From an uncultured Bacteroidales bacterium (GTDB lineage: Bacteria > Bacteroidota > Bacteroidia > Bacteroidales > Muribaculaceae): DNA of 64,000 nt. Positions 1 through 64,000 of this stretch are shown one piece after another. Numbering within the stretch: the stretch's first letter is position 1; every line of letters begins with the position of its first letter. The translations under genes were made by a program, and so were the position numbers. The stretch lies in NCBI GenBank assembly GCA_902760865.1, contig CACWID010000005.1:1-64000 (forward strand). Direction: 5' to 3'. The notes beneath the pieces are model-generated. The model worked only from the letters and a program-made list of their open reading frames with translations. It searched no databases and had not been told where the DNA came from.

Positions 1-49
1 GGTAAGTGAAAATTCTGACATGGCAAAATCCTGGGCAACTTTTTGTTGC

Positions 50-937
50 TCAGGCACTTATAAATAATGTTAAACTATAGTGTTGCGGAATTAAGGTATT
101 CCAAGTGATGCAATGTAAAGCACCTCCTCTAGCTGCGATATCGCGCATTCTTATCTGTCTTATTTCACATCCAGGATTATTGTCTTGTACATACTTCAAA
201 GCTTGTCTGTCTTCCTGGATTCCGAAAGCAGGCATAACAATCTTCTTCCCTACTTGAAGATAGTTAATATATGCCCAGTTCCAATCAGGGTTTGGACTTT
301 TTACATCAAAAAGCATCTCTTTGACATCAAATCCTTTTGCTTCCATTATATGCTTGATTTTTGCGGCTTCTTCTGGATCTGTATCCCGGTGGTTTGACAT
401 TAGCACTTTATTACCACCGCACCAATGAATGAATCCGTCAGAGTGTCCATAAACATCAGCATTTTCATCATCGGGGTTTATGCAGTGCCATGGAATGATA
501 ATTACTTTACGTTGAAAAGATTCTTCCAAAAAGACCACAAAATCTTCATTATAATCATTCATCCCATTTTCGGCAAAAACCTTGTTGGTCATCACGACAT
601 AATCACCGCAGAGCGTGACATTTCCCCCGTCAAGTCGATATTTACTTTCTCGACATTTTATTCCCAACGACTCGCATACCATGACAGGATTTGTTATGGT
701 AGCACGATCTTCTTCATTAAGTAAGTAGTCTGGCTCATAGCGGTAACGAAGGAATCCCCCGTCACTCAATTGAATAGGCATGAAGTCTCTTGCCCAGATA
801 TCACAAGTTCCGGGTATGAGCTTCCAACAAATATCCATTTCATTGAGCAGTGTTATAAACCGCCTCCAAAAATCAGGATAATAGTCTTGAAGTTTATCCG
901 CCAGATAGACTACATTTGTTTCTTCGTCTCTCATCAT
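50..937 (-). CDS. Agmatine deiminase / peptidyl-arginine deiminase-like protein
   Basis: This 295-residue protein belongs to the PAD_porph / agmatine deiminase family of guanidino-group hydrolases. Visible family motifs are WARD at residues 48-51, LDGGN at 102-106, GHSDG at 164-168 and GGALHCITW at 271-279, with Cys276 as the expected nucleophile. True agmatine deiminases are about 360-370 residues, so this is a short member and its substrate is uncertain. The start ATG overlaps the stop codon of the upstream gene, so the two are probably co-transcribed with the WYL regulator gene further upstream. The family role (release of ammonia from agmatine or arginine) is known; the role here is inferred. 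Confidence 0.8.
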   Translation of the reverse strand: MMRDEETNVVYLADKLQDYYPDFWRRFITLLNEMDICWKLIPGTCDIWARDFMPIQLSDGGFLRYRYEPDYLLNEEDRATITNPVMVCESLGIKCRESKYRLDGGNVTLCGDYVVMTNKVFAENGMNDYNEDFVVFLEESFQRKVIIIPWHCINPDDENADVYGHSDGFIHWCGGNKVLMSNHRDTDPEEAAKIKHIMEAKGFDVKEMLFDVKSPNPDWNWAYINYLQVGKKIVMPAFGIQEDRQALKYVQDNNPGCEIRQIRMRDIAARGGALHCITWNTLIPQHYSLTLFISA

Positions 938-1548
938 GGTTCTATTTCATTTACCCGGGTAAAACTCCATGGACGCTCATCCCTTTTACTCGTTTTCTTT
1001 CCATCTACATAAACATATACATTTCTTCTTGGAGATGGTTTAGCAATTACATGGGCAATTTCCGACTCCTCGTCTATCCATGAAATCTCGTTGCGCTCAT
1101 CAAGTGAAAAGCCATTCAGGTAGTTGTAAAGAAAAGTAGACCTGTCATCGTATATTTTACCTTTCTCGTTTCTGATGAAGGTTTTATTCTCGACATCATA
1201 TATCGAATATGCCCTGATCAATGCCGAAGCTCTATACTTATACTGTTCATTCTCAAAAGTGATGTCGAATCCCGAAACATGTGCATGAAGTGTAAGAACA
1301 GGAAAGTACGGAAGATTTACACCAGGGAACCAGCCGCTCCGATGATATACGATTGGATCTGATGAGTTGAACAAACTGCCTTCTTCTGCATGGAAATAGA
1401 ACTCCACTGTCTTGACGTAAACACGGTATTCATTTCTGACTTTGATATAACCATCATATAAAATTGTCTTGGCTATATCTTCAAAAGCCTGTTCAACACG
1501 ACTCTCATCAACAGACGAGAAGTTAGTTAGTTTGGTTATTAGTTTCAT
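934..1548 (-). CDS. Hypothetical protein, 204 aa
   Basis: I do not recognise this protein. It is soluble, with no signal peptide or membrane segment, and rich in aromatic residues and beta-strand-like stretches. A central segment (about residues 85-115) contains HAHVSGFDI, which loosely recalls 3-methyladenine DNA glycosylase-like folds, but I would not assign that function. It overlaps the WYL regulator gene upstream by 4 bases and the deiminase gene downstream by a few bases, so it is the middle gene of a tight three-gene operon. Confidence 0.65.
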   Translation of the reverse strand: MKLITKLTNFSSVDESRVEQAFEDIAKTILYDGYIKVRNEYRVYVKTVEFYFHAEEGSLFNSSDPIVYHRSGWFPGVNLPYFPVLTLHAHVSGFDITFENEQYKYRASALIRAYSIYDVENKTFIRNEKGKIYDDRSTFLYNYLNGFSLDERNEISWIDEESEIAHVIAKPSPRRNVYVYVDGKKTSKRDERPWSFTRVNEIEP

Positions 1549-2492
1549 TGCTTTTTTCTGTATTTATTCCACATCCTGTTAATTTTACCTGCTATCTCCT
1601 CACGAAGCCACTGCGGCTCGAGCACCTCAACATCCTCACCCTGCCAGAATAATTCCTGAATAAAGTCGAAGGTTGGGCGAATGAACATGGTGAAGATGCT
1701 GAATATGTCATTGCGCTCAATCTCCTTCTGCGACTCATGCAACCTGAGCCCACGAATGTAGTTGGCTTGGCCTGCGGTCACTTTCAACTTCACGAGTTCT
1801 TTGTCGTAATCATGGTCACGGATCACGCCAAAGCATCCTTCATAATACTCCTCGGCGTTCCAATCGTTGGGCATGTTGAAGGTCTCATCTCTGACCTGCA
1901 AAGCCCTGATACGTTCAAGGGAGTAAATTCTTGGCCCATCTTCATTGAGCCAAGGATAATGGTTGAGAGCAACCACGTACCATCGTTGCCTGAAAAGCCT
2001 CACGCACAGCGGCTGCAGTTTCAGGTCAAATTCCTCATCCTTCCAAGGATTGTAATAGGTGATCTGTATTTCTCGATTCTCCTTCATCGCATCGATGATG
2101 GTCTGCAGATAATCTTGTCCCGAGGGCACATACTCCAGCAAAATGCGGTCTCTGATGCTTTTGCGGTTCACTAATGCATTACTAACAGTAAAGGTGTCAT
2201 AGAGCCACGAACGGAGTCCTTTCTTAGCGAGATTCTCATCATCATCGATGTAGTACCGATAGTCGCCATGGCCTTCATTCTCGATGTTGATTCCAAACAG
2301 GACCTCAATGGTATCAAGCCATCGTTTCAATGTCCTTTTGGGAAGATCTTCACCTCTGCTAAAGTCAGTTTCACGTTTCCACCGCTCGTTGAGTTCGTTG
2401 TACGAGATCCGCTTGGCACGATAGATAGTCTCTATCAACCACACATACTTGCTCATCAAGTCGGGTCCTCTGTCTTTCTGTTTCTTCGCCAT
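1545..2492 (-). CDS. WYL-domain transcriptional regulator
   Basis: A 315-residue regulator with an N-terminal winged-helix-like region (about residues 12-85) followed by a WYL domain (about 135-210). The WYL signature appears as WYV at 171-173 after an arginine-rich strand, and a conserved IYSLERI segment follows. WYL domains are ligand-sensing modules often linked to defence or nucleic-acid stress. It is the first gene of a three-gene operon with the 204-aa protein and the deiminase. A -7 box TAACTTTG lies 29 bases upstream of the start. Confidence 0.85.
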   Translation of the reverse strand: MAKKQKDRGPDLMSKYVWLIETIYRAKRISYNELNERWKRETDFSRGEDLPKRTLKRWLDTIEVLFGINIENEGHGDYRYYIDDDENLAKKGLRSWLYDTFTVSNALVNRKSIRDRILLEYVPSGQDYLQTIIDAMKENREIQITYYNPWKDEEFDLKLQPLCVRLFRQRWYVVALNHYPWLNEDGPRIYSLERIRALQVRDETFNMPNDWNAEEYYEGCFGVIRDHDYDKELVKLKVTAGQANYIRGLRLHESQKEIERNDIFSIFTMFIRPTFDFIQELFWQGEDVEVLEPQWLREEIAGKINRMWNKYRKKQ

Positions 2493-2520
2493 ATAATCCG
2501 CGATTTAAAAGTTATCGCTA

Positions 2521-2528
2521 CAAAGTTA
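2521..2528 (-). promoter_or_regulatory. -7 promoter box for the WYL operon
   Basis: The minus strand reads TAACTTTG, an exact match to the Bacteroidetes consensus TAnnTTTG, 29 bases before the WYL regulator ATG. Confidence 0.6.
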
Positions 2529-2691
2529 CAACAAACCTCGGCCATTTCGCGACCGATGTTCTGTTTTTTCATCTCATCTAAAAAATAATTGAATTCCAGC
2601 CCCTATACGCAGAGGGGGATTCAGGCCGATTTGTATTTCCCGTTTTGAGATATAACATTCTAATCGTGTGATGCGACAAATTAATCATCAT

Positions 2692-2746
2692 TATATGATC
2701 ATCTGATAAACTAATATTTTCATTAGTTTATGTTATCACATGATTA
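2692..2746. repeat. Nested inverted repeat (dyad)
   Basis: The core is a perfect 10-bp inverted repeat (ATAAACTAAT and its complement ATTAGTTTAT around a 6-base loop, 2706-2731). It is nested inside a second repeat pair, TAATCAT at 2692 and ATGATTA at 2740. It is AT-rich and lies in the 250-base gap between the WYL operon promoter and the sigma-like gene. It lacks a poly-T tract, so an operator or recombination site is as plausible as a terminator. Confidence 0.55.
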
Positions 2747-2782
2747 GTAAGTAATATCAATCGACAGAACCTCCAGTCCTAC

Positions 2783-2816
2783 AAATAAGTCGCTGAATCG
2801 GTGACTTATTTTTTTG
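2783..2816. terminator. Terminator-like hairpin
   Basis: AAATAAGTC pairs with GACTTATTT around an 11-base loop and is followed on the plus strand by a T run. On the minus strand it lies just downstream of the sigma-like gene stop, so it probably ends that transcript, although the longest T run is on the opposite strand. Confidence 0.5.
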
Positions 2817-2838
2817 TTAGCATTTATTGCTTTTGGAG

Positions 2839-3186
2839 TCATACTTTGGTTTGATATTGAGTGATCGATTCTTCTATGCTTTGGCGCATTTGGGTGACGG
2901 CATGGGTAATGAACTTGGTGTCGGAGTCTAAGTCGTAGTTTTGTGCCGCATTTCTTAAGGCGGCCTTTCCTGATTCGATCAGTTCTTCAAGTGTCAGTCC
3001 TCGATGCTGGTACTGCTTGACCAGGGCAACCACGAAGCGCATATTGGCGGCTTCCAACCGTTTCATCTCGTTGCAGTCGGCGCCTTTCTCCTTCACGGCC
3101 ATGAGCAGCGCTCGTTCTTCGTCACTAGTTATCAACGGAGCTCGGCCGATTTCAGCCAGTAATTCATCAATTCGTTCGTTTGTCAT
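2839..3186 (-). CDS. Stand-alone sigma-70 region-2-like protein
   Basis: This 115-residue protein aligns by eye with regions 1.2-2.4 of primary sigma factors. RLEAANMRFVVALVKQY at about 43-59, the RGLTLEELIESG stretch at 62-73 and the KFITHAVTQMRQSI segment at 91-104 correspond to the core-binding and -10 recognition helices of RpoD. Regions 3 and 4 are absent and the tryptophans used in promoter melting (WWIRQAI in RpoD) are replaced (TQMRQSI). It may bind core RNA polymerase without recognising a -35 element, or be a decoy. A separate gene for the nucleotidase lies 42 bases upstream on the same strand. Confidence 0.75.
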   Translation of the reverse strand: MTNERIDELLAEIGRAPLITSDEERALLMAVKEKGADCNEMKRLEAANMRFVVALVKQYQHRGLTLEELIESGKAALRNAAQNYDLDSDTKFITHAVTQMRQSIEESITQYQTKV

Positions 3187-3228
3187 GTCCTAAGTCCGTC
3201 TTGATCTATTTATTTCAATCTTCACTTG

Positions 3229-3747
3229 CTAAGTATTATGGTTACATAGATACGTTACTACTGCCGGCCAGTCGGGGAACTTTGTTGAGCCAAATTGGAT
3301 TAACTCGCCCTTGAACTCCTTGGCGCCGTTCTTTTCGCGATCGTCAATCAGGAAGTCACCACGGTTGAGGTCCTTGTGGTGTGAGATGATGAGGCGCTTG
3401 TAGAAAATGGAATCTTTTCCTTTGCCGAAGTAACGCTGCACCCACTCCAATTTGTCGCTCCAGGCTGACGGGTTCAACCATGGCGCTGTCGAGAGAATGT
3501 AGAGGTCGAAGCACTTGTTCAGCGCCTGCATGGCTTCGATGGCGCCAGGCATCGGGTCCATCAGGGAGAAAATCCCTGGTATATCGTCATAATGAGGCTT
3601 GTCCTTGCCATCATTGGCATACTCGGCTTTGACCTCTTCAGGCACTCGGTCAAGACCGCTTTTGAAATCAACAAGGACATTGTCCATGTCAACATACACG
3701 ATTTTTCTGGTATTCAAACTGGTTTCACTGCTTTCTAAAGCTCCCAT
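3229..3747 (-). CDS. 5'(3')-deoxyribonucleotidase, NT5C-like HAD phosphatase
   Basis: A 172-residue HAD-family hydrolase. The nucleophile motif DMDNVLVDF starts at Asp20 with Asp22 as acid/base. A STAPW threonine motif follows near residue 87, a lysine-bearing segment near 117-128, and FLIDDREKNG supplies the metal-binding aspartates. This matches the cytosolic 5'(3')-deoxyribonucleotidase family, which dephosphorylates dNMPs. The 5' side carries a leader motif shared with two other genes of the region, and a truncated DUF2779 gene copy lies directly upstream. Confidence 0.8.
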   Translation of the reverse strand: MGALESSETSLNTRKIVYVDMDNVLVDFKSGLDRVPEEVKAEYANDGKDKPHYDDIPGIFSLMDPMPGAIEAMQALNKCFDLYILSTAPWLNPSAWSDKLEWVQRYFGKGKDSIFYKRLIISHHKDLNRGDFLIDDREKNGAKEFKGELIQFGSTKFPDWPAVVTYLCNHNT

Positions 3748-3771
3748 AATCTATCATATTTTTAAACGGTT

Positions 3772-3803
3772 ATTCCTACTCCCTTCAAGTGAGCGTTTCG
3801 GGT
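3772..3803 (-). promoter_or_regulatory. Shared leader motif, divergent copy
   Basis: On the minus strand this segment (ACCCGAAACGC, then TTGAAGGGAGTAGGAAT) resembles the leader motif found upstream of the genes at 13541-14224 and 18740-18943. It is the least conserved of the three copies. It lies about 25 bases before the nucleotidase start. Confidence 0.4.
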
Positions 3804-3844
3804 GCCTCTCATTGTTTCTGTTATAAATAATTATCAACGAAAAA

Positions 3845-4015
3845 TTATAGTAATCCGAAAAAAGCCATCGCCAGGTCGCCCACATCGTTGCCGGCGTCAA
3901 ATCGGGCTTGCAGGTTAGGGTCATCGGGTTGCAGTTCCGGATGATAAACTCGAAGCCACAAGGCCTTGCTGCACTGGCAGAAGGTCGTGTATCTTGATTT
4001 GGAAAGTCCTGGCAT
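3845..4015 (-). pseudogene. Truncated DUF2779 family gene (N-terminal 56 codons)
   Basis: The translation begins MPGLSKSRYTTFCQCSKALW and closely parallels the first 55 residues of the intact DUF2779 protein encoded at 10420-11952, including the CQC..KALWL, NDVGDLAM and FFG stretches. It then stops at TAA; the remaining 450 or so codons are missing. It has its own -7 box (TATCTTTG at 4048-4055), so it could still be transcribed and might express a 56-residue peptide, but the simplest reading is a deletion remnant of a second copy. Confidence 0.8.
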
Positions 4016-4047
4016 AGGATAATGATAAATGGTTAATTATTGAGTTG

Positions 4048-4055
4048 CAAAGATA
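4048..4055 (-). promoter_or_regulatory. -7 promoter box
   Basis: TATCTTTG on the minus strand, 32 bases before the truncated DUF2779 start. It may now drive the deoxyribonucleotidase and sigma-like genes further downstream. Confidence 0.5.
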
Positions 4056-4174
4056 ATAAATCTATGGCATATTTCCCAACTTTTGTTGAAAAAGCAACCT
4101 GATGAAAATTTTATCGGTTTTCGTTTTAATTTTTGGGGCGCTTTTTTACATTTTAAGGCCAAAATAAGGGACTA

Positions 4175-4369
4175 ATGATTTTTAAGATTATGAACAAGGA
4201 CAAGATTTTTATGGTAACGATTCATGTTGTGGCAGGTGTGCTGATGATAGTCGTGTGCTGGACACCTGCGATTGTTGGTAACATCTCGGTCTGGAACAAA
4301 CTGTTCTGCACCGCGGTTATCATTCTCTTGCTGAGGTTCCACTACTGGTGCCAGCAATATGAGCCATGA
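4175..4369 (+). CDS. Possible small two-helix membrane protein
   Basis: A 64-residue reading frame with two hydrophobic stretches (about 13-35 and 41-54). Its general look resembles the small membrane protein encoded at 16016-16240. It would be the only plus-strand gene in the first 25 kb, an antisense frame of equal length exists, and no clear -7 box precedes it. The best internal ATG is probably the one encoding MNKDKIF. I regard it as possible rather than established. Confidence 0.3.
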   Translation: MIFKIMNKDKIFMVTIHVVAGVLMIVVCWTPAIVGNISVWNKLFCTAVIILLLRFHYWCQQYEP

Positions 4370-4396
4370 CACCAGCAGTGGTTACTCGGTTGATTA

Positions 4397-4638
4397 CTAC
4401 GCAAGGATTCTTTCAGCAGCGGGAATGATGATGTCGTGCAATCCGTCAACGCCTTTGGTCAGCCTGATACGGATGTATTCTTCAATCACTGAGAATGAAA
4501 TATCGTCGTTGGGGAATAGATCTCTGAGCTAGTCGCTGGCAAATTGCCCTGGGGATGAACTCCAGTTCGGTCCCATCCAGCAAGACAATCTTGCCCTCGA
4601 GAAACTCGACTTCCTTTCGTTTGTTATTGTTATACCCT
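4397..4638 (-). pseudogene. Degraded gene remnant with domains seen elsewhere in the window
   Basis: Two out-of-frame stretches are recognisable. One reads LEGKIVLLDGTELEFIPRA and resembles the DGKIVLLNGTQLDCYP segment of the 377-aa protein at 6130-7263. The other ends HDIIIPAAERILA and resembles the C-terminus HDVIIPAAKRILKE of the esterase at 16444-17580. A TAG and frame changes separate them and no start codon is evident. The stretch directly follows the stop of the WG-repeat gene, so it looks like a decayed downstream neighbour. Confidence 0.6.
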
Positions 4639-4640
4639 GT

Positions 4641-5387
4641 TTAGTCGTCGGGAGCGCAGATGAAGCCCAAGTCGTACAGTTCGTCCTGCTCTTCATCGGA
4701 GAGGTTGTCGTACTCTTCGTCGCTGATAAAGCGCTTGTCCATGGTGACCCGCCCCTTGACACCGTCCTTGATGAAGGTGAAATCGTCCCCGATGCCATTG
4801 TCGATGATGTCGTCATATTCCGGTGAGATGTATATCAGTGAGCCCATTCCGATGATGCCGTATTTGTCGTTATCTCCCTTCAGAATGATGTGGTCGTCAC
4901 AAGGCCTGTAATAGTTGACCAACTCGTAAGGGGTGAAGACTTTGTTCAATACAACGATGGCAAAATGATGCAAGTCTTCGGACTTGAAGGCAATATTGAA
5001 CAGGGTGAACGGGATGGGTTCCACGTAATGGAATTCAAAGTCTGTGCTCGGCGTTCCCTTGCCGTCACGCTCAACCAGAGCAACCTTGTCTCCCTTCTTT
5101 GCCCCCACAAGCATCATGGGCAGATAATAGGGCCGCGGCATGCAGAAACTGTCATAGATGGCCGGCACGACCACTTCACCACGGACATTGCGCAGTCCTT
5201 TCTTGCCGTTCTCTTCAAAGACCTCATCAAGCCAGTCATATCCAAACATCAGCTCATGCTGCTCCTGCAAGAGGCCCAAATAATTGTCGGCTTCTTGTCC
5301 AACGCGTTCAATCTCGGCCTTGAGGAAATCCAGCCTGTCGGCCTGTACTGCAGTTGCTTTCGGTGTTTTTTCTTTGTCGTTCATCAT
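4641..5387 (-). CDS. WG-repeat-like protein
   Basis: A 248-residue soluble acidic protein with repeated short beta segments of the WG (KWG) type: GKKGLRNVRGEVVVPAIYD near 60-80, GDKVALVERDGKG near 98-111, and NDKYGIIGMGSLIYISPEYDD near 173-194. WG repeats form beta-propeller-like arrays of unknown function in many bacteria. The C-terminus is strongly acidic. It lies 10 bases downstream of the PPP phosphatase gene and is probably in its operon. Confidence 0.65.
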   Translation of the reverse strand: MMNDKEKTPKATAVQADRLDFLKAEIERVGQEADNYLGLLQEQHELMFGYDWLDEVFEENGKKGLRNVRGEVVVPAIYDSFCMPRPYYLPMMLVGAKKGDKVALVERDGKGTPSTDFEFHYVEPIPFTLFNIAFKSEDLHHFAIVVLNKVFTPYELVNYYRPCDDHIILKGDNDKYGIIGMGSLIYISPEYDDIIDNGIGDDFTFIKDGVKGRVTMDKRFISDEEYDNLSDEEQDELYDLGFICAPDD

Positions 5388-5396
5388 GCTATGGTT

Positions 5397-6095
5397 TTAT
5401 TGTTCATCAAGTTTGTGTTCAGTAAATACTCCGTTCTCTATCACCAGATAGGAGCCATTGTCCAGCGCGTCGCACAGCCAGAGGTTGTGCGGAATTTCGC
5501 TAGAATCCTTAACATTGAGGCAACACTCTACCGGTGTATGGCCGACCACTTGGTCATAGCCCGGAATCATCACATTGACCAATGTCTCCGGTCGGATCCA
5601 TGTGGGTGGCTGTTCGGGTGAGGTGCCATAAAAATCCAGCGGATTACTAGAAGTGAATCCGAATAATTCGGTAGGGTCGAGGGAATTGATGTCGTCTAAT
5701 GTGAGGTGGTTTTCCTCAAGCCACTTCGCTGAAATCCCGGCATGGCTAAACACCGTGTTGCCCATCACATGAATCCATTGGGTCTTGGCGAGGAATTCCT
5801 CTTTTAGATCCGTCATCAACTCTGCAACCCATGGAAAGTATCCGCTACATTCCGCCCAATAGTAGCCCAGATGTTGCATATCGTGGTTGCCGCGCAGCAA
5901 GATGGTCTCGGGATGGTGGTCCTTGAAGCGCATGATTTCCAAGAGGTTTGACACCTGATCCGACTCGGAAACACCCTCATGGGACGACACATAATCCCCC
6001 AAGAAAATCACTTGGTCGGGTTGCTCTTTATCTATGATATTCTTCCACACTGTGAGACCATGTATGTCTCCTAATACAACTATTTTCATCATCAA
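5397..6095 (-). CDS. PPP-family metallophosphatase
   Basis: A 232-residue calcineurin-like phosphoesterase of the PPP (serine/threonine phosphatase, ApaH-like) type. The signature motifs are GDIHG at 9-13, GDYVS at 33-37 (normally GDYVD), RGNHD at 68-72, SHAGIS near 138 and GHTPVE near 186. These residues bind two metal ions. The protein is cytoplasmic. Substrate could be a phosphoprotein or a dinucleoside polyphosphate. It lies between the WG-repeat gene and the 377-aa coiled-coil protein gene on one strand. Confidence 0.85.
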   Translation of the reverse strand: MMMKIVVLGDIHGLTVWKNIIDKEQPDQVIFLGDYVSSHEGVSESDQVSNLLEIMRFKDHHPETILLRGNHDMQHLGYYWAECSGYFPWVAELMTDLKEEFLAKTQWIHVMGNTVFSHAGISAKWLEENHLTLDDINSLDPTELFGFTSSNPLDFYGTSPEQPPTWIRPETLVNVMIPGYDQVVGHTPVECCLNVKDSSEIPHNLWLCDALDNGSYLVIENGVFTEHKLDEQ

Positions 6096-6129
6096 TGTCG
6101 TTCGTTATCTTGTTGTTCTTTTTAACGTT

Positions 6130-7263
6130 TTATTGTTTGTCCTTCTCGCGGAAATATCGCTCGATAGTTTCTGAATTAATTTCCCATGTCGGGAAAATCT
6201 CACGCGGTTTGTCGTGCCTGAACCGAAACAATTGGAATTTAAGTTCTTCGATTCGCTTATTCATGGGCGTGATAGAACGCTGGTAGGAAACGTTGTCGAT
6301 CTGTCCTCGTTTCAATTGGGCTTTCAACGCCTTCTTCTGCATCTTGAGGTGCTCAATCTCTTGGCTTGCACTTGTTTCAAGTTTGACATATTCAGCGAGA
6401 AACGCCCTAGCTTCATCTTCTTTGAATGAGATGAGGGCGAAGAGATACTTTTCGCGCCAGTGGGACGATTCTTCAGTCAACCTCTCAAGGCACCGGTTCA
6501 GTCGGTCAATCTCATGCTGCATGAAATGAGTTGTGATGACGTGGTCATAATCCAACTTGCCGTTATCCTCGCGATGGAGGATGTCCAACACCTCTTGCAA
6601 GGTATAAGCCTGGTAATGAACCTTGGCTTCGGTATAGCGTGTGTTGATTTTGATAAATGAGCCACAGTGTCTGCCGAACGATGACAATGTCACGGTCTCT
6701 ATATTTCCGTCTTCACGCACCGTACTACAGCGATTCATGCCGCTCAACGGAGATCCCGCGAGGCGATAAATGAGGCTTCGGCACCCTTCATTATCGATGC
6801 ACATAGCGTCATCGCTGGTTTGCCACCATTCGAGATATACCCCCAATGTGGGGCGCTTGAAACCACTGGTGCCAGTGTAGGCCAGTCCGTTCCGTGCTGC
6901 AACGGGAGCGAGAAACATTCGGCTGTCATTCATGATGCGATCCATATGAGCAAGCAGATAAAAGGCATTGTCAACAAATAGTTGCTGCTTTTGCATACAT
7001 TCGTCCGAAACGGGCGTTATTCTTGGCTTGCATTTCCGCACCGTGACATATTGCCCAGTGGTATCAAGTTCCAATTTGTCTTGGAATTCCGCGTCAACAT
7101 CCTCATCTGCAAGTGGATAACAATCTAGTTGGGTCCCATTGAGCAGGACTATTTTGCCATCAGGAAAAGTTTTCTTCTCGTCTTGACGCTTCTTTTCGGA
7201 AGACTTAGTAGAATGGCCTTGAGTACTACCTCCTAACAATTCATTGCTTTCATTCATCATCAT
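6130..7263 (-). CDS. Hypothetical protein with C-terminal coiled coil, 377 aa
   Basis: I do not recognise this family. The first 30 residues are polar and disordered-looking, followed by a DGKIVLLNGTQLDCYP segment (about 35-50). A globular region follows with several cysteines. A long helical part (about 250-345) with heptad-like leucines and lysines (EYVKLETSASQEIEHLKMQ and onward) is a probable coiled coil. A decayed relative of the KIVLL..GT.L segment occurs at about 4570-4630. No signal peptide or membrane helix is seen. It starts the operon-like run that includes the phosphatase and WG-repeat genes. Confidence 0.6.
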   Translation of the reverse strand: MMMNESNELLGGSTQGHSTKSSEKKRQDEKKTFPDGKIVLLNGTQLDCYPLADEDVDAEFQDKLELDTTGQYVTVRKCKPRITPVSDECMQKQQLFVDNAFYLLAHMDRIMNDSRMFLAPVAARNGLAYTGTSGFKRPTLGVYLEWWQTSDDAMCIDNEGCRSLIYRLAGSPLSGMNRCSTVREDGNIETVTLSSFGRHCGSFIKINTRYTEAKVHYQAYTLQEVLDILHREDNGKLDYDHVITTHFMQHEIDRLNRCLERLTEESSHWREKYLFALISFKEDEARAFLAEYVKLETSASQEIEHLKMQKKALKAQLKRGQIDNVSYQRSITPMNKRIEELKFQLFRFRHDKPREIFPTWEINSETIERYFREKDKQ

Positions 7264-7380
7264 ATCGTTTCCCTTTTAGAATAAGTTTTTAATAAATCAT
7301 TGAACCGTTTTGCCATGCGTGAAATAGGTTAGAACTGAAATAAAGTACGCCGATAAGCAAGGTGGCTGTGCTACTTTGGC

Positions 7381-7590
7381 TTATGAGGCCATAGCGAGTG
7401 TAGAGGCCGGCTTCAAGTGGAAGTGCTTGGTGAAAGCCGCGAGCAAGAGCTCGGCTTCATCGCGCTCGAGGTCGAAGAGCGACACTTCGGTATCGTCATT
7501 GCAGAGCATACACTGTACGCCCTTGTTATAGAAATAGTTGTGAATGCGGTTTACCAGATACGGATTGCTGTTAGAGATAGAAATTGTCAT
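7381..7590 (-). CDS. Small hypothetical protein, 69 aa
   Basis: The ATG at 7590 gives MTISISNSNPYL; the longer frame would need a TTG start. The protein is a mix of beta and helix, with a cysteine pair near CMLCNDD and the acidic stretch FDLERDEAELLLAAF that looks helical. It lies 55 bases downstream of the AAA ATPase start region's neighbouring end, on the same strand, and may be co-transcribed with that ATPase. No function can be assigned. Confidence 0.5.
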   Translation of the reverse strand: MTISISNSNPYLVNRIHNYFYNKGVQCMLCNDDTEVSLFDLERDEAELLLAAFTKHFHLKPASTLAMAS

Positions 7591-7645
7591 AGGTAATAAG
7601 GATTTATAGTTTAACAAATTAGTTATCTGTTATTAGTTCAACGTC

Positions 7646-9391
7646 TCACGCCACGAAACCCACACGGCGACGATCTGCCATAGAGTCGTTGATGCGCTCT
7701 TCACTACAGAGGGTGGTCAGCTCGGTCAAGCGGTCGGTCTGCTCAAGGTCGCCCAAAATGCCGTCGATGGCAAACTTGCGAGCCACATTCTCAATCTGAC
7801 CGCCGCTGAAGTCGAACCCTTCGGCCAGCGTCTTGCACTCGTTGTCGCCCAGTTCGGGAATCATTGCGTGCCAGATGTGCTCTCTCACGCTCGCGTCGGG
7901 ACGCTCAAACTCCACCTTGTAAAGGAAACGGCGCTCGAAGGCACTGTCCAGATTCTCGGTCAAGTTGGTGGTGGCTATCATAATGCCGTTGAGGGTTTCC
8001 ATTTCTTGCAAGATGATGTTTTGGATGGAGTTCTCCATTTTATCAACCGCATTTTCAGCGCCGGTCTTGCGGACCCCGATGATGGCGTCAGCTTCGTTGA
8101 ACAGCAGAATGGGTGCCACTTCGGTCCTTGCCACCATTGCGCGGTATTTCTCAAAGACGGCCTTGATGTTCTTCTCGCTTTCGCCTACCCATTTGCTCTT
8201 GATGTCGGGCACTTCGATGGCCATAATGTCGCGGCCAGTCTGACGAGCGAGCTGATAGACGGTCTCGGTCTTGCCAGTGCCCGGTCCGCCGTACATCAAG
8301 CAAGTGAGTCCACAGCGGTTGAAACGCTCCTTCATTCGCTCCACGAGCACCTTATAGTTCTCATTGTCGAGGAAGCCGCGCAACTTGTCCACTTGCTTGC
8401 CTACCTTGTCACTGTAAAACAGATTCTTGGTGGTGATGCTATCGGCTTGGATAACCCCGCTCAGCTTCTCTTCTTTGGTCTTGAGATCAATGGACGCGAG
8501 CAGTTCTGTACGAGCTTTTTCAGTTAACGTGAAGCTGTTAGTATCCGCAACTCCGTTATGACACGAGAACTCTATCAGCTCGCACAGCATCAGCAAATGA
8601 TTTCCCGAACGGAGCTCTGACCTAATACGAGCGAAGTCGCTCTTGTTGGGGAAGATATCGTCGAGCTGATAGAAACTGAGTTCGGAATCGTCTTCGTTGA
8701 CGAGTTTGTCACAGAATTCTACGAGCAAGAGGCGGTCTTTGGCTTCCAATGGATACTGATTGACCTTCTTGACGAAATCCAAATCGGTGTTCTCGCTGAA
8801 GATTTCCTCGACTTCTTCGAGCAGCAATCCTTGCTTGATGCCTTCTTCTTCCAGTTCGTTGAAGAAGTCGTGATAATAGCCCAGCAGACTCTCGGTGTCG
8901 GAGAAGTTGCGCTGCGGAGCTTCGTAATCCGCATTGGCGATGAGCGAGCGGAGGGCTCTTGCCGAGATGTTGTAGGACGAAGCCTTGTTGCCGAAACTGT
9001 TCGTGAGGCCCAGCAGACGGCACCGCACCAGCTCGTTGAGCGTGTCGACAAGCGTCAGTGCTTGCGCATTTGAAAAGTGCAATGCCCTAGCGAAGCTCTT
9101 GAAGTCAATGTTCGAAGGTCCGACTTCAACGCAGATGCAGAAGACCGCAGCTTGCATAGGGGTGACGTGCAATCGCTTGGCCAGATAATCAATGTTGTTA
9201 CCCCGCACCTCAGATAAGTTGAGGTCATCGTCACTCTCGCGGACATAGGCTGAGAGCTTGGCGTTGACGTTGTCGATAGCTTCAAGCAGTGACTTGGGCT
9301 TTTTGCGTGTCCCTAGACTGATGCCTTTCGACTTGTTCTTGACAGCCTTGCATTCTTCTTCGGAAATGATGTTGTTTTTCTTCGTCTTCAT
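7646..9391 (-). CDS. AAA+ ATPase, SpoVK-like
   Basis: A 581-residue protein with an uncharacterised N-terminal half (about 1-330, largely helical) and a C-terminal AAA+ module. Walker A is GGPGTGKT at 368-375, the Walker B region is ILLFNEAD at 428-435, sensor 1 is TTN at 474-476, and the arginine finger region is ERRF at 486-489. In Walker B the aspartate before the catalytic glutamate is asparagine (Asn432). A pore-loop-like segment KWVGESEKN is present. AAA+ modules of this kind remodel proteins or nucleoprotein complexes; the partner is unknown. Confidence 0.85.
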   Translation of the reverse strand: MKTKKNNIISEEECKAVKNKSKGISLGTRKKPKSLLEAIDNVNAKLSAYVRESDDDLNLSEVRGNNIDYLAKRLHVTPMQAAVFCICVEVGPSNIDFKSFARALHFSNAQALTLVDTLNELVRCRLLGLTNSFGNKASSYNISARALRSLIANADYEAPQRNFSDTESLLGYYHDFFNELEEEGIKQGLLLEEVEEIFSENTDLDFVKKVNQYPLEAKDRLLLVEFCDKLVNEDDSELSFYQLDDIFPNKSDFARIRSELRSGNHLLMLCELIEFSCHNGVADTNSFTLTEKARTELLASIDLKTKEEKLSGVIQADSITTKNLFYSDKVGKQVDKLRGFLDNENYKVLVERMKERFNRCGLTCLMYGGPGTGKTETVYQLARQTGRDIMAIEVPDIKSKWVGESEKNIKAVFEKYRAMVARTEVAPILLFNEADAIIGVRKTGAENAVDKMENSIQNIILQEMETLNGIMIATTNLTENLDSAFERRFLYKVEFERPDASVREHIWHAMIPELGDNECKTLAEGFDFSGGQIENVARKFAIDGILGDLEQTDRLTELTTLCSEERINDSMADRRRVGFVA

Positions 9392-9946
9392 ACTCTGTAT
9401 TTTATGACTAGTTACTGTTTGTTAATTAATCGGATTTTTCGTGTTATTTCAAATAAATATTTGCAAATTAACATTATTAATACAGTACAGCCAGACGGCC
9501 AATTTCCTAAGGCACCTTCTTTGCATTCCCAGTGAAATCCGCAGAGAAGAGGTGATGATTCCACTGCAACAACCCGAAGGCCATTACACATACAATCAGA
9601 TCACTATATGTCTTTTGAGTATTTCACAACCACATTAAACCACTGATATTTAGTCAAATATGATTGTGAAGGCGGCAATTGAGACGGCTTTTGCCCCGTC
9701 TCCAGATTCTTTCAACTTTGATTTTTAATTAATTTGTTCATGCTATCGCTTTTTCTTAGTGCAAAGGTATGTCATTCTTTTGAAACTACCAAATTTTCCG
9801 CGTTAAGCATTGTTAAGAATATTCATTTTTTCATCCTCAAAAAACCTCCTTTATTATTACATAATAAAGGGCCCCACTTTTAAGGGCATGACAGCAAGAG
9901 CCATGAACAAACCAAGGCCCTTATTCCTGATAAAAGGCGATTCAAA
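9392..9946. other. Gene-poor gap with promoter, mini-ORF and hairpin
   Basis: No convincing gene longer than 60 codons is seen in this 555-base gap. On the minus strand a -7 box TACCTTTG (9762-9769) precedes a 9-codon frame MNKLIKNQS (9712-9741) and then a GAGACGG...CCGTCTC hairpin (9681-9702). The remaining 290 bases to the ATPase start are AT-rich. The arrangement could be a small RNA or a leader; nothing further is supported. Confidence 0.45.
9681..9702. repeat. REP-like hairpin, GAGACGG type
   Basis: GAGACGG and CCGTCTC form a perfect 7-bp stem around CTTTTGCC. It resembles three other short hairpins in the window (15950, 45983 and 46026) of the form GAGACGCAAAAT...TTGCGTCTC. Confidence 0.5.
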
Positions 9947-10126
9947 TCAGCAGCGTTCAATCGACAGAATGATCACCGTCTTGTCGCGGCCGATGGTCCC
10001 ACGTTTCTTCAACTCATTGATGGCCTCGCTCTCACTCGCCGAATACAGCATCACAGTCGCCGACGCATTTGTCGCCGATGCCGGACCCTCAATCCGATAC
10101 CTCACCCGATACAATTCCTTCGTCAT
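9947..10126 (-). CDS. Small hypothetical protein, 59 aa
   Basis: The ATG at 10126 gives MTKELYRVRYRIEG. The layout is an N-terminal strand, a strand near ATVMLYSA, a helix ESEAINELKKRG and a final strand TVIILSIERC. The same order (short basic strand, glutamate-rich helix start, closing strand) is seen in the small proteins at 15721-15882 and 18740-18943. A -7 box TATCTTTG lies at 10155-10162. It is preferred over the longer plus-strand frame because it has a promoter and a protein-like composition. Confidence 0.55.
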   Translation of the reverse strand: MTKELYRVRYRIEGPASATNASATVMLYSASESEAINELKKRGTIGRDKTVIILSIERC

Positions 10127-10154
10127 AACTCCCAATGTTAAAATCTACCTACAA

Positions 10155-10162
10155 CAAAGATA
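10155..10162 (-). promoter_or_regulatory. -7 promoter box for the 59-aa protein
   Basis: TATCTTTG on the minus strand, 28 bases before the start codon. Confidence 0.5.
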
Positions 10163-10340
10163 CAACAATAATCCCAATAAACCAAATTCAAAATAAGGAT
10201 TTTTTGCCCAAACATGCAGATGTTGGATCCGTTGAGTCAAGCGCCATCAATTTTGGGAGCAGCCCCCAGCAATGAGACCTCCCCGGCAAACGGAGAGACC
10301 CCCACCCCATCAATTTCCGCCCTAGAGGATGTCATTCTCG

Positions 10341-10418
10341 TCAAAATTTGTTGTACAAAACGAGGCCATTCTTCTGAACAGCCTCGACAATGTCAACATC
10401 CTCAAGAATACCCTTCAC
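10341..10418 (-). other. Short protein-like frame after the DUF2779 stop
   Basis: Immediately after the DUF2779 stop, a GTG-initiated 25-codon frame reads VKGILEDVDIVEAVQKNGLV and ends LYNKF. The composition looks like the tail of a real protein (nucleotidyltransferase-like proteins often end with a similar GxVLY segment) but it has no good start. It may be a remnant of a deleted gene. The GC-rich stretch further on (about 10240-10330) contains two AAATTGATGG direct repeats flanking a hairpin. Confidence 0.25.
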
Positions 10419-10419
10419 G

Positions 10420-11952
10420 TCATTGAGTGGCTTCGCGGAGTTTCTCCCACACCTTAACCATGGCCCATGTGTCGAGTTCGCAATAGCGGAGGAGGGCCTC
10501 GCGGGTGGCTTCAGCCTCGTCGGGATCCATATGTTGAATCTGGGGGAAGATGGTCATGGCATCGCCTCCATTCTGGACACGCTCATCGAGGTTGTGATAG
10601 TTGAGTGAGGGCTCATCGGGAAAGAGGGCCGGCAGCACGCTCTTGATGCTGAAGGAGCCTCCCATCGCGGGCAGGTAGTAATAGCCTTTGCGGAAAGGAA
10701 CGAGCAGGTCCTTGATATTTTCCTTGATGTCGAGTAAGTGATCGGCCAGGTCGGGATAAATGGCCGCCATCTCCTTGAGACGGGTGCACTCAAAATCCTT
10801 GTTATAGACCAAAGTGCATACACCCATAGGGATGTCACGGCAAAGCTGCTCTGCCAGTCCACGGCGCGGATCGCCACCATTGCTCGGGGCAAGGTATTCG
10901 CGATGCTCGTAGGGGGCATCAGCGCTCTGTTTGATATGCAATGAGTACTGGAAACAAAGTTGGGAATAGGGCTTGGCGTCGTCATATTGGGGTATGGCGT
11001 CCTGCATGGACTCGAAGTCCAGGAAATAAAGCGGGTACTGCAACTCGGCAAGGAACTCGTTTATTCCGTCACGGTTGACAAGTCCACATTGGTCAAGTGT
11101 ACAAGCCACTTGCATGTTCTGTATATCACCCAGATCCTTGTCACGAAGTCTGTCGTACGTGATATCGCCAGCGTTGTAACGATTCAGCTTTTTCTCAAAG
11201 GTAAAGCCACCTCGCCCCTTGCCACCATATACATCAAACACTGACGGCTGTGGCAAGTGGCAGGTGCAGTATTTCCAGAATCCGCAAGGATAAGGCTTAT
11301 GGCAGCCCATGTTCAGGTCGGTGGTGAGTTCATCCGTTCGTTCCATCGTCTTCATGGCACGCTCCACATTGACAGGAACGGATAACAGATCTCCCGCAAT
11401 CTTTTCTTCCATGTCAACCTTAACGAAGAGGTTAGGAATGTCGAGATCGCCATCGCGCACATATTCTTTATTGAGGCAGACAAGAAAAGTTCCCGTCACT
11501 TTAACGCCACACTGCGTGAGCAACCATTTCTGGTATGCGATATCGGGAATATATTTGTCAATCTTGTTGGGATCTTTTTCATCGGGATAAGTGACACTTT
11601 TCACCTCGTAGATGGCCCAGCCACCAGGCGTCTTGCGCAGGATATCCACAGCGCAATAGTTGCCATTATATAAGAACGAGGCCTCGCAGATGTTCTCCAC
11701 GCCCTCGGCCATCCACTGGCGTGTCTGCTCAGTCATGGCAGCAAGGTCGAGGCTTCCGTCAGCCTTTTCGGCATGTGCCTCTTTATAGTCACCGAAGAGG
11801 CCCATTGCCAAGTCTCCCACCTCATTGCCTTGTTTAAACCGCGCTTCGGTGGCCTCGTCCACCTCCTCCAATTCGGGCTTATACATTTTCAACCACAGTG
11901 CCTTATCGCACTGGCAATATTTGGTGTACTTCGATTTAGATAATCCTGACAT
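10420..11952 (-). CDS. DUF2779 protein (Cas4-like plus DEDD-type nuclease)
   Basis: A 510-residue protein of the DUF2779 family. It opens with LSKSKYTKYCQCDKALWL, the Cas4/RecB-like start. A cysteine cluster CHKPYPCGFWKYC (about 217-229) completes the candidate iron-sulphur ligands. A DEDD-exonuclease-like segment YFLDFESMQDAIPQYDDAKP follows near 305, with later acidic positions around YNKDFECTRLKE. Homologues are thought to be nucleases acting in DNA defence or repair, but the activity is inferred. It is 39 bases downstream of the first HTH protein gene and likely co-transcribed. A truncated copy lies at 3845-4015. Confidence 0.8.
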   Translation of the reverse strand: MSGLSKSKYTKYCQCDKALWLKMYKPELEEVDEATEARFKQGNEVGDLAMGLFGDYKEAHAEKADGSLDLAAMTEQTRQWMAEGVENICEASFLYNGNYCAVDILRKTPGGWAIYEVKSVTYPDEKDPNKIDKYIPDIAYQKWLLTQCGVKVTGTFLVCLNKEYVRDGDLDIPNLFVKVDMEEKIAGDLLSVPVNVERAMKTMERTDELTTDLNMGCHKPYPCGFWKYCTCHLPQPSVFDVYGGKGRGGFTFEKKLNRYNAGDITYDRLRDKDLGDIQNMQVACTLDQCGLVNRDGINEFLAELQYPLYFLDFESMQDAIPQYDDAKPYSQLCFQYSLHIKQSADAPYEHREYLAPSNGGDPRRGLAEQLCRDIPMGVCTLVYNKDFECTRLKEMAAIYPDLADHLLDIKENIKDLLVPFRKGYYYLPAMGGSFSIKSVLPALFPDEPSLNYHNLDERVQNGGDAMTIFPQIQHMDPDEAEATREALLRYCELDTWAMVKVWEKLREATQ

Positions 11953-11991
11953 AGTATTATTAATTTAGAGTTTATTGTTTAGAGTCCACAC

Positions 11992-13491
11992 TTACTCACG
12001 CTTAGGAAGGTCACAGGGCATGATGTTGTATTTCAGGCCAGCTTCTACAGCCCAATAATCATCAAAGCTTTGTGGAGCGACATGAGGGATATTTTCGGTG
12101 TATATGCCTTCAAGATCCTGGGCCAACAAATCGGCCAAAGCGGCTTCGGCAGCCCATACCAGAGCTTGTGCCATCTCGGGGCTATGCTCCTCCAACCACG
12201 GGAAGAACTTGCCCATGTCATCATACTCGTCCAGACCTTTCAGATCGGTTTGCCAAGCAAGATGATAGAGATCGGAGAGTGTATTAACTTCTGCCTCAGT
12301 CAACGTCAAGTTTAGTCCTTCGACAAGATAACCATCAACCTCAACGTTGCAATCAACGATTCTGGTTTTAGGCTTTTCTGCAGCACTATTTTGCTTGGCG
12401 CACATCTCGTTAAAATCGATAATGTCCTGAATGAACTCGGGCAGGTGAGTCTCTTCATTGAGTTCACTCCCAGCGGCGATGAAGTCCGAGGCATATTCCC
12501 ACTCGCTCTGCGAATAGGCCTGTGCGGTTGGATAGTCAATGCCATCGTGCAATTGCGGCAGCCCCATAAGGATTTCAAAAAATGATGCACGAATGCTCAT
12601 TAGCTGATAGTCCTTGCGCATATCTTTGGGAATCTGATGTTTGCTGATATAGTTCAGGACCTGCTCATGCAGTCCTGCATCGATAGCCCATGACAAAAGA
12701 CTATTCCTGTTCCAGCGATAAACCACAATGAAGAACTGCTCGTGCCGCTCTGGGAAAAGAGACATCTCATTCCCCCACTGATCAAATGTTAGAACATCTT
12801 TCTTCTGAGACCTAGTCGCGATGGGGTCGGTGTGGATGATGCACACCATCTTCTTGTTCACACCGCTCTGCACATAGCAGATTTCGTTCAGCCGTTTCTT
12901 GCTTTCTTCAACGGAGTCAAACGTGTTGCGGTCTATATAGTCAATAAAAACCTTGGCTGATTCGGAATTCAACTTAGCAGCGTCCAAAAGTTTGGGACAT
13001 GGAGTTGAGCCTGTCCCAGGAAATACCTTACTTGCCACTTGCTTTACCACCTCTCGAGCGCCGAAGGTATAGCCTGCCTCAAGGATAAGTAAGGGTGTGT
13101 TCTGATCGCTCTCGAAATATTCCTTGAGCAACGCCTTGAGACCTTCACGCTCCTTGGCGAATTCATGAGTGGCATACAAATCACCGTCCACTACATTTTC
13201 CACAATATCGCTCAATGAATGTAACTTCAAGTTGGCCATTGGGGATGATACAATTCCTAACTTCAAGTTGACCCTATGGCACAGTTCTTCAAAGAAATTA
13301 TGGCGCAGTACCTCTGAGATTTTAGCCAGCATCCCCGAATTCATGGTTTCTTGACCGTAGATGTTATAAACGGCGGTGCGAGAAACATGAATCTTTTCGG
13401 CAAATGTGGTGGGGCTTATACCTTGGCGTTCCACCTCCTCCTTGATTAGCTGTCCTATTTCTTTGTCTTTATTTTCTTTGTCTTCTTTCAT
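11992..13491 (-). CDS. Large HTH (XRE-like) protein, 499 aa
   Basis: Residues about 8-65 form an XRE-like helix-turn-helix (SPTTFAEKIHVSRTAVYNIY as turn and recognition helix). A second region near 115-150 (LKALLKEYFESDQNTPLLIL) resembles the corresponding part of the HTH protein at 20046-21266, which has the same layout (helix segment followed by PLVIFYNNW). The C-terminal 200 residues are acidic and helical and unrecognised. It lies 49 bases downstream of the 227-aa protein gene and is presumably driven from the tandem-element promoter at 14289-14368. A regulator of that element is a reasonable inference. Confidence 0.7.
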   Translation of the reverse strand: MKEDKENKDKEIGQLIKEEVERQGISPTTFAEKIHVSRTAVYNIYGQETMNSGMLAKISEVLRHNFFEELCHRVNLKLGIVSSPMANLKLHSLSDIVENVVDGDLYATHEFAKEREGLKALLKEYFESDQNTPLLILEAGYTFGAREVVKQVASKVFPGTGSTPCPKLLDAAKLNSESAKVFIDYIDRNTFDSVEESKKRLNEICYVQSGVNKKMVCIIHTDPIATRSQKKDVLTFDQWGNEMSLFPERHEQFFIVVYRWNRNSLLSWAIDAGLHEQVLNYISKHQIPKDMRKDYQLMSIRASFFEILMGLPQLHDGIDYPTAQAYSQSEWEYASDFIAAGSELNEETHLPEFIQDIIDFNEMCAKQNSAAEKPKTRIVDCNVEVDGYLVEGLNLTLTEAEVNTLSDLYHLAWQTDLKGLDEYDDMGKFFPWLEEHSPEMAQALVWAAEAALADLLAQDLEGIYTENIPHVAPQSFDDYWAVEAGLKYNIMPCDLPKRE

Positions 13492-13540
13492 AGACCTATT
13501 ATTGATTTATTATTTACATCTTCAGCAGGTTGAGGCTTAG

Positions 13541-14224
13541 TCAAAATATTGGCTCAACTCCATCAAAATCAAGCTCAAATAAAACGTCTATTTCGTTCAC
13601 ATAGATGTAGCAATTGCAGTAATCGTCATTTTCCTCGGCCAGATTTACCAGTTCTTCGTTCCAAGCCTTAATGTCATCAATGCTCTTGACGGGATGATTG
13701 AGCTTGTTGCACATATAGGCCAAAGCGTCTTCTTCAGTATTCAGATATTCATCAAACTGCAAAAAACCATCCATGGCCTCATCGCTATCGTTGGGCACTA
13801 AGCCACGCAGATAGTAACGGCACGGAAAATATTTTCCCTCGACATCATTGGTCTCATAAACCTCGCTGCCCGGCTCTTCACGATAGAAGTAATACTTGAA
13901 ACTGGACCATTTCTCAGCTATAAGGGCCAACATGCCTTCCGGGGCCTCCCAAGCCGATTCAAAAGTGATAGCAAGCGCATCATCGCCGCGACGCTCAAGA
14001 TCATACCATGTCCCTTTGCAATTATACCCATTCCAATCCTGGCCTAATTCGTTGATAATAAAACCGAGCCATGTCGAACCCCAACTCACGTCTTTGATAG
14101 GAAAGTCTTCTTCCTTCATCGCTTCAAGTCGGCGGAGCATAGCCTCAAACTCGTCTAGTTCGGCCTTCTTGCCCTCAATCACATAATTTGATAACATGTA
14201 GTTTGCCATAATAATCTTCTTCAA
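13541..14224 (-). CDS. Api92/YubB ferredoxin-like domain protein (tentative)
   Basis: A 227-residue acidic soluble protein. The order WGSTWLGF, QDWNGYNCKGTWYD, FESAWEAPEGML and EKWSSFKYYFYREEPGSEVY resembles the Api92/DUF1281-type proteins of mobile elements, which have a W-G-T-K-W stretch, then TAWSPP and YxExG. The family has no established activity. The gene carries the shared leader motif at 14234-14263 and the tandem element further upstream, so it heads the operon with the HTH and DUF2779 genes. Confidence 0.55.
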   Translation of the reverse strand: MKKIIMANYMLSNYVIEGKKAELDEFEAMLRRLEAMKEEDFPIKDVSWGSTWLGFIINELGQDWNGYNCKGTWYDLERRGDDALAITFESAWEAPEGMLALIAEKWSSFKYYFYREEPGSEVYETNDVEGKYFPCRYYLRGLVPNDSDEAMDGFLQFDEYLNTEEDALAYMCNKLNHPVKSIDDIKAWNEELVNLAEENDDYCNCYIYVNEIDVLFELDFDGVEPIF

Positions 14225-14233
14225 TGATAAATT

Positions 14234-14263
14234 ACTGCCTACTTCCTTTCAAGCGATTCAGCT
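14234..14263 (-). promoter_or_regulatory. Shared leader motif
   Basis: On the minus strand AGCTGAATCGCTTGAAAGGA then AGTAGGCAGT, ending 10 bases before the start codon. A near-identical segment precedes the gene at 18740-18943 and a weaker one precedes 3229-3747. It lies within the predicted 5' untranslated region. Confidence 0.6.
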
Positions 14264-14288
14264 TTCTCTTAGTGTCGATTTGACAATG

Positions 14289-14368
14289 CAAAATTACTCC
14301 ACACCGTCAAACCTCACCAAATATTCATGTATCATAATTCTTGACAGCCGTGTCAGGATAATTGGACA
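14289..14368 (-). promoter_or_regulatory. Promoter with tandem TGTC...GACA element (site A)
   Basis: The -7 box TAATTTTG is at 14289-14296. A clear copy, TGTCCAATTATCCTGACA on the minus strand, lies at 14351-14368 and a weaker copy at 14329-14346. The near edge is 33 bases upstream of the -7 box. The same geometry is found at three other promoters in the region, which supports a common regulator. Confidence 0.65.
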
Positions 14369-14454
14369 CTCGACATTACTCCGCAATACTCTGATATTTG
14401 TATGATGCCATTGGAGTGTAAAATAAAGATGTCTATTATCATGCTATCTCCAAT

Positions 14455-15366
14455 TTAACTCTCTTTGTACCATTTGGTTAGAAGATTGCCATTTTGTTGG
14501 TTTTGGGCATATTCGAACCCTATATGATATGCTTTTAGAGCTTCTTTATAGATATGTTTAGCTTTATCATCTTTGATATCATCTATATTTTTAAACGTGT
14601 CATAAAGCCCTAATTCATTTAATCTCTCAGTAGAACGAGCCGTAAAGAGCCCCTGGTAGAACAAGTTAAAACCATTCTTTTTATTATTGACAGAGTCTTT
14701 GATACCAGCATTAAATGCATCTATCTGGATTTGAGCTGAATTAAGAGTTACTACAACTTCATCATATAAATCCTTCCACCAGGTTAATGCGCTTTCATTA
14801 AAACAGATTTTATGCTCATTTCTCTCGGATTCAAATTCAGAGTCAGAGGAAGGCAGTCCAAACTCCGAACAATATTCTTTTAGTTTCTTGAATCTTAGCT
14901 CAAGGCTATCTATTATGTTGCCATCTGCATCTTTTCTTTTAGATTCGAGTCGCTGTTTTATTTTCTTTTGTGATTCATTACTCTCATCATATTCATTCAT
15001 ATCCATGTATTTCCACCACAACTTTGAACCTTTACTGCCGTTGCACTCTCTACAACAAGGTACAAGATTCACCAACTCTGTGCAATAACCAGACGGCTGT
15101 TGGTTTCTTATCAATGGAAATAGGTGATCCAATTCTAATTTTTCTGGCGAACTCCCACAATATACACACGAGATAGGATTTCTCACATTATCCCCATATA
15201 AGTATTTCATCCACTTAGCTATAATATCTTCGTCATCGTCTTCATTGATTTTAATTCTTGGCATTAATGTAGATGCCATTGACCTTGCAACCGTTGAACG
15301 CCTTGTACTTATTTTATCGGCCTGTGGATATTTTAGACCTTTAATCTTATCTGTTTTTCTTGACAT
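14455..15366 (-). CDS. HNH endonuclease
   Basis: A 303-residue protein from the ATG at 15366 (a longer frame adds 34 poorly supported residues). The HNH/zinc module is CVYCGSSPEKLELDHLFPLI, then NLVPCCRECNGSKGSKLWW: two CxxC-type pairs, the LDH histidine, the N of LVNLVPCC, and the final NGSKG. The C-terminal 170 residues are helical and unknown. The AT content is higher than in the neighbours, suggesting separate acquisition. Such proteins are found in restriction systems, phage and mobile DNA. Confidence 0.85.
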   Translation of the reverse strand: MSRKTDKIKGLKYPQADKISTRRSTVARSMASTLMPRIKINEDDDEDIIAKWMKYLYGDNVRNPISCVYCGSSPEKLELDHLFPLIRNQQPSGYCTELVNLVPCCRECNGSKGSKLWWKYMDMNEYDESNESQKKIKQRLESKRKDADGNIIDSLELRFKKLKEYCSEFGLPSSDSEFESERNEHKICFNESALTWWKDLYDEVVVTLNSAQIQIDAFNAGIKDSVNNKKNGFNLFYQGLFTARSTERLNELGLYDTFKNIDDIKDDKAKHIYKEALKAYHIGFEYAQNQQNGNLLTKWYKES

Positions 15367-15539
15367 AATGATAATTCTTTTGTAATTATATCTTTTGATT
15401 TGTATGCAAATTTCGCCAAAATGTTTGATATACGCAAGAAAGCTCCTAAAAAACGAATCAACCAACATATGTCTTGATTCTTGTCTTCAGTTGAAATTCT
15501 TTAGCAGAACGATTGTAATAGATGCCTCTTTAGGGATGA

Positions 15540-15731
15540 TTATTTTGAGTAATCGTACCAGCTGCCGATGCAAGCGGTGTTTATCTCAGTTGTAAATTCT
15601 CCGTTATCATCCACCCAACCCTGTTGACCGTTAAGCCAGATCCTGACATAATCCTTGCTCCAGGCCTCCATACGTTTGAACACAGGTGGAGCATAAACGC
15701 CCCATCTGCTTCCTTTATTATCACTCGGCAA
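15540..15731 (-). CDS. Possible small hypothetical protein
   Basis: A frame of up to 63 codons starting at a TTG that overlaps the stop of the 53-aa gene upstream; the first ATG is 20 codons in. The segment VRIWLNGQQGWVDDNGEF has a WG-repeat-like look (QGWVDDNGEF). It may be a short co-translated protein or the remains of a larger one. Confidence 0.35.
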   Translation of the reverse strand: MPSDNKGSRWGVYAPPVFKRMEAWSKDYVRIWLNGQQGWVDDNGEFTTEINTACIGSWYDYSK

Positions 15732-15882
15732 GTTTCACGTCGAGAAATTCGCACTCGTTGTATTTGGCGAAGGCACTGGCTTGCCATTGCCAGATGGCCT
15801 CATGCTCACAGGTGGCACTGGTGTGGTAAATGTTGAGACAATCGTCTCCCTTGATTTTAAAATAGACTTTGTATCGTTCCAT
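15721..15882 (-). CDS. Small hypothetical protein, 53 aa
   Basis: The ATG at 15882 gives MERYKVYFKIKGDD, followed by a strand with YHTSAT, a helix CEHEAIWQWQASAFAKY and a last strand EFLDVKLAE. This strand-strand-helix-strand pattern matches the small proteins at 9947-10126 (YRVRYRIEG) and 18740-18943 (YHVKFRVHY). The family is unknown to me. Confidence 0.6.
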   Translation of the reverse strand: MERYKVYFKIKGDDCLNIYHTSATCEHEAIWQWQASAFAKYNECEFLDVKLAE

Positions 15883-15949
15883 AATATCTTTGTTTGGTTA
15901 GTTCAACAACTGATTAATCTGAGTTCTCTGAATTAGCATCCGCCTCCAT

Positions 15950-15971
15950 GAGCCGCAAGATTTTGCGGCTC
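15950..15971. repeat. REP-like hairpin, GAGCCGCAA type
   Basis: GAGCCGCAA and TTGCGGCTC form a perfect 9-bp stem around GATT. It lies between the 53-aa and 74-aa protein genes and has no T tract, so it may be a dispersed repeat rather than a terminator. Confidence 0.5.
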
Positions 15972-16015
15972 TACGCGGTGGCGATTTGATCAATCTCATT
16001 CATTGGCAACAGGTT

Positions 16016-16240
16016 TTAGAAAAGTTGATAATCGTTACCGGTAAGGATTGAAACGGGCTTGACCAGATAGCACAGGATCAAGCCGAAAGCAGTCACAGTG
16101 ACGTGACCCCAGAAGGAAAGAGGAGCGAAAATGCCCATCCAAACGACGAACAGCGGGACGTTGATGATGGCGACGACGGCCAGCGACATCAGTGTTGCAA
16201 AAAACAATTTAACCATAATTTCTCCTTTCATATTTTTCAT
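16016..16240 (-). CDS. Small two-helix membrane protein, 74 aa
   Basis: Two hydrophobic segments (about 11-37 and 43-60) predict two membrane helices with short ends. The start could be MKNMKGE at 16240 or the internal ATG giving MVKLFF. It has its own promoter with an exact -7 box TAACTTTG, and the tandem element (site B) lies upstream of it. The function is unknown. Confidence 0.6.
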   Translation of the reverse strand: MKNMKGEIMVKLFFATLMSLAVVAIINVPLFVVWMGIFAPLSFWGHVTVTAFGLILCYLVKPVSILTGNDYQLF

Positions 16241-16244
16241 GGTG

Positions 16245-16324
16245 CAAAGTTACGGCTGTCCCACGACCCCCAGAAGCATTTCGCGTCGGTATGTCTTGAC
16301 ACCCAGTGTCGGAAAAACTGGACA
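16245..16324 (-). promoter_or_regulatory. Promoter with tandem TGTC...GACA element (site B)
   Basis: The -7 box TAACTTTG is at 16245-16252. The two copies read, on the minus strand, TGTCCAGTTTTTCCGACA (16307-16324) and TGTCAAGACATACCGAC (16285-16301). The near edge is 33 bases from the -7 box. Confidence 0.7.
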
Positions 16325-16443
16325 AAAACAAGCCCTGAAAACATCAGAGCTTGTTGATTATAGGTTAGAGATTAGAAATCAGCGAGTTGATACACTACTG
16401 AAGGTCAAGCCGAACATCTAATTCGATAAGTCATCTCGGGCTA

Positions 16444-17580
16444 TTACTCCTTAAGGATTCTTTTGGCAGCGGGAATGATGACGTCGTGAATGACGGATTC
16501 GTTCATGCGGTGCTCTCCATGGAAATCTTCCACATGGGTGAAATGTTGGGCAAACTCATCCTTGCAGTTGACCAGTGTATCTCCGTCAGCGAAGAATCCC
16601 CAACAGTCAAACCTGCTTTCATTGGTCTCGCGAACAAACAGGTTCTGCTCCATATTCTTGAAGTGCTCAATGATTTCTTCGGTAATCGTGAAGTGCGTCT
16701 GACCATCGGCTGTCGGCTGGAAGCGCTCAAAGATGCCCACATGCAGGACATCCTTCACCTCAGAAAGATGCAGAGCCGGATTAACGCAGATGCGCAAATG
16801 GCGTGTCATCTGCATGGCATACATGCCTCCCATGCTGGTGCCGATAACGAGGTCGGCGTGATGTGCTCTACAATACTCCTCCAGGAACGGCAATGCTTCT
16901 TTGGGGTCAACGGGGATATCTGGAGCAATCACATTGTAGCCAGGCATGTTTTTAGCCAGATATTTCGCCGTATTGCTTTGACTGCTGGATCCATAGCCAT
17001 GTAGATAAACGATTGTTTTAGTTTGTGGAATGCCATAGACCCTTTCGGCCAATTCATCCAACAGTTCAAGTGGATAGCGGTCCCAGATAGTAACAATCTG
17101 TTCTTCACTGCCGTTGTCACAACCTTCGTAACAGTCATAATCATCCTCATCTTCTCCCAACATCGCTTGCACAAAGTTTTTGATACCTTTCAGCATCTGC
17201 AACTCCTCCTCATGCTGATGTTCAGTATCCCTCTCGACAAGATCCTTGATAATGGCATCACGCAACTGTTCGAGAACTCCGAGCCTTGCAAGTATACTAC
17301 CGAATTGACAGGAAACCAGGTGGTAAGCTATACGTCCGTGAGCAGAAGTATAACCATGGCTACAGCCATCAGCTGAACCGATATAGCCACCATAATAAGG
17401 CTCATCAGCAAGGTCTTGCTCGAAGTCCTCATCGTCCTCACAGTTTTCAATATCGTCTCTCACGGCCTCTTCGAGCCCGTCCACTTCTTCATCCCAAACA
17501 TCTTGGGGAACAGTCACATATACATCAAAAAGCAAATCGTCTCCAACTTGGGCAAACACTTTTATCTTCTTTTCGTTCAT
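16444..17580 (-). CDS. YqiA/UPF0227-type alpha/beta-hydrolase with N-terminal extension
   Basis: The C-terminal half (about 190-378) is a YqiA-like esterase: TIVYLHGYGSSSQSNTAKYL, the nucleophile elbow GTSMGG, the acid region FADGDTLV and the histidine region FHGEHRM. The N-terminal 185 residues are unusual for the family; they are acidic (two runs of Asp/Glu, EDDEDFEQD and GEDEDDYD) with the histidine- and cysteine-containing stretch SADGCSHGYTSAHG. It has a -7 box TATATTTG at 17612-17619. A decayed C-terminal copy lies at about 4400-4470. Substrates are probably small esters, but this is inferred. Confidence 0.75.
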   Translation of the reverse strand: MNEKKIKVFAQVGDDLLFDVYVTVPQDVWDEEVDGLEEAVRDDIENCEDDEDFEQDLADEPYYGGYIGSADGCSHGYTSAHGRIAYHLVSCQFGSILARLGVLEQLRDAIIKDLVERDTEHQHEEELQMLKGIKNFVQAMLGEDEDDYDCYEGCDNGSEEQIVTIWDRYPLELLDELAERVYGIPQTKTIVYLHGYGSSSQSNTAKYLAKNMPGYNVIAPDIPVDPKEALPFLEEYCRAHHADLVIGTSMGGMYAMQMTRHLRICVNPALHLSEVKDVLHVGIFERFQPTADGQTHFTITEEIIEHFKNMEQNLFVRETNESRFDCWGFFADGDTLVNCKDEFAQHFTHVEDFHGEHRMNESVIHDVIIPAAKRILKE

Positions 17581-17611
17581 ACGTATAATTGATTTGTGGA
17601 TTTATTTGAAT

Positions 17612-17619
17612 GCAAATAT
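17612..17619 (-). promoter_or_regulatory. -7 promoter box for the esterase fusion gene
   Basis: TATATTTG on the minus strand, 31 bases before the esterase start. Confidence 0.5.
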
Positions 17620-17646
17620 AGTCAATTTTGCTGAATTATTCAATGG

Positions 17647-18558
17647 TTACTCGTAATCATCTTCTGGCCAAGGCTTCAGAATGAGGTCAAGAGGATTCTC
17701 GATATAGCGGCTGACAAAGCGCACTGCAATGTCGCCCAGTTCCTTGTCGGGGTTGTGCTCGGCGATGAACTGCACTGCCTCCTGCTCTGTATCGCACTCT
17801 GTCTTGGCATAGACCATATCCTGAATGCAATACTTATAATGCTCATGGTTGATAACACTTTCACGGTCATCGGCAGGCACGTAGACGGCTGCATGCTTGC
17901 CCCAGCAGCTGCCTTCATGGTCGTTGGTTAGTCGGTTGATCACCTCATCACTGCTATCAAACGGAACGCGGCAGAAAACCACATCCTTGAACGTGCCGGC
18001 CATAAGGGCTATCAACGATGCACTCGAGAACTCATCGGTGACGATCTGAATAAAAACCCCCTCATTGCGATCTTCAATGATGGCTTGATCGCAGGTCGCT
18101 TCCATATCCTCCAGAAAGTCGCAGAACATCTCGTTGAGCGACTTGGCGCGCTCATCGTTCACGAACAGCTTGGTTACATATAAGCCCCTATTCAGCACAC
18201 CACTCGGCTGCGGCCCCTGCAAGCTGATGCCAGTCCCCGTTGTGCTCTGCACGACGTTGACCCTGCGGATATCACGCGTGAGCAGGCAGGTCTCGGCGTG
18301 ATTGTCCGCACCCTCATACAAAACAAAGTGCTCATCCACCTCTACGGGCAAGGCAAGAATCCGGGCGATGGATTCGGCAACAGACTGGAAATTCTCGGGT
18401 TTGAAAAGATCCTCACTAGTGTCAATTTCCACGGTGTTCTCGTTAACACGCACCTCGCAGTGGTCAAACATCTGGTCATAGTTGTCACAGAAACCGGCGA
18501 TGCGGTCGATGGGTTCGCTGATACCCCGGAGGGCGTTCTTTAGTTCTTTTACTGTCAT
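17647..18558 (-). CDS. Hypothetical protein, 303 aa
   Basis: I do not recognise this protein. It is soluble and acidic and appears to have alternating alpha/beta structure. Notable stretches are FVLYEGADNHAETC near 82-95, a glycine-rich loop STTGTGISLQGPQPSG near 107-122, and GSCWGKHAAVYVPADD near 218-233. The upstream promoter carries the tandem element (site C) and a 12-bp palindrome at the predicted transcription start, so it is a prime member of the shared regulon. Confidence 0.6.
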   Translation of the reverse strand: MTVKELKNALRGISEPIDRIAGFCDNYDQMFDHCEVRVNENTVEIDTSEDLFKPENFQSVAESIARILALPVEVDEHFVLYEGADNHAETCLLTRDIRRVNVVQSTTGTGISLQGPQPSGVLNRGLYVTKLFVNDERAKSLNEMFCDFLEDMEATCDQAIIEDRNEGVFIQIVTDEFSSASLIALMAGTFKDVVFCRVPFDSSDEVINRLTNDHEGSCWGKHAAVYVPADDRESVINHEHYKYCIQDMVYAKTECDTEQEAVQFIAEHNPDKELGDIAVRFVSRYIENPLDLILKPWPEDDYE

Positions 18559-18591
18559 GATTCGATATATTTTATTGATGAATAATCGTTT

Positions 18592-18629
18592 GCAGCGTCA
18601 AATCCCGCTCTCGGAAGATTTGACGCTGC
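18592..18629. promoter_or_regulatory. 12-bp perfect palindrome at the transcription start
   Basis: GCAGCGTCAAAT and ATTTGACGCTGC pair perfectly around a 14-base loop. The right arm abuts the -7 box (18629-18636) and covers the predicted transcription start. It could be a repressor site or a 5' stabilising hairpin. Confidence 0.6.
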
Positions 18630-18707
18630 AAAATTATATCGACTCCAAAACCCGACCAACTATTTTTCGTCGGTTAAACTGGACGATACCGTCGGGAAAA
18701 CTTGACA
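18629..18707 (-). promoter_or_regulatory. Promoter with tandem TGTC...GACA element (site C)
   Basis: The -7 box TAATTTTG is at 18629-18636. The two copies read, on the minus strand, TGTCAAGTTTTCCCGAC (18691-18707) and CGTCCAGTTTAACCGAC (18669-18685). The near edge is 33 bases from the -7 box. Confidence 0.7.
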
Positions 18708-18739
18708 GCCCCTATTTGCCGCAAGATGATTACGACTTA

Positions 18740-18943
18740 TCAGACTATCTTAATCACAGACATTGTCACATAGTTGACCTTGCGGCCCTTAAAATCACGC
18801 TGTTCAGCCAAAGCATCCATGCGGCTTGAGCCCTGACTGCCATCAGAATACCAGTGATACTTTTCCTCGCTGATGACTTCATCAAACTCGTCGGTCGTTC
18901 CTCCAACGTAATGTACACGGAATTTCACATGATAGTTTCTCAT
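18740..18943 (-). CDS. Small hypothetical protein, 67 aa
   Basis: It begins MRNYHVKFRVHYVGG and ends with the strand VNYVTMSVIKIV; a glutamate-rich part (DEVISEEKYHWY) and a helix (SSRMDALAEQRDF) lie between. It belongs to the same loose group as the 53-aa and 59-aa proteins. It carries the shared leader motif and a -7 box TATTTTTG at 19016-19023. Confidence 0.6.
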   Translation of the reverse strand: MRNYHVKFRVHYVGGTTDEFDEVISEEKYHWYSDGSQGSSRMDALAEQRDFKGRKVNYVTMSVIKIV

Positions 18944-18967
18944 ATCTGTTTTTCATTTATTGGTTAA

Positions 18968-18996
18968 ATGCCTACGTCCTTTCATGCGATTCGGCT
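18968..18996 (-). promoter_or_regulatory. Shared leader motif
   Basis: On the minus strand AGCCGAATCGCATGAAAGGA then CGTAGGCAT, 24 bases before the start codon. It matches the copy at 14234-14263 in nearly every position. Confidence 0.6.
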
Positions 18997-19106
18997 ACCT
19001 CTATTTTTATTTCCACAAAAATATATCATTTTTGATAATGAGGTGCTACAATTCCGCTCTTTTTATCATCATCACAAGAAGAAAAAGTGTTCACTAGCTC
19101 CACTGA

Positions 19107-19964
19107 TTACTCGTATTCTTTGAGGCTGAAGGTGATATTGTGGTCGGTCAAGAAGGCCTTGATTGGGGCCAGGGTGCCGTCGCTGCCTTTCAGCATAGCC
19201 TCGAGTGCATGCAACAGGCCGTCAGCGTTATAGGCGCCCACGAGGTGGCACAGGGCTGCCACATCATCAACAGTAATCTCAGCAATAGGGTTGATGTCAA
19301 AATCCTCGGTCGATTCTTCGTAGAGCTCAACGCACTTTTCGCTGATGGTGGCCACCACATGGCAGATATAGCCCTTGCCGTTATCCCAGACCGACACCTC
19401 GTCGCCAGCTTTGCCAAATCCTTTAGATCGGGCGAGAATTTCCTGAACGGTCGAGAAGACGATAATGCCAGTAGTGCTCATGGGCTGTGGGCACTTGTCC
19501 ATGATGCGCCGGTAGGTCACGGGATGCATTGTCTCTAGGTCTTTCATGCCATAAGAAGCTCTGTCCTTGATACGCAACATCAACGCCACAAAATCCTCCA
19601 TGGGCAAATAGGCGTTGAACGGAATCACTTGCAGCCCCTTGTCCAGCAAGGTACACGTCAGCATGAAGTGTGCCGCAGGAGCAATACGCTTCACGGTCAT
19701 GGATACGCCGTCGACCGGAGCGCTCCAGTCCACGCGCTCAATCAGCGGACGCTCATCGTTCTGGTCCAGCAATGCCGCCACCTCACCGGCGGTGAGATGG
19801 CGCCAGCGAGTAACCCGCATTCCATCGGCTGTTTCCGCCTCATAGGGGTACACGATGTGCTCGTCATAAACCTTGACAAGTTGTTCAAAGATGCGCTGTT
19901 CGCGCTGCAGCAAATGTTCGTTTTTCAAGCAAAAGGGCCTTCCGTTAAAATAGCAAGTTCTCAT
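19107..19964 (-). CDS. Hypothetical protein, 285 aa
   Basis: No family is recognised. The protein is soluble, with about equal helix and strand. The first third contains the YxHIVYPYEAETADGMRVTRW-like stretch (35-55), the middle IIVFSTVQEILARSKGF (about 166-182), and a WDNGKGYICHVVATISEK part (about 193-210) that looks like a small beta-sheet. It is 80 bases downstream of the second HTH protein gene on the same strand, so it may be its operon partner. Confidence 0.55.
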   Translation of the reverse strand: MRTCYFNGRPFCLKNEHLLQREQRIFEQLVKVYDEHIVYPYEAETADGMRVTRWRHLTAGEVAALLDQNDERPLIERVDWSAPVDGVSMTVKRIAPAAHFMLTCTLLDKGLQVIPFNAYLPMEDFVALMLRIKDRASYGMKDLETMHPVTYRRIMDKCPQPMSTTGIIVFSTVQEILARSKGFGKAGDEVSVWDNGKGYICHVVATISEKCVELYEESTEDFDINPIAEITVDDVAALCHLVGAYNADGLLHALEAMLKGSDGTLAPIKAFLTDHNITFSLKEYE

Positions 19965-20045
19965 TATCAGGTAATATAAATTATTGATTTATAGTAAAAT
20001 AATCTGCGCCTCCAGGCTTTCGAGCAGTATTGCTTGAATATGTGT

Positions 20046-21266
20046 TTACGCCTCCTTTTCGGCGTCTTGGCCTGATCTTTCTAAACAATTTTGCATAATC
20101 GAGCCTTCATAATCATAGACTCTGTTTTCTTCGGCTTCAATCCAAAGCGAAGTGAGGGCATAGGCTTTCTTGAGGCGTTCGGGCACCATTTTAGAAACAT
20201 ACCATTCATAATTTTCACAAGCGGGCAGGATGATTCTCCATCTGGAATTGTCTTCCTTCTTGATGATTACTTCATCGTCCATATACATAAGACTATAGAC
20301 AGACAATTGGCAGTTCTTCTCGGCCACCTCTTCAATCCATTGCCGATAGTCTTCCATGAGGAGATTTGGGTTGTTCAGCCAGTTCCAAACCAAAGCATGA
20401 TTTGGATCTTCTCCCAATTTGAGGCTTGGCAGTACGCTGATCTTTCTCAGAACAAACCGGATTATATCCTTCCACTTATAGGCAAGATACAATTGACGGT
20501 TACGCCTGTAGCTTTGCCTTTCGTCGTCAAGATAGGCAAAATGGATCTGCTCGCGCCAGGCGCCAAAGGCCTCGATGGCACGGTCCCAATACTTGATGCC
20601 ACTATTATAGTCATCCTTCAGCGCATTTTCTTCCGAGCAATAGGCATACACTTTCTTGCCTGTCTCGTCGGCCAATCTTTTCATGAAAAGAAATGACTCA
20701 TCATCATTCCCGCAATTCACTTGCACGATGGGTTGCGGCATGACCTTGTAATCACGGATAATATCGTCATCCGATTTTCCTTTCTTGTGCAGATCATTCA
20801 GATTAATATACTTTACTTGCCCAGGGCACAAATCCGTGTCAGCATATAGTTCAATGATGTCTTTCTGAACCGATTGCCAGTTATTGTAAAAAATCACCAG
20901 GGGCTTGTGGTGCTCGGTGTTGACAAACTCCTCGGCCAGTTGATAAAAGCGCTCACGATCAATCACACGGAGTTTGTCCTCGGGCATCAGCATCTCAAAG
21001 CGCTCCCTCACCACACTCTCATCCTCCTTCTTGTCGAGGATGCCTCCATTCTTGAGCGCCTCAGATAACTCCTTGAAGAAGTCTCGCCCCAGCACACGCT
21101 GCACCATGGCCAGGCGGTCGGTGGCGATGTAGTTCTTCTTGAAGATGTCATACACGGCCTGCGGCGAAAGATTAATCTCCCCGGCCAACTCTCTTGCGGT
21201 CATACCCTTTGCCCGCATCTCTTTCTCAATCTCGTGTCCAATGTGATATTTTTCCATATTCTCCAT
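20046..21266 (-). CDS. Large HTH protein, 406 aa (second copy of the layout)
   Basis: The ATG at 21266 (MENMEKYHIGHE) is chosen; the longer frame adds 42 residues that run back over the leader. An HTH occupies about 5-60, with GMTARELAGEINLSPQAVYD. After a linker comes RFYQLAEEFVNTEHHKPLVI, then an alpha/beta region with VQVNCGNDDESFLFM and KVYAYCSEENAL, and a helical C-terminus. The order matches the 499-aa HTH protein. The promoter (site D) carries the tandem element, so self-regulation is plausible. Confidence 0.7.
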   Translation of the reverse strand: MENMEKYHIGHEIEKEMRAKGMTARELAGEINLSPQAVYDIFKKNYIATDRLAMVQRVLGRDFFKELSEALKNGGILDKKEDESVVRERFEMLMPEDKLRVIDRERFYQLAEEFVNTEHHKPLVIFYNNWQSVQKDIIELYADTDLCPGQVKYINLNDLHKKGKSDDDIIRDYKVMPQPIVQVNCGNDDESFLFMKRLADETGKKVYAYCSEENALKDDYNSGIKYWDRAIEAFGAWREQIHFAYLDDERQSYRRNRQLYLAYKWKDIIRFVLRKISVLPSLKLGEDPNHALVWNWLNNPNLLMEDYRQWIEEVAEKNCQLSVYSLMYMDDEVIIKKEDNSRWRIILPACENYEWYVSKMVPERLKKAYALTSLWIEAEENRVYDYEGSIMQNCLERSGQDAEKEA

Positions 21267-21355
21267 ACTTTTTTTCTTTGAACAAATATAATATTTTTTT
21301 CTGAAGAAAGCAAATAATCGACTCCAATTATCCCCTTTTTCAAAAAATGATGCTA

Positions 21356-21436
21356 CAAAAGTAGGACGAATCTTCCGATCCGTCCCACACATTTTCGTCG
21401 GTAAAACTTGACACCTCCTGTCGGAAAAGCTGGATT
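21356..21436 (-). promoter_or_regulatory. Promoter with tandem TGTC...GACA element (site D)
   Basis: The -7 box TACTTTTG is at 21356-21363. The two copies read, on the minus strand, AATCCAGCTTTTCCGACA (21419-21436) and TGTCAAGTTTTACCGAC (21397-21413). The near edge is 34 bases from the -7 box. Confidence 0.7.
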
Positions 21437-21578
21437 AAACAGCATTGGACTTGAAGTCATGATATCCATCCGAAAACAAAATCTTGCATGTCTTCGGTAA
21501 CAAGGATTGCAGAAATTCAAGTAAATGCATTGAAATGCGTGGATTTAATCCCTAATTGGATATGAAAGGACTCAAATG

Positions 21579-22148
21579 TCACTGGGTTAGTAGATTGGAG
21601 TCGTAGAGGTCGCTGGGGGCGACGACTAGTTGGGTGCTGTTGATGCCGCGCTTGGCGAGGACTTTGTCCAGGCCGGTTGTTGCATAGTCGCTGACGGGGC
21701 GAGGTTGGCAGAGCTCCACGCCGAGTTGCCGCTTGTAGATGTCATAGACCAGTTCGGAGCAGTACCACTTGCCATTGTCGAACTTGAAGGAGAGGTCGTA
21801 GGGCTTGCCCATGTATTTGGTGTACTTGATCTTGATGGGCTCCTCGGTGTAGCGCTTCATGCCGACGCGCTGGCCGCGGCCTCTTTCCACCCATTGCTGA
21901 TAGGGCGTCAGGCTGACCGTTGAGATGGCCTCGAGGACGTACAGGCCGTCGGGCTTCTCGATGATGATGCCGCAATGGGACCACGGCGACCGGGTTGCCG
22001 CGATGATATATTTCGACTGCGATGACTTGGACGTCTGGAAGACGATGTCGCCCTCCTTCAGCTCTATTGCATCAGGTCTTGAGCATGAAACGGTTGTGAA
22101 AAGGCATAGTAACCCGATAATGTTGCAAAAGAAAAAGAGATGTTTCAT
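21579..22148 (-). CDS. YiiX-like permuted NlpC/P60 lipoprotein
   Basis: A 189-residue lipoprotein: the signal sequence ends TVSCS with the lipidated Cys at 22. The mature part follows the YiiX/YebB pattern of permuted papain-like enzymes: EGDIVFQTSKSSQS, SPWSHCGIIIE with the histidine, LEAISTVSLTPY, and WYCSELVYDIY with the catalytic cysteine. It probably acts on peptidoglycan peptides or lipids in the envelope. The gene begins directly after the CHAP-like amidase gene and belongs to the same run as the two membrane-protein genes. Confidence 0.8.
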   Translation of the reverse strand: MKHLFFFCNIIGLLCLFTTVSCSRPDAIELKEGDIVFQTSKSSQSKYIIAATRSPWSHCGIIIEKPDGLYVLEAISTVSLTPYQQWVERGRGQRVGMKRYTEEPIKIKYTKYMGKPYDLSFKFDNGKWYCSELVYDIYKRQLGVELCQPRPVSDYATTGLDKVLAKRGINSTQLVVAPSDLYDSNLLTQ

Positions 22149-22622
22149 TTATCTAGCTTGATTTGTATGGTTTTGTTTCTTGTATCGGTAAATACGATAT
22201 GGAACCGGCTTCCTGTATGGATTCATCGTTTGTTGTTTAAAATCGCTGATCCACTGTTCACCGTTATACATGGCAATATGGCCCCACCATTGCGAAATCC
22301 GTTTCCAGTTTCTCCAAGCGGGACGTTCAAACACTACGACATCACCTTTCTGGGGAATGTATCCATCATGAGGCACCTCTTCAAATTGGACCAATGGCAA
22401 GAAATAACGATACCACTGGGCTGGAAGGATAATAGCGGGGCAGCCTCCTTCTTGTAGTGCTCGCATTGTGTACCAGGCACAGCAATGGGTTGACTTTTCT
22501 TGCCCGTTCTCTGTCAGATGCTTTGTCGCTCTTTCAACATTAAAACTATAAGTCTGTGTCCAAACGGCATAAACAGCTATAGCAATAGACAGGACAAAAA
22601 ACACGTTTCTTGCTTTTCTCAT
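22149..22622 (-). CDS. CHAP-like amidase with N-terminal membrane anchor
   Basis: A 157-residue protein with a signal anchor (about 6-21) and a CHAP/NlpC-like domain. The catalytic cysteine is likely in THCCAWYTMRAL (about 46-57), followed by the QKGDVVVFERPAW strand and GHIAMYNGEQWISDFKQ with the histidine (about 113-129). This C-then-H order fits cysteine amidases of peptidoglycan. It lacks a lipobox. It is adjacent to the YiiX-like lipoprotein gene and the membrane protein genes. Confidence 0.75.
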   Translation of the reverse strand: MRKARNVFFVLSIAIAVYAVWTQTYSFNVERATKHLTENGQEKSTHCCAWYTMRALQEGGCPAIILPAQWYRYFLPLVQFEEVPHDGYIPQKGDVVVFERPAWRNWKRISQWWGHIAMYNGEQWISDFKQQTMNPYRKPVPYRIYRYKKQNHTNQAR

Positions 22623-22633
22623 TCAGGAAGCTA

Positions 22634-23140
22634 TCATTGTGTTTGCTTTGAGATCCACAAGCGGTTGAGAATCCACTTGCGGGGGACGGTGATTTCAAAC
22701 CAGAGCCACATCACCAGGGCGATGACAATGGACAGCACGCAGTAAACCCACAGGTTGACCTCGATGTAGGTCATATTGAGTTGGCTGGCAATCGCGTTCA
22801 AGTCCTCGACGCAGGCCATGAACTGTTCATGACAATTGCCGAGGTGCTCGTGAACCGGGTTCGGCTGGGTGTAGAGCTGGTAGAACTCCTTGCTGATGAG
22901 CCAGAAGGCGCAAGTCGCGGTGCCCGATGCCGTCAGGTTGATCATGCTCCATAACGAGAGTTTCTTGTACCAGTTGTACAGGGCGATTAACGTAATCACC
23001 GCCGGCATCGCCGTGAACAATGCGGGCCAGAAGTATATGCAGATATAGACACAGATTGTCTCGTAGTCAAGCCCCAAGACAAGACCTGCCACATAAAACA
23101 TGCCGCACAGGACGTAAAAGATATATTCCTGGAATGTCAT
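22634..23140 (-). CDS. Multipass membrane protein, 168 aa
   Basis: Four hydrophobic segments (about 8-24, 27-55, 65-82 and 131-149) predict a four-helix integral membrane protein, with a soluble loop at about 87-125 rich in Asn, His and Glu. No family is recognised. Its start overlaps the stop of the 61-aa gene by 4 bases (ATGA), indicating translational coupling, and the CHAP amidase gene follows 11 bases later. Confidence 0.65.
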   Translation of the reverse strand: MTFQEYIFYVLCGMFYVAGLVLGLDYETICVYICIYFWPALFTAMPAVITLIALYNWYKKLSLWSMINLTASGTATCAFWLISKEFYQLYTQPNPVHEHLGNCHEQFMACVEDLNAIASQLNMTYIEVNLWVYCVLSIVIALVMWLWFEITVPRKWILNRLWISKQTQ

Positions 23141-23322
23141 TTTCTTGCTTTTTTAATGATAAATTGAACACCGAGCTTCACTGCCGAGATCGCAATCACC
23201 AGCATGGCGATAATGAAGCCATAGAAAAAGATGCGGAACATGAGATGCTCGTTCATCGTGGCACAAAATGCCCTGTTCAGCATCGCATAGATTACATGAA
23301 TTAGAGTTTCCATATCAATCAT
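23137..23322 (-). CDS. Small single-helix membrane protein, 61 aa
   Basis: One strong hydrophobic segment (about 31-50) with a basic tail (KKARK). The first gene of the operon that continues into the 168-aa membrane protein, the CHAP-like amidase and the YiiX-like lipoprotein. A sigma-type bipartite promoter motif lies 30 bases upstream of the start (23352-23380). The ATG at codon 4 is an alternative start. Confidence 0.6.
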   Translation of the reverse strand: MIDMETLIHVIYAMLNRAFCATMNEHLMFRIFFYGFIIAMLVIAISAVKLGVQFIIKKARK

Positions 23323-23351
23323 CGATGTTTAAAAAAACGATCAGTTACTTC

Positions 23352-23380
23352 TTTATGACAAAATGGGGCAAAAGGTAAAC
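23352..23380 (-). promoter_or_regulatory. Candidate ECF-sigma promoter, copy 1
   Basis: On the minus strand GTTTACCTTTTG, five variable bases, then TTTTGTCATAAA (one base of each flank shown may belong to the spacer). The identical flanks at identical spacing occur at 25396-25424, with the sigma and anti-sigma genes between the two copies. Confidence 0.6.
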
Positions 23381-23478
23381 ATCGGTATTGTTATCCGCTT
23401 GATATTAAGCAAATTGCCCGCAAGCCAATCTGCTATGGCATTGCAGGCAATCCTGTTCTAATATGTGGAACGTAAATA

Positions 23479-24276
23479 CTACTTTTTCAGTTTCTTGAGC
23501 AGGGCGTTGGCGCGTTCTACCAAGTTGGTGTTTTTGCCGTATTCAGTCAGCTCATTCAGTTCCCTGATGGCGCTTTCTCTATCGTTGGCCTTGAGGTAGG
23601 CAAGAGCCTTGTACCAGTGGGTGCAGTCGTTGTAGTTGTCTGTGGTGTTCTTGATATCATCTTCATCATCCGCTCCCTTGGGGCCATGTTTAGCCGTCGG
23701 CCATTCCAGGTTCTCGATATCACTTACCACCGCCATCATGTCCTTGCTGCGGCCCTTCTTGATCTGCTTCCTGATGGAGACAAACTCATCTGGCTCGCTG
23801 CTAAAGGGTTTGTTGTATTCGTCAGCGAGGCTGGCCAAAGTGGGTTTTGCTGGTTTTGGGGTTACCCTCTGCTCTTTCGGCGTCTCTTCTGCCAGTTCGG
23901 CTTGCCCGGCATTTTGTACGTGAGCAAGAGGTATGAACGTGTATAGGCCATAGGCAATAACAGCGACAGCTGCAATGCCTGATGCCCATTTCATGAACGA
24001 CCACACCGGCTTCTTGTTCTGTTTAACTTGAGACGCGCGGTTAAATTCATCCCGACTCATCTGCTTGATGGCATCGAGTTGCGCCTGGCCTTCTCGCTGC
24101 ATGCCAGCTTGAGCGATGCCCTTGGCCAGCATCGCGGTTGCAACCAACCGTTCTCGCAGCTCCTGATTGTTGTCAACATCCTGTTCAAAGGCAGCGCGTT
24201 CACTTTCATCCATCTGGTTACGCAGGTAGCGGTCAATCCGCCCGTCAAATTCAATATATCTTTCTTCTCGTGTCAT
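23479..24276 (-). CDS. Anti-sigma-like single-pass membrane protein with C-terminal helical repeat
   Basis: A 265-residue protein. The N-terminal part (about 1-70) looks like a cytoplasmic sigma-binding domain (YIEFDGRIDRYLRNQMDESE, similar to the start of Bacteroidetes anti-sigma proteins). A single membrane helix is at about 91-113. The periplasmic part ends with a TPR-like helical region (WYKALAYLKANDRESAIREL at about 224-243). It overlaps the sigma gene by 4 bases, supporting the pairing. Confidence 0.75.
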   Translation of the reverse strand: MTREERYIEFDGRIDRYLRNQMDESERAAFEQDVDNNQELRERLVATAMLAKGIAQAGMQREGQAQLDAIKQMSRDEFNRASQVKQNKKPVWSFMKWASGIAAVAVIAYGLYTFIPLAHVQNAGQAELAEETPKEQRVTPKPAKPTLASLADEYNKPFSSEPDEFVSIRKQIKKGRSKDMMAVVSDIENLEWPTAKHGPKGADDEDDIKNTTDNYNDCTHWYKALAYLKANDRESAIRELNELTEYGKNTNLVERANALLKKLKK

Positions 24277-24860
24277 GATCTTATTCTTTTATAGATTTCA
24301 TCCATCGCCGCTCTCACTTTGGTCAAGCAACGGCTTTTCTGTGTCGTGGCCACACGGGCATTGTTATAATCCATCGCAACAGCGATTTCTGCCATGCTAT
24401 CGCCTTCCCAATAATACGCCCACAGGATGCTTTTGCAAGGGTCAGGCATGTTGGTGACAATGTCATACACGGCCTGTTGCAATTCGTCCTGCTCCTCGAT
24501 GGCGTCTTTGTCAAGCCACCGGTCAATCGCATCTTGGGCGACACCCATGTCAACAGGATCAAGCAAATCATCATCATCCTGGCCCGACTGAGGTGGCATT
24601 GGGGCAGATTTTGCCTTGTCCCTTAGAGCCTCCAGTCCTTTGTTCTTTAACACACCTATGACGTAGGTCGTTAAGTTACTGGTCAATTGCGTCAGCGTCC
24701 CGTTTTGGACATTCTCAAACGTGGCCAGCATCGCCTCCTGAGTCAATTCCTCGGGAGACAAACCTGAAGAGCCAAAACGCCTGCGAGCCTCTTGCAGCAC
24801 AGCACAACGGACCTCCTCAAGGAATCTGCTATCTATCGAAAATGGAACCTCTGCCATCAT
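24273..24860 (-). CDS. ECF-type RNA polymerase sigma factor
   Basis: A 195-residue sigma-70 family protein. A region-2-like part (LTQEAMLATFENVQNGTLTQ, about 41-60) is followed by a linker and a region-4 helix-turn-helix near the C-terminus (CKSILWAYYWEGDSMAEIAV, then MDYNNARVATTQKSRCL). The layout fits an ECF factor. It is the first gene of the sigma/anti-sigma pair, with a -7 box TACTTTTG 20 bases upstream. Confidence 0.8.
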   Translation of the reverse strand: MMAEVPFSIDSRFLEEVRCAVLQEARRRFGSSGLSPEELTQEAMLATFENVQNGTLTQLTSNLTTYVIGVLKNKGLEALRDKAKSAPMPPQSGQDDDDLLDPVDMGVAQDAIDRWLDKDAIEEQDELQQAVYDIVTNMPDPCKSILWAYYWEGDSMAEIAVAMDYNNARVATTQKSRCLTKVRAAMDEIYKRIRS

Positions 24861-24879
24861 TGTCTGGTTTTGTCTTTAG

Positions 24880-24887
24880 CAAAAGTA
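24880..24887 (-). promoter_or_regulatory. -7 promoter box for the ECF sigma gene
   Basis: TACTTTTG on the minus strand, 20 bases before the sigma start; a housekeeping-type -7 box, distinct from the bipartite motif. Confidence 0.55.
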
Positions 24888-24982
24888 GTATTTTTCTTTT
24901 TATGAACTATCGGCCGTACAAATTCTTATAGTCCAAGAATTATAAGACCTGCGGCAAATATGTTCTGATTGGTTGATGAATC

Positions 24983-25354
24983 TTAATGATGATCCAACGG
25001 GACATCAAGAATATAATCCCATATGGATTTACGGGCATACGCGAGCATGATTCCTCCTACTACGAATGTCGCTAGCATCAAAAATGTCCTTTGTAGCATA
25101 AACTCAGAAATGACGCTATTTATTAATGTTCCACACGCAAAAGTCTCAATTTCGTTAATAACATCTGTTGTTATCTCATAATGCAGCAGGTCAATAATAA
25201 GCAGCACAAGCGTAGCAAGCTTAGCCATCAGGTATCGCAGCCATCGCTTTCCTGATGGCCAATACGGAGGAAGTATTATTACCACTATCAGCACAAGCAC
25301 GAACAGCGGAAATATTACGAAATTAACGATATCCTCTATCATATAAAATATCAT
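24983..25354 (-). CDS. Multipass membrane protein, 123 aa
   Basis: Three or four hydrophobic segments (about 8-30, 43-58, 88-110) predict an integral membrane protein of unknown function. It lies upstream of the sigma gene and has the second copy of the bipartite promoter motif 42 bases before its start, so it may be a target of that sigma factor. Confidence 0.6.
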   Translation of the reverse strand: MIFYMIEDIVNFVIFPLFVLVLIVVIILPPYWPSGKRWLRYLMAKLATLVLLIIDLLHYEITTDVINEIETFACGTLINSVISEFMLQRTFLMLATFVVGGIMLAYARKSIWDYILDVPLDHH

Positions 25355-25395
25355 CGCAATACAGTTTAGCCTTCAGCAATACATCTATCTACCTA

Positions 25396-25424
25396 TTTAT
25401 GACAAAAACCACCAAAAGGTAAAC
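25396..25424 (-). promoter_or_regulatory. Candidate ECF-sigma promoter, copy 2
   Basis: Same flanks and spacing as the copy at 23352-23380; only the central five bases differ. Confidence 0.6.
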
Positions 25425-25695
25425 ACCCTGCAACGAAATTCTCCCATCTTCTCCTCAAATCCACGAAAAGATCCAGAGACTTTGAAGTGCTTTCAAAGCT
25501 AGTGTTCATCGGCGCTGATGGCACTTCCTGTCCTGCAAAATGACCTATAGCGCGGTTTTAGTGGTTGCGGTGGTTCCGCGGGCGGGGTGGTTTTCATTAC
25601 AACGGGGGAGAATTTTGCATGAAAATCCCTAATAATGGGCATTGTGGGTATATTCGGGCGTGGGTAATTTTGCATGCTTATAAAACTATAGAGAC
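25425..25695 (+). other. Gap with plus-strand promoter
   Basis: Divergent spacer between the minus-strand region and the plus-strand surface operon. The only supported element is a -7 box TAATTTTG at 25665-25672, 23 bases before the ATG at 25696. I looked for a cobalamin riboswitch here and found none. Confidence 0.5.
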
Positions 25696-26616
25696 ATGCA
25701 TCATTGTTTACGCTATCTATTTACGGCTCTGATTGTTTCTTTATCGATTGGGGCTCAGGCCATTGGCACTGGCGTGTATCGCACCGCCATCACATTGACG
25801 AACGGGACACAGGAGATCTTTCCTGACTCCGTAGTGAAGGAATTCACTTATACGCATTCCATACAGAATGGCCAAACGGTATACTACCTGAACGTCATCC
25901 GTGAGGGAAAGGTCAGCAGGACCTTCGCCTTGAGTGACATCGTGGAGATCAATTACCGCGAGATGACACCTTACGAGCACTTTGCGGGGGACTGGTATCT
26001 GGTCGCCAGCCCCAACGGCGAGCCTCTTCCGGGCACGTCCGTCATGGTCAGCACCGCGGTGTCCATCCCTTATCATGCCGTCTTGCCGGCACCTGGCACC
26101 CCGGAATATGGCCATGAGATCTATTGCCACATCGACTCGATGGCTCATCGCAAGGGACTGAAATATGACGCCGATTTCAGGATGTTGTACACGTTTAACG
26201 AGTCCTCACAACAAGGATCTGTCACCATGGTGCTCGACGACCAACAACCCGTGAGCACGACGCAATACACCGGTGACGCATCCACCTATGCCTACTGGGA
26301 TGCCAACAGCACCTGGTATAGCGGCGTGTCGCCACTGCATGAGGGTGGAGACACCGGCGGCCGTCACATGTATTTCCTGACGCATAACCTGGACACCTGG
26401 GCTCTCGAGGGCCACGATCTGGTATGCCAATGGACACTTGCCGACGCATGCGACAGTTCGCACGAGTATGCATTCCCCTCCATCTACGAGATATGCTGGG
26501 TTGTGGGACTCGACATTCCGTTCGTTTATGCTGAGCATGACCTGCTGGGCTACATTGACATTTTTGCCAGCCCCAGATTGATGAACCATCCCTGGACCAA
26601 GCCGCTGAGCGAATGA
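25696..26616 (+). CDS. Secreted hypothetical protein, 306 aa
   Basis: A signal peptide (about 1-22, ending AQA) leads a protein of unknown family. The N-terminal part (about 24-85) contains VYRTAITLTNGTQEIFP and IVEINYREM, a short beta-rich repeat-like region seen in Bacteroidetes surface proteins. No lipobox is present. It overlaps the TonB receptor gene by 4 bases (ATGA), so the two are translationally coupled, and it heads the operon ending with the dockerin-like gene. Confidence 0.7.
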   Translation: MHHCLRYLFTALIVSLSIGAQAIGTGVYRTAITLTNGTQEIFPDSVVKEFTYTHSIQNGQTVYYLNVIREGKVSRTFALSDIVEINYREMTPYEHFAGDWYLVASPNGEPLPGTSVMVSTAVSIPYHAVLPAPGTPEYGHEIYCHIDSMAHRKGLKYDADFRMLYTFNESSQQGSVTMVLDDQQPVSTTQYTGDASTYAYWDANSTWYSGVSPLHEGGDTGGRHMYFLTHNLDTWALEGHDLVCQWTLADACDSSHEYAFPSIYEICWVVGLDIPFVYAEHDLLGYIDIFASPRLMNHPWTKPLSE

Positions 26617-29579
26617 CGAGGCTGAAGGCAATATGGTCTCTCCTGTGCTGCTTTGTGCTCACGCTCCAGGGCCAAGTGTCGTTGACCGGAGTGGTGACCG
26701 AGCAGGGCAACGGCGACCCAGTGGAGTTTGCCACGGTGACGCTGCAACCCGGCGAGCAGTGGTGTATGACCGACCATCAGGGGGTGTTCACGCTGCGGAC
26801 CCAGGCGACGGGCACCGCGGTGCTGCGTGTGACCTGTGTCGGCTATGAGCCTGTCGAGGTCACTGTCGGGAAGAACAATGCCGGCGACACGCTGCGCCTT
26901 GTCATGCATCCCACCAACCTGCAACTCCAACAAGTGATCGTCACAGCCCAACGCAAGACCGAAAACGCCACCACGAGCTACCTCATCGACCGCCAGGCGC
27001 TGGACAACCAGCAGATTATCAACGTGAGCGACATCCTCACCCTGCTGCCCGGCGGCAAGACCGTGAACAGCTCTCTCATCAATGACCAGCGCATCGCCCT
27101 CAGGGCCGACGGCAGCGAGAAAGGCAATGCCGCCTTCGGCACCGCTGTCGAGGTGGATGGCCTGCGCCTGCAGAATAATGCCGAGCTAGGCGAAACCACC
27201 AGTGCCAGCACACGCACCATCGGCTCGACCAACGTGGCCAGCATCGAGGTCGTCCCCGGAATCCCGTCGGTCGAGTACGGCGACTTGAGCAACGGTATCG
27301 TCAAGGTACACACCAAGCGGGGCCATACCCCATGGGAAATCTCGCTTGCCACCAACCCCTACACCAAGCAGGTGGGAGTGAGCAAGGGATTTGACCTGGT
27401 CACAGGCATCCTTAACGCCTCGCTGGAACACACCCGCAGTTATAGCAATCTGGCGTCGCCCCACACTGCCTACCAACGCAATAACCTGTCGCTCAACTAC
27501 AACATCACGCCCACGGTGGCATCACGTCCGCTGATGATCAACGTGAAGGCCGAGGGTAACGTGGGCGGCTACAACAATGAGTCCGACCCTGACCAGTTCA
27601 CCGATACCTACATGCGCGTGAGGGACCGCGCCTTCAGGGCCTCCTTGCAAGCCGACTGGAACCTTGACCGCCGCGGCCTGGCCAACTTGTCGCTGCAGGC
27701 CGACATCTCGCTGGCTGACAAACGCCGCACCGCCCTCACCAACGCCAACAGCAGCAGTTCCCAAGCCCAAATACACGCTACCGAAGCCGGCTATTACCTT
27801 GCCACTGACTACGACCAGGACGCCCTGTCGCCCATCATCATGGGCCCTACCGGATACTGGTATATCAAAAGCATACGTGACAATCGTCCCGTCAGTTCGC
27901 TCATCAAGGCCAAGGCACGCTGGAACCAGCGAAGCGCAAACATCACTAACCGGATCATGGCGGGCGTCGAGTGGTCGGCAACCGGCAATAACGGACGCGG
28001 CCTGTACTACGACGACCTGCGCTATGCGCCGACGTGGAGGGAATACCGCTACGACGAACTGCCGTGGATGCACAACGTCGCTCTCTATGCCGAAGACCGA
28101 TTGACCCTCACCACCAGCGAACACGGCAGGGAGCTGCAGGTCATGGCCGGACTGCGCACCGACATCACCCGCATCAACCGGTCGGACTATGGCACCGTCT
28201 CGTCGTGGTCGCCGCGTGTCAACCTCAAGTACACCCTGTGGCGGCAACGCACCGAATGGTGGGTGGAAGGCTTAAGTGCCTATTGCGGTTGGGGCAAGAG
28301 CGTCAAGTTGCCGTCGTTTGAGGTGTTGTATCCGCAGCCGTCCTATGCCGACAGGCTCGCCTTCGTCCCCAGCAGCACTGCCGACAACAAAGTGTACTAC
28401 GCCTACAGTGTCACCCCGTTCAAGTCCATCGCCAACCCCTCGCTCAAGTGGCAATATGCCCAACAGCTTGAGTTGGGCGTTGAAGCCCGGACCCGCGTAG
28501 CGACCATCACGCTGGGCGCATTCCTGGCCAAGACCCACCGCCCCTACCTGAGCACCAGCGTCTATACGCCGTTCACCTACAATTTCACGTCGCAGGCCGC
28601 CCTTGAGCATGATTTTCCCATCGCGTCGGCCGACCGCATCTACCAGATTGACCGCCAGACAGGCGTGGTCAGCGTGGCTGACCGCACGGGGCAAGTGCCC
28701 GTCCGGGTGCTGGATTACATGAGCCGCAACACCTTCAACACCAATAACACCTATGTCAACGGTTCGCCCATCTCGCGCTCAGGCCTTGACTGGGTGGTTG
28801 ATTTCAACCAGATCGAGTCCTTGCGGACGAGTTTCCGCCTTGATGGTTCCTATTACCACTATCACGGCGTAGAGCACACGCTCATCGCCTCACAACCCAC
28901 TGGAGCACAATGGATGAGCGATGGTGTCACCCCCTACCAATATGTCGGGTACTATCAGGGTACCGCCCTGGGAAGCGGTGTCGCCATTCCCACCGTCCCC
29001 AACGGCAGCAAGTCGGACGTTGTGAACAGCAATCTGACCATCGTCACCCACATTCCGGCCATCAGGCTCGTCGTGAGCGTCCGGCTGGAGTCCACCCTCT
29101 ACGATGCCCGCCAGTCCCTCAGCCAAGGGAAAAACGGGGCGACAAGGGGGTATGTCCTCGATGACCCGGCCGACTACTTCGGGCAGCCCTATACCGGCAA
29201 GGAGCGGAATTGCTATGTGGCCTTGTGGCCCGAGTACTACACGACTTGGGACCAGCCCGACGTCCAGATTCCATTTGCCGAGCGCTTCACCTGGGCCCAT
29301 GACCATGACCCTGCCCTGTTCAACGAACTCGCGCAGATGGTCATCAAGACCAACTACAATTACAACCTGAATCCCGACCGCATCTCGGCCTATTTCTCGG
29401 GCAACATCAACATCACCAAGGAAATCGGCGACCACGTCAACATCTCGTTCCTGGCCAACAACTTCTGGAACTCGATGGCACGTGTCAAGAGCCGCCAGAC
29501 CGGGTTGCGCACCACCATCTACAACGGAGGCTACATTCCTCCTTTCTACTATGGCATCTCCATGCGATTAAAACTATAA
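26613..29579 (+). CDS. TonB-dependent outer-membrane receptor with carboxypeptidase-regulatory-like N-terminus
   Basis: A 988-residue SusC/TonB-type transporter. After a signal peptide (to about residue 20) a CarboxypepD_reg-like domain (about 24-95) with GYEPVEVTVG is followed by a plug domain (about 105-230: QVIVTAQRK, VSDILTLLPGG, VEVVPGIPSVEYGDLSNGIV) and a long beta-barrel ending in the terminal aromatic strand YYGISMRLKL. The substrate is unknown; the DUF4876 lipoprotein and DUF6850 barrel downstream are frequent neighbours of such receptors. Confidence 0.9.
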   Translation: MTRLKAIWSLLCCFVLTLQGQVSLTGVVTEQGNGDPVEFATVTLQPGEQWCMTDHQGVFTLRTQATGTAVLRVTCVGYEPVEVTVGKNNAGDTLRLVMHPTNLQLQQVIVTAQRKTENATTSYLIDRQALDNQQIINVSDILTLLPGGKTVNSSLINDQRIALRADGSEKGNAAFGTAVEVDGLRLQNNAELGETTSASTRTIGSTNVASIEVVPGIPSVEYGDLSNGIVKVHTKRGHTPWEISLATNPYTKQVGVSKGFDLVTGILNASLEHTRSYSNLASPHTAYQRNNLSLNYNITPTVASRPLMINVKAEGNVGGYNNESDPDQFTDTYMRVRDRAFRASLQADWNLDRRGLANLSLQADISLADKRRTALTNANSSSSQAQIHATEAGYYLATDYDQDALSPIIMGPTGYWYIKSIRDNRPVSSLIKAKARWNQRSANITNRIMAGVEWSATGNNGRGLYYDDLRYAPTWREYRYDELPWMHNVALYAEDRLTLTTSEHGRELQVMAGLRTDITRINRSDYGTVSSWSPRVNLKYTLWRQRTEWWVEGLSAYCGWGKSVKLPSFEVLYPQPSYADRLAFVPSSTADNKVYYAYSVTPFKSIANPSLKWQYAQQLELGVEARTRVATITLGAFLAKTHRPYLSTSVYTPFTYNFTSQAALEHDFPIASADRIYQIDRQTGVVSVADRTGQVPVRVLDYMSRNTFNTNNTYVNGSPISRSGLDWVVDFNQIESLRTSFRLDGSYYHYHGVEHTLIASQPTGAQWMSDGVTPYQYVGYYQGTALGSGVAIPTVPNGSKSDVVNSNLTIVTHIPAIRLVVSVRLESTLYDARQSLSQGKNGATRGYVLDDPADYFGQPYTGKERNCYVALWPEYYTTWDQPDVQIPFAERFTWAHDHDPALFNELAQMVIKTNYNYNLNPDRISAYFSGNINITKEIGDHVNISFLANNFWNSMARVKSRQTGLRTTIYNGGYIPPFYYGISMRLKL

Positions 29580-29582
29580 TAC

Positions 29583-30833
29583 ATGATAAAAAGGTCATAC
29601 CATATAGTTCTGCTGCTCATTCTCACGCTGCTCAGCGTGGGTCTGACATCATGCGATGACAATATCGGCGATCCCGGCCAATACCTGACCCAAGACCTGC
29701 TCGTGCAACTAACGGGCGACCTGCCCGCCAAGCAAGACATCATCGTGCGGGCGGTTGACGATAAGGGCATGGTGTATACCCAGCCGACTGACGCACGGGG
29801 CATCGCCACCTTCCATGTGCCTGTGGGTATCTATGACATCACCGTGTCTCACGTTTCCACGCCCGACAATGGCTGGCGCACCGTCTATAACGGCTCGACG
29901 AGCAACGTGGTGGTGAGACTGGATAGCCAAGCGACAGTCAGCCTGTCGCTCACGACAGCCACGAGCAGCGCCATCATCATCCGCGAGCTGTATGTCGGCG
30001 GTTGCCAGCGGGACGACGGCTCCGGCTGGTTCTACCGCGACAAGTATGTCATCATCGCCAACAACAGCCCTGAGCGCGTTGTCTTGCCCGGGCTGTGCCT
30101 CGCTATCGCCACGCCCTACAACAGCTATGGCGACAACAAGAACTATGACGAACAGGGACATCTCAACTACGAGAACGAGGGTTTCATTCCCGCCGCCAGC
30201 AGCATCTGGTACTTCCAGGACGAGGAAGTCGTGTTCGAGCCTTGGGAGCAACGGGTAATTGCCCTGAATGGCGCCATCGACCACACCCTCACCTACTCCA
30301 ACAGCGTCAATCTGGCTAATCCCGATTACTACTGCACCTACGACATCGAGCGATACAGCAGCACCAGTGCCTATCCCTCACCCAGCGAACTCATCCCCAC
30401 GAGCCATTACTTGAAGGCCGTGCGCTATGGCGACCAGATGGAATCAGCCTGGCCATTGAGCAACACGTCGCCGGCGTTCTTCATCTTCACGCCTCCCGAG
30501 GGGATGACACCATTGGAGTTTGGCAACGATGCATCTAATGTGTGGTATGACGAGGGGCGCGCCCTGGCCACCTTTGCCTGCCGCAAGGTACCCGTCGAGA
30601 ACATACTCGACGGCGTGGAGGTGTTTTCCACCGCATGGGATGAAGCCAGCAAGCGCCTGACGGCCCGCGTGGACGTGGGAGCGGTTTACATGACCGCCCG
30701 CTATGGCCATTCAGTGGAGCGCCGCATCGACGAGCAGGAAAGTGAGCGGCTGGGACATCCCGTCTATCTGGACACCAACAACTCAACGATTGACTTCTAT
30801 GAACGCGAACAGTGCTCGCTCAGGGGGCAATAA
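29583..30833 (+). CDS. DUF4876 lipoprotein
   Basis: A 416-residue lipoprotein; the signal sequence ends GLTSCDDN with the lipidated Cys at about 24. The N-terminal domain (about 35-125) is an Ig/carboxypeptidase-regulatory-like fold (QDIIVRAVDDKGMVYTQPTD). The central part (IIIRELYVGGCQRDDGSGW, FYRDKYVIIANNSPERVVLP) is the DUF4876 signature, resembling a lamin-tail-like domain. It is probably surface-exposed and works with the TonB receptor encoded 3 bases upstream. Confidence 0.85.
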   Translation: MIKRSYHIVLLLILTLLSVGLTSCDDNIGDPGQYLTQDLLVQLTGDLPAKQDIIVRAVDDKGMVYTQPTDARGIATFHVPVGIYDITVSHVSTPDNGWRTVYNGSTSNVVVRLDSQATVSLSLTTATSSAIIIRELYVGGCQRDDGSGWFYRDKYVIIANNSPERVVLPGLCLAIATPYNSYGDNKNYDEQGHLNYENEGFIPAASSIWYFQDEEVVFEPWEQRVIALNGAIDHTLTYSNSVNLANPDYYCTYDIERYSSTSAYPSPSELIPTSHYLKAVRYGDQMESAWPLSNTSPAFFIFTPPEGMTPLEFGNDASNVWYDEGRALATFACRKVPVENILDGVEVFSTAWDEASKRLTARVDVGAVYMTARYGHSVERRIDEQESERLGHPVYLDTNNSTIDFYEREQCSLRGQ

Positions 30834-30845
30834 CGATTACCGGTC

Positions 30846-32462
30846 ATGAGAAAGTATATCTCTATCACATATCACCTTTTATCGGCTATTCTGCTATCGG
30901 CAGCCGTGCCGGCTTGGGCACAATCGTGGCTCGACTACGATCAAGCCCTGGCCCGCTACCCCCTGTTGCACACCAGCAATGCCGCAGCACTCACTACCTA
31001 TCACCCGACCGACAGCACACAGCGCCTGTTGGGAGACGCACGGCTGACCATCAGCATCGGACAGGGCCATCTTGAGGGTCCTGACGTTTCGCCCCATGCC
31101 TGGGCTGCCGGAGCGCAGGTCAGGTCCATCTACCGCATGAGCCGGCGCGTGGTAGTGAGCGGCGCTATGCACTACAACTATGGTTGGGGCTCACAGTGCG
31201 GTGGCTCGGTATGGATTGACCCCGAGCGGATGCCGTTTGACATCACCGAGACCAACGACACGACCCTCGGCAACATGAGTCTGGAGACCTACCGGCTGAT
31301 GGGCGACGTGGGCGTCAACATCGGCGGCGGCGTGAGTCTGGGAGGGCGTTTTGACTACACGACGGCCAGCGGCGCCAAGAAGAAAGACCCTCGCCACACC
31401 AACACGCTGATGCGCTGCGCGGGAAGCGTGGGAGCGATGTGGCAGACAGGCAATATCACCCTGGGGGCCAACTATCTGGCTGAACGCAGCACCGAGGCCC
31501 TGAAGGTCAGCACCGTGGGGCGCACCGACCAGGTTTATCACTACATGATTGACCATGGCGCATACTTCGGACGAGAGGAATCGACCGACGGGAACGGCTA
31601 TGTAGGGACCACTAACGAGCATCCGTTGCTTGACATCAAGCATGGCGTGGCATTCCTGGCCGATTACCGTCATGACCTGTGGAACTGGGGGCTCGAAGGG
31701 CAATGGCGCCACCGCCACGGGCACTATGGCCTGGAGTCGCCCTCGCTGATTGACTTCAACCGGCATCATGGCGACGAGTGGGACATCACGGCATGGGGCC
31801 GCCATGACGACGGGTGCCGCATGCAACGTATCGGGGCCTACTACCGTCACAGCGACATCAAGGACTATGAGCGCACCTACCGCATCATCACCACACAGGG
31901 CGTCACCGACGTCAACTACTATGATGACCGCCTCATGAGCGATAATGGCAGGACCACCATGGGCATCAACGCAGAAGCGCAATGGGGCATCCGGCGGCAG
32001 CTGGCGACCTGGACCGTGATGGCAACGTTGCAGCACAACCGACGCTCGGTCACCGCAAGCGTTTACCCCTTCTACCGCCAGCAGAAAATCCACTTCACCG
32101 AGGTCACCCTGCAAGGCGGACACAACTGGCTCACCGGCAACGACCACGTGTGGTCCCTGATGCTGCTGGCCGGATGGGGCAATGGCGGCGGCAACGCTGC
32201 CCGCGACGGGGTCTATCAGACACCTGCTGCCGATACATCAGCGCCACACGATTATCTGATATACAGGATGCGGGAATTTGAGCATCTCTCGGCCCAGCGG
32301 CTGCAATGCGGTGCACAGGTGCGATGGTCAATCCCCGTTAACCGCCAACGCATGAGGCTCTATGCCGAGGGACAATTTGTCTATAGCCAAGCATTTGACA
32401 TCCATTATCTGCAGGACGGTTACCGCATGCAGGCGGCCTTGTCCATCGGATGCCAATTCTAG
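30846..32462 (+). CDS. DUF6850 outer-membrane beta-barrel protein
   Basis: A 538-residue protein with a signal peptide (to about residue 25, ending AWAQ) and repeated beta-hairpin strands ending in an aromatic-terminated last strand (QAALSIGCQF). The start SWLDYDQALARYPLLHTSN and layout match the DUF6850 barrel family. It is in the same operon as the TonB receptor and DUF4876 lipoprotein genes, 12 bases downstream of the latter. Confidence 0.85.
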   Translation: MRKYISITYHLLSAILLSAAVPAWAQSWLDYDQALARYPLLHTSNAAALTTYHPTDSTQRLLGDARLTISIGQGHLEGPDVSPHAWAAGAQVRSIYRMSRRVVVSGAMHYNYGWGSQCGGSVWIDPERMPFDITETNDTTLGNMSLETYRLMGDVGVNIGGGVSLGGRFDYTTASGAKKKDPRHTNTLMRCAGSVGAMWQTGNITLGANYLAERSTEALKVSTVGRTDQVYHYMIDHGAYFGREESTDGNGYVGTTNEHPLLDIKHGVAFLADYRHDLWNWGLEGQWRHRHGHYGLESPSLIDFNRHHGDEWDITAWGRHDDGCRMQRIGAYYRHSDIKDYERTYRIITTQGVTDVNYYDDRLMSDNGRTTMGINAEAQWGIRRQLATWTVMATLQHNRRSVTASVYPFYRQQKIHFTEVTLQGGHNWLTGNDHVWSLMLLAGWGNGGGNAARDGVYQTPAADTSAPHDYLIYRMREFEHLSAQRLQCGAQVRWSIPVNRQRMRLYAEGQFVYSQAFDIHYLQDGYRMQAALSIGCQF

Positions 32463-32508
32463 TGACAACGATATTATTCATTAATTATAAACTAAAAAAC
32501 AGAACATT

Positions 32509-33762
32509 ATGAAGATTTCTACAAAACTGAGTGCATTGGCACTGCTCGCCTGCGCCATGATGGGCATGAGCGCACAAGCCGAAACGAAAGAGAACCTCTA
32601 TGACTTCGCCAACAACAACCTCGACCTTGAGGTCGCCACTCCCAATGATTGGGAAGATCCCAGCGTCGGAGTCATCAGCGGATTGGAAATCCGTCAAGGT
32701 GATGTTGTACTGACATCGGTCGACGGCGCGAAAGTCAACCGCATGTGGCGCACCAATGGCGGCGTACAGTATCTGCAGGTGGGTGGCAAACTCACGATTA
32801 CGGCCGATGAGGGACGTGCCATCACTGGTGTGACCTTTGAAGTCCAGAACTACAAATTCTTCCTTGAGGCACAAGAGGGCAACGGAGCCCTTGACGCCGA
32901 GAACTACGTGTGGACCGGCAACTCGACGGCAATCACCTTTGACAACGAGAACGCCGCCAACGAGTTCAACACCCAGACGCTGCTGCTCACCATGACGGTC
33001 ACCACCGACGACGCCAATGCCGACACCTACACTCCCGGCGGAACCACCTACGTGGAGTGTGCCAACATCGCCGAATTCCTGGCCCTGGAAGTGGGCACTG
33101 CCGCACGATTGGCCCTCAATGACGCACAGGTCAACGGCACCTATTGGGGCGGTACCTTCCTGGAGGATGCGACAGGTGCTGTTCAAGTGACTGCCAGCAT
33201 CAATGTGAACCGCAACGACGTGCTGAACGGCACCATCTACCTGAAACGTGCCCAGGACGACTTCGACACCGACCACATCATCCCCACTGCCGACAATGAT
33301 GACAACACGTCGCTCGACGAAGTGACCATCACCAGCAACAATGACCTCATCCCGACGGTCATCGGCATCGACGCCCTGGCCGACAACAGTAACATGAGCA
33401 AACTGGTGAAAGTGGAGAATGTGATTGTTACCAAGCCTGGCCGCTTCTTCTTCATCACCGCCGCTGATGGCGAAGAGATCCAGCTAGTGGACCAGATGAA
33501 CGTGGGCGGTTACGACCTGAACGACTTTGTGGACAAGGCTGTGACCGTTACCGGCGTGTTCACCTGGAACATGATGCGCTGGGCCATTTTCCCGACCAGT
33601 GTCACCGAAGCTGTCAATACGGGTATCGAGGAAATCACGACCCGCGAGAACGCCGACAGTGATGTTTACACGATCACGGGCATCAACCTGGGTAAGGTTG
33701 ACATCAACACCTTGCCGAACGGCCTCTACATCAAGGGTGGCCAGAAGTACATTAAGTATTGA
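32509..33762 (+). CDS. Secreted protein with OB-fold-like domain and C-terminal Bacteroidetes tail
   Basis: A 417-residue exported protein (signal peptide to about residue 25, ending SAQA). The N-terminal half is beta-rich. A segment at about 180-290 (VECANIAEFLALEVGTAARL, FLEDATGAVQVTASINVNRN) resembles an OB-fold binding domain. The last 30 residues (VYTITGINLGKVDINTLPNG, then GGQKYIKY) match the short C-terminal sorting-like tail common on Prevotella secreted proteins. It lies 46 bases downstream of the DUF6850 gene. Confidence 0.7.
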   Translation: MKISTKLSALALLACAMMGMSAQAETKENLYDFANNNLDLEVATPNDWEDPSVGVISGLEIRQGDVVLTSVDGAKVNRMWRTNGGVQYLQVGGKLTITADEGRAITGVTFEVQNYKFFLEAQEGNGALDAENYVWTGNSTAITFDNENAANEFNTQTLLLTMTVTTDDANADTYTPGGTTYVECANIAEFLALEVGTAARLALNDAQVNGTYWGGTFLEDATGAVQVTASINVNRNDVLNGTIYLKRAQDDFDTDHIIPTADNDDNTSLDEVTITSNNDLIPTVIGIDALADNSNMSKLVKVENVIVTKPGRFFFITAADGEEIQLVDQMNVGGYDLNDFVDKAVTVTGVFTWNMMRWAIFPTSVTEAVNTGIEEITTRENADSDVYTITGINLGKVDINTLPNGLYIKGGQKYIKY

Positions 33763-33797
33763 TTTCAGTTATTCATCGCTACATACGTCTTACCGCA

Positions 33798-34229
33798 ATG
33801 TCTAAATTAAGATACATATTATTGATGCTGGTTGCCTCGGTTGTGATGACCTCACTCGCCGGCGGAGAGGAGCGCCTGACCTTTGTCAACGCCGACGGGA
33901 CTTCCGTGTCGTTCTCTACCAGCGGACTGGTCATCACCTATAACACCGATGATGAGGTCCCTCACGCTATCGTGGTGAATGACGAAACCAGCGCATCGCT
34001 GGACCTGAGCAAACTGGAATCTATGTACTTTGGCGAAAAGGACAGTTACTTGAGAGGAGACGTGAACAGCGACAACGAGGTCAATATTGCAGATATCAAT
34101 GCCATCATTGCTATCATCCTGGGCGGTGATGCACATGACGAAACCCGTGAACGAGCTGATGTCAACCTCGACGGCGAAGTCAATATCGCTGACGTCAATT
34201 CCATTATTGACATCATCCTGAGTAACTGA
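33798..34229 (+). CDS. Secreted dockerin-like protein
   Basis: A 143-residue protein; the ATG at 33798 gives a signal peptide (MSKLRYILLM...). The C-terminal 60 residues hold two dockerin type I calcium-binding repeats: GDVNSDNEVNIADINAIIAI and ADVNLDGEVNIADVNSIIDI. The linker before them is beta-rich. Classical cohesins are not visible in the window, so the partner is unknown. The operon ends with a strong terminator after this gene. Confidence 0.85.
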   Translation: MSKLRYILLMLVASVVMTSLAGGEERLTFVNADGTSVSFSTSGLVITYNTDDEVPHAIVVNDETSASLDLSKLESMYFGEKDSYLRGDVNSDNEVNIADINAIIAIILGGDAHDETRERADVNLDGEVNIADVNSIIDIILSN

Positions 34230-34252
34230 CACCATTCTTCATATCCATTCTC

Positions 34253-34288
34253 AATAGCCTCTATTCCAAATAAATAGAGGCTATTTTT
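34253..34288 (+). terminator. Intrinsic terminator of the surface operon
   Basis: AATAGCCTCTA and TAGAGGCTATT form a perfect 11-bp stem around an 11-base loop, followed by a T tract, 24 bases after the dockerin gene stop. Confidence 0.85.
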
Positions 34289-34465
34289 AACCTCAATGAC
34301 AATAGTAAAGCGTGAGTGCCTCATAGCGCCCTAGGGTGGACCTCGTCTGGCAGAATTTGACGCAAATGAGCCTGCCGGGAAAACAGCCGTCAGACAGGCT
34401 CCGCGTGATGGATTTCTTTTGTCGGCTTTGTGGGGTTCCGACTTCGGGGATTCAGAAATTATCAC

Positions 34466-34473
34466 TACCTTTG
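34466..34473 (+). promoter_or_regulatory. -7 promoter box for cbiA
   Basis: TACCTTTG lies only 8 bases before the cbiA start codon, so the mRNA should be almost leaderless. Upstream (34351-34410) a GAGCCTG...CAGGCTC hairpin is visible, but no cobalamin riboswitch. Confidence 0.6.
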
Positions 34474-34481
34474 TCGGTTAA

Positions 34482-35741
34482 ATGAAGAGCGGTTTTCTCA
34501 TAGCGGCGCCTAACAGTGGCTCGGGCAAGACAACGGTTGCTCGGGGGCTGATGGCGTTGTTTGCCCGCAAGGGGTATCAGGTCCAACCGTTCAAGTGCGG
34601 ACCGGACTATATCGACACCAAGTTTCACGCTGCGGTGTGCGGCCGTGCGAGCATCAATCTGGACACGTTCATGGCCACGCCTGAGCATGTGCGGGACTTG
34701 TTTGGCCGCTATGGCAGCGATGCCGATGTGTGTATCGTCGAGGGGATGATGGGCCTGTTCGACGGCTATGACCGCGACAAGGGGTCGTCGGCCGAGGTGG
34801 CCAGTGTGCTGGGTCTGCCTGTCGTGCTGGTGGTGGATGCCAAGTCGTCGGCCTACTCGATGGCGGCGCTCATTCAGGGCTTTGTCAACTTCCGTAAGGA
34901 CGTGCACATCAGCGGCGTGATTTTCAACCGCGTGGGGTCGGCAAGGCATTTCGCCATGTTGCAGCAGGTGTGTGACGACCTGGGAATAGAATGCTATGGC
35001 TATCTGCCCAAGAAGGCCGAACTCGAGCAAGGTTCACGCTACCTGGGGCTGGACTTCAGCGAGAAGCCCGAGAGCAGACTCCTGGTTGAACTTCTGGAGG
35101 AGCATGTGCAATGGCAACGGCTCTTGGAACTGACAATCGGAGCCAGTGCAGTGACCATGCCCGGCAAGGAGGAAAAACAGGTTGGGCTCACCCTGATTGC
35201 CCGCAACGAGGAGTCGTTCTCCTTCATCTACCAGGAGAATATCGACCGGTTGGGAAATGTGACATTCTTCGACCCCGAGACCGATGTACCTTGCCTTGAC
35301 GATGTGACGCTGCTCTATCTGCCTGGCGGTTATCCTGAGAAGCATCTCGACGCGTTGGTCAAAGCCGAGGCGGCCCGACGGGCCATCAGGGACTATGCCG
35401 AGCGTGGCGGACGCATTATCGCCGAGTGCGGCGGCATGATGTACCTGTGTGAGAGCATTGTCACCGACGAGGGCGAATGGCCCATGTGCGGCGTGCTGCC
35501 CTATAGCATCACGGCCCGCAAGGAAGACCGCAGGCTCTCGTTGGGCTATCGCCGCTTCACGCTCGACGGCGAGGAATACCGTGGGCATGAGTTCCACTAT
35601 ACGCAGTTCATGGGCGAGGTGCCCCCATCAGTGACCCAGGTCTATAACGCCAAAGGGGAGCCCGTGCCGACACCCGTCATCCGCTACAAGAACATATTGG
35701 CGAGCTACACACACCTTTATCGAGTGAACAGTCAACAGTGA
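34482..35741 (+). CDS. cbiA: Cobyrinate a,c-diamide synthase (CbiA)
   Basis: A 419-residue enzyme that amidates the a and c side chains of (Co)byrinate using glutamine and ATP. The N-terminal P-loop is NSGSGKTTVARGL (about 10-22), and the C-terminal glutamine-amidotransferase domain has the Cys nucleophile in AECGGMMYLCES (about 314-325) and the terminal His in YRGHEFHYTQ. The last six residues (RVNSQQ) are encoded by the AACAGT-type repeat rather than conserved sequence. It starts the plus-strand cobalamin gene run. Confidence 0.92.
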   Translation: MKSGFLIAAPNSGSGKTTVARGLMALFARKGYQVQPFKCGPDYIDTKFHAAVCGRASINLDTFMATPEHVRDLFGRYGSDADVCIVEGMMGLFDGYDRDKGSSAEVASVLGLPVVLVVDAKSSAYSMAALIQGFVNFRKDVHISGVIFNRVGSARHFAMLQQVCDDLGIECYGYLPKKAELEQGSRYLGLDFSEKPESRLLVELLEEHVQWQRLLELTIGASAVTMPGKEEKQVGLTLIARNEESFSFIYQENIDRLGNVTFFDPETDVPCLDDVTLLYLPGGYPEKHLDALVKAEAARRAIRDYAERGGRIIAECGGMMYLCESIVTDEGEWPMCGVLPYSITARKEDRRLSLGYRRFTLDGEEYRGHEFHYTQFMGEVPPSVTQVYNAKGEPVPTPVIRYKNILASYTHLYRVNSQQ

Positions 35742-35826
35742 AAAGTGAAGAGTTAACAGTGAACAGTTAAGAGTGAACAGTTCTAGATCATCTAGAAAAT
35801 CTAGAGAATCTAGAAAACCTAGAAAC
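35724..35826 (+). repeat. AACAGT and TCTAGA short-repeat cluster
   Basis: Imperfect repeats of AGTGAACAG / AGTTAAGAG units (35724-35780) are followed by several copies of TCTAGA every 9 bases (35781-35826). It runs from the last codons of cbiA to the adenosyltransferase start. Confidence 0.8.
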
Positions 35827-35831
35827 TAAAC

Positions 35832-36332
35832 ATGAAACAGATATATACCAAAACGGGAGACGAGGGCATGACCAGCCTACGCGACGGGGTAAGAGTCCCG
35901 AAGGACGACCCGCGCATCGAGGTCAACGGCCAAATAGACCAGCTGAACGCCCATCTGGGCATCGTGAGGTCGATGCTCGGCCCTGACGATGCCAACCGCG
36001 AAATCATCCATGCCGTGCAGCGCGAACTGATGACGGTGATGAGCCACGTTGCCACGCCCGAAGGGAGTGTCAATCCGCGAGCACTCCATGCTCCAGAGAT
36101 TACCGCCCGGCTAGAGCAGGCCATTGACGCGGCCGATTATCAGGGCGGATTCGTCGTGCCTGGCGGAGGTTCACAGCTGTCCGCATTTGTCCATTTGGCA
36201 CGCACCCAGGCACGCACGGTGGAACGATGCCTGTGGTCGCTGAATCGGGAGCATCCGGTTGCCAGCGATGTGCTCGTGATGATGAACCGCCTGTCTGATT
36301 ATCTGTTTGTCTTAGCCAACGAAAAAGAATGA
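35832..36332 (+). CDS. PduO-type cob(I)yrinic acid a,c-diamide adenosyltransferase
   Basis: A 166-residue protein that transfers the 5'-deoxyadenosyl group from ATP to cobalt. The PduO signature is visible: YTKTGDEGMTSL (about 5-16, ATP binding), EVNGQIDQLNAHLG (about 30-43) and a C-terminal VPGGGSQLSAFVHLARTQAR (about 109-128) with the conserved arginines. It overlaps cbiP by 4 bases (ATGA). Confidence 0.9.
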   Translation: MKQIYTKTGDEGMTSLRDGVRVPKDDPRIEVNGQIDQLNAHLGIVRSMLGPDDANREIIHAVQRELMTVMSHVATPEGSVNPRALHAPEITARLEQAIDAADYQGGFVVPGGGSQLSAFVHLARTQARTVERCLWSLNREHPVASDVLVMMNRLSDYLFVLANEKE

Positions 36333-37804
36333 AGCAATTACATCCCATCATGTTTGCCGGGACGGGCAGCGACGTGGGCAAGAGTATTGTGGCTGCTGCC
36401 TTCTGCCGCATCTTCAGGCAGGACGGCTACAACCCCGCCCCGTTCAAGGCCCAGAATATGGCGCTGAACTCCTATGCCACCCCCGAAGGGCTGGAAATCG
36501 GCCGTGCCCAGGCCGTGCAAGCCGAGGCGGCCGGGATTCCGTGCCACACCGACATGAACCCATTGCTGCTGAAGCCGCAGTCCGACCACACGTCACAGGT
36601 CATCCTGCACGGCAAGCCCATCGGCAACAAGAATGCCTATGACTACTGGCGCCGAGGCACATCGGACATCGACTTCCGCAGCGAGGTCTGCGCCGCTTTC
36701 GACCGCCTGGCGAGCCGTTTCAACCCCGTCGTAATGGAGGGCGCCGGCAGCATCTCGGAGATCAACCTCAAGGAAACGGATCTGGTGAACCTGCCCATGG
36801 CCCGTCATGCCCATGCCAATGTCATTCTGGTGGGCGACATCGACCGCGGAGGGGTGTTTGCCTCGGTCTATGGCAGCATCGCCTTGCAGACGCCCGAGGA
36901 CCGCCGTCTCATCAAGGGCATCATCATCAACAAGTTCCGTGGCGACATGCGCCTGTTTGACGAAGGCCGCAAGATGCTGGAAGACATCTGCGGGGTCCCC
37001 GTGCTAGGTGTCATCCCCTATTTCAAGGACATCCACATCGAGGAGGAGGACAGCGTGGCCCTGGTGCAGAAGTCCATGCAGGCCGAGCGCGGCAAGGTCA
37101 ACGTGGCGGTTGTCATGCTGCGGCACCTGTCCAATTACACCGACTTTGACGCCCTGGAGCGAGACCCGCGGGTCCATCTTTTCTACACAAATAATACCGA
37201 GGACCTCAAGAAGGCCGACATCATCATCCTGCCTGGCACTAAATCGACGCTGCATGACCTGTACGAACTGCGTCGCAACGGCTGCGCCCAGGCCATCATC
37301 CGCGCTCATCGCGAGGGCACGGCGGTGTTGGGCATCTGCGGCGGCTACCAGATGATGGGTATGGAGGTGCTTGACCCCGACCACGTGGAGGGCGATATCG
37401 AACGTTTGCCTGGCCTGGGTCTGCTACCCACAACCACGACGATGAACGGCGACAAGCAGACGCGCCAAGTTTCCTGCCAGTACGGGCAGGGCTACGAAAT
37501 CCATCAGGGCGAGACACACCCCGTGGGCGGAGCCACGGCCTCTCCCCTGCTCCACCTGGATGACGGGCGCAACGACGGTTACATCGTGGACGGCAAGTGC
37601 ATGGGCACCTACGTCCACGGCATCCTCGACAATGCCCCCTTTGTGGACTTCCTGCTGGAGCCGTTCGGCGACAAGATTGCCGAGGGCGACAGGCCGTTTG
37701 ACTATGCCGCTTTCAAGGAAGAGCAATACGACAAACTCGCCGACCATGTGCGCCGGTATGTCGATATGGAACAAATCTACAAAATCCTGACTGACCATGA
37801 TTGA
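36329..37804 (+). CDS. cbiP: Cobyric acid synthase (CbiP)
   Basis: A 491-residue glutamine-dependent enzyme that amidates four side chains of adenosyl-cobyrinate diamide. The P-loop is GTGSDVGKSIVAAAF (about 11-25), with the substrate loop FKAQNMALNSYAT following. The amidotransferase domain has the catalytic Cys in GICGGYQMMG (about 336-345) and the His in GTYVHGILDN. Its end overlaps the aminotransferase gene by 8 bases. Confidence 0.92.
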   Translation: MKQLHPIMFAGTGSDVGKSIVAAAFCRIFRQDGYNPAPFKAQNMALNSYATPEGLEIGRAQAVQAEAAGIPCHTDMNPLLLKPQSDHTSQVILHGKPIGNKNAYDYWRRGTSDIDFRSEVCAAFDRLASRFNPVVMEGAGSISEINLKETDLVNLPMARHAHANVILVGDIDRGGVFASVYGSIALQTPEDRRLIKGIIINKFRGDMRLFDEGRKMLEDICGVPVLGVIPYFKDIHIEEEDSVALVQKSMQAERGKVNVAVVMLRHLSNYTDFDALERDPRVHLFYTNNTEDLKKADIIILPGTKSTLHDLYELRRNGCAQAIIRAHREGTAVLGICGGYQMMGMEVLDPDHVEGDIERLPGLGLLPTTTTMNGDKQTRQVSCQYGQGYEIHQGETHPVGGATASPLLHLDDGRNDGYIVDGKCMGTYVHGILDNAPFVDFLLEPFGDKIAEGDRPFDYAAFKEEQYDKLADHVRRYVDMEQIYKILTDHD

Positions 37805-38795
37805 AGGACACGGCGACGACCTCTACAAGTACCCGGGCATCAAGATGAACTTCAGTTCCAACATCTACAACGGGACTGACCTGAGCGCTCTGCAAGACTT
37901 CCTGTGCTCCCGCATGGAGGTTATGCGCTCCTACCCCGAGCCGTCGGCAGCATCGCTGGAGCAGATGATTGCAAGCGACTGCGGCATCAGCCCCGACGAG
38001 GTGCTGGTCACCAGCGGCGCGGTCGATGCCATCTACCTGATTGCCCAGACGTTCAGGCAGATGGGCTCCTGCCGCATCATGCAGCCCACCTTCAGGGAAT
38101 ACGAGGACGCATGCCGCGTGTTCGGTTTCAATGAGCGTGAGGATGGCGACCTGTGTTGGCTCTGCAACCCCAATAATCCTACGGGCCATGTGCTGCCCGT
38201 CAACGAGGTCCTGGCGCTGGCTGATAAGCACCGGCTGCTCGTCGTGGACCAATCCTATGAGGACTACACGTTGGCCCGCCTGTTGGCTCCGGCCGATGCC
38301 GTGAGGCGCGACAATATCATCCTGCTGCACTCCATGACCAAGCGCTATGCCGTGCCGGGATTGCGGTTGGGTTATGTCACCGCTTCGGCTCCCGTCATCA
38401 GCCGCCTGCGGGAACAGTACCGCCCCTGGGCCATCAACGCCCTCTCGCTCGAGGCGGGCAAATGGCTCGTCGAGCGTGGAGCTGTCGCCATTCCCGACCT
38501 GAAGGCTTATCTCACCGAGACCAAGCGACTGATGCTGGGACTCAATGCTATCGAGGGGATTGACACACTGGAGACCCAGACCAATTTCTTCCTGTGCTCC
38601 ATTCGGCATACCACCGCGTCCGAGCTGAAGGAATACCTGGCCCATGAACACGGCATCCTCATCCGCGATGCCTCCAACTTCACAGGGCTCACTCCGCACC
38701 ACTTCCGCATCGCCACGCAATCGCCCCAAGAGAACGACGCCCTCGTCGCCTCAATAAGAAACTACAAATTACACGAATTAAACGAATGGCATTAG
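37797..38795 (+). CDS. cobD: L-threonine-O-3-phosphate decarboxylase-like PLP enzyme
   Basis: A 332-residue fold-type I PLP enzyme that makes (R)-1-amino-2-propanol phosphate, the linker to the nucleotide loop. It resembles histidinol-phosphate aminotransferase; the PLP lysine is in the SMTKRYAVPGLRLGY segment (about 181-195), preceded by NPNNPTGHV (about 124-132) and DQSYEDYT. In this position (after cbiP, before cbiB) it is most likely the CobD activity rather than an amino-acid aminotransferase. It overlaps cbiB by 10 bases. Confidence 0.82.
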   Translation: MIEGHGDDLYKYPGIKMNFSSNIYNGTDLSALQDFLCSRMEVMRSYPEPSAASLEQMIASDCGISPDEVLVTSGAVDAIYLIAQTFRQMGSCRIMQPTFREYEDACRVFGFNEREDGDLCWLCNPNNPTGHVLPVNEVLALADKHRLLVVDQSYEDYTLARLLAPADAVRRDNIILLHSMTKRYAVPGLRLGYVTASAPVISRLREQYRPWAINALSLEAGKWLVERGAVAIPDLKAYLTETKRLMLGLNAIEGIDTLETQTNFFLCSIRHTTASELKEYLAHEHGILIRDASNFTGLTPHHFRIATQSPQENDALVASIRNYKLHELNEWH

Positions 38796-39712
38796 CATTG
38801 ATATTAATATTGCCATTGCTGCTGGGCTGGTTGCTGGATTTTGTGTTTGGCGACCCGTCACGGTTGCCGCATCCCGTCGTGTGGTTCGGCAAGATGATTT
38901 CTTGGGGCGAGCATCGCCTCAATCACGGGGCGCATCGCATGGCCAAGGGTGCTGTGATGGCCATCTGTTTCATCTTGCTGGTATTTTTTGTCGTTTGGGA
39001 GTTGAAACGGCTGATGCCTAACATGGTCTTGTGGCTCATCCTTGACACCATCATCATTTTCTATTGCCTGGCGGGGACGACGCTCATCCGCGAGGTACGC
39101 GAGGTGTTCTTGGCGCTGGACCGTTCGCTGGACGAGGGACGCCAGCAGGTCGCCCGCATCGTCGGCCGCGACACTTCGCAACTGTCGGCCCAAGAGGTGC
39201 GGACCGCCGCCCTCGAGACCCTTGCCGAGAACCTGAGCGACGGCGTGATAGCCCCCCTGTTCTGGTTTGCGTTGCTAGGCACGCCGGGCATGCTGGCCTA
39301 CAAGATGGTCAACACCCTCGACTCGATGATCGGCTACCGCACCGAGCGTTACAAGGACTTCGGCTGCTGGGCCGCCCACATCGACGACGTGGCCAACTAT
39401 ATTCCTGCTCGACTGACCGCCATGCTTATGGTCATCGCGTCAGGCAAGTTGTCGCTCCTGAAATTCGTGTGGAAAAACGGCAGCAAGCACGCCAGCCCCA
39501 ATAGCGGTTACCCCGAGGCCGCCCTGGCTGGAATCCTCAACTGCCGTTTCGGCGGTCCACACTACTACTTCGGCGAACTCTTCGACAAACCCTTCATCGG
39601 CGAGAACGACCGAGAGTTGACCACCCAGGACATGCACACCGCCGTCCGCATCAACCGCCTTGCCGAGGTCCTCATGCTTGCCTTGACATTTGTCACGGTA
39701 CTATCTCTTTGA
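38786..39712 (+). CDS. cbiB: Adenosylcobinamide-phosphate synthase (CbiB)
   Basis: A 308-residue integral membrane protein that attaches the aminopropanol (phosphate) arm to cobyric acid. Several hydrophobic segments alternate with the conserved DFVFGDPSRLPHPVVWFGKM loop (about 12-31), a central LAENLSDGVIAPLFW (about 147-161) and NTLDSMIGYRTERYKDFG (about 172-190). The gene closes the plus-strand run from cbiA. Confidence 0.92.
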   Translation: MALALILILPLLLGWLLDFVFGDPSRLPHPVVWFGKMISWGEHRLNHGAHRMAKGAVMAICFILLVFFVVWELKRLMPNMVLWLILDTIIIFYCLAGTTLIREVREVFLALDRSLDEGRQQVARIVGRDTSQLSAQEVRTAALETLAENLSDGVIAPLFWFALLGTPGMLAYKMVNTLDSMIGYRTERYKDFGCWAAHIDDVANYIPARLTAMLMVIASGKLSLLKFVWKNGSKHASPNSGYPEAALAGILNCRFGGPHYYFGELFDKPFIGENDRELTTQDMHTAVRINRLAEVLMLALTFVTVLSL

Positions 39713-39792
39713 TTGTTTCTAGAAGAGTTTGGTAATGAGGACAGTAAGACAGAAGACACATTTATTTGTGAAAAAGCAGTATCTTTGCACCT

Positions 39793-40188
39793 ATGACGAC
39801 TAGAGAAGAATTGATACTGGATTGCCGTTATTACAATGGCGAAGGCGAAGCACCGGAGTCGTTACCTAAAGGAAAGGAACTCTTTTGGGACTACGAACGA
39901 GTGTGGACAAGTTGGGTCCTGGAAGGATCTGATAGGCTTCAGAAAAATATCGATTATTATACCGAAGAATATGATTTGCCTCATCTCCTTCCTGAAAGTG
40001 ACGGCACCCCATTGGGATTAAAAGCTTTGCTTTTCAGTCGCTATGATTATTGGGTTGGTTATATGGGTGGTTCTAAAAAAGAGTATGCCAAGAGTTTTAA
40101 GAATTGGTATTTTAATAAATATGTCGCTGGCACCAGAACCCATCGTCAACTGTTGAATCAGCAACAAGCAGGCGACGGCCATGAGTAA
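39793..40188 (+). CDS. Hypothetical protein, 131 aa
   Basis: A soluble protein rich in aromatic residues (FWDYERVWTSW, YYTEEYD, SRYDYWVGYMGG) of unknown function. A -7 box TATCTTTG at 39780-39787 ends 5 bases before the ATG, implying a leaderless transcript. The C-terminus (QQQAGDGHE) looks disordered. A stem-loop at 40217-40247 follows the stop. Confidence 0.65.
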   Translation: MTTREELILDCRYYNGEGEAPESLPKGKELFWDYERVWTSWVLEGSDRLQKNIDYYTEEYDLPHLLPESDGTPLGLKALLFSRYDYWVGYMGGSKKEYAKSFKNWYFNKYVAGTRTHRQLLNQQQAGDGHE

Positions 40189-40216
40189 CCTGCACAAACC
40201 ATTCTTAGGAAGAAAA

Positions 40217-40247
40217 CCATCATTCTGTTGCTAAAGTAGAATGATGG
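40217..40247 (+). terminator. Hairpin after the 131-aa gene
   Basis: CCATCATTCT and AGAATGATGG form a perfect 10-bp stem around an 11-base loop. The following bases are C-rich, not T-rich, so it is a weak terminator at best. Confidence 0.5.
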
Positions 40248-40321
40248 CCCCATTTACTAAAAGACATCCTCTTTTTAGGGAAAACCATAGTTGAACTGGG
40301 CAAGATTTGGGAAATTAATGT

Positions 40322-40329
40322 TACTTTTG
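40322..40329 (+). promoter_or_regulatory. -7 promoter box for the AtoE-type transporter
   Basis: TACTTTTG, 27 bases before the transporter ATG at 40357. Confidence 0.55.
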
Positions 40330-40356
40330 CGCCATTAATCTAAAAAAAGAAGACTC

Positions 40357-41703
40357 ATGATAAAATTTTGCGTGCGTTTAGTGCAACGTTGGTTGCCCGA
40401 ACCGTTTATATTCGCCATACTGCTTACCTTCGTAGCTGCGTTTGTAGCGATGCCATTGTGTCACCAGACCCCCATCGAGGTGGTTGAGCACTGGGGTGGC
40501 GGCGTATGGAATTTGTTGGCGTTTGCCATGCAGATGTCTCTGGTTCTGGTATGTGGATCGACCCTGGCTGCGGCACCGGTTGTCAAGCGAGCCATTGCTT
40601 CGATGGCCCGCGTGCCCCAGAGTGCCCCCGCAGCAATAGCACTTGTGACTGTCGTGTCGGCATTGGCCTGCTGCCTTAACTGGGGCTTTGGCCTTATCGT
40701 GGGCGTCGTGTTCGCCAAGGCAATAGCACGTCAGCGTTCTGATGTCGATTATCGACTGCTTATCGCATCGGCCTACAGCGGCTTCGTCGTGTGGCATGCC
40801 GGCATCTCCGGCTCAATTCCCCTCACGATGGCCACACCTGGCGATTCGCTCGCTATGGCCACCAATGGTGCGCTGACCGACCCTGTGCCATTGGCACAAA
40901 CCATTTTCGACTGGCACAATCTGGTGACTGTGCTGTTTGTGATTATCGGCATCACCGTCGCCAACACCTTGATGCACCCTAAGCAGGGTATCCTCACCAT
41001 CGACCCTGCGCTCCTTAGGGACGATGAGCCTATCGCGACCAGCGCTTCCCCCACGGCCAAGACTCCTGCACAACGGCTCGAGCACAGCAAATTACTCTCG
41101 TGGCTCGTGGCGCTGATGCTCGTGGCCTATCTCGTGATTCATCTCGGCGTGCGCGGTGCAGGTTTGGACCTTGGCGGCGTCATCATGATATTCCTCGCGC
41201 TGGGACTCGTGCTGCACTCCACGCCAGTCGACTACGTACGCGCCTTCGGAAAAGCGACCTCAGGTGCTGCCGGCATCATTTTGCAGTTCCCCTTCTATGC
41301 CGGCATCATGGGCATCATTACCGGCATCGGCGTCAGCGGCATCAGCCTTGGTGGCGTCATGGCCGAAGCATGCATCCGCATCAGCAATCCCGTCACCTAT
41401 CCGTTGCTCACCTTCCTTTGTGCCGCAGTGCTCAACATGTTTGTGCCTAGTGGCGGCGGTCATTGGGCTGTGCAAGCACCGGTGATGTTCACTGCCGGTG
41501 CCAACCTCGGCGTGGACCCCGGCTTGACGGGCATGGCCATTGCATGGGGCGACGCATGGACCAACCTCATTCAGCCATTCTGGGCCCTCCCGGCCCTGGC
41601 AATAGCTCGCCTTGACGCAAAGGACATCATGGGCTACTGCCTCATCGACCTTCTCGTCACCGGTTTCATCATCTGCGCCGGCCTGTTGGTTTGGGCGATG
41701 TAG
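40357..41703 (+). CDS. atoE: AtoE-type short-chain fatty acid transporter
   Basis: A 448-residue integral membrane protein of the AtoE/TIGR00366 family, about 10-12 membrane helices. Visible family segments are MARVPQSAPAAIALVT (about 83-98), ALACCLNWGFGLIVGVVFAK (about 103-122) and WAVQAPVMFTAGANLGVDPG (about 374-393). It probably carries acetoacetate or butyrate-type acids. It is unrelated to cobalamin and sits between the two halves of the cobalamin locus. Its 3' end is overlapped antisense by the truncated phage-like gene. Confidence 0.85.
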   Translation: MIKFCVRLVQRWLPEPFIFAILLTFVAAFVAMPLCHQTPIEVVEHWGGGVWNLLAFAMQMSLVLVCGSTLAAAPVVKRAIASMARVPQSAPAAIALVTVVSALACCLNWGFGLIVGVVFAKAIARQRSDVDYRLLIASAYSGFVVWHAGISGSIPLTMATPGDSLAMATNGALTDPVPLAQTIFDWHNLVTVLFVIIGITVANTLMHPKQGILTIDPALLRDDEPIATSASPTAKTPAQRLEHSKLLSWLVALMLVAYLVIHLGVRGAGLDLGGVIMIFLALGLVLHSTPVDYVRAFGKATSGAAGIILQFPFYAGIMGIITGIGVSGISLGGVMAEACIRISNPVTYPLLTFLCAAVLNMFVPSGGGHWAVQAPVMFTAGANLGVDPGLTGMAIAWGDAWTNLIQPFWALPALAIARLDAKDIMGYCLIDLLVTGFIICAGLLVWAM

Positions 41704-42137
41704 AGAAAACTTGAGGCAACGCCGATGGCGTTGAGCCTCGCGGTGTGCTGGTCGATGATGTCCTGCATCTCGAGCACGGTGTCGGTGAGTTCGTCGTTCG
41801 TCTCACCGATGCCCTGGATGCGGATGTAGTCCTCGGCAGTGAGCACGCCGGCACGGGTGCGTGTGGCCGGGCCGATGGCGAGCGTGAGCGACGAGGTTGC
41901 CCCGTCGACCATGCTGCGAGCCATGAGCTGCAGGATGACGTTGCTGTGGTCATCGACGTTGCGCTGCTGGATGTCGTAGAGGAAACGGTACTGCTGGAGC
42001 GTTTCCTTCCAGAAGCGGATGATGTTGTACTCGGTCTCGCTGGTGGCGGTGGCCAGCAGGTCGGCGATGGACTGGAGGATGGAGCCGACGGTCTCGGGCG
42101 AGATGCTTTCTTTGCATAATCTGCTCTCGTTCGGCAA
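41634..42137 (-). pseudogene. Truncated phage-like gene
   Basis: The N-terminal 140 codons look like a real protein (SPETVGSILQSIADLLATAT, IIRFWKETLQQYRFLYDIQQ, TARLNAIGVASSF). The last 20-odd codons run antisense into the AtoE gene, so the original 3' end has been replaced at about 41,704. No known family is recognised, but the neighbouring fragments at 43502 and 43920 look phage-derived. The true start (42137 or an in-frame alternative) is uncertain. Confidence 0.45.
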
Positions 42138-42313
42138 TGTTCAAACAAGTTTGACATTGCTCTCACTTAATCGCAGATTTCTCGGTCTCAACGCGGAATG
42201 CGGAGATCAGGGATGTCAATTGTTGGATGTCAATCATAATCAAAATAGCTTTGCGATTTTACTTCGCAAAACTACTTTGATTGGGCGGTGTGGTAAAAGA
42301 CACGGTTTTGGGC

Positions 42314-42347
42314 AAAAAAATAGCCCACCGAGGTCATCGGTGAGCCT
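42314..42347 (-). terminator. Intrinsic terminator of the plug-like gene
   Basis: On the minus strand, a stem of about 10 bp (AGGCTCACCGA with TCGGTGGGCT) around a 5-base loop, followed by ATTTTTTTG. It lies about 40 bases downstream of the 146-aa gene stop. Confidence 0.75.
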
Positions 42348-42386
42348 ATGAATTTTACCATAATCGTTTGTTATGCCTTCATCAGA

Positions 42387-42827
42387 TTATTCTTCTTTCT
42401 TCTTTTTTAATTTACTATTCTCTGTTGTTATGATAATGGCCCCGTTCAATTTTCCATAATTAGGATAAACTGACGTGGCAATGTTTCCAGGCAGGGTATT
42501 AAAACCTTCCAATTTGCCAAAGACTATACCGTTTTTTCTAAGAGTCTTTTCAATTAATACTTGAGCTGGTTCTGAAATATCTTCAGCGTCAACAACGATA
42601 TTGTCATAGATCAATCCATCCACGACCCACAAAACTTTGGGCATTTCATCAGGAGGAATAGGTTGAGCACAGATCGTACCCCTGTGGCGGCTGGAGTCCG
42701 ATGGCACCTGGACTATAACGGTATCTCTAAACACTTGAGGAGACATAGCATCAGCTGCCAAAGTTTTGATTTGAGCCAATATAGCAATTGCCAAAAAAAT
42801 AAATAGTTTGCTTCTCATAACAGTCAT
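42387..42827 (-). CDS. Secreted TonB-plug-like domain protein, 146 aa
   Basis: A signal peptide (about 4-24, ending TLAA) is followed by PKVLWVVDGLIYDNIVVDAE (about 62-81), the LEGFNTLP segment and GAIIITTENSK (about 128-138). The order (VVDG, then NGVIIITTK-like end) is that of the plug domain of TonB receptors, but without barrel or receptor part. A -7 box TAACTTTG lies at 42845-42852, close to the divergent promoter of the next gene. It is inserted within phage-derived DNA. Confidence 0.6.
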   Translation of the reverse strand: MTVMRSKLFIFLAIAILAQIKTLAADAMSPQVFRDTVIVQVPSDSSRHRGTICAQPIPPDEMPKVLWVVDGLIYDNIVVDAEDISEPAQVLIEKTLRKNGIVFGKLEGFNTLPGNIATSVYPNYGKLNGAIIITTENSKLKKKKEE

Positions 42828-42893
42828 AAGTTTTTGTTATGCGGCAAAGTTACAAGAATTTTTAAAATGACACACTTTTTCATGGAAAAGATG

Positions 42894-42901
42894 TATCTTT
42901 G
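42894..42901 (+). promoter_or_regulatory. -7 promoter box for the 164-aa secreted protein
   Basis: TATCTTTG, 32 bases before the ATG at 42934; part of a divergent promoter pair with the plug-like gene. Confidence 0.6.
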
Positions 42902-42933
42902 TGGCATCAAGAACCAATAACAACTCTTTCCAC

Positions 42934-43428
42934 ATGAAAAGATTTTTTTTGTTGATATTACCATTTTTATTTTTGCCTCTCCTTGTATATTCCGTTGAGG
43001 AAACACAATATGTCGTTGATCACGACTATGGAGATGTTGAACAAAAAGATATTGATGTTCTCACAGTGAGAACCTACAACCATTTTGTTTGCTATCAAAC
43101 TATTATAGATGGCGACACTTCTGTCGTTATTGCTTTACGTTCTCCACAGTCAGATTCATTGGCGGGCAAGACAATAAATAACGTCTCGTTACGCAAGATG
43201 AATTCTTTTCGTATTCCATTTTGGTCCGCAGAAACCAGCAATTTGCATATAGGATATTTTTCTTGTGAAGGAGATACAATCTACTTTGACCATGAAAGAT
43301 ATAAAATCTATCTGCAAGATGACGAAAGGATCAAGTATGTAAAGTGGTCAAAAACAATCACATCTAAAGGGGATACAATTGAAGTATCTGAAGAATATCC
43401 GAATAAAAGAAGGCAAAAACTAAAGTAG
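42934..43428 (+). CDS. Secreted hypothetical protein, 164 aa
   Basis: The ATG at 42934 gives the signal peptide MKRFFLLILPFLFLPLLVYS; an 11-codon longer frame would overlap the promoter. The mature protein is beta-rich with charged surface-like strands (DIDVLTVRTYNHFVCYQT, FDHERYKIYLQDDERI). No family is recognised. The base composition is more AT-rich than the cobalamin genes on either side. Confidence 0.6.
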   Translation: MKRFFLLILPFLFLPLLVYSVEETQYVVDHDYGDVEQKDIDVLTVRTYNHFVCYQTIIDGDTSVVIALRSPQSDSLAGKTINNVSLRKMNSFRIPFWSAETSNLHIGYFSCEGDTIYFDHERYKIYLQDDERIKYVKWSKTITSKGDTIEVSEEYPNKRRQKLK

Positions 43429-43501
43429 GTATTAAAAAACAGGCGACACTCACGCGTGGCCTGCTCTACTAATGTAATAGTACCATGAAAAACACAAACT
43501 T

Positions 43502-43939
43502 TCAGTGATTTTGTCTAAAGTCCTTCGACAGCGCTGAACTTAATATCCCACAGAACGTCCTGCCGATGTTCTCCTCATAGAACTCCTTCAAGTTCATGAC
43601 TGAGGCGTAATACTTGCGAGAGAACCAGCGGCGGCGCTGGCGTTTCTTGGCTCTGCCGAGATCGCCACTGTTGCCACGGGGCGTCTCGCGGCCCGTGCCG
43701 TAGTCCTGCCACAAGCCGTATTCGAGGAAGGACTGGGACAATCCCACTTCGAAGAAACGACCGTCGGCACGCAAGGGTAAAGCCTTGGGCGATGTGAGCA
43801 GCGCCCCGGTGTCGATGACACCGAGCAGCGTGATTTGCTCCTGCCAGATGCGAAGCATCGTGTCGTTGAAGGCGGAGACGAACTTCTGGCGCTCCTGCAG
43901 GGTCTGTTGTTCGGTAGGCTTATTCCCATTCATCGGCAT
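43502..43939 (-). CDS. Phage-derived structural protein, probable remnant
   Basis: A 145-residue protein. The central segment LGVIDTGALLTSPKALP (about 39-55) and GLWQDYGTGRETPRGN (about 75-90) resemble HK97 gp10-type head-tail joining proteins. The basic stretch RAKKRQRRRWFSRKYY (about 95-110) follows. Its start overlaps the stop of the truncated fragment at 43920. The rest of any phage is missing, so it is probably a remnant even though the frame is open. Confidence 0.55.
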   Translation of the reverse strand: MPMNGNKPTEQQTLQERQKFVSAFNDTMLRIWQEQITLLGVIDTGALLTSPKALPLRADGRFFEVGLSQSFLEYGLWQDYGTGRETPRGNSGDLGRAKKRQRRRWFSRKYYASVMNLKEFYEENIGRTFCGILSSALSKDFRQNH

Positions 43940-44090
43940 TGTATCTCAAGTCGGTATAGACATCTACGGCTAACTGGAAGTAGGCGCACGCACATCCGCT
44001 GAAGAAGTATCGGTCAATCTCGTTGAACGATATCCTCGGGTCGAGGTAGATGCAGATTAGAAGTATTTTGTAATTTGGGCTGTCTCTATT
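43920..44090 (-). pseudogene. Phage-like gene fragment (C-terminal part)
   Basis: An open frame without a good start reads IYLDPRISFNEIDRYFFSGC, then ACAYFQLAVDVYTDLRYNAD and ends EWE. It overlaps the next gene by 20 bases, a typical phage arrangement. It has lost its N-terminal part. Confidence 0.5.
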
Positions 44091-44157
44091 AGAAAAATAT
44101 TAGGGATTGTCTTTCTCACGATAATCTGAGCATGAATTCTTCCTTAAAGCCCTACCA

Positions 44158-44208
44158 TGACATTTTTCTGCACGACAAAATGCACATTATTGACATTTTT
44201 CTGCACGA
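44158..44208 (+). repeat. 18-bp direct repeat pair
   Basis: TGACATTTTTCTGCACGA occurs at 44158-44175 and again at 44191-44208, 33 bases apart, in a 220-base stretch with no other feature. It is near the junction of phage-derived and cobalamin DNA and could be an insertion scar or a regulatory repeat. Confidence 0.6.
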
Positions 44209-44312
44209 ATGTCACTTGCAAAAGTACAAAAAATGTAATTCACAACAATTTTTTTGCACCAGATAATAAAGTATCTGTCACAAAAGAGATGAAAATTGAA
44301 CCGCTATATGGT

Positions 44313-45356
44313 TTAGAAGTATTTTGTGATGTGGGCGGTGTCGAAGTTGTTCATCTCGTTGATCATGCGGACCGAGGAGGCGATGATGGGATAGGCGCAG
44401 AGAGCGCCCGTTCCCTCGCCCAGGCGCAGCCCCAGGTTGAGGATGGGCTTGGCATCCACGATATCTAGCATGCGGCGATGGCCGCTCTCATCCCCGCAAT
44501 GGGTGAAAATCATGTAATCTTGGGCAGCAGGATAGAGTCGGATGGCCGCGATGGCGCAGGCCGTCATGATGAAGCCGTCAACCAATACCACAAGATGTTT
44601 TTCGGCCCCTCGCAGCATTGCGCCGATGGCTGTGACCATCTCAAAACCACCGAAGTAGCGGATGGCATTCTCGGTCGTGTCCTCCATCGTTTCATGGTAA
44701 TGCTTCAATGCCTGGGCCAGGATTTTGCGCTTGTGCTGGATGCCGGGGTGGTCAAGGCCCGCTCCCGCACCGATGCACTCGTCCAACGGAATATTGCCGA
44801 ACAGACTCATCCAGATGCTCGACGGCGAAGTATTGGCAATGCCCATTTCGCCGACGCACAGCACCTGGCATTCCTCGGCAATGCAGTCGTCCACCAGGTC
44901 GCAGCCCGTCTGGATGGCGCGGTCAAACTCCTCTGCGCTCATCGCGGGTTCGTGCAGGAAATTGCGGGTTCCACGGGCAACCTTGCGGTCGATGATGCCC
45001 TCCACATTTGACAGGTCATAGTCCACGCCCGTGTCCACGATGCGCAGTTTGAAACCGTGCTGGCGGCAGAACATATTCACGCCCCCACCGCCACGGGTGA
45101 AGTTGATCATCTGCTGCCAAGTGACCTCGCGCGGCGATACGCTCACGCCCTCGCGCTCGATGCCGTGGTCACCGCCCAGCAGCAGGTGGCAGGGATGGTT
45201 GAGACTCGGTGTCAAGGTCTGCTGGATGAGGCAAATCTGCAATGCCAGTTCCTCCAGGCGTCCCAGCGAGCCTTTGGGTTTATTCAGGTGGTCGATTTTC
45301 TGCTGGATGGCATCAGCCATCGACTTGTCGGTGTGCTGTATCTTGAATTGTTTCAT
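44313..45356 (-). CDS. cobT: Nicotinate-nucleotide:dimethylbenzimidazole phosphoribosyltransferase (CobT)
   Basis: A 347-residue enzyme that activates the lower-ligand base as its alpha-ribotide phosphate. Family segments are PKGSLGRLEELALQICLIQQ (about 31-50), GDHGIEREGVSVSPREVTWQ (about 67-86), NTSPSSIWMSLFG and a C-terminal GLRLGEGTGALCAYP with the catalytic glutamate (about 315-329). It is the last gene of the minus-strand nucleotide-loop operon (cobS, cobC, cobU, cobT). Confidence 0.93.
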   Translation of the reverse strand: MKQFKIQHTDKSMADAIQQKIDHLNKPKGSLGRLEELALQICLIQQTLTPSLNHPCHLLLGGDHGIEREGVSVSPREVTWQQMINFTRGGGGVNMFCRQHGFKLRIVDTGVDYDLSNVEGIIDRKVARGTRNFLHEPAMSAEEFDRAIQTGCDLVDDCIAEECQVLCVGEMGIANTSPSSIWMSLFGNIPLDECIGAGAGLDHPGIQHKRKILAQALKHYHETMEDTTENAIRYFGGFEMVTAIGAMLRGAEKHLVVLVDGFIMTACAIAAIRLYPAAQDYMIFTHCGDESGHRRMLDIVDAKPILNLGLRLGEGTGALCAYPIIASSVRMINEMNNFDTAHITKYF

Positions 45357-45360
45357 TTTC

Positions 45361-45470
45361 TTTAGTTTCTAGTTTCTAGATATTCTAGATGTTCTAGATG
45401 CTCTAGACAATCTAGAACTGTTAACTATTCACTGTTCACTCTTAACTGTTCACTCTTAACTGTTACCGGT
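45361..45470 (-). repeat. TCTAGA and AACAGT short-repeat cluster
   Basis: Copies of TCTAGA at roughly 9-base spacing (45361-45418) and AACAGTTAAGAGTG-like units (45419-45470). The last 12 or so codons of cobU are written in this repeat. Confidence 0.8.
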
Positions 45471-45964
45471 ATTCCCGAGACCATGAGGACGACCTCGTCG
45501 GCACGGCTGGCGATGTATTGGTTCATCCAGCCTTGCAGGTCGGTAAACCGCCGTTGCACGGCGTCCACGCTCACGCCACCGCTGCCGATTTCGTTGGTCA
45601 CGAAGATAAAGGTCGCATCCTGTGCCGTGAAGCGGTCAAACTCCTCTTTGGCTACCGTCAAAACCTGCTGTGTGTCTTGCTCTTGATGCTCAAAGAAGAA
45701 ATTGGTCAGCCACAGCGTCACGCAGTCGATGACCGCCACGCGACCCGTCAGGTCGTGACGGCTCAGGTGCTTTTCCTCCTCGATGTTGGTCCACTGCGGG
45801 CCACGGCGTTCCTGATGGCGGCGCACCCGCTCACGAAACTCCTCATCCCACACGTGGGCAGTCGCCACATACACGGGATTGTCGGTAAGGCTCAATGCCA
45901 GCTGCTCGGCATAACTACTCTTGCCCGAGCGTTGCCCGCCAGTAATCAGTATGATTTTACTCAT
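45425..45964 (-). CDS. cobU: Adenosylcobinamide kinase/guanylyltransferase (CobU)
   Basis: A 179-residue bifunctional enzyme: kinase and GMP transferase on adenosylcobinamide. The P-loop is TGGQRSGKSSYAEQLA (about 7-22), the guanylylated-His region is RVRRHQERRGPQW (about 46-58) and the switch-like VTNEIGSGGVSVDAVQRRFT (about 127-146). The C-terminal tail (VKSEQLRVNSE) is encoded by the AACAGT repeat and is not part of the family. Confidence 0.92.
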   Translation of the reverse strand: MSKIILITGGQRSGKSSYAEQLALSLTDNPVYVATAHVWDEEFRERVRRHQERRGPQWTNIEEEKHLSRHDLTGRVAVIDCVTLWLTNFFFEHQEQDTQQVLTVAKEEFDRFTAQDATFIFVTNEIGSGGVSVDAVQRRFTDLQGWMNQYIASRADEVVLMVSGIPVTVKSEQLRVNSE

Positions 45965-45982
45965 TTGAGTTCATTCTTTGTA

Positions 45983-46047
45983 GAGACGCAAAATCTTGCG
46001 TCTCAGTATCATTCGCTATGTTCGGGAGACGCAAAATTTTGCATCTC
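45983..46047. repeat. Pair of REP-like hairpins (GAGACGCAAAAT type)
   Basis: Two 22-base hairpins: GAGACGCAAAATCTTGCGTC.. at 45983-46004 and GAGACGCAAAATTTTGCATC.. at 46026-46047. The second lies inside the cobC 3' coding end and supplies part of its tail (MQNFASPEHSE). Confidence 0.7.
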
Positions 46048-46569
46048 TACAATAATATAATCCCCATAATCGGCTAGATTGTCCCAAGCGTTGTCCCAGG
46101 AATACAATCCGCCGTGGATGCCTGCGCTGATGAGCACACCGGCATGGGCAAAGATGGCCACACGCTGGTAGGGCTTGTCCTTCAACTCGTCAAGAAACGC
46201 CGCCACACGTCGGTATTGCTGCAGGAAACTCTCGCCGCCTGTCGTGGGCTGGAAGATGTAATCGTCGTACCATTCCTGCAGGTGCGGGTCCTGAATTTCG
46301 TCATAGAGCTGCATTTCCCACTCGCCCATGTTCATCTCGAGCAGGCGCTCGTCGGTCTCGGCATCGGGGTAGCCGCAATAAGCCGCGAGTTTGCGGGCAC
46401 GTGTCAACGGCGAGGAATAGACCTTGTCAAACGGCAGGAATTGCTCCAGCGACCGGCGTGTCAATTCGGCCTCCTGCTCGAAGGTATCACGCACGGGCAC
46501 ATCGGTCTGGCCATAACACGTCCCCCTGGGGACATCAACGCTCGTATGTCGTATCAATATGATTTCCAT
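46009..46569 (-). CDS. cobC: Alpha-ribazole phosphatase (CobC)
   Basis: A 186-residue histidine phosphatase that dephosphorylates alpha-ribazole-5'-phosphate. The phosphoacceptor motif is LIRHTSVDVPRGTCYGQTDV (about 5-24; RHT in place of RHG), with the second catalytic His near VAIFAHAG (about 136-143). The C-terminal ten residues come from a REP-like repeat. In this operon the role is clear. Confidence 0.88.
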   Translation of the reverse strand: MEIILIRHTSVDVPRGTCYGQTDVPVRDTFEQEAELTRRSLEQFLPFDKVYSSPLTRARKLAAYCGYPDAETDERLLEMNMGEWEMQLYDEIQDPHLQEWYDDYIFQPTTGGESFLQQYRRVAAFLDELKDKPYQRVAIFAHAGVLISAGIHGGLYSWDNAWDNLADYGDYIIVEMQNFASPEHSE

Positions 46570-46572
46570 TTT

Positions 46573-46680
46573 AGTTTCTAGTTTCTAGTCCCTAGTTTCT
46601 AGTTTCTAGATATTCTAGATATTCTAGATGCTCTAGAACTTCTCACTTCTCACTTCTAACTCCTAACTTCTAACTAGAAA
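46573..46680 (-). repeat. TTCTAG / TCTAGA short-repeat cluster
   Basis: Repeats of TTTCTAG and TCTAGA at 7-10 base intervals, then CTTCTAACTC-type units up to the cobS stop. The last codons of cobS (VSS and stop) match the repeat. Confidence 0.75.
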
Positions 46681-47446
46681 CCGCTACCAGGTACACCGTG
46701 AGTTCTACCAACAGGCACACGGCCCCGCAGCAGTCGCCCGTATAGCCGCGAATCTTGCGCAGGATAAGCAGATACAGGAAATACATCACCACCACAGGAA
46801 GGCAGACGACAAGATACCAACTGATGCCAGTCAGCCAAATCATCAACGCCATCGGCAACAAGCCTTGCAACGACATCAACAAGCCGGCTGCAAGGGTGGG
46901 TTTGCGATAGACGGTCTTGTTCTTGGCCTCTTCCTCGCGGCGTGCATAGGGGAGCATCGACACCAGCTGGCTCGTGACCATCTTGGAGAACGGGTCGGCA
47001 GCGAGAATCATGAGCGCCGCCACAACCACGGGCATGCTATAGAGTGCGGTCCCCAACAACAACATGTAAATGATGAGCCCCAGCACGCCATAGGTGCCGA
47101 TGTGCGAATCCTTCATGATGGCGAGGATGCGCTCACGGTCGCCACCGCCGCCGAAGCCGTCCAAGAAGTCGGCCAGGCCATCCTCGTGCAGTGCCCCGGT
47201 AATCAGCAACCGCACGGCAATGGCTGCGATGACGGCCACGGCATGAGGCAACACCATGCTGCCGAAGTAGAGTGTCGCGGCCATCGCGCCACCCGTGAGC
47301 CAGCCCGCCAACGGCCAATACTCCACCACCGTCTTGTAACTCGCCTGCGGAGGTTGGTAGAGACGCCAGAAAGGCAGCCGCGTGAAGAAAATCAACGCGG
47401 CCCAAATGCTGTCATACCACCTCGTTTTTACAGTTGTTTCTTCCAT
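46670..47446 (-). CDS. cobS: Adenosylcobinamide-GDP ribazoletransferase (CobS)
   Basis: A 258-residue membrane protein that joins GDP-cobinamide and alpha-ribazole. The conserved LHEDGLADFLDGFGGGGDRE region (about 86-105) with the aspartates and the KDSHIGTYGVLGL segment (about 111-123) are present, along with 6-7 hydrophobic stretches. The ATG at 47446 is chosen because a -7 box (47451-47458) lies inside the longer frame. The transcript would start at or next to the ATG. Confidence 0.9.
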   Translation of the reverse strand: MEETTVKTRWYDSIWAALIFFTRLPFWRLYQPPQASYKTVVEYWPLAGWLTGGAMAATLYFGSMVLPHAVAVIAAIAVRLLITGALHEDGLADFLDGFGGGGDRERILAIMKDSHIGTYGVLGLIIYMLLLGTALYSMPVVVAALMILAADPFSKMVTSQLVSMLPYARREEEAKNKTVYRKPTLAAGLLMSLQGLLPMALMIWLTGISWYLVVCLPVVVMYFLYLLILRKIRGYTGDCCGAVCLLVELTVYLVAVSS

Positions 47447-47450
47447 AGCG

Positions 47451-47545
47451 CAAAGGTACAAAGAAGTTTCTAGTTTTTAGTCCCTAGTTCCTAGTTTTTT
47501 TGGTGGTTTTCGTGCGGCTTGGTCATTAAAAAAGTAGTACCTTTG
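47451..47545. promoter_or_regulatory. Divergent promoters for cobS and btuF
   Basis: TACCTTTG is present on both strands: minus-strand box at 47451-47458 (4 bases before the cobS ATG) and plus-strand box at 47538-47545 (13 bases before btuF). No riboswitch is seen between them. Confidence 0.65.
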
Positions 47546-47558
47546 TAGCATAAATCAG

Positions 47559-48671
47559 ATGAACAAAAAAATGAAGAAATTATTTGGATTAATTGCAGTT
47601 TTGATGCTGCTTTGTGCCTGCTCTTCACAGGGCGATAAGCAGTCGAAATCGGGCACCGATCAGATGGAAGAAGTGACCGTGAAGTATGCCACAGGATTCA
47701 GCGTTCGTGACTCGGCCGACATCCGACTGGTTGACGTGGGCAAAAAAGACCATTTTGCACTTGTGCACGATGCCGACGCGGCGGTTCCCGAGGGCTATGT
47801 CAAGGTCAAGGTGCCCATCGAGCGCACCATCTGCATGACAGCCCTGCAACTGTCCAATTTCACCATCCTCAATGCCCATGACATCGTCAAGGGTATCACG
47901 GGCACCAAGAACCTCTTCAACGAGGACATCAAGGCGCGTGTCAAGGACGGACGCATCGTCAAAATCGGCATGGAGGGCGAATTTGACCCCGAGGTGGTGA
48001 TGGCCGCCAATCCTGATGTCATCTTCATCTCGCCGTCCAAGCGCGGCGGTTATGATGCCATCAAGGAAATCGGCATCACCCTCGTGCCCCACCTGGGCTA
48101 CAAGGAACTGGACCCGCTGGGACAGGCCGAGTGGATCAAGTTCATCGGCATGTTTATCGGCAAAGAGAAAGAGGCCGCCGAGATTTTCGCCGGCATCGAG
48201 AGCCGCTACAACGAGCTGAAGGAGAAGGCCGCCAAGGTCGAAAGCCGTCCCACCGTCACCAGCGGCGAGATGCACTACGGCAACTGGCATGCCGTGGGTG
48301 GCAAGAACTACCTGGCGCAGATCTTCCGCGACGCGGGAGCCGACTACGTCATCAACGATGACGAGACCTCGGGCGAGGACCTGGAGTTCGAGAAGATGTA
48401 TGCCCTGTCGTCCAACGCCGACTACTGGCGCATCCTCAACAGCTATCAGGGCGATTTCTCCTACGAGGCGCTGAAGGCCAGTGAGCCCCGCAACGAGATG
48501 TTCAAGGCCTTCAAGGAGAAAAAGGTCATCTACTGCAACATGAAGCAGACGCCCTATTACGAGATTGCTCCCGTCAAGCCCGACGTATTGCTGAAGGACT
48601 TTGTCGCCATCTTCCATCCCGAACTGGTGGAGAAAGACTACCAGCCCACCTTCTACCGCATGCTGCAATAG
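47559..48671 (+). CDS. btuF: Corrinoid ABC transporter substrate-binding lipoprotein
   Basis: A 370-residue lipoprotein (signal sequence ending LLCACSSQ with the lipidated Cys at 21). It has the two-lobed BtuF/FecB-like fold: RTICMTALQLSNFTILNAHD (about 89-108), NPDVIFISPSKRGGYDAIKE and GNWHAVGGKNYLAQIFRDAG. Iron-siderophore binding proteins are similar, so the substrate is inferred from the cobalamin locus. It is followed by the permease gene 87 bases downstream; no ATPase gene follows. Confidence 0.82.
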   Translation: MNKKMKKLFGLIAVLMLLCACSSQGDKQSKSGTDQMEEVTVKYATGFSVRDSADIRLVDVGKKDHFALVHDADAAVPEGYVKVKVPIERTICMTALQLSNFTILNAHDIVKGITGTKNLFNEDIKARVKDGRIVKIGMEGEFDPEVVMAANPDVIFISPSKRGGYDAIKEIGITLVPHLGYKELDPLGQAEWIKFIGMFIGKEKEAAEIFAGIESRYNELKEKAAKVESRPTVTSGEMHYGNWHAVGGKNYLAQIFRDAGADYVINDDETSGEDLEFEKMYALSSNADYWRILNSYQGDFSYEALKASEPRNEMFKAFKEKKVIYCNMKQTPYYEIAPVKPDVLLKDFVAIFHPELVEKDYQPTFYRMLQ

Positions 48672-48750
48672 AAGTTAGGAGTGAGAAGTTAGGAGTTCTA
48701 GAGCATCTAGATTATCTAGACAATCTAGAGATTCTAGAGACTAAAAAAAC
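48672..48750 (+). repeat. TCTAGA short-repeat cluster between btuF and btuC
   Basis: After the btuF stop: GTTAGGAGTGAGAAG-type units, then TCTAGA every 9 bases five times, ending before the btuC start. The orientation of the unit follows the direction of transcription. Confidence 0.8.
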
Positions 48751-48758
48751 TAGAGAAA

Positions 48759-49790
48759 ATGAGAAGAACGCTTCCCTTGATGCTGGCCCTCGTGGTGGCA
48801 ATCCTCGTGATGATGATTGCCAACCTGTTCATCGGTTCAATCGAGATACCGGTGGGTGACATCTGCCGCATCTTGGTCGGTCAGGGCAGCGAAAACGAAA
48901 TCTGGACCAATATCATCCTTAGTTCCCGCCTGCCGCAGGTGCTCACCGCCATTGCCGCGGGAGCCGGCCTTGCCGTGAGCGGCCTGATGATGCAGACCAT
49001 CTTCCACAACCCGCTGGCGGGCCCGTCCATCCTGGGCATCTCCAACGGTGCCAGCCTGGGCGTGGCTTTTGTCGTGCTGCTGTCGGGGCAGTTGGGCGGC
49101 GTGGCGTTGAGCAGCCTGGGTTACCTGGGAGAAGCTGCTGTCTCGGTCGCCGCTATCATCGGCGCGCTGGCAGTGATGATGCTGATCGTGTGGATTTCGG
49201 GCAAGGTGCGGGGCAATGTCACCCTGCTGATTATCGGTGTGATGATCGGCTACCTGGCCACCGCCATCATAGGTGTCTTGAAGTTCCTCAGCCCTGAGGA
49301 AGACGTCAAGGCATTTGTGGTTTGGGGACTTGGTTCGTTCTCACGCGTCTCGGGTGACCAGATGATACTTTTTGTCGTGCTCATGTGCATCCTGCTGCCG
49401 CTGAGTTTCCTGTTAGTAAAACCGCTCAATGCCATGTTGCTCGGCGACCGTTATGCCGCCAACCTGGGCGTCAACGTCAAGCGGGCACGCACCTGGATTA
49501 TCATCTGCTCGGGTACATTGGTCGCCATCGTCACCGCCTATTGCGGCCCCATCATGTTCATCGGTATGGCAGTGCCTCATCTGGCCCGCGGCATCTTCCG
49601 CACCAGCGACCACTGGAAGCTGATGCCCGCCACCGCCCTGTGTGGCGCAGCCTTGGCGTTAATCTGTAATCTGATTGCCCGCGCTCCCGGCTTCGAGGGT
49701 GCGATGCCCGTCAACAGCGTCACCGCCCTCGTCGGTGCCCCCATCATCATCTACGTCCTCTATCGCCGTCGCAAAACCTCTTACGAGTAA
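48759..49790 (+). CDS. btuC: Corrinoid ABC transporter permease (BtuC/FecCD family)
   Basis: A 343-residue FecCD-family permease with about 9-10 membrane helices. Conserved segments are ILSSRLPQVLTAIAAGAGLA (about 53-72), NPLAGPSILGISNGASLGVA (about 85-104), and VALVGAPIIIYVLY at the end. The pairing with the lipoprotein upstream suggests corrinoid uptake. The ATP-binding subunit is not encoded next to it. Confidence 0.85.
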   Translation: MRRTLPLMLALVVAILVMMIANLFIGSIEIPVGDICRILVGQGSENEIWTNIILSSRLPQVLTAIAAGAGLAVSGLMMQTIFHNPLAGPSILGISNGASLGVAFVVLLSGQLGGVALSSLGYLGEAAVSVAAIIGALAVMMLIVWISGKVRGNVTLLIIGVMIGYLATAIIGVLKFLSPEEDVKAFVVWGLGSFSRVSGDQMILFVVLMCILLPLSFLLVKPLNAMLLGDRYAANLGVNVKRARTWIIICSGTLVAIVTAYCGPIMFIGMAVPHLARGIFRTSDHWKLMPATALCGAALALICNLIARAPGFEGAMPVNSVTALVGAPIIIYVLYRRRKTSYE

Positions 49791-49815
49791 CCGTTTTTTT
49801 GCTTTCAGCTTAGAT

Positions 49816-50514
49816 TTACTGTCCATACAATGCAAACAGCATCATGATAGCTGCGGGCGCATTGTTGGCAGCATGGAAAAGCACTCCCCACCAGTATCCA
49901 AGATTGACTCGGACATAGGTTAATATACACCCCACTAGGCCGGGACGCAGGATAATGGCTAGGCAATAGGGCAGCAGTCCCCAGGTAAGGACAGTGAATC
50001 TGAGATGCATGAAGCAGAAGGCTAAAGCCGATAACCAAATCACAGAATGTAGATAACGTGAGCGCCACTGTGACCACTGCTCGTCGGTGGTGTAGCGCAT
50101 AACCAGCCAATAAAGTACGCCACCAGTCAAGAGCATACCTGCCATCAGCATCCAATTCTCGGAGCAATCTAATAAGTATCCCGCGATGGAGACGGGCAAC
50201 AACCCTGCCCATAGTGCTACGGTCTGACGCTTGAACGACAGTTCTAGTCTGAAAATGATTTCTTCGACGATTGGGGCAATGAGAAGTATTTGGGCAATAT
50301 ACCAAAGCGGCCTATCCATAAAAAGACTACGGTCACCGGCAAATTTTGTCAGTTGACGTGGTTCCACACCCATTTTGTTGTAAATGCTGGTTACTCCGAT
50401 AATAATGGCGAAATTAATTAGAAGGAAGATAAAGTACCAGATGATTGCTGTTGCAATGATTCTCCTCTTGGGCATTCTCGCCCTGTCGTCAGTTCGGTCA
50501 AGAATAAAAGCCAT
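49816..50514 (-). CDS. CPBP-family intramembrane protease
   Basis: A 232-residue membrane protein with about 6-7 helices. The family motifs are visible: EEIIFR (about 84-89), FCFMH (about 162-166) and HAANN near the C-terminus (about 213-217), which supply the metal-binding/catalytic residues. These proteins process or modify membrane proteins and bacteriocin-like peptides. It is convergent with btuC and not linked to cobalamin. Confidence 0.8.
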   Translation of the reverse strand: MAFILDRTDDRARMPKRRIIATAIIWYFIFLLINFAIIIGVTSIYNKMGVEPRQLTKFAGDRSLFMDRPLWYIAQILLIAPIVEEIIFRLELSFKRQTVALWAGLLPVSIAGYLLDCSENWMLMAGMLLTGGVLYWLVMRYTTDEQWSQWRSRYLHSVIWLSALAFCFMHLRFTVLTWGLLPYCLAIILRPGLVGCILTYVRVNLGYWWGVLFHAANNAPAAIMMLFALYGQ

Positions 50515-50747
50515 AATAATATTAGATTGGTTATTGCAAAGGTACTACTATTTTCAATAACAGGCATTCTCTATGCGAGAATTTGAGGAAAATAGAAATG
50601 ACGTTAATCTCGAGGACGCATAGTTGCGCCCTCGGGTTCTCGAAAAATGAAATACAGCACTTTGTTATGGGAGTTTGTGCTCGGTCTGACCAGATTGCCC
50701 ATCAACCGAAGCGTTCCGGTTTCCCTCTTTACCGTTTGGCCTTTCTG

Positions 50748-52502
50748 TTATGAATTGTAGATGGTGCCGGTGTCGGTGATGAGGAGGATAGTGAGGTGGC
50801 CGTTGGGGAGTAGAGGAGAACAGTAGCGGTTACAGTGGTTGATGACGACCGTGGCAAAATCCTGGAGTTTTTCTTGGGGGATTCTCTCCCACAGTTCTCG
50901 GGCGAGGGTGAGATCGCTGATGTCGATATTGATGTCCGCCTCGTGGAGCATGCTCATGACGAAACCTTTGTCCATCGTGGTGTGGCGGCTGTGGGTGTCC
51001 AGGTTGCCTGCAGCGAGTTTCACGGCCTTGCCCAGCATCACGCCCATGGTGACGTTTTTGATGTCGAGTTCATGGGCTATGGCCAAGATTTCACCGATGT
51101 AATTCCCATATTCCACAAAGGCTTGCTGCGGCAAGTCGGGGTAAAGCGATTTTACAAAGAGCTCGCTCTTGCCGCCGCTGTTGATGACCACGCGGTCGCT
51201 TCCCGAAGCCTTGGCCACCTGCATGCACTTGCGGATGCTTGCCACAAACGCCTCCTCACTGAAGGGCTTGACGATGCCCGACACGCCGATGATGCTGATG
51301 CCGCCCTCGATGCCCAAGCGGGGATTGAACGTGCGACGGGCTATCTCGGCCCCCTCAGGGACGCTGATGGTGATGCGCACGTTCTCACGGATGTTGTCGC
51401 GCATCATCTGGCGCGGTGCCTTGTTGATGGCGGCCTCGCCTAGCGGGAAATCAAAACCGGGGACGGTAAACCGCCCTACCCCCTCGCCGCCGAGTATCTC
51501 GAAACGGTCACCGGGCTCGACATGAGCGCGTATCTCGATGCCGTTGGTCACATCGGGATCGTCGCCCGACTGCTTGAACACGGCAGCATAGCCGTCACCA
51601 TAGGCCACTTCGACGTCAATCGTCTCCCCATCGGGCAGGACGACAGGAACCGTTGCCGGTTCTTCTCCCGTCAAAAGCCGATGTGTCGCTGCGATAGCCG
51701 CAGCCGTGGCACAGGTGCCCGTGGTCAATCCGCTATGCAAGGGATAGAACTCTGGCAACAGTTTCTCCACCATGCGGCGCAAGCCATGGGGTCCGTTGAC
51801 ATGCGCTACGCTCACGCCGTCAGCAACGGGGTAATCGGGCCGCTCGACGACAAAGACTTTGACACCTGCTTGTCGGGCTGCCTCAACTTTCTCCTCAAAG
51901 CCGCCGCTTGCCCCACTATCCTTGGTGATGATGGCTTGGGGACGCAACCGTTCAATCAACGACGCGGTATCATCTTTCTCGTAATAAACGAGGTGGTCTA
52001 CAGGAAATCCGGCTTTTCGGGCTCCCGCCAACGATTCATCGCGGTTCAGGATGCGGAACCAGCATTCATGTTCTTGCCAGTAATCACGCAGTTTTGCGAT
52101 GGTGTTGACACCGGTGAGCGCCAACAGGCGATGAACGCCATGCGCCCCTAGCTGACGGATGGCATCCTCATAGTCCTTGCACCAGACGAGGTCCTGGTCA
52201 TGGGGCTGATAGATGCGGTCATAGCGGATGACAGGCACGCCGATTTGTCCTGCAAGGTCTATGACGTTGCGGTGCAGATTGACAGCAAACGGATGGGCGG
52301 CATCGACAATCAAGCGGATGTCATGCTCCTGGCAGAAAGCGGCCATCTCGGGCATCTCCATCGCACCAATGACGTGGCTCCCGTGGACGAGTTGGATATC
52401 CTGGGTATCGCTACGGGTGGAATAGTAGTAGGCTGCGCCCGATTCCTCGAGCACCTTAGCCGCCACGCGGCCCTCTGTCGTTCCACCGAATACCAGGATC
52501 AT
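50748..52502 (-). CDS. cbiJD: CbiJ-CbiD fusion (precorrin-6A reductase / cobalt-precorrin-5B C1-methyltransferase)
   Basis: A 584-residue fusion. The N-terminal half (about 1-250) is CbiJ/CobK, an NAD(P)-dependent reductase (MILVFGGTTEGRVAAKVL at the start, then VDAAHPFAVNLHRNVIDLAG). The C-terminal half (from about 255, PLHSGLTTGTCATAAAIAA) is CbiD, the SAM-dependent C1-methyltransferase, with GVSGIVKPFSEEAFVASIRK and RVVINSGGKSELF. The two act at adjacent steps of the anaerobic pathway. It is the last gene of the riboswitch-controlled run. Confidence 0.92.
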   Translation of the reverse strand: MILVFGGTTEGRVAAKVLEESGAAYYYSTRSDTQDIQLVHGSHVIGAMEMPEMAAFCQEHDIRLIVDAAHPFAVNLHRNVIDLAGQIGVPVIRYDRIYQPHDQDLVWCKDYEDAIRQLGAHGVHRLLALTGVNTIAKLRDYWQEHECWFRILNRDESLAGARKAGFPVDHLVYYEKDDTASLIERLRPQAIITKDSGASGGFEEKVEAARQAGVKVFVVERPDYPVADGVSVAHVNGPHGLRRMVEKLLPEFYPLHSGLTTGTCATAAAIAATHRLLTGEEPATVPVVLPDGETIDVEVAYGDGYAAVFKQSGDDPDVTNGIEIRAHVEPGDRFEILGGEGVGRFTVPGFDFPLGEAAINKAPRQMMRDNIRENVRITISVPEGAEIARRTFNPRLGIEGGISIIGVSGIVKPFSEEAFVASIRKCMQVAKASGSDRVVINSGGKSELFVKSLYPDLPQQAFVEYGNYIGEILAIAHELDIKNVTMGVMLGKAVKLAAGNLDTHSRHTTMDKGFVMSMLHEADINIDISDLTLARELWERIPQEKLQDFATVVINHCNRYCSPLLPNGHLTILLITDTGTIYNS

Positions 52503-52535
52503 AGTTATTAGTCGCTAGTCACTAGTCGCTAGTCT

Positions 52536-54317
52536 TTAGTCATTACCGTCTCCCTGACGAAAAAGATGGGTGAAGTGTTTGTTGTAGAGTTCTGACAAGC
52601 CTTTGCGGTTGTCAATGGCCTCGCCCACGACGAGCATCGTGGTCAATGTGAGGTTATTGTCATGGACAATCCGGGCCAGGTCTTTTAACACACCACGATA
52701 GATGCGCTGGTCGGGCCAGGTGAGGTGGTAACAGGCAGCGACGGGCGTGTCCTCTGGGTACTCCATGAGCAATTCACGCTGCACGTCATCTACGATGGCG
52801 GCACTGAGGAAAATACACATCGTGCTTTGGCTCTTGGCCAGCAGATGCAGTTGTTCCTTCTCGGGCATGGGCGTGCGGCCCTCGCCGCGGGTGAGGATGA
52901 TGGTCTGTGTGCGCTCGGGGATGGTAAACTGGCTGCGCAACTCGGCAGCTGCTGCCAGGAACGACGAGATGCCCGGCGTGATGTGGTAATGCATATTGTG
53001 CTGGTCAAAGAAGGCCATCTGCTCCTGTATTGCCCCGAAGATGCACGGGTCGCCAGTGTGCAGGCGCACGATGAATTTTCCTTTGTCATAGAACTCCTTC
53101 ATCAAGGCGCACTGCTCCTCCAGGTTCATGCCCGCCGAACTGCGAACGACGGCACCGGGCTTGGCGCACAGGGTCAGCTCACGCGGCACGAGAGAACCCG
53201 CATAGAGAATCAGGTCAGCGCATTCCAGCATTTTACGGCCTCGCACCGATACCAAATCGGGATCACCGGGGCCAGCGCCCACTATCTCGATGTGCCCCTG
53301 CTGGTCGCGCAGGTAGCGATGGTCGATGGCCAAAGCAACGGTAAAATTCTTGCCTTTGATTTTGGGAACAATCAGTTTGCCGTGATTGGAGCCCAGAATG
53401 GCTGCGGCCTCACACACGCTGGGCGTGCCCACGTGCTTGGCCACCGTTTCGCTCGGATTGGGTACATCGACGGCAGCCAGTTGCTCGGCCGTAAAGAATT
53501 CGACCTCTTCGTCATAGCCATCTTTTAATAGCTGCACAAACGGCTCGTCGGCCTTGACGTCAATCGTGCAGTATCGGCAAGCGCAGGGCAGGATACCCCA
53601 TTCAGCCAAGGCCTCGTCCATCTGGTCATAGATAAACTTGTAATCGTCTGGGTGATGAGCCAAACCAAAGCCGATAGTGCCGACCATAGGCACAAAATGC
53701 AATGACAACATGCCTTCGGGAGCATAGCGACGGAAGGGTGTGACCATGATAAGCAAACGGTATTTCTTGGGGTCTGCCTCGCTCAGGTCGTTGATGATGG
53801 TGACGTGACCGGGAAGGGTCTTTTCCAGATAGTCGGTACCCTCGTCACGCACCTCCATGAACAAAGCCGTGGGTTTGCGATTGACAAAGGCGAAGATGCA
53901 AGCATTCATGTCGTCCTCGCTGGCGATAGGCCAATCGAAGCGATCTTCGAGCGTATCGAGCGCCCACTGTCCCGCGTTGTCGCTCAGTGTCGTGATGACA
54001 GGATCAGCACCGAGTATCGCTGCCACGCGTCGCGTCAAGTCGTTGGCGCCGCCCACATGACCGGACAAAACCGAAATCACGTGGTTTCCCATGCCGTCCA
54101 CGCAGATGACTGCCGGATCGGTGTGCTTGTCCTCGATAAACGGAGCTATTGTGCGCACACAGATGCCCATGGCACCAATAAAGATGAAAGCATCATACTT
54201 GTTCCAGTATTTACCGACATCGGCACGGTTCATGGCTCGGGCCTGTAAATCCTGTTCAAGCGTGAGCGCCAATTTTATGCTCTCCTTGCTGATGTTAATA
54301 ACGGCTATCTTTTGCAT
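52536..54317 (-). CDS. cbiGF: CbiG-CbiF fusion (cobalt-precorrin-5A hydrolase / precorrin-4 C11-methyltransferase)
   Basis: A 593-residue fusion. The N-terminal part (about 1-340) is CbiG: DAFIFIGAMGICVRTIAPFI (about 44-63), VLSGHVGGANDLTRRVAAIL (about 83-102). The C-terminal part (from about 345) is CbiF/CobM: HIEIVGAGPGDPDLVSVRGR with the SAM-binding GAGPGDPDL, and RLHTGDPCIFGAIQEQM. Fusion places sequential ring-contraction steps in one chain. It overlaps cbiET by 13 bases. Confidence 0.92.
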   Translation of the reverse strand: MQKIAVINISKESIKLALTLEQDLQARAMNRADVGKYWNKYDAFIFIGAMGICVRTIAPFIEDKHTDPAVICVDGMGNHVISVLSGHVGGANDLTRRVAAILGADPVITTLSDNAGQWALDTLEDRFDWPIASEDDMNACIFAFVNRKPTALFMEVRDEGTDYLEKTLPGHVTIINDLSEADPKKYRLLIMVTPFRRYAPEGMLSLHFVPMVGTIGFGLAHHPDDYKFIYDQMDEALAEWGILPCACRYCTIDVKADEPFVQLLKDGYDEEVEFFTAEQLAAVDVPNPSETVAKHVGTPSVCEAAAILGSNHGKLIVPKIKGKNFTVALAIDHRYLRDQQGHIEIVGAGPGDPDLVSVRGRKMLECADLILYAGSLVPRELTLCAKPGAVVRSSAGMNLEEQCALMKEFYDKGKFIVRLHTGDPCIFGAIQEQMAFFDQHNMHYHITPGISSFLAAAAELRSQFTIPERTQTIILTRGEGRTPMPEKEQLHLLAKSQSTMCIFLSAAIVDDVQRELLMEYPEDTPVAACYHLTWPDQRIYRGVLKDLARIVHDNNLTLTTMLVVGEAIDNRKGLSELYNKHFTHLFRQGDGND

Positions 54318-55492
54318 TTCAGTATTTCTATCGGGTTATTGTCGTTCAGGATGATGCGTGTGGGCGGCTCTTGTGCCAAACCCAACTCGGCACACGCCTC
54401 GTTAAACAGTTGGTGGCTGTCGGTATGCACCATGGGCGAGGTGACGCTGTTCATCACGATGCAGCCGCCATCGGCCAACACGGTCAGCACGCGAGCCATG
54501 ATTTCCTTGAGGTGGCCGCCATGCCCGCCGATGAAAACGGCATCGGGACGCGGCAGGTTTTCAAGTTCGGCTTGGAGGAAGTCCCCGATGTGCCAACTGA
54601 TGCCCGGCGCGCCGAAGCGTCGGCAGTTCTCCTCGATCAAGGCCTCGCACTCGGGCCTGACCTCAAAGGTTTCAACGTGCAGGTGAGGGAACTGCAGCCG
54701 CGCCTCGATAGACACGCTGCCGGTGCAGAAACCGATGTCCCACAGGACTTTTTTCTGTGGCAATTCCAGGGCTTGCAGGGTCAGCAGGCGTATGGGAGCC
54801 TTGGTAATCATCTTCTCTCGGCCATCGAGCAACGCGAACTCGCTCTCGGGAATGCCGTAGTGCCTCGCCTTGGCATGGCCGCAAAGAATCAAACAATTAG
54901 GATAATCGAAATCACGCTCAGCAGCCTCCTCGAGCGAGCAGGTGGTGATACGTTCCTCATCAGGGTTGCCCAGATGCTCACCCACATGCATCATATAGCC
55001 GTCATAGCCATAGTCCAGCATCCTGCGGGCGATAGCGGCGGGCGTATGCTCACGGTCAGTCAACACACCGATTTTGCAGGCTCGGTCAATGAGCGCTCGG
55101 TCAAATTCGGGCCAAGGGCGTCCCGTCAATGAGACGATGCGCATGTCGTGATAGGGCATCACCAGGCGATGCGCCAGCATCTGCAACGAGTTGAAGGCGG
55201 GAAAGAGGATGATCTCGGCATCAGGCATCTTGCGCTTGATAGTATTGGCAAAGCCGAAAAACAACGGGTCACCGCTGGCAAACACAATCACCTCGTCATG
55301 ATACTGCTCGAAGACCGCATCCAGCGGCGTGGTGATGTCAATCCACTCTGCCCCTACCGGCAGATAGGGCGAGACAAGGCCATAATGGCGCTTGCCGCCC
55401 GAGAAAACGCGCCCTTTGCAGATGATACTGATCACCTCCGGCGGGAAATAAGGCCGCGGCGCGTCACTGATGCCTATCACATAAAACTTCAT
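54305..55492 (-). CDS. cbiET: CbiE-CbiT fusion (precorrin-6Y C5,15-methyltransferase, decarboxylating)
   Basis: A 395-residue CobL-type enzyme. The CbiE part (about 1-200) has ISDAPRPYFPPEVISIICKG and SGDPLFFGFANTIKR; the CbiT part (about 205-395) has the SAM-binding VLWDIGFCTGSVSIEARLQF (about 249-268), with FIGGHGGHLKEIMARVL further on. It methylates C5 and C15 and decarboxylates the acetate chain. Confidence 0.92.
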   Translation of the reverse strand: MKFYVIGISDAPRPYFPPEVISIICKGRVFSGGKRHYGLVSPYLPVGAEWIDITTPLDAVFEQYHDEVIVFASGDPLFFGFANTIKRKMPDAEIILFPAFNSLQMLAHRLVMPYHDMRIVSLTGRPWPEFDRALIDRACKIGVLTDREHTPAAIARRMLDYGYDGYMMHVGEHLGNPDEERITTCSLEEAAERDFDYPNCLILCGHAKARHYGIPESEFALLDGREKMITKAPIRLLTLQALELPQKKVLWDIGFCTGSVSIEARLQFPHLHVETFEVRPECEALIEENCRRFGAPGISWHIGDFLQAELENLPRPDAVFIGGHGGHLKEIMARVLTVLADGGCIVMNSVTSPMVHTDSHQLFNEACAELGLAQEPPTRIILNDNNPIEILKCKR

Positions 55493-55543
55493 CTTGATTT
55501 CTGATAATAAAAAACTTAGCGGCTTAGCGACTTAGCGTGAGGA

Positions 55544-56944
55544 TTAAAGGTCGCGACCGGGTTTGAGTTGTTCTGCATCGTCAAAGGTCAAGATGGCATT
55601 GCACAGGGTTGCTGCCAGGTTGCTGCCACCCTTGCGCCCCTCGACGATGATTTTGGGGATGTCCTTGAACGGCTTGACCATGTGCTTGGACTCGCGCACA
55701 TGAACAAAGCCCACAGGCGCAGCAATGATGCCTGCGGGATGGGCCTTGCCCTTGCGGATGAGGTCGCACAACTCCATCAATGCCGTCGGCGCATTGCCGA
55801 AGGCAAACAGCGCATCGGGGTGCTCCTCGACAGCCAGACGGATGCCCGCCTGGGTGCGGGTGATCCCCTGTCCAGCAGCCATCTCAGCGACGCGAGGGTC
55901 ACTCAAGTAGCACTTGGCCTCCACGCCGAGACGCGCCAAGGCACCCTTGCGGATGCCGCTGGTCACCATGGTCACGTCGGTCACAATGGTCTTGATTTCG
56001 CCCTTTGCTACCTTTTTATAGAGCATTTCTACCGCATGGTCATCGGTATAAAGTATCCGCTCCATTTCGAAGTCGGCCGTCGTGTGGATGGCATGCAGCA
56101 ACGCCCACTTGTGGTCAAGTGGTATATCCTTGTTACGCAGCTCGCTCTCAATGGTGCGAAACGACTCAATCATGATCTGCTGGCCGGGCTTGATGCCTTC
56201 ACCACCATGCTCGCGGTAATAGCCTCGAGGTGTGATGATGCGGCCGTTGCTAATATAGGACTGGGAGTTGCCGATGAGAATGACGGTGAACATATCCACC
56301 TCCTCGGGGTCAAACTCACCGAGCGTGGTCACTTTGATTTCCTGCTCGTCGCGACCCGCCTGACGGACGTAGCCTACAGGCGTCCCGGCCGAGCGCTGCT
56401 GCAGGAACAGTTCCACCAAGCGATAGAGCTGCCAGTAGCGGCCATTGGACTTGGGATTATAGATAGCCGTGACGAAGTCGCCCACGGCGGCGGCCTTGAT
56501 GCGGCGTTCAATCACCTCCCACGGGGTCATCAAGTCGCTCAGCGAAATGATGCACAGGTCATGGCCGATGGGAGAGCCCAACAACGAAGCGGCTTTCTGG
56601 AAGGCAGAGATGCCGGGCAACGATTCTATCTCCACATCAGAACCACGCTCCCGCTGCATTTCATACACCAGCGGCGTCATGCCGTAGATGCCAGCATCGC
56701 CCGAAGAAATGACCACGACGGTCTTGCCCTGCTCGGCCAGGTCAAAGGCCTGCTCGGCGCGCTCGCGTTCCCGCTTCATGCCCGTGTCGATGCACTCGCA
56801 GCCCTCCTTCACGTATTCTTGGATGAACTGGAAATAATACTTATAGCCCACAATGGCGTCTGCCGACCGCACTGCTTGAAGTACGGCGGGCGTGATATCT
56901 TCTTTACTGCCAGGCCCGATGCCTGCTACTATAATCTTACCCAT
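55544..56944 (-). CDS. cbiHC: CbiH-CbiC fusion (precorrin-3B C17-methyltransferase / precorrin-8X methylmutase)
   Basis: The ATG at 56944 (MGKIIVAGIGPGSKED) is used; the longer frame adds 21 residues overlapping the promoter. The CbiH part (about 1-245) has GIGPGSKEDITPA, SSGDAGIYGMTPLVYE and GIYNP-like AIYNPKSNGR. The CbiC part (about 260-466) has IHTTADFEMERILY, TDVTMVTSGIRKG and APVGFVHVRESK, with the His of the HTTAD segment as the catalytic residue. It has its own promoter (56953-56969). Confidence 0.92.
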   Translation of the reverse strand: MGKIIVAGIGPGSKEDITPAVLQAVRSADAIVGYKYYFQFIQEYVKEGCECIDTGMKRERERAEQAFDLAEQGKTVVVISSGDAGIYGMTPLVYEMQRERGSDVEIESLPGISAFQKAASLLGSPIGHDLCIISLSDLMTPWEVIERRIKAAAVGDFVTAIYNPKSNGRYWQLYRLVELFLQQRSAGTPVGYVRQAGRDEQEIKVTTLGEFDPEEVDMFTVILIGNSQSYISNGRIITPRGYYREHGGEGIKPGQQIMIESFRTIESELRNKDIPLDHKWALLHAIHTTADFEMERILYTDDHAVEMLYKKVAKGEIKTIVTDVTMVTSGIRKGALARLGVEAKCYLSDPRVAEMAAGQGITRTQAGIRLAVEEHPDALFAFGNAPTALMELCDLIRKGKAHPAGIIAAPVGFVHVRESKHMVKPFKDIPKIIVEGRKGGSNLAATLCNAILTFDDAEQLKPGRDL

Positions 56945-56952
56945 AACAGTCG

Positions 56953-57008
56953 CAAATTTAGCAAAAATAATAAAAAATGGAGGCACTGTCTCCCGACAAT
57001 CCTCCATT
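56953..57008 (-). terminator. Terminator of the second btuB and promoter of cbiHC
   Basis: On the minus strand a stem AATGGAGG with CCTCCATT (56976-57008) is followed by a T tract (to 56970), ending the receptor transcript. Within the next bases two overlapping -7 boxes, TATTTTTG (56962-56969) and TAAATTTG (56953-56960), precede cbiHC. Confidence 0.75.
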
Positions 57009-57024
57009 ATGGTAAATTATAAGG

Positions 57025-59091
57025 TTACTTGATTCTCAATTTCAGGCCAATCACGAGCATGCGTCCCGGAGAATACAGGGCATACTTGCGGTTGGATGAG
57101 TCGATGCGGCGGTCCACCTTGTCAAAGATGTTGTCAATGCCGATGCTCGGCTCCAGGTACAGATGTTTCAACCCGTCAAACGAATGGGTCGTGTTCAGGT
57201 TCCATACCCCATAGCCCGGGGCGTCCTCATAGTCGGGGTAGTAAGTCTTGGACTGCAGCCTGCCGTTGATGTTCACGTTCAGGCCGTAGTTGCCCCAACT
57301 GTGGAAATAGTTGGCAGCCACGGTGGCGGCATGGCGGATGCTGCGCTCCAGCGGTGTCCACTGGTCACCGCTGCAGGTGCGGGCATAGGTGTAAACGTAG
57401 TTGGCCGACAGGTTAAAGCCCCGGAACAGATTGGCCGAGACATTGACCTGCACGCCCTTGACGTCGCCCTTGTCGCTGTTCTTATAGAGCGAGTAGCGCT
57501 CAAGTTTCTGAGCCTGGTCCTCGGTCATCTCGGGGAATTCGGTCTGGAGCATAGCAAGTGAGGCAGCGTCCACATCGATGTTCTCCCTGATGACCATGTC
57601 GTTGATGCGGTTCATGAAGCCGGTCACGCTCACGGCAAGCATATTGCTGCGGTACTCGGCGTTGAGCGAAAAGTAGTTGCTCTTCTCGGGCTTGAGGTCC
57701 TTGTTGCCAAAGATGATCTGGGCCTTGCCGCGGTTGACAGAGAAATAATGGTAATACAGTTCATCGAGACCCGGCGCACGGAAGCCGGCCGAATAGGTGG
57801 CACGCAGGCGGAAGTTGCCCGGGGCATACATCAGCGTGGCCTTGGGCGTGAGGTGCCAGTTGAAGGTCTCGTGATAGGTCAGACGCAGGCCCACGGTGGC
57901 GGTCAAGCGGTCAAAGAACAGCATCTCATGCTGGGCAAAGGCGGCTGCCGTATAGGCGTTCTGGTTGATGTTGCCCGAGGTGGCGGTCAGGTAATCCTTG
58001 CGCCAGTCGGCACCCAGGATGGTGGTAGAGTTATTCATCAGCCCCAGGATGGCTTTCAGCTGGCCCTCCATCGAGCGCTGCTTTTTGGACTGCACATAGT
58101 CGTCGATGGCATAGGTTTTGGTGGCCACGTCATATTGCTTGCCGTAGCGGAAACGGTCAATGGTGAAGTCGGCCTGCAACGAATTGCGGCTCGTGAACTT
58201 GTAGATGCCGCCCACGTTCCAGCGCAGGCCCTTGTAGCGCATCTCGTAGTCGGTGCCGCCGGTGATGTCCTTGCGGGTATTGGGACGGTCAGTAATCTTG
58301 TAGGAGTAGTCGATGCCGGCATTGAGCGCCAGATGCTCGTTGGGAGCATAGGTAAACTTCTGGCCCACGAGGTTAGCACGATAGCCCGTGAAGAACGGGG
58401 CGATGGTGGGCTGTGTCTCGGTTTCAGAGCCCTTGACATACTCCACATCGTTGATGCGGTAACTGTCGGCTTGGTCGCGCGAAAACGAGGTATAGGAACC
58501 GAAGCCGTTCTTGTAGATGTCCAGGGTGATGTTTTCGGTCAATTGGCCATGGCCCGACACGCGGGTGTCGCTGGTCACACTCACCAAATCGCGAGTGGGC
58601 TGATCGGTGATGATGTTGATGACACCGGCGATGGCGTCAGAGCCGTAGAGCGACGATGCGGCACCGTCTAGCACCTCGATGCGCTTCACGCGCGCCATGT
58701 TGATGCGGTTCAGATCGACATTGTTCGAGATGTCGCCAGTCAGTTTCTGACCATTGATCAGTATCAGGATATACTTGTTTCCCAGTCCGTTGAGTCTCAA
58801 GAAGGTACCCATCGAGTTGGGGGCCATCGACACCTGCGGCATCATGCGGGTCAAGGCTCCGTCAAACGTGGTGATGCCTTGCTCCTTGATTTCCTGGCGG
58901 CTGAGCACATGGACGGGAGTGGCGGTGGATTTCAGGCGTTGGTGGTGACCCGATCCGGTCACGACCACAGGATTTAAGGTATAGGAGCGGCTCATCATCG
59001 ACGAGTCGCTGCGTTCCATCTTGTGGATTTGGGAAACAGCAGCACTCCAGGTGAGGAGTGCTACTGTAGCCAGTATGATTTTCTTAATCAC
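57025..59091 (-). CDS. btuB: TonB-dependent outer-membrane receptor, BtuB-like (second copy)
   Basis: A 688-residue receptor with a signal peptide (about 1-20), plug domain (about 40-160: NPVVVTGSGHHQRLKSTATP, ITTFDGALTRMMPQVSMAPN, LILINGQKLTGDISNNVDLN, SLYGSDAIAGVINIIT) and a beta-barrel ending in a terminal aromatic strand (MLVIGLKLRIK). The plug/barrel arrangement fits BtuB rather than the larger SusC type. It is 73 bases downstream of the CbiK lipoprotein gene, separated by a long palindrome. Confidence 0.88.
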   Translation of the reverse strand: MIKKIILATVALLTWSAAVSQIHKMERSDSSMMSRSYTLNPVVVTGSGHHQRLKSTATPVHVLSRQEIKEQGITTFDGALTRMMPQVSMAPNSMGTFLRLNGLGNKYILILINGQKLTGDISNNVDLNRINMARVKRIEVLDGAASSLYGSDAIAGVINIITDQPTRDLVSVTSDTRVSGHGQLTENITLDIYKNGFGSYTSFSRDQADSYRINDVEYVKGSETETQPTIAPFFTGYRANLVGQKFTYAPNEHLALNAGIDYSYKITDRPNTRKDITGGTDYEMRYKGLRWNVGGIYKFTSRNSLQADFTIDRFRYGKQYDVATKTYAIDDYVQSKKQRSMEGQLKAILGLMNNSTTILGADWRKDYLTATSGNINQNAYTAAAFAQHEMLFFDRLTATVGLRLTYHETFNWHLTPKATLMYAPGNFRLRATYSAGFRAPGLDELYYHYFSVNRGKAQIIFGNKDLKPEKSNYFSLNAEYRSNMLAVSVTGFMNRINDMVIRENIDVDAASLAMLQTEFPEMTEDQAQKLERYSLYKNSDKGDVKGVQVNVSANLFRGFNLSANYVYTYARTCSGDQWTPLERSIRHAATVAANYFHSWGNYGLNVNINGRLQSKTYYPDYEDAPGYGVWNLNTTHSFDGLKHLYLEPSIGIDNIFDKVDRRIDSSNRKYALYSPGRMLVIGLKLRIK

Positions 59092-59110
59092 TTCTTAGTT
59101 CTATTCTGTA

Positions 59111-59154
59111 AAGTCCTTAGGGTCTTTAAGGTACCTTAAGGACCCTAAGGACTT
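59111..59154. repeat. 44-base palindrome between cbiK and the second btuB
   Basis: AAGTCCTTAGGGTC at the left and GACCCTAAGGACTT at the right are perfect complements; the middle (TTTAAGGTACCTTAAG) is also self-complementary, with only one T-G wobble. It lacks a T tract and may act as an mRNA processing or stability element. Confidence 0.75.
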
Positions 59155-59164
59155 CATCGTTGGA

Positions 59165-60259
59165 TCACTCGGGATTCTTGCTGTGGTAGAAGTCGAGGGG
59201 ATCGCCATTGATAGCGTCACGGGTGTGGTTCATCCACACTTGACGGATGGTGGGGAGCTCGAGCAGACCCTTCTCGATCATGGTCGAGTTGTTGCACTCA
59301 TAACCCAGGTGATAGAAGTACATCTTCCAAGAGGTGTCCTCTACCTCGCCCTCGTCGTTGGGGGTGAACTTGGTGCCGTCCCAGTTATCATCATCGTCAC
59401 CGGCCATGTCGTTGTGACCGTGGTCACCGTCGATCGACATCAGCGGGTGGCAATAAACCTTACCGCTGGTGTAACCGGCAGCAACCATGCGCTCGTAGAC
59501 GTCGGTCTTGAAGTTGTCCATCATATCAACGGTGCCCACGAAGTAGTGGCTGTTGAACTGCTGGAGGGCCTCCTCGAGCTGAGTGTAGCGCACGTTGGCC
59601 TTGTAGGTATCATAGCTGTCGGGGTTACCGTGGCCCATAAAGGCAACAACACCCTCACCGGCCTGCTTGCTGTAGAGCTTGTTCAGCTCGGAGGCTACGA
59701 GGTTAATGTCAGCCTCAGCATCCTGCAACAGGGGCACACCAAGCTTGAGGTCAACAATCGACAGATACTTGTCGTTGATGTCGCCGTTGGCATTGTTGGC
59801 AAAGTCCTTGATGTAGTTGATCACGCGGGTATATTCCTCACCGGGAATCACCTGCAGCGATTGTACAACGATTTCCATGTACTCAACCTCGGCAAAGGCA
59901 TTGAGCCAGAAGGGAGGAGCATAGAAGTTGCGGGGATCAACATTCTCACCGGCAGCTGCACGGTTGATGCAGATGGCTGAGGAGAATGACAGGAACACGT
60001 CATAACCAGGGAAGGCCTGCTTGTAGGCGGCTACAGTGGCATCAAATGCGTTGTAGGCCTGCTCCCAGGTCGAGCCGAAGGCCACCAACAGGATAACCTT
60101 GTCGCTCTTCTTCTGAGACTTAACGGTCTGAGTAACGGCTTTCTGGTAAATGGTGTAGTTGTTCTCGATGGGATCGTCCTTGTCATCTTTGCAAGAGGTA
60201 AAGCCCATCGTCAGACAGATTGCCAGCATGGCAATCAATAAAGATTTAATCTTCATCAT
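59165..60259 (-). CDS. cbiK: CbiK-type cobaltochelatase lipoprotein
   Basis: A 364-residue protein. A signal sequence ends GFTSCKDD with the lipidated Cys at about 23. The mature part is CbiK-like: VILLVAFGSTWEQAYNAFDA (about 55-74), a metal-binding His in AFMGHGNPDSYD (about 204-215), and CHPLMSIDGDHGHNDMAGDD (about 266-285). CbiK inserts cobalt into sirohydrochlorin and is normally cytoplasmic; a lipoprotein form would act in the periplasm or outer membrane. It starts within 14 bases of the first btuB stop. Confidence 0.85.
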   Translation of the reverse strand: MMKIKSLLIAMLAICLTMGFTSCKDDKDDPIENNYTIYQKAVTQTVKSQKKSDKVILLVAFGSTWEQAYNAFDATVAAYKQAFPGYDVFLSFSSAICINRAAAGENVDPRNFYAPPFWLNAFAEVEYMEIVVQSLQVIPGEEYTRVINYIKDFANNANGDINDKYLSIVDLKLGVPLLQDAEADINLVASELNKLYSKQAGEGVVAFMGHGNPDSYDTYKANVRYTQLEEALQQFNSHYFVGTVDMMDNFKTDVYERMVAAGYTSGKVYCHPLMSIDGDHGHNDMAGDDDDNWDGTKFTPNDEGEVEDTSWKMYFYHLGYECNNSTMIEKGLLELPTIRQVWMNHTRDAINGDPLDFYHSKNPE

Positions 60260-62396
60260 TGTTTTGTGTTTTTGAATTAAAGTTAGACTTATACTTGTTT
60301 GAAAGTTTCTTTCCTTGGTTGAAGCGGATGGTCAGTGACACATAGCCCGTGCGGCCCGGCGTTGTCGTACCTAGGTGCAGTCCGTGGGGCGTGCGGTCGC
60401 AGTAGTTGAAGATGTTGTCCACACCGGCTTCGACACGCATGGTGACGGCCTTGAAATGACCGACGTCGTGGCTGGTGGACAGGCGCCAGATCTGGTAGCC
60501 CTTGCCGTTGCCGTCGTCCTGGTAGTAGCGCTTGCTCGACATGCGGCCATAGATGCCCACGCCCAAGCGGTAGGCCGGCGAAAAGCGGTGGCCCCAGGTG
60601 GCAAACCAGTTGCCCTTGTGGTGGGCCGTGCCGTCGATAATGACTTCGCGCATCTTGTCGTGGTTGGTGTCATATTGGTTGGCATCGGTGTCCAGATAGC
60701 TGTAGCCCAGCCCGAAGGCAAACTCGCGCCACTGGTAGTTCACGTTCACGTCAACGCCCTTGGTGCGGGCGTCCTCGATGTTCTGGTATTGGCGGGTCTT
60801 GACGGGGTCATACTGGATGATGTACTCGTCGGGAGCCTGATAGTTGGGAATGGTCACCAGCGCGATCATGTCCTTGACCTTATTATAATAGCCCGTGACG
60901 GTGACATTCAATCCGTGCCAGCCATACTCGCCGCTCAGCGAGAAATAGTTGCTCGATTGAGGCTTGAGGTCGGTATTGCCCAGATAGAGGTAAGTGCCGC
61001 TCATCTGGCGCACGTAGCGGTAGAACAGCTCGCGGATGGCGGGCGTCTTGAAGCCCTGGCTCCACGTGGCGCGCAGCCGCCAGGGATTGCCCACCTTCCA
61101 CATCGCCGACACCTTGGGCGTCAACTTGGTGCCGAATTGCTCGTTCTGGTTCAGGCGCAGGCCGGCGGTGATGTTCACGTTGGGAATCAGGTTGAACTCG
61201 TCCTGCACATAGGCCGCCGCCGTCCAGTCGCTGGCCTTGCCGCCCTTGACGCGCGTGGGTGCATTCAGCCAGTCATAGCGGTATTCCAGCCCCGCGCTCA
61301 GCCGGTTCTCCAGCGGCAACGTGAAGACGCCCTTCAGGGTCGCCATCGTGCGCTGCTGGTCGCTCTGCAACTCTTTTTGGTCAGGAAGATACGGGAAATA
61401 GGGATAATAGGACGTTCCGGCGCTCTTGTCATAGTCCTCGACAAGCGTCATGGCCGTGTAATAGTAATAATAGGCATGGCGGTTCCAGTCCACGTCGAGC
61501 GAGATGTAGTCGGTCTTTGACTTGCTCCACTTGCCGCCCACGGCCGCCGAACCGTTGTGGTACTCCATGTCCCACGTCTTGACGTCGTAGTGCGGGTGAT
61601 GGCCGCTCACGCGGTAGATACGCTTCCAGTACAGCGAGCCGTCGGCATAGAACTCAAGGTTTTTAGCCGCCTGATAGGTCAGGCGCTCAGCCACCTGCCA
61701 GTTAGTGTGGCGGTTCACGGTCTTGTTGCGAGAGTCGGTGATGGGCGGTTCCGAGCCTTCGGTGTGCTCGACAGAAGTATTCTGCCAGCCGTCGCTGTGC
61801 TGCAGCTGGAAGTTGGTGTAACTGCTGAACTTGCCGTAATTCAATGCCAGGCCGTTGTGCTGACGCACGTCACCATAGCTGCCCACGCGCGTCGTGTTCT
61901 CGACCAGAACGCCCTCCTCATGGTGCTTCTTGGTGATGATGTTCACCACGCCGGCAATGGCGTCCGAGCCATATAACGCACTCGACGCGCCCTTCACGAT
62001 TTCGATTTTCTCAATGTTCTGCGGGTCAATCAGCGACAGGTCATTCTGGCCGCCCACATCACCGTGGATGCGCTTGCCGTCAATCAGGATCAGGACATAG
62101 CTGTTACCCAGGCCGCCCAGCTGCATCTGGGAGCCCATGTCATCCTCGCTGAAGGCGAACGACGCCGTCAGACCGCTCAGGATATCCTCGATACTCTTGC
62201 CCGAATACTGTTGCAGCATCTTGCTGGTAATCACCTCGGTCTGTACGGGCGCATCCTTCAGCAGGTGCTGCGTGCCAGTACCCGTGACTACCACCTCGGG
62301 CAGACTATCCTGCCGCCAGATGTCATTCTGTGCATTGACAGCCGCAAACGCGCATAAAGCCAGCAACGTAGCTGTCAGTCTATTTCTTTTTCTCAT
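60246..62396 (-). CDS. btuB: TonB-dependent outer-membrane receptor, BtuB-like (riboswitch-controlled)
   Basis: A 716-residue receptor: signal peptide (about 1-22), plug domain (about 33-155: SLPEVVVTGTGTQHLLKDAP, GKSIEDILSGLTASFAFSED, VLILIDGKRIHGDVGGQNDL, ALYGSDAIAGVVNIIT) and beta-barrel. Repression of btuB by a cobalamin riboswitch is the classical arrangement, so vitamin B12 or another corrinoid is the likely substrate. It is the first gene after the riboswitch. Confidence 0.92.
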   Translation of the reverse strand: MRKRNRLTATLLALCAFAAVNAQNDIWRQDSLPEVVVTGTGTQHLLKDAPVQTEVITSKMLQQYSGKSIEDILSGLTASFAFSEDDMGSQMQLGGLGNSYVLILIDGKRIHGDVGGQNDLSLIDPQNIEKIEIVKGASSALYGSDAIAGVVNIITKKHHEEGVLVENTTRVGSYGDVRQHNGLALNYGKFSSYTNFQLQHSDGWQNTSVEHTEGSEPPITDSRNKTVNRHTNWQVAERLTYQAAKNLEFYADGSLYWKRIYRVSGHHPHYDVKTWDMEYHNGSAAVGGKWSKSKTDYISLDVDWNRHAYYYYYTAMTLVEDYDKSAGTSYYPYFPYLPDQKELQSDQQRTMATLKGVFTLPLENRLSAGLEYRYDWLNAPTRVKGGKASDWTAAAYVQDEFNLIPNVNITAGLRLNQNEQFGTKLTPKVSAMWKVGNPWRLRATWSQGFKTPAIRELFYRYVRQMSGTYLYLGNTDLKPQSSNYFSLSGEYGWHGLNVTVTGYYNKVKDMIALVTIPNYQAPDEYIIQYDPVKTRQYQNIEDARTKGVDVNVNYQWREFAFGLGYSYLDTDANQYDTNHDKMREVIIDGTAHHKGNWFATWGHRFSPAYRLGVGIYGRMSSKRYYQDDGNGKGYQIWRLSTSHDVGHFKAVTMRVEAGVDNIFNYCDRTPHGLHLGTTTPGRTGYVSLTIRFNQGKKLSNKYKSNFNSKTQNNDED

Positions 62397-62445
62397 TTCT
62401 GCATTCCGTCGATGCCTATTCCTGGGCTCGCGTACTAGTTGATTT

Positions 62446-62634
62446 TCAATGGCCGGTCTTCTGACTTACCCCGGTTTGCCCAGCCTTCCCAGCCCCCTGG
62501 TGGGGCCAGTGGCGTGTCATGGGCAGACCTGTTCGCGGGGATTACAGCTGCAGGAACAGTCCCGGATTCTCACCGGATTCCCTAAAACCAAGCGCTGTAG
62601 AGCACCCAGTTGCCACATTTTCGCCGCAAAGGTA
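62446..62634 (-). promoter_or_regulatory. Cobalamin riboswitch with promoter
   Basis: On the minus strand a -7 box TACCTTTG (62627-62634) is followed by the B12 element: GGGAATCCGGTGAGAATCCG then GGACTGTTCCTGCAGCTGTA, the B12-box region GTCTGCCCATGACACGCCAC with CCACTGG, the GGGAAGGCTGGG arm, and GTAAGTCAGAAGACCGGCC. These are the diagnostic parts of the AdoCbl/cobalamin aptamer. It lies about 50 bases upstream of btuB and presumably represses the downstream run when corrinoid is plentiful. Confidence 0.93.
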
Positions 62635-62850
62635 CTACATTTCCCGCAACCCACAATAAAAATACCGAAAATAATCAGTCCCCATTCATAAATAGCAGAC
62701 CACGGGAAACATGCAGTCAGTAATCTTGACAATCAAGTCACAGTGTTTAGGAATAGTTCCCGATTCGGCAGAATTGGCATAGACTTTTCTTGTATTTCAA
62801 CAAATAATTAAAAAATATGGCCAAATATCGTCGTTTTGAAAAAAAAACCT

Positions 62851-62969
62851 TAAATTTGCAGCCGATAATTAAATCTTAAAAACTGAAAAAAAACGTCCGA
62901 ACCCCATCATCAGCAAAGATAGACTTGAAAATGATAGTTTATCGGATTCGGGCGGCTCATTATATTTAA
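62851..62969 (+). promoter_or_regulatory. Promoter, leader hairpin and short upstream ORF
   Basis: A -7 box TAAATTTG (62851-62858) starts a 150-base leader for the gene at 63020. CGTCCGAACCC (62894-62904) pairs with GGATTCGGGCG (62944-62954) with one mismatch. A 12-codon frame MIVYRIRAAHYI (62931-62969) overlaps the hairpin. No known riboswitch class fits. Confidence 0.55.
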
Positions 62970-63019
62970 TGAGTATTAAAAGCTGGACACGTGGAATGTA
63001 ATCTTTGACCATTAAAATA

Positions 63020-64000
63020 ATGAAGAAAAAGAAAGTTATCAAAAAAACGGAATTGACACTTGTTCACATAAAGTTGTTTTATGTGTTGGTTCTTTTGTGT
63101 GGTTTTCATCTGCCTGCCTCTGCGACCAGTAATTCACAATCAAAGCACGTAATTGTTGCATTTGACCAATCCATAGGCAAATATAATACTGATTTGTTTT
63201 CCCCAAAAGTTCTTACTCTAGTTGATGAAATACTGGACAAAAACGATTTTGACAGGGCCCATGACTATATCTCAATGGTTGCATATACATTGAACGTTCG
63301 CAATCCCAATCTTTCTGATTACGTTAAACCATGTACACATAACGAGAATGCCTTTATTTGGCAACATCTAGGTTCACGACGGCTTACTAATATTTTGCCA
63401 AGATGGCCAATAGGTATACCTGCACGCAGTGGCCGTGCAGCAGATTACGCATCAATGCAATCACTGGCTAAACCATTTATTGTAATGGAAACAAAACTGA
63501 CAGGAGATGACACAATCACCGTTGATCAGACAATTATATTATTGATCTCTGATAACGTTGTAAACGGCACTGATGATGATTATGAACGTGAGTGGAAACA
63601 CGTCTCTACAATTCCCATTGCGAATGTCTCATTATTCAAACAACAAGAACAAACGGTTTTTTCCAAAATGAGAGCATTCAATGAGGACTTTAAATTCATT
63701 CGGTTCCAAGTTAATCTTTCCAATAACAGAGCAAGCGGAACAATCCCAGTTTCTTCTGATGGAACGTATTGCATTATTCCCTACAAGGTCGTCCCAGCAG
63801 AAAGGCCGTCAATCCATTCTGTGACCGATCTGCCGTCTCCGATTCCCATGGTAAGAGTAAGAGGTGGGTTTATGGTCAAAACCGACCCTCATTCACTAAA
63901 AGACAAATATTCAATCAGTCATGTTGAAATCACAGATGCATCAGGGAAGCAATTAACGGAGTCACGAGACGGCGCACTTGATGTGTTATTAAAATCCAAC
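63020..64000 (+). CDS. Secreted protein of unknown family (partial, 5' end)
   Basis: The ATG at 63020 opens a frame of 327 codons that runs off the window end. A basic N-terminus (MKKKKVIKKTELTL) is followed by a hydrophobic stretch and a signal-peptidase-like LPASA site (about 31-36). The mature part begins HVIVAFDQSIGKYNTDLFSP (about 44-63), which resembles the first strand and loop of von Willebrand A-like folds, but this is not firm. A later part has VRGGFMVKTDPHSLKDKYSI. It is divergent from btuB. Confidence 0.6.
   Translation, partial: MKKKKVIKKTELTLVHIKLFYVLVLLCGFHLPASATSNSQSKHVIVAFDQSIGKYNTDLFSPKVLTLVDEILDKNDFDRAHDYISMVAYTLNVRNPNLSDYVKPCTHNENAFIWQHLGSRRLTNILPRWPIGIPARSGRAADYASMQSLAKPFIVMETKLTGDDTITVDQTIILLISDNVVNGTDDDYEREWKHVSTIPIANVSLFKQQEQTVFSKMRAFNEDFKFIRFQVNLSNNRASGTIPVSSDGTYCIIPYKVVPAERPSIHSVTDLPSPIPMVRVRGGFMVKTDPHSLKDKYSISHVEITDASGKQLTESRDGALDVLLKSN

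Follow-up and report, generated by a model that had tools for sequence, protein, structure and literature searches.

A tandem element at fixed distance from the -7 box precedes several operons of a conserved gene island in some rumen bacteria

In this work, we describe a tandem DNA element found at four minus-strand promoters, between 14.3 and 21.4 kb, of a 64,000-nucleotide stretch (the window) from an uncultured Bacteroidales bacterium. At each promoter two copies of the unit TGTCmAGTTTTnCCGACr lie 22-23 bases apart, and 31 or 32 bases separate the end of the proximal copy from a TAnnTTTG -7 box (Table 1). An earlier note had pointed to these paired units, all of which were found on the minus strand where it had placed them; the 33-34 bases it gave for the distance to the -7 box reflect a count shifted by a base or two, and not another geometry. 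The genes behind the elements, which it had taken to be otherwise unrelated, instead form successive operons of a single conserved island, about 20 kb long. Judging from sequence comparison, we favour, with rather more confidence than doubt, the interpretation that the element is the tandem operator of an autoregulated, island-restricted regulon, activated by one or both of two island-encoded HTH proteins, D and E.

The element and its island in the window

Table 1. Tandem elements, -7 boxes and genes of the island in the window.
Feature	Position	Strand	Remarks
Element A	14329..14368	-	distal unit 14351-14368, proximal 14329-14346; spacing 22; target: operon Api92-like / HTH E / DUF2779
Promoter A -7 box	14289..14296	-	TAATTTTG; gap from proximal unit 32
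Element B	16284..16324	-	distal unit 16307-16324, proximal 16284-16301; spacing 23; target: 74-aa membrane protein gene
Promoter B -7 box	16245..16252	-	TAACTTTG; gap from proximal unit 31
Element C	18668..18707	-	distal unit 18690-18707, proximal 18668-18685; spacing 22; targets: 303-aa gene and UPF0227 hydrolase gene
Promoter C -7 box	18629..18636	-	TAATTTTG; gap from proximal unit 31
Element D	21396..21436	-	distal unit 21419-21436, proximal 21396-21413; spacing 23; target: HTH protein D gene
Promoter D -7 box	21356..21363	-	TACTTTTG; gap from proximal unit 32
AAA ATPase (PF00004)	7646..9391	-	same island; no element found upstream
DUF2779 protein, operon A	10420..11952	-	Pfam 1.7e-44; weak Cas4 match
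HTH protein E, candidate regulator	11992..13491	-	499 aa; paralogue of D in HTH part
Api92-like protein, operon A	13541..14224	-	DUF1281_C, below Pfam cut-off
HNH endonuclease-like protein	14455..15468	-	ORF as listed, start uncertain
74-aa protein	16016..16240	-	membrane protein by eye; first gene behind element B
UPF0227 / YqiA-like hydrolase	16444..17580	-	downstream of 303-aa gene
303-aa protein	17647..18558	-	no known family; first gene behind element C
67-aa protein	18740..18943	-	downstream of 285-aa gene
285-aa protein	19107..19964	-	no known family; downstream of HTH D
HTH protein D, candidate regulator	20046..21257	-	403 aa from start used here

The unit is degenerate: the eight copies in the window score from 9 to 18 of 18 positions against TGTCMAGTTTTTCCGACA, the proximal copy of element A being the lowest, and symmetry is limited to the outer four of its nine position pairs. 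Scans with a single unit, both of the window (12 matches at up to 3 mismatches, 5.8 expected) and of the whole genome (33 matches at up to 2 mismatches, 26 for a reversed control pattern), were too weak to be informative. A model of the complete tandem element, R1, was built from the four window elements, leaving out the -7 box; it returned these four in the window at E-values of 6.6e-9 to 7.5e-11, the next best match being at 0.67. The scan of the same genome for the element at other places, proposed in the earlier note, detected no further tandem element at E<=1. These E-values are circular, R1 being derived from the same four sites, while the other genomes and the spacing to the -7 box, which is not part of R1, provide tests independent of its construction. 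The spacers of promoters A and C are 58% alike (shuffle fraction 0.001, as against 0.04-0.62 for the five remaining pairs), so that some promoter DNA may have common ancestry. Promoter D contains an additional TAnnTTTG, starting at 21290.

The wider island includes AAA ATPase, HNH and DUF2779 genes, along with PD-(D/E)XK genes in relatives; R1 found no element upstream of the ATPase gene and other genes at 1.5-10.4 kb. PADLOC, run on nine window proteins, reported no complete defence system, its matches to HNH, Cas4 and HTH models being at domain level only. A defence-like or DNA-directed role of the island is plausible, because of its nuclease and ATPase genes. A phage or plasmid origin was considered and set aside, since searches for relatives of D or E in the viral_contigs collection, of E in plasmids and of D in phages were all empty; the exact tandem pattern was likewise not found in viral_contigs. 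At the ends of the island, no 13-mer is common to positions 1-2900 and 21431-22200 of the window, and no tRNA was found within the window.

Distribution of the element in the genus

Applied to 100 other genomes of the genus, R1 led to 25 further elements in 8 of them, all inside the same kind of gene cluster; element genomes, including that of the window, are therefore 9 out of 101. Matches at E-values of at least 0.37 in fetched stretches (12 of 24 rows and 1 of 14 rows) were left out. The spacing of the units ranges from 21 to 24 bases over the 29 elements, and is 22 or 23 in 26 of them. A model built from all 29 recovers them in the genus at E<=1.6e-10, with the next match at 7.5e-5 and no further strong one. 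Among 397 genomes of the family, R1 gave E<=0.01 in 11, seven of which are known genomes of this genus, and the remaining four matches (E 0.0018-0.0088) are at about chance level over 397 genomes.

TAnnTTTG is, according to PMC9723704, the -7 box found in promoters used by the primary sigma factor of Bacteroidota. All 29 element promoters carry it, at exactly 31 or 32 bases from the element, while the chance rate in this two-position window is 8e-4 to 2.5e-3.

Some of these data could also be accounted for by copying of DNA between operons, through recombination or gene-conversion tracts with no role in transcription. In one locus (L072) elements B and C are nearly identical, non-consensus bases included; element B of locus L092 and element C of L094 differ by one base over units and linker; and similarity among proximal units is higher inside a genome than across genomes (permutation p 0.001, 28 of the 29 elements; p 0.066 for distal units in the same comparison). 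However, identity between operons of one genome (43 pairs), 87% for the distal unit, 62% for the proximal unit and 87% for the -7 box, falls to 37% in the spacer, which has evidently not been copied and yet is constant in length to one base in 29 out of 29 cases. Furthermore, the main operon order D-C-B-A is preserved, and not shuffled, in several genomes. We regard copying alone as a very improbable explanation.

The expectation that the unit be conserved in front of orthologues is borne out inside the cluster, where the orthologues of element-bearing first genes retain it, but not for the 303-aa family as a whole, whose more distant members (32-44% identity, 13 loci in 12 genomes) are without the element. 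Long homologues of D or E are absent from those 12 genomes.

HTH proteins D and E as candidate regulators

Both HTH genes of the window belong to element-bearing operons, and are therefore candidate regulators as well as targets. Of the 9 element genomes, 8 have long homologues of D or E (E<1e-50), as against none of the 92 others; in 7 of the 9 their HTH is uninterrupted, and the element lies directly upstream of D in all six genomes with an HTH-bearing D. Standard elements are kept in genomes having only D (G017, G034) as well as in one where only E has an HTH (G018). In the minimal locus of G034, the small membrane protein gene adjoins D.

A few genomes count against D and E as regulators. 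G114 features two elements and no long homologue of either; in G121 the sole candidate is an E interrupted near its start and ending early; in G018 D lacks the HTH, and E is found about 2.3 kb beyond element B with no element of its own. Being linked to the other island genes, D and E cannot be separated from them by co-occurrence statistics alone. The Fisher value of this co-occurrence takes neither linkage nor common descent into account.

Assignment of both proteins to the HTH class is based on weak matches. D reaches 19.2 bits with HTH_26, below the Pfam cut-off of 22, and in its AF2 model (overall pLDDT 60.3) the N-terminus, at pLDDT about 60, forms five helices; Foldseek gave no match at E<=0.001 for this model, the best one being at 0.008 with HTH proteins among the top rows, and sequence comparison of D with solved structures gave none. 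For E, Pfam returned no match at E<=0.01 with the window copy, while a PHROG HTH profile matched at 1.1e-5, the L094 copy matched HTH_3 at 0.0065, and the single weak HTH match among solved structures was the designed protein 8tac (E 0.0026); a structure prediction of E was unusable (pLDDT 38.7). For D the 403-aa start was preferred, as the alternative ORF of 448 aa would extend over its own -7 box.

According to the model we propose, the element would serve several promoters of an accessory island, in some rumen Prevotellaceae, as tandem operator. D and/or E, paralogous proteins putatively of the Cro/C1 type, would bind the two 18-bp units, possibly as two dimers. The units are separated by about two helical turns and lie upstream of the promoter, between about -44 and -84; from this position the proteins would direct the housekeeping RNA polymerase to promoters whose TAnnTTTG -7 box is good, with transcription expected to start just downstream of the box. 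With the element before their own genes or operons, they would activate themselves together with the island. A fixed-phase upstream position is usual for activators. The earlier suggestion of one regulator, likely an activator, is well supported, because the phase is fixed in 29 out of 29 elements, with the amendment that two paralogous regulators, in place of one, may act at all four promoters.

D and/or E might bind the element as repressors instead, keeping the island silent until derepressed. Cro/C1-type HTH proteins are often repressors, and Stl, SinR and PHROG repressor families are among the best of their weak fold and profile neighbours. Simple repression, however, needs no strict phase, which is strict over 29 elements, and the element, placed upstream of the promoter, does not overlap the -7 box, so that we consider repression unlikely.

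Relation to known control systems

The control logic is of a known kind. The C proteins of restriction-modification systems are short, single-domain proteins of about 80 aa, unlike D (403 aa) and E (499 aa), a large part of which belongs to no known family. In PMC4824078, C proteins such as C.Csp231I and C.PvuII are described as Cro/C1-type HTH proteins with tandem operators before their own gene, activating at low level and possibly repressing at high level. Similarly, D is encoded within the module it may control and has a tandem element before its gene in 6 of 6 genomes with an HTH-bearing D. The operators of C proteins are palindromic; in the unit described here, symmetry extends over the outer four of nine position pairs. 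In contrast to C-protein operators, the element differs in sequence, sits farther upstream and is present at several operons, and no pair of restriction enzyme and methyltransferase was found among the scanned window proteins.

Control of the island might also lie with a regulator of the core genome, such as a LytTR protein that binds direct repeats with a period of about 22 bp, D and E doing something else. The Bacteroides LytTR-type operons in PMC6193735 have a geometry close to that of the element: their 11-bp repeats are separated by 11 bp, and lie 11 bp upstream of a -33 box and 34 bases ahead of a TAnnTTTG box. LytTR systems also resemble the one proposed here in being autoregulated, and in that the module encodes both the regulator and a membrane protein. 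LytTR genes, however, do not co-vary with the element, being found in 100 of the 101 genomes of the genus with or without it; no scanned island protein has a LytTR domain; and the conserved unit, of 18 bp with TGTC/GACA ends, exceeds a LytTR repeat in length. It would, moreover, be odd for a core regulator to have no targets beyond one island. LytTR control is thus less likely than control by D and/or E, and a core-genome regulator of any type seems to us quite unlikely.

The LexA-like SOS repressors of Bacteroidetes, which repress DNA-repair genes, are, like the regulators proposed here, HTH proteins whose operators stand in front of several operons, that of the regulator itself among them (PMC8565304). 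SOS control was rejected, the motifs given there (CTAA-N5-TTAG and GGA-N5-TCC) being different from the element consensus.

A literature search for the element or the island gave nothing among the matches listed, which is no proof of absence from print; as far as literature and databases were searched, the element, its candidate regulators and the island seem not to have been described, and the gene content of the island may represent an undescribed system. A bolder, and doubtful, extension is that D and E found a new class of long one-component activators, joining a Cro/C1 HTH to a sensor part that belongs to no recognised family. Together with the small membrane protein they would make up a self-switching circuit, by which a whole multi-operon island of nucleases and an AAA ATPase, defence-like and undescribed, would be turned on in a single step.

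Under the regulon proposed here, several unnamed families, annotated as separate hypothetical genes, would be tied into one programme under an island-encoded switch, with a promoter signature usable to find further members and a testable regulator-operator pair in poorly studied rumen bacteria. The island may offer an entry to an unrecognised nuclease/ATPase system; should it prove ordinary, it would still be a clean example of a portable regulon.

The tandem element and its promoters

Four minus-strand promoters of the window, A to D, precede successive gene groups (see table) and each contain an 18-base unit, TGTCmAGTTTTnCCGACr, in duplicate, the copies being spaced by 22 or 23 bases. As the earlier note had claimed, these TGTC...GACA-type pairs stand at a fixed distance from the -7 box: TAnnTTTG, which is the consensus -7 sequence for the primary sigma factor of Bacteroidota, begins 31 or 32 bases past the end of the proximal unit. 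Since this box is placed at -12 to -5 in the available text of PMC9723704, the element would lie at about -44 to -84. Spacing and strand suggest that each gene group is one operon. HTH protein D more probably starts near 21257 (403 aa) than at the start of a 448-aa ORF, because the latter would run over D's own -7 box. A second TAnnTTTG lies 73 bases closer to this gene than the element's box, and a relative's stretch, L071, likewise features a second box.

Between different operons of one genome (43 pairs), identity averages 87% in the distal unit and in the -7 box, 62% in the proximal unit and 37% in the spacer: element and -7 box are conserved, the intervening DNA in length only. The six spacer pairs of the window are 32-58% identical; A versus C, at 58%, is above shuffles (fraction 0.001), the other five being less clear (0.04-0.62). 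Spacers of the same promoter type in different genomes share 68-78% identity. Two pairs of elements from different operons are nearly identical across both units, non-consensus bases included, while their flanks differ, pointing to element copying or concerted change.

Features and their coordinates (L-numbers, stretches of relatives; L094 belongs to genome G099, L095 to G114, L141 to Prevotella sp. 885)
Feature	Stretch	Position	Strand	Content
Promoter A group	window		-	Api92-like, HTH protein E, DUF2779
Promoter B group	window		-	74-aa membrane protein, small ORFs, HNH protein
Promoter C group	window		-	303 aa, UPF0227 hydrolase
Promoter D group	window		-	HTH protein D, 285 aa, 67 aa
Second TAnnTTTG	window	21290	-	before HTH protein D
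Near-identical elements	L072	8000-8040, 10649-10689		
Near-identical elements	L092, L094	13795-13839, 6827-6872		
Weaker elements	L072, L092	5975, 2750		
Elements of G114	L095	7707-7744, 10134-10173		
Locus of D relative and DUF2779-like neighbour	L141	2945-6887		D relative at 27% identity
WYL/WCX-domain regulator	window	1545-2492	-	
WYL/WCX-domain regulator	L072	14849-15802	+	
Sigma-70 regions 1.2 + 2 match	window	2839-3186	-	115 aa
Sigma-70 regions 1.2 + 2 match	L092	11119-11496	+	125 aa
Tyrosine recombinases	L094	16259-17683, 17849-19001		
Interspersed repeat	window	~15905-15980		

Distribution in the genus and association with D and E

A model built from the four window elements by sequence only, leaving out the -7 box (R1), recovers them in their own genome, a circular result, and no further tandem element at E<=1; the genome-wide scan proposed earlier thus returned the four island sites only. 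At E<=0.02, R1 matches 9 of the 101 genus genomes, own included, with 27 sites: 4 own and 23 in G017, G018, G020, G034, G095, G099, G114 and G121, at one locus per genome except in G020, where they fall on two contigs. Two weaker sites, added from scans of the relatives' stretches, bring those beyond the window's four to 25, and the total to 29. In 29 out of 29 the first TAnnTTTG starts 31 (17 elements) or 32 (12) bases past the proximal unit; by background rate, a box falls at two such positions with a frequency of 8e-4 across these loci, or 2.5e-3 in the 200 bases preceding ORFs, many elements being orthologues and hence not independent events. Unit spacing is 22 (15), 23 (11), 21 (2) or 24 (1) bases. 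Sorted by downstream gene and spacer, the elements fall under eight labels (B 7, D 7, C 6, A 4, G 2, and H, I and J 1 each).

A second model, R2, built from all 29 elements with the -7 box, finds them at E<=1.6e-10. The best match after these is 0.035 in the nine element genomes and 7.5e-5 in the 101, the latter in G061, with no island gene within the 1.9 kb examined there; others range from 0.0019 up. At E<=0.05, 32 of the 101 genomes are matched, strong matches being found only in the nine.

Long homologues (E<1e-50) of the candidate regulators D and E occur in 7 and 6 of the 101 genomes, respectively, all with elements; the G018 D lacks its HTH part, and the G121 E has an interruption close to its start and a premature end. 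Either protein is present in 8 of 9 element genomes versus 0 of 92 others (Fisher 4.5e-11, a figure which ignores linkage and descent), and at least one of the two has an uninterrupted HTH in 7 of 9. G114 has elements and neither long protein; its DUF2779 ORF is just 74 aa long, and its island is possibly decaying. In each of the six genomes whose D has an HTH, the element lies directly upstream of D. In five of six genomes E comes directly after an element or one gene further on; in G018 it is some 2.3 kb past element B. The HTH parts of D and E may read one common unit, since G017 and G034, with D alone, and G018, with an HTH only in E, keep standard elements. An A-type proximal variant lies upstream of the E gene or operon in four genomes (G000, G020, G095, G099); in G095 it also stands once before a PD-(D/E)XK gene.

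Homologues of the 303-aa protein (32-44% identity) were found at 13 loci of 12 genomes with no D or E by tblastn and no element by R2 at E<=1, which constitute a natural control. Within the cluster, orthologues of the first genes behind the elements retain the element in relatives, whereas the 303-aa family lacks it only in the form of these distant homologues. Prevotella sp. 885 encodes a distant D relative and, near it, a protein sharing 54% identity with the DUF2779 protein of the window, with no element by R2. The D homologues with named records come from Prevotella sp. 885 and from five metagenome assemblies assigned to Prevotellaceae or Bacteroidales, of which four are RUG isolates from the rumen; the window's genome has its genus label in common with these.

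The island and its possible mode of control

Window genes from 1545 (WYL/WCX regulator) to 21257 (HTH D), one 63-aa ORF excepted, have counterparts in at least one of ten other cluster stretches; the genes tested outside (50-937, 934-1548, six in 21579-25354) have none there. Common families include D, E, UPF0227, the 303-aa protein, the 74-aa membrane protein, an AAA ATPase (PF00004), DUF2779 and HNH. According to PMC3985635, members of the DUF2779 family are presumed to be 3'-5' exonucleases and frequently include a PD-(D/E)XK-like part; a PD-(D/E)XK (PF14281) protein is found in the island of two relatives. No complete known defence system was recognized among 9 window proteins scanned. The element does not precede every island operon: the R1 scan of the window detected none ahead of the genes at 1.5-10.4 kb, and scans of the relatives' stretches none ahead of the leading DUF2779-HNH genes in L094 and L069.

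The WYL regulator, also DNA-binding, stands at the island's far end in the window and in L072, the only other stretch with a counterpart. A short island protein matching sigma-70 regions may be a fragment-like sigma mimic. Two recombinase genes adjoin the island in G099, and none was seen among the window island proteins scanned. A stretch of the window has 84-93% matches at seven further places in its genome, as a small interspersed repeat.

The position of the element and its strict phase suggest an activator, which would contact RNA polymerase from upstream of the promoter; the -33 regions appear weak, as judged by eye. Repression by the element-bound regulator is a possible alternative. 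Two dimers might bind, as the units are about two helical turns apart; the location of elements before the regulators' own genes suggests positive feedback, and the box at 21290 could supply basal D.

C proteins of restriction-modification systems, as described in part of PMC4824078, similarly feature tandem operators and a regulator within the module; D and E greatly exceed them in length, though, and a restriction-methylation enzyme pair was not recognized here. LytTR activators have a similar geometry in the accessible text of PMC6193735; their genes, however, occur in 100 of the 101 genus genomes. The Bacteroidetes SOS motifs given in the portion available of PMC8565304 are unlike this element. 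Control of this kind is already known. Within the searches made, the element and the island appear undescribed, as do the two long HTH families.
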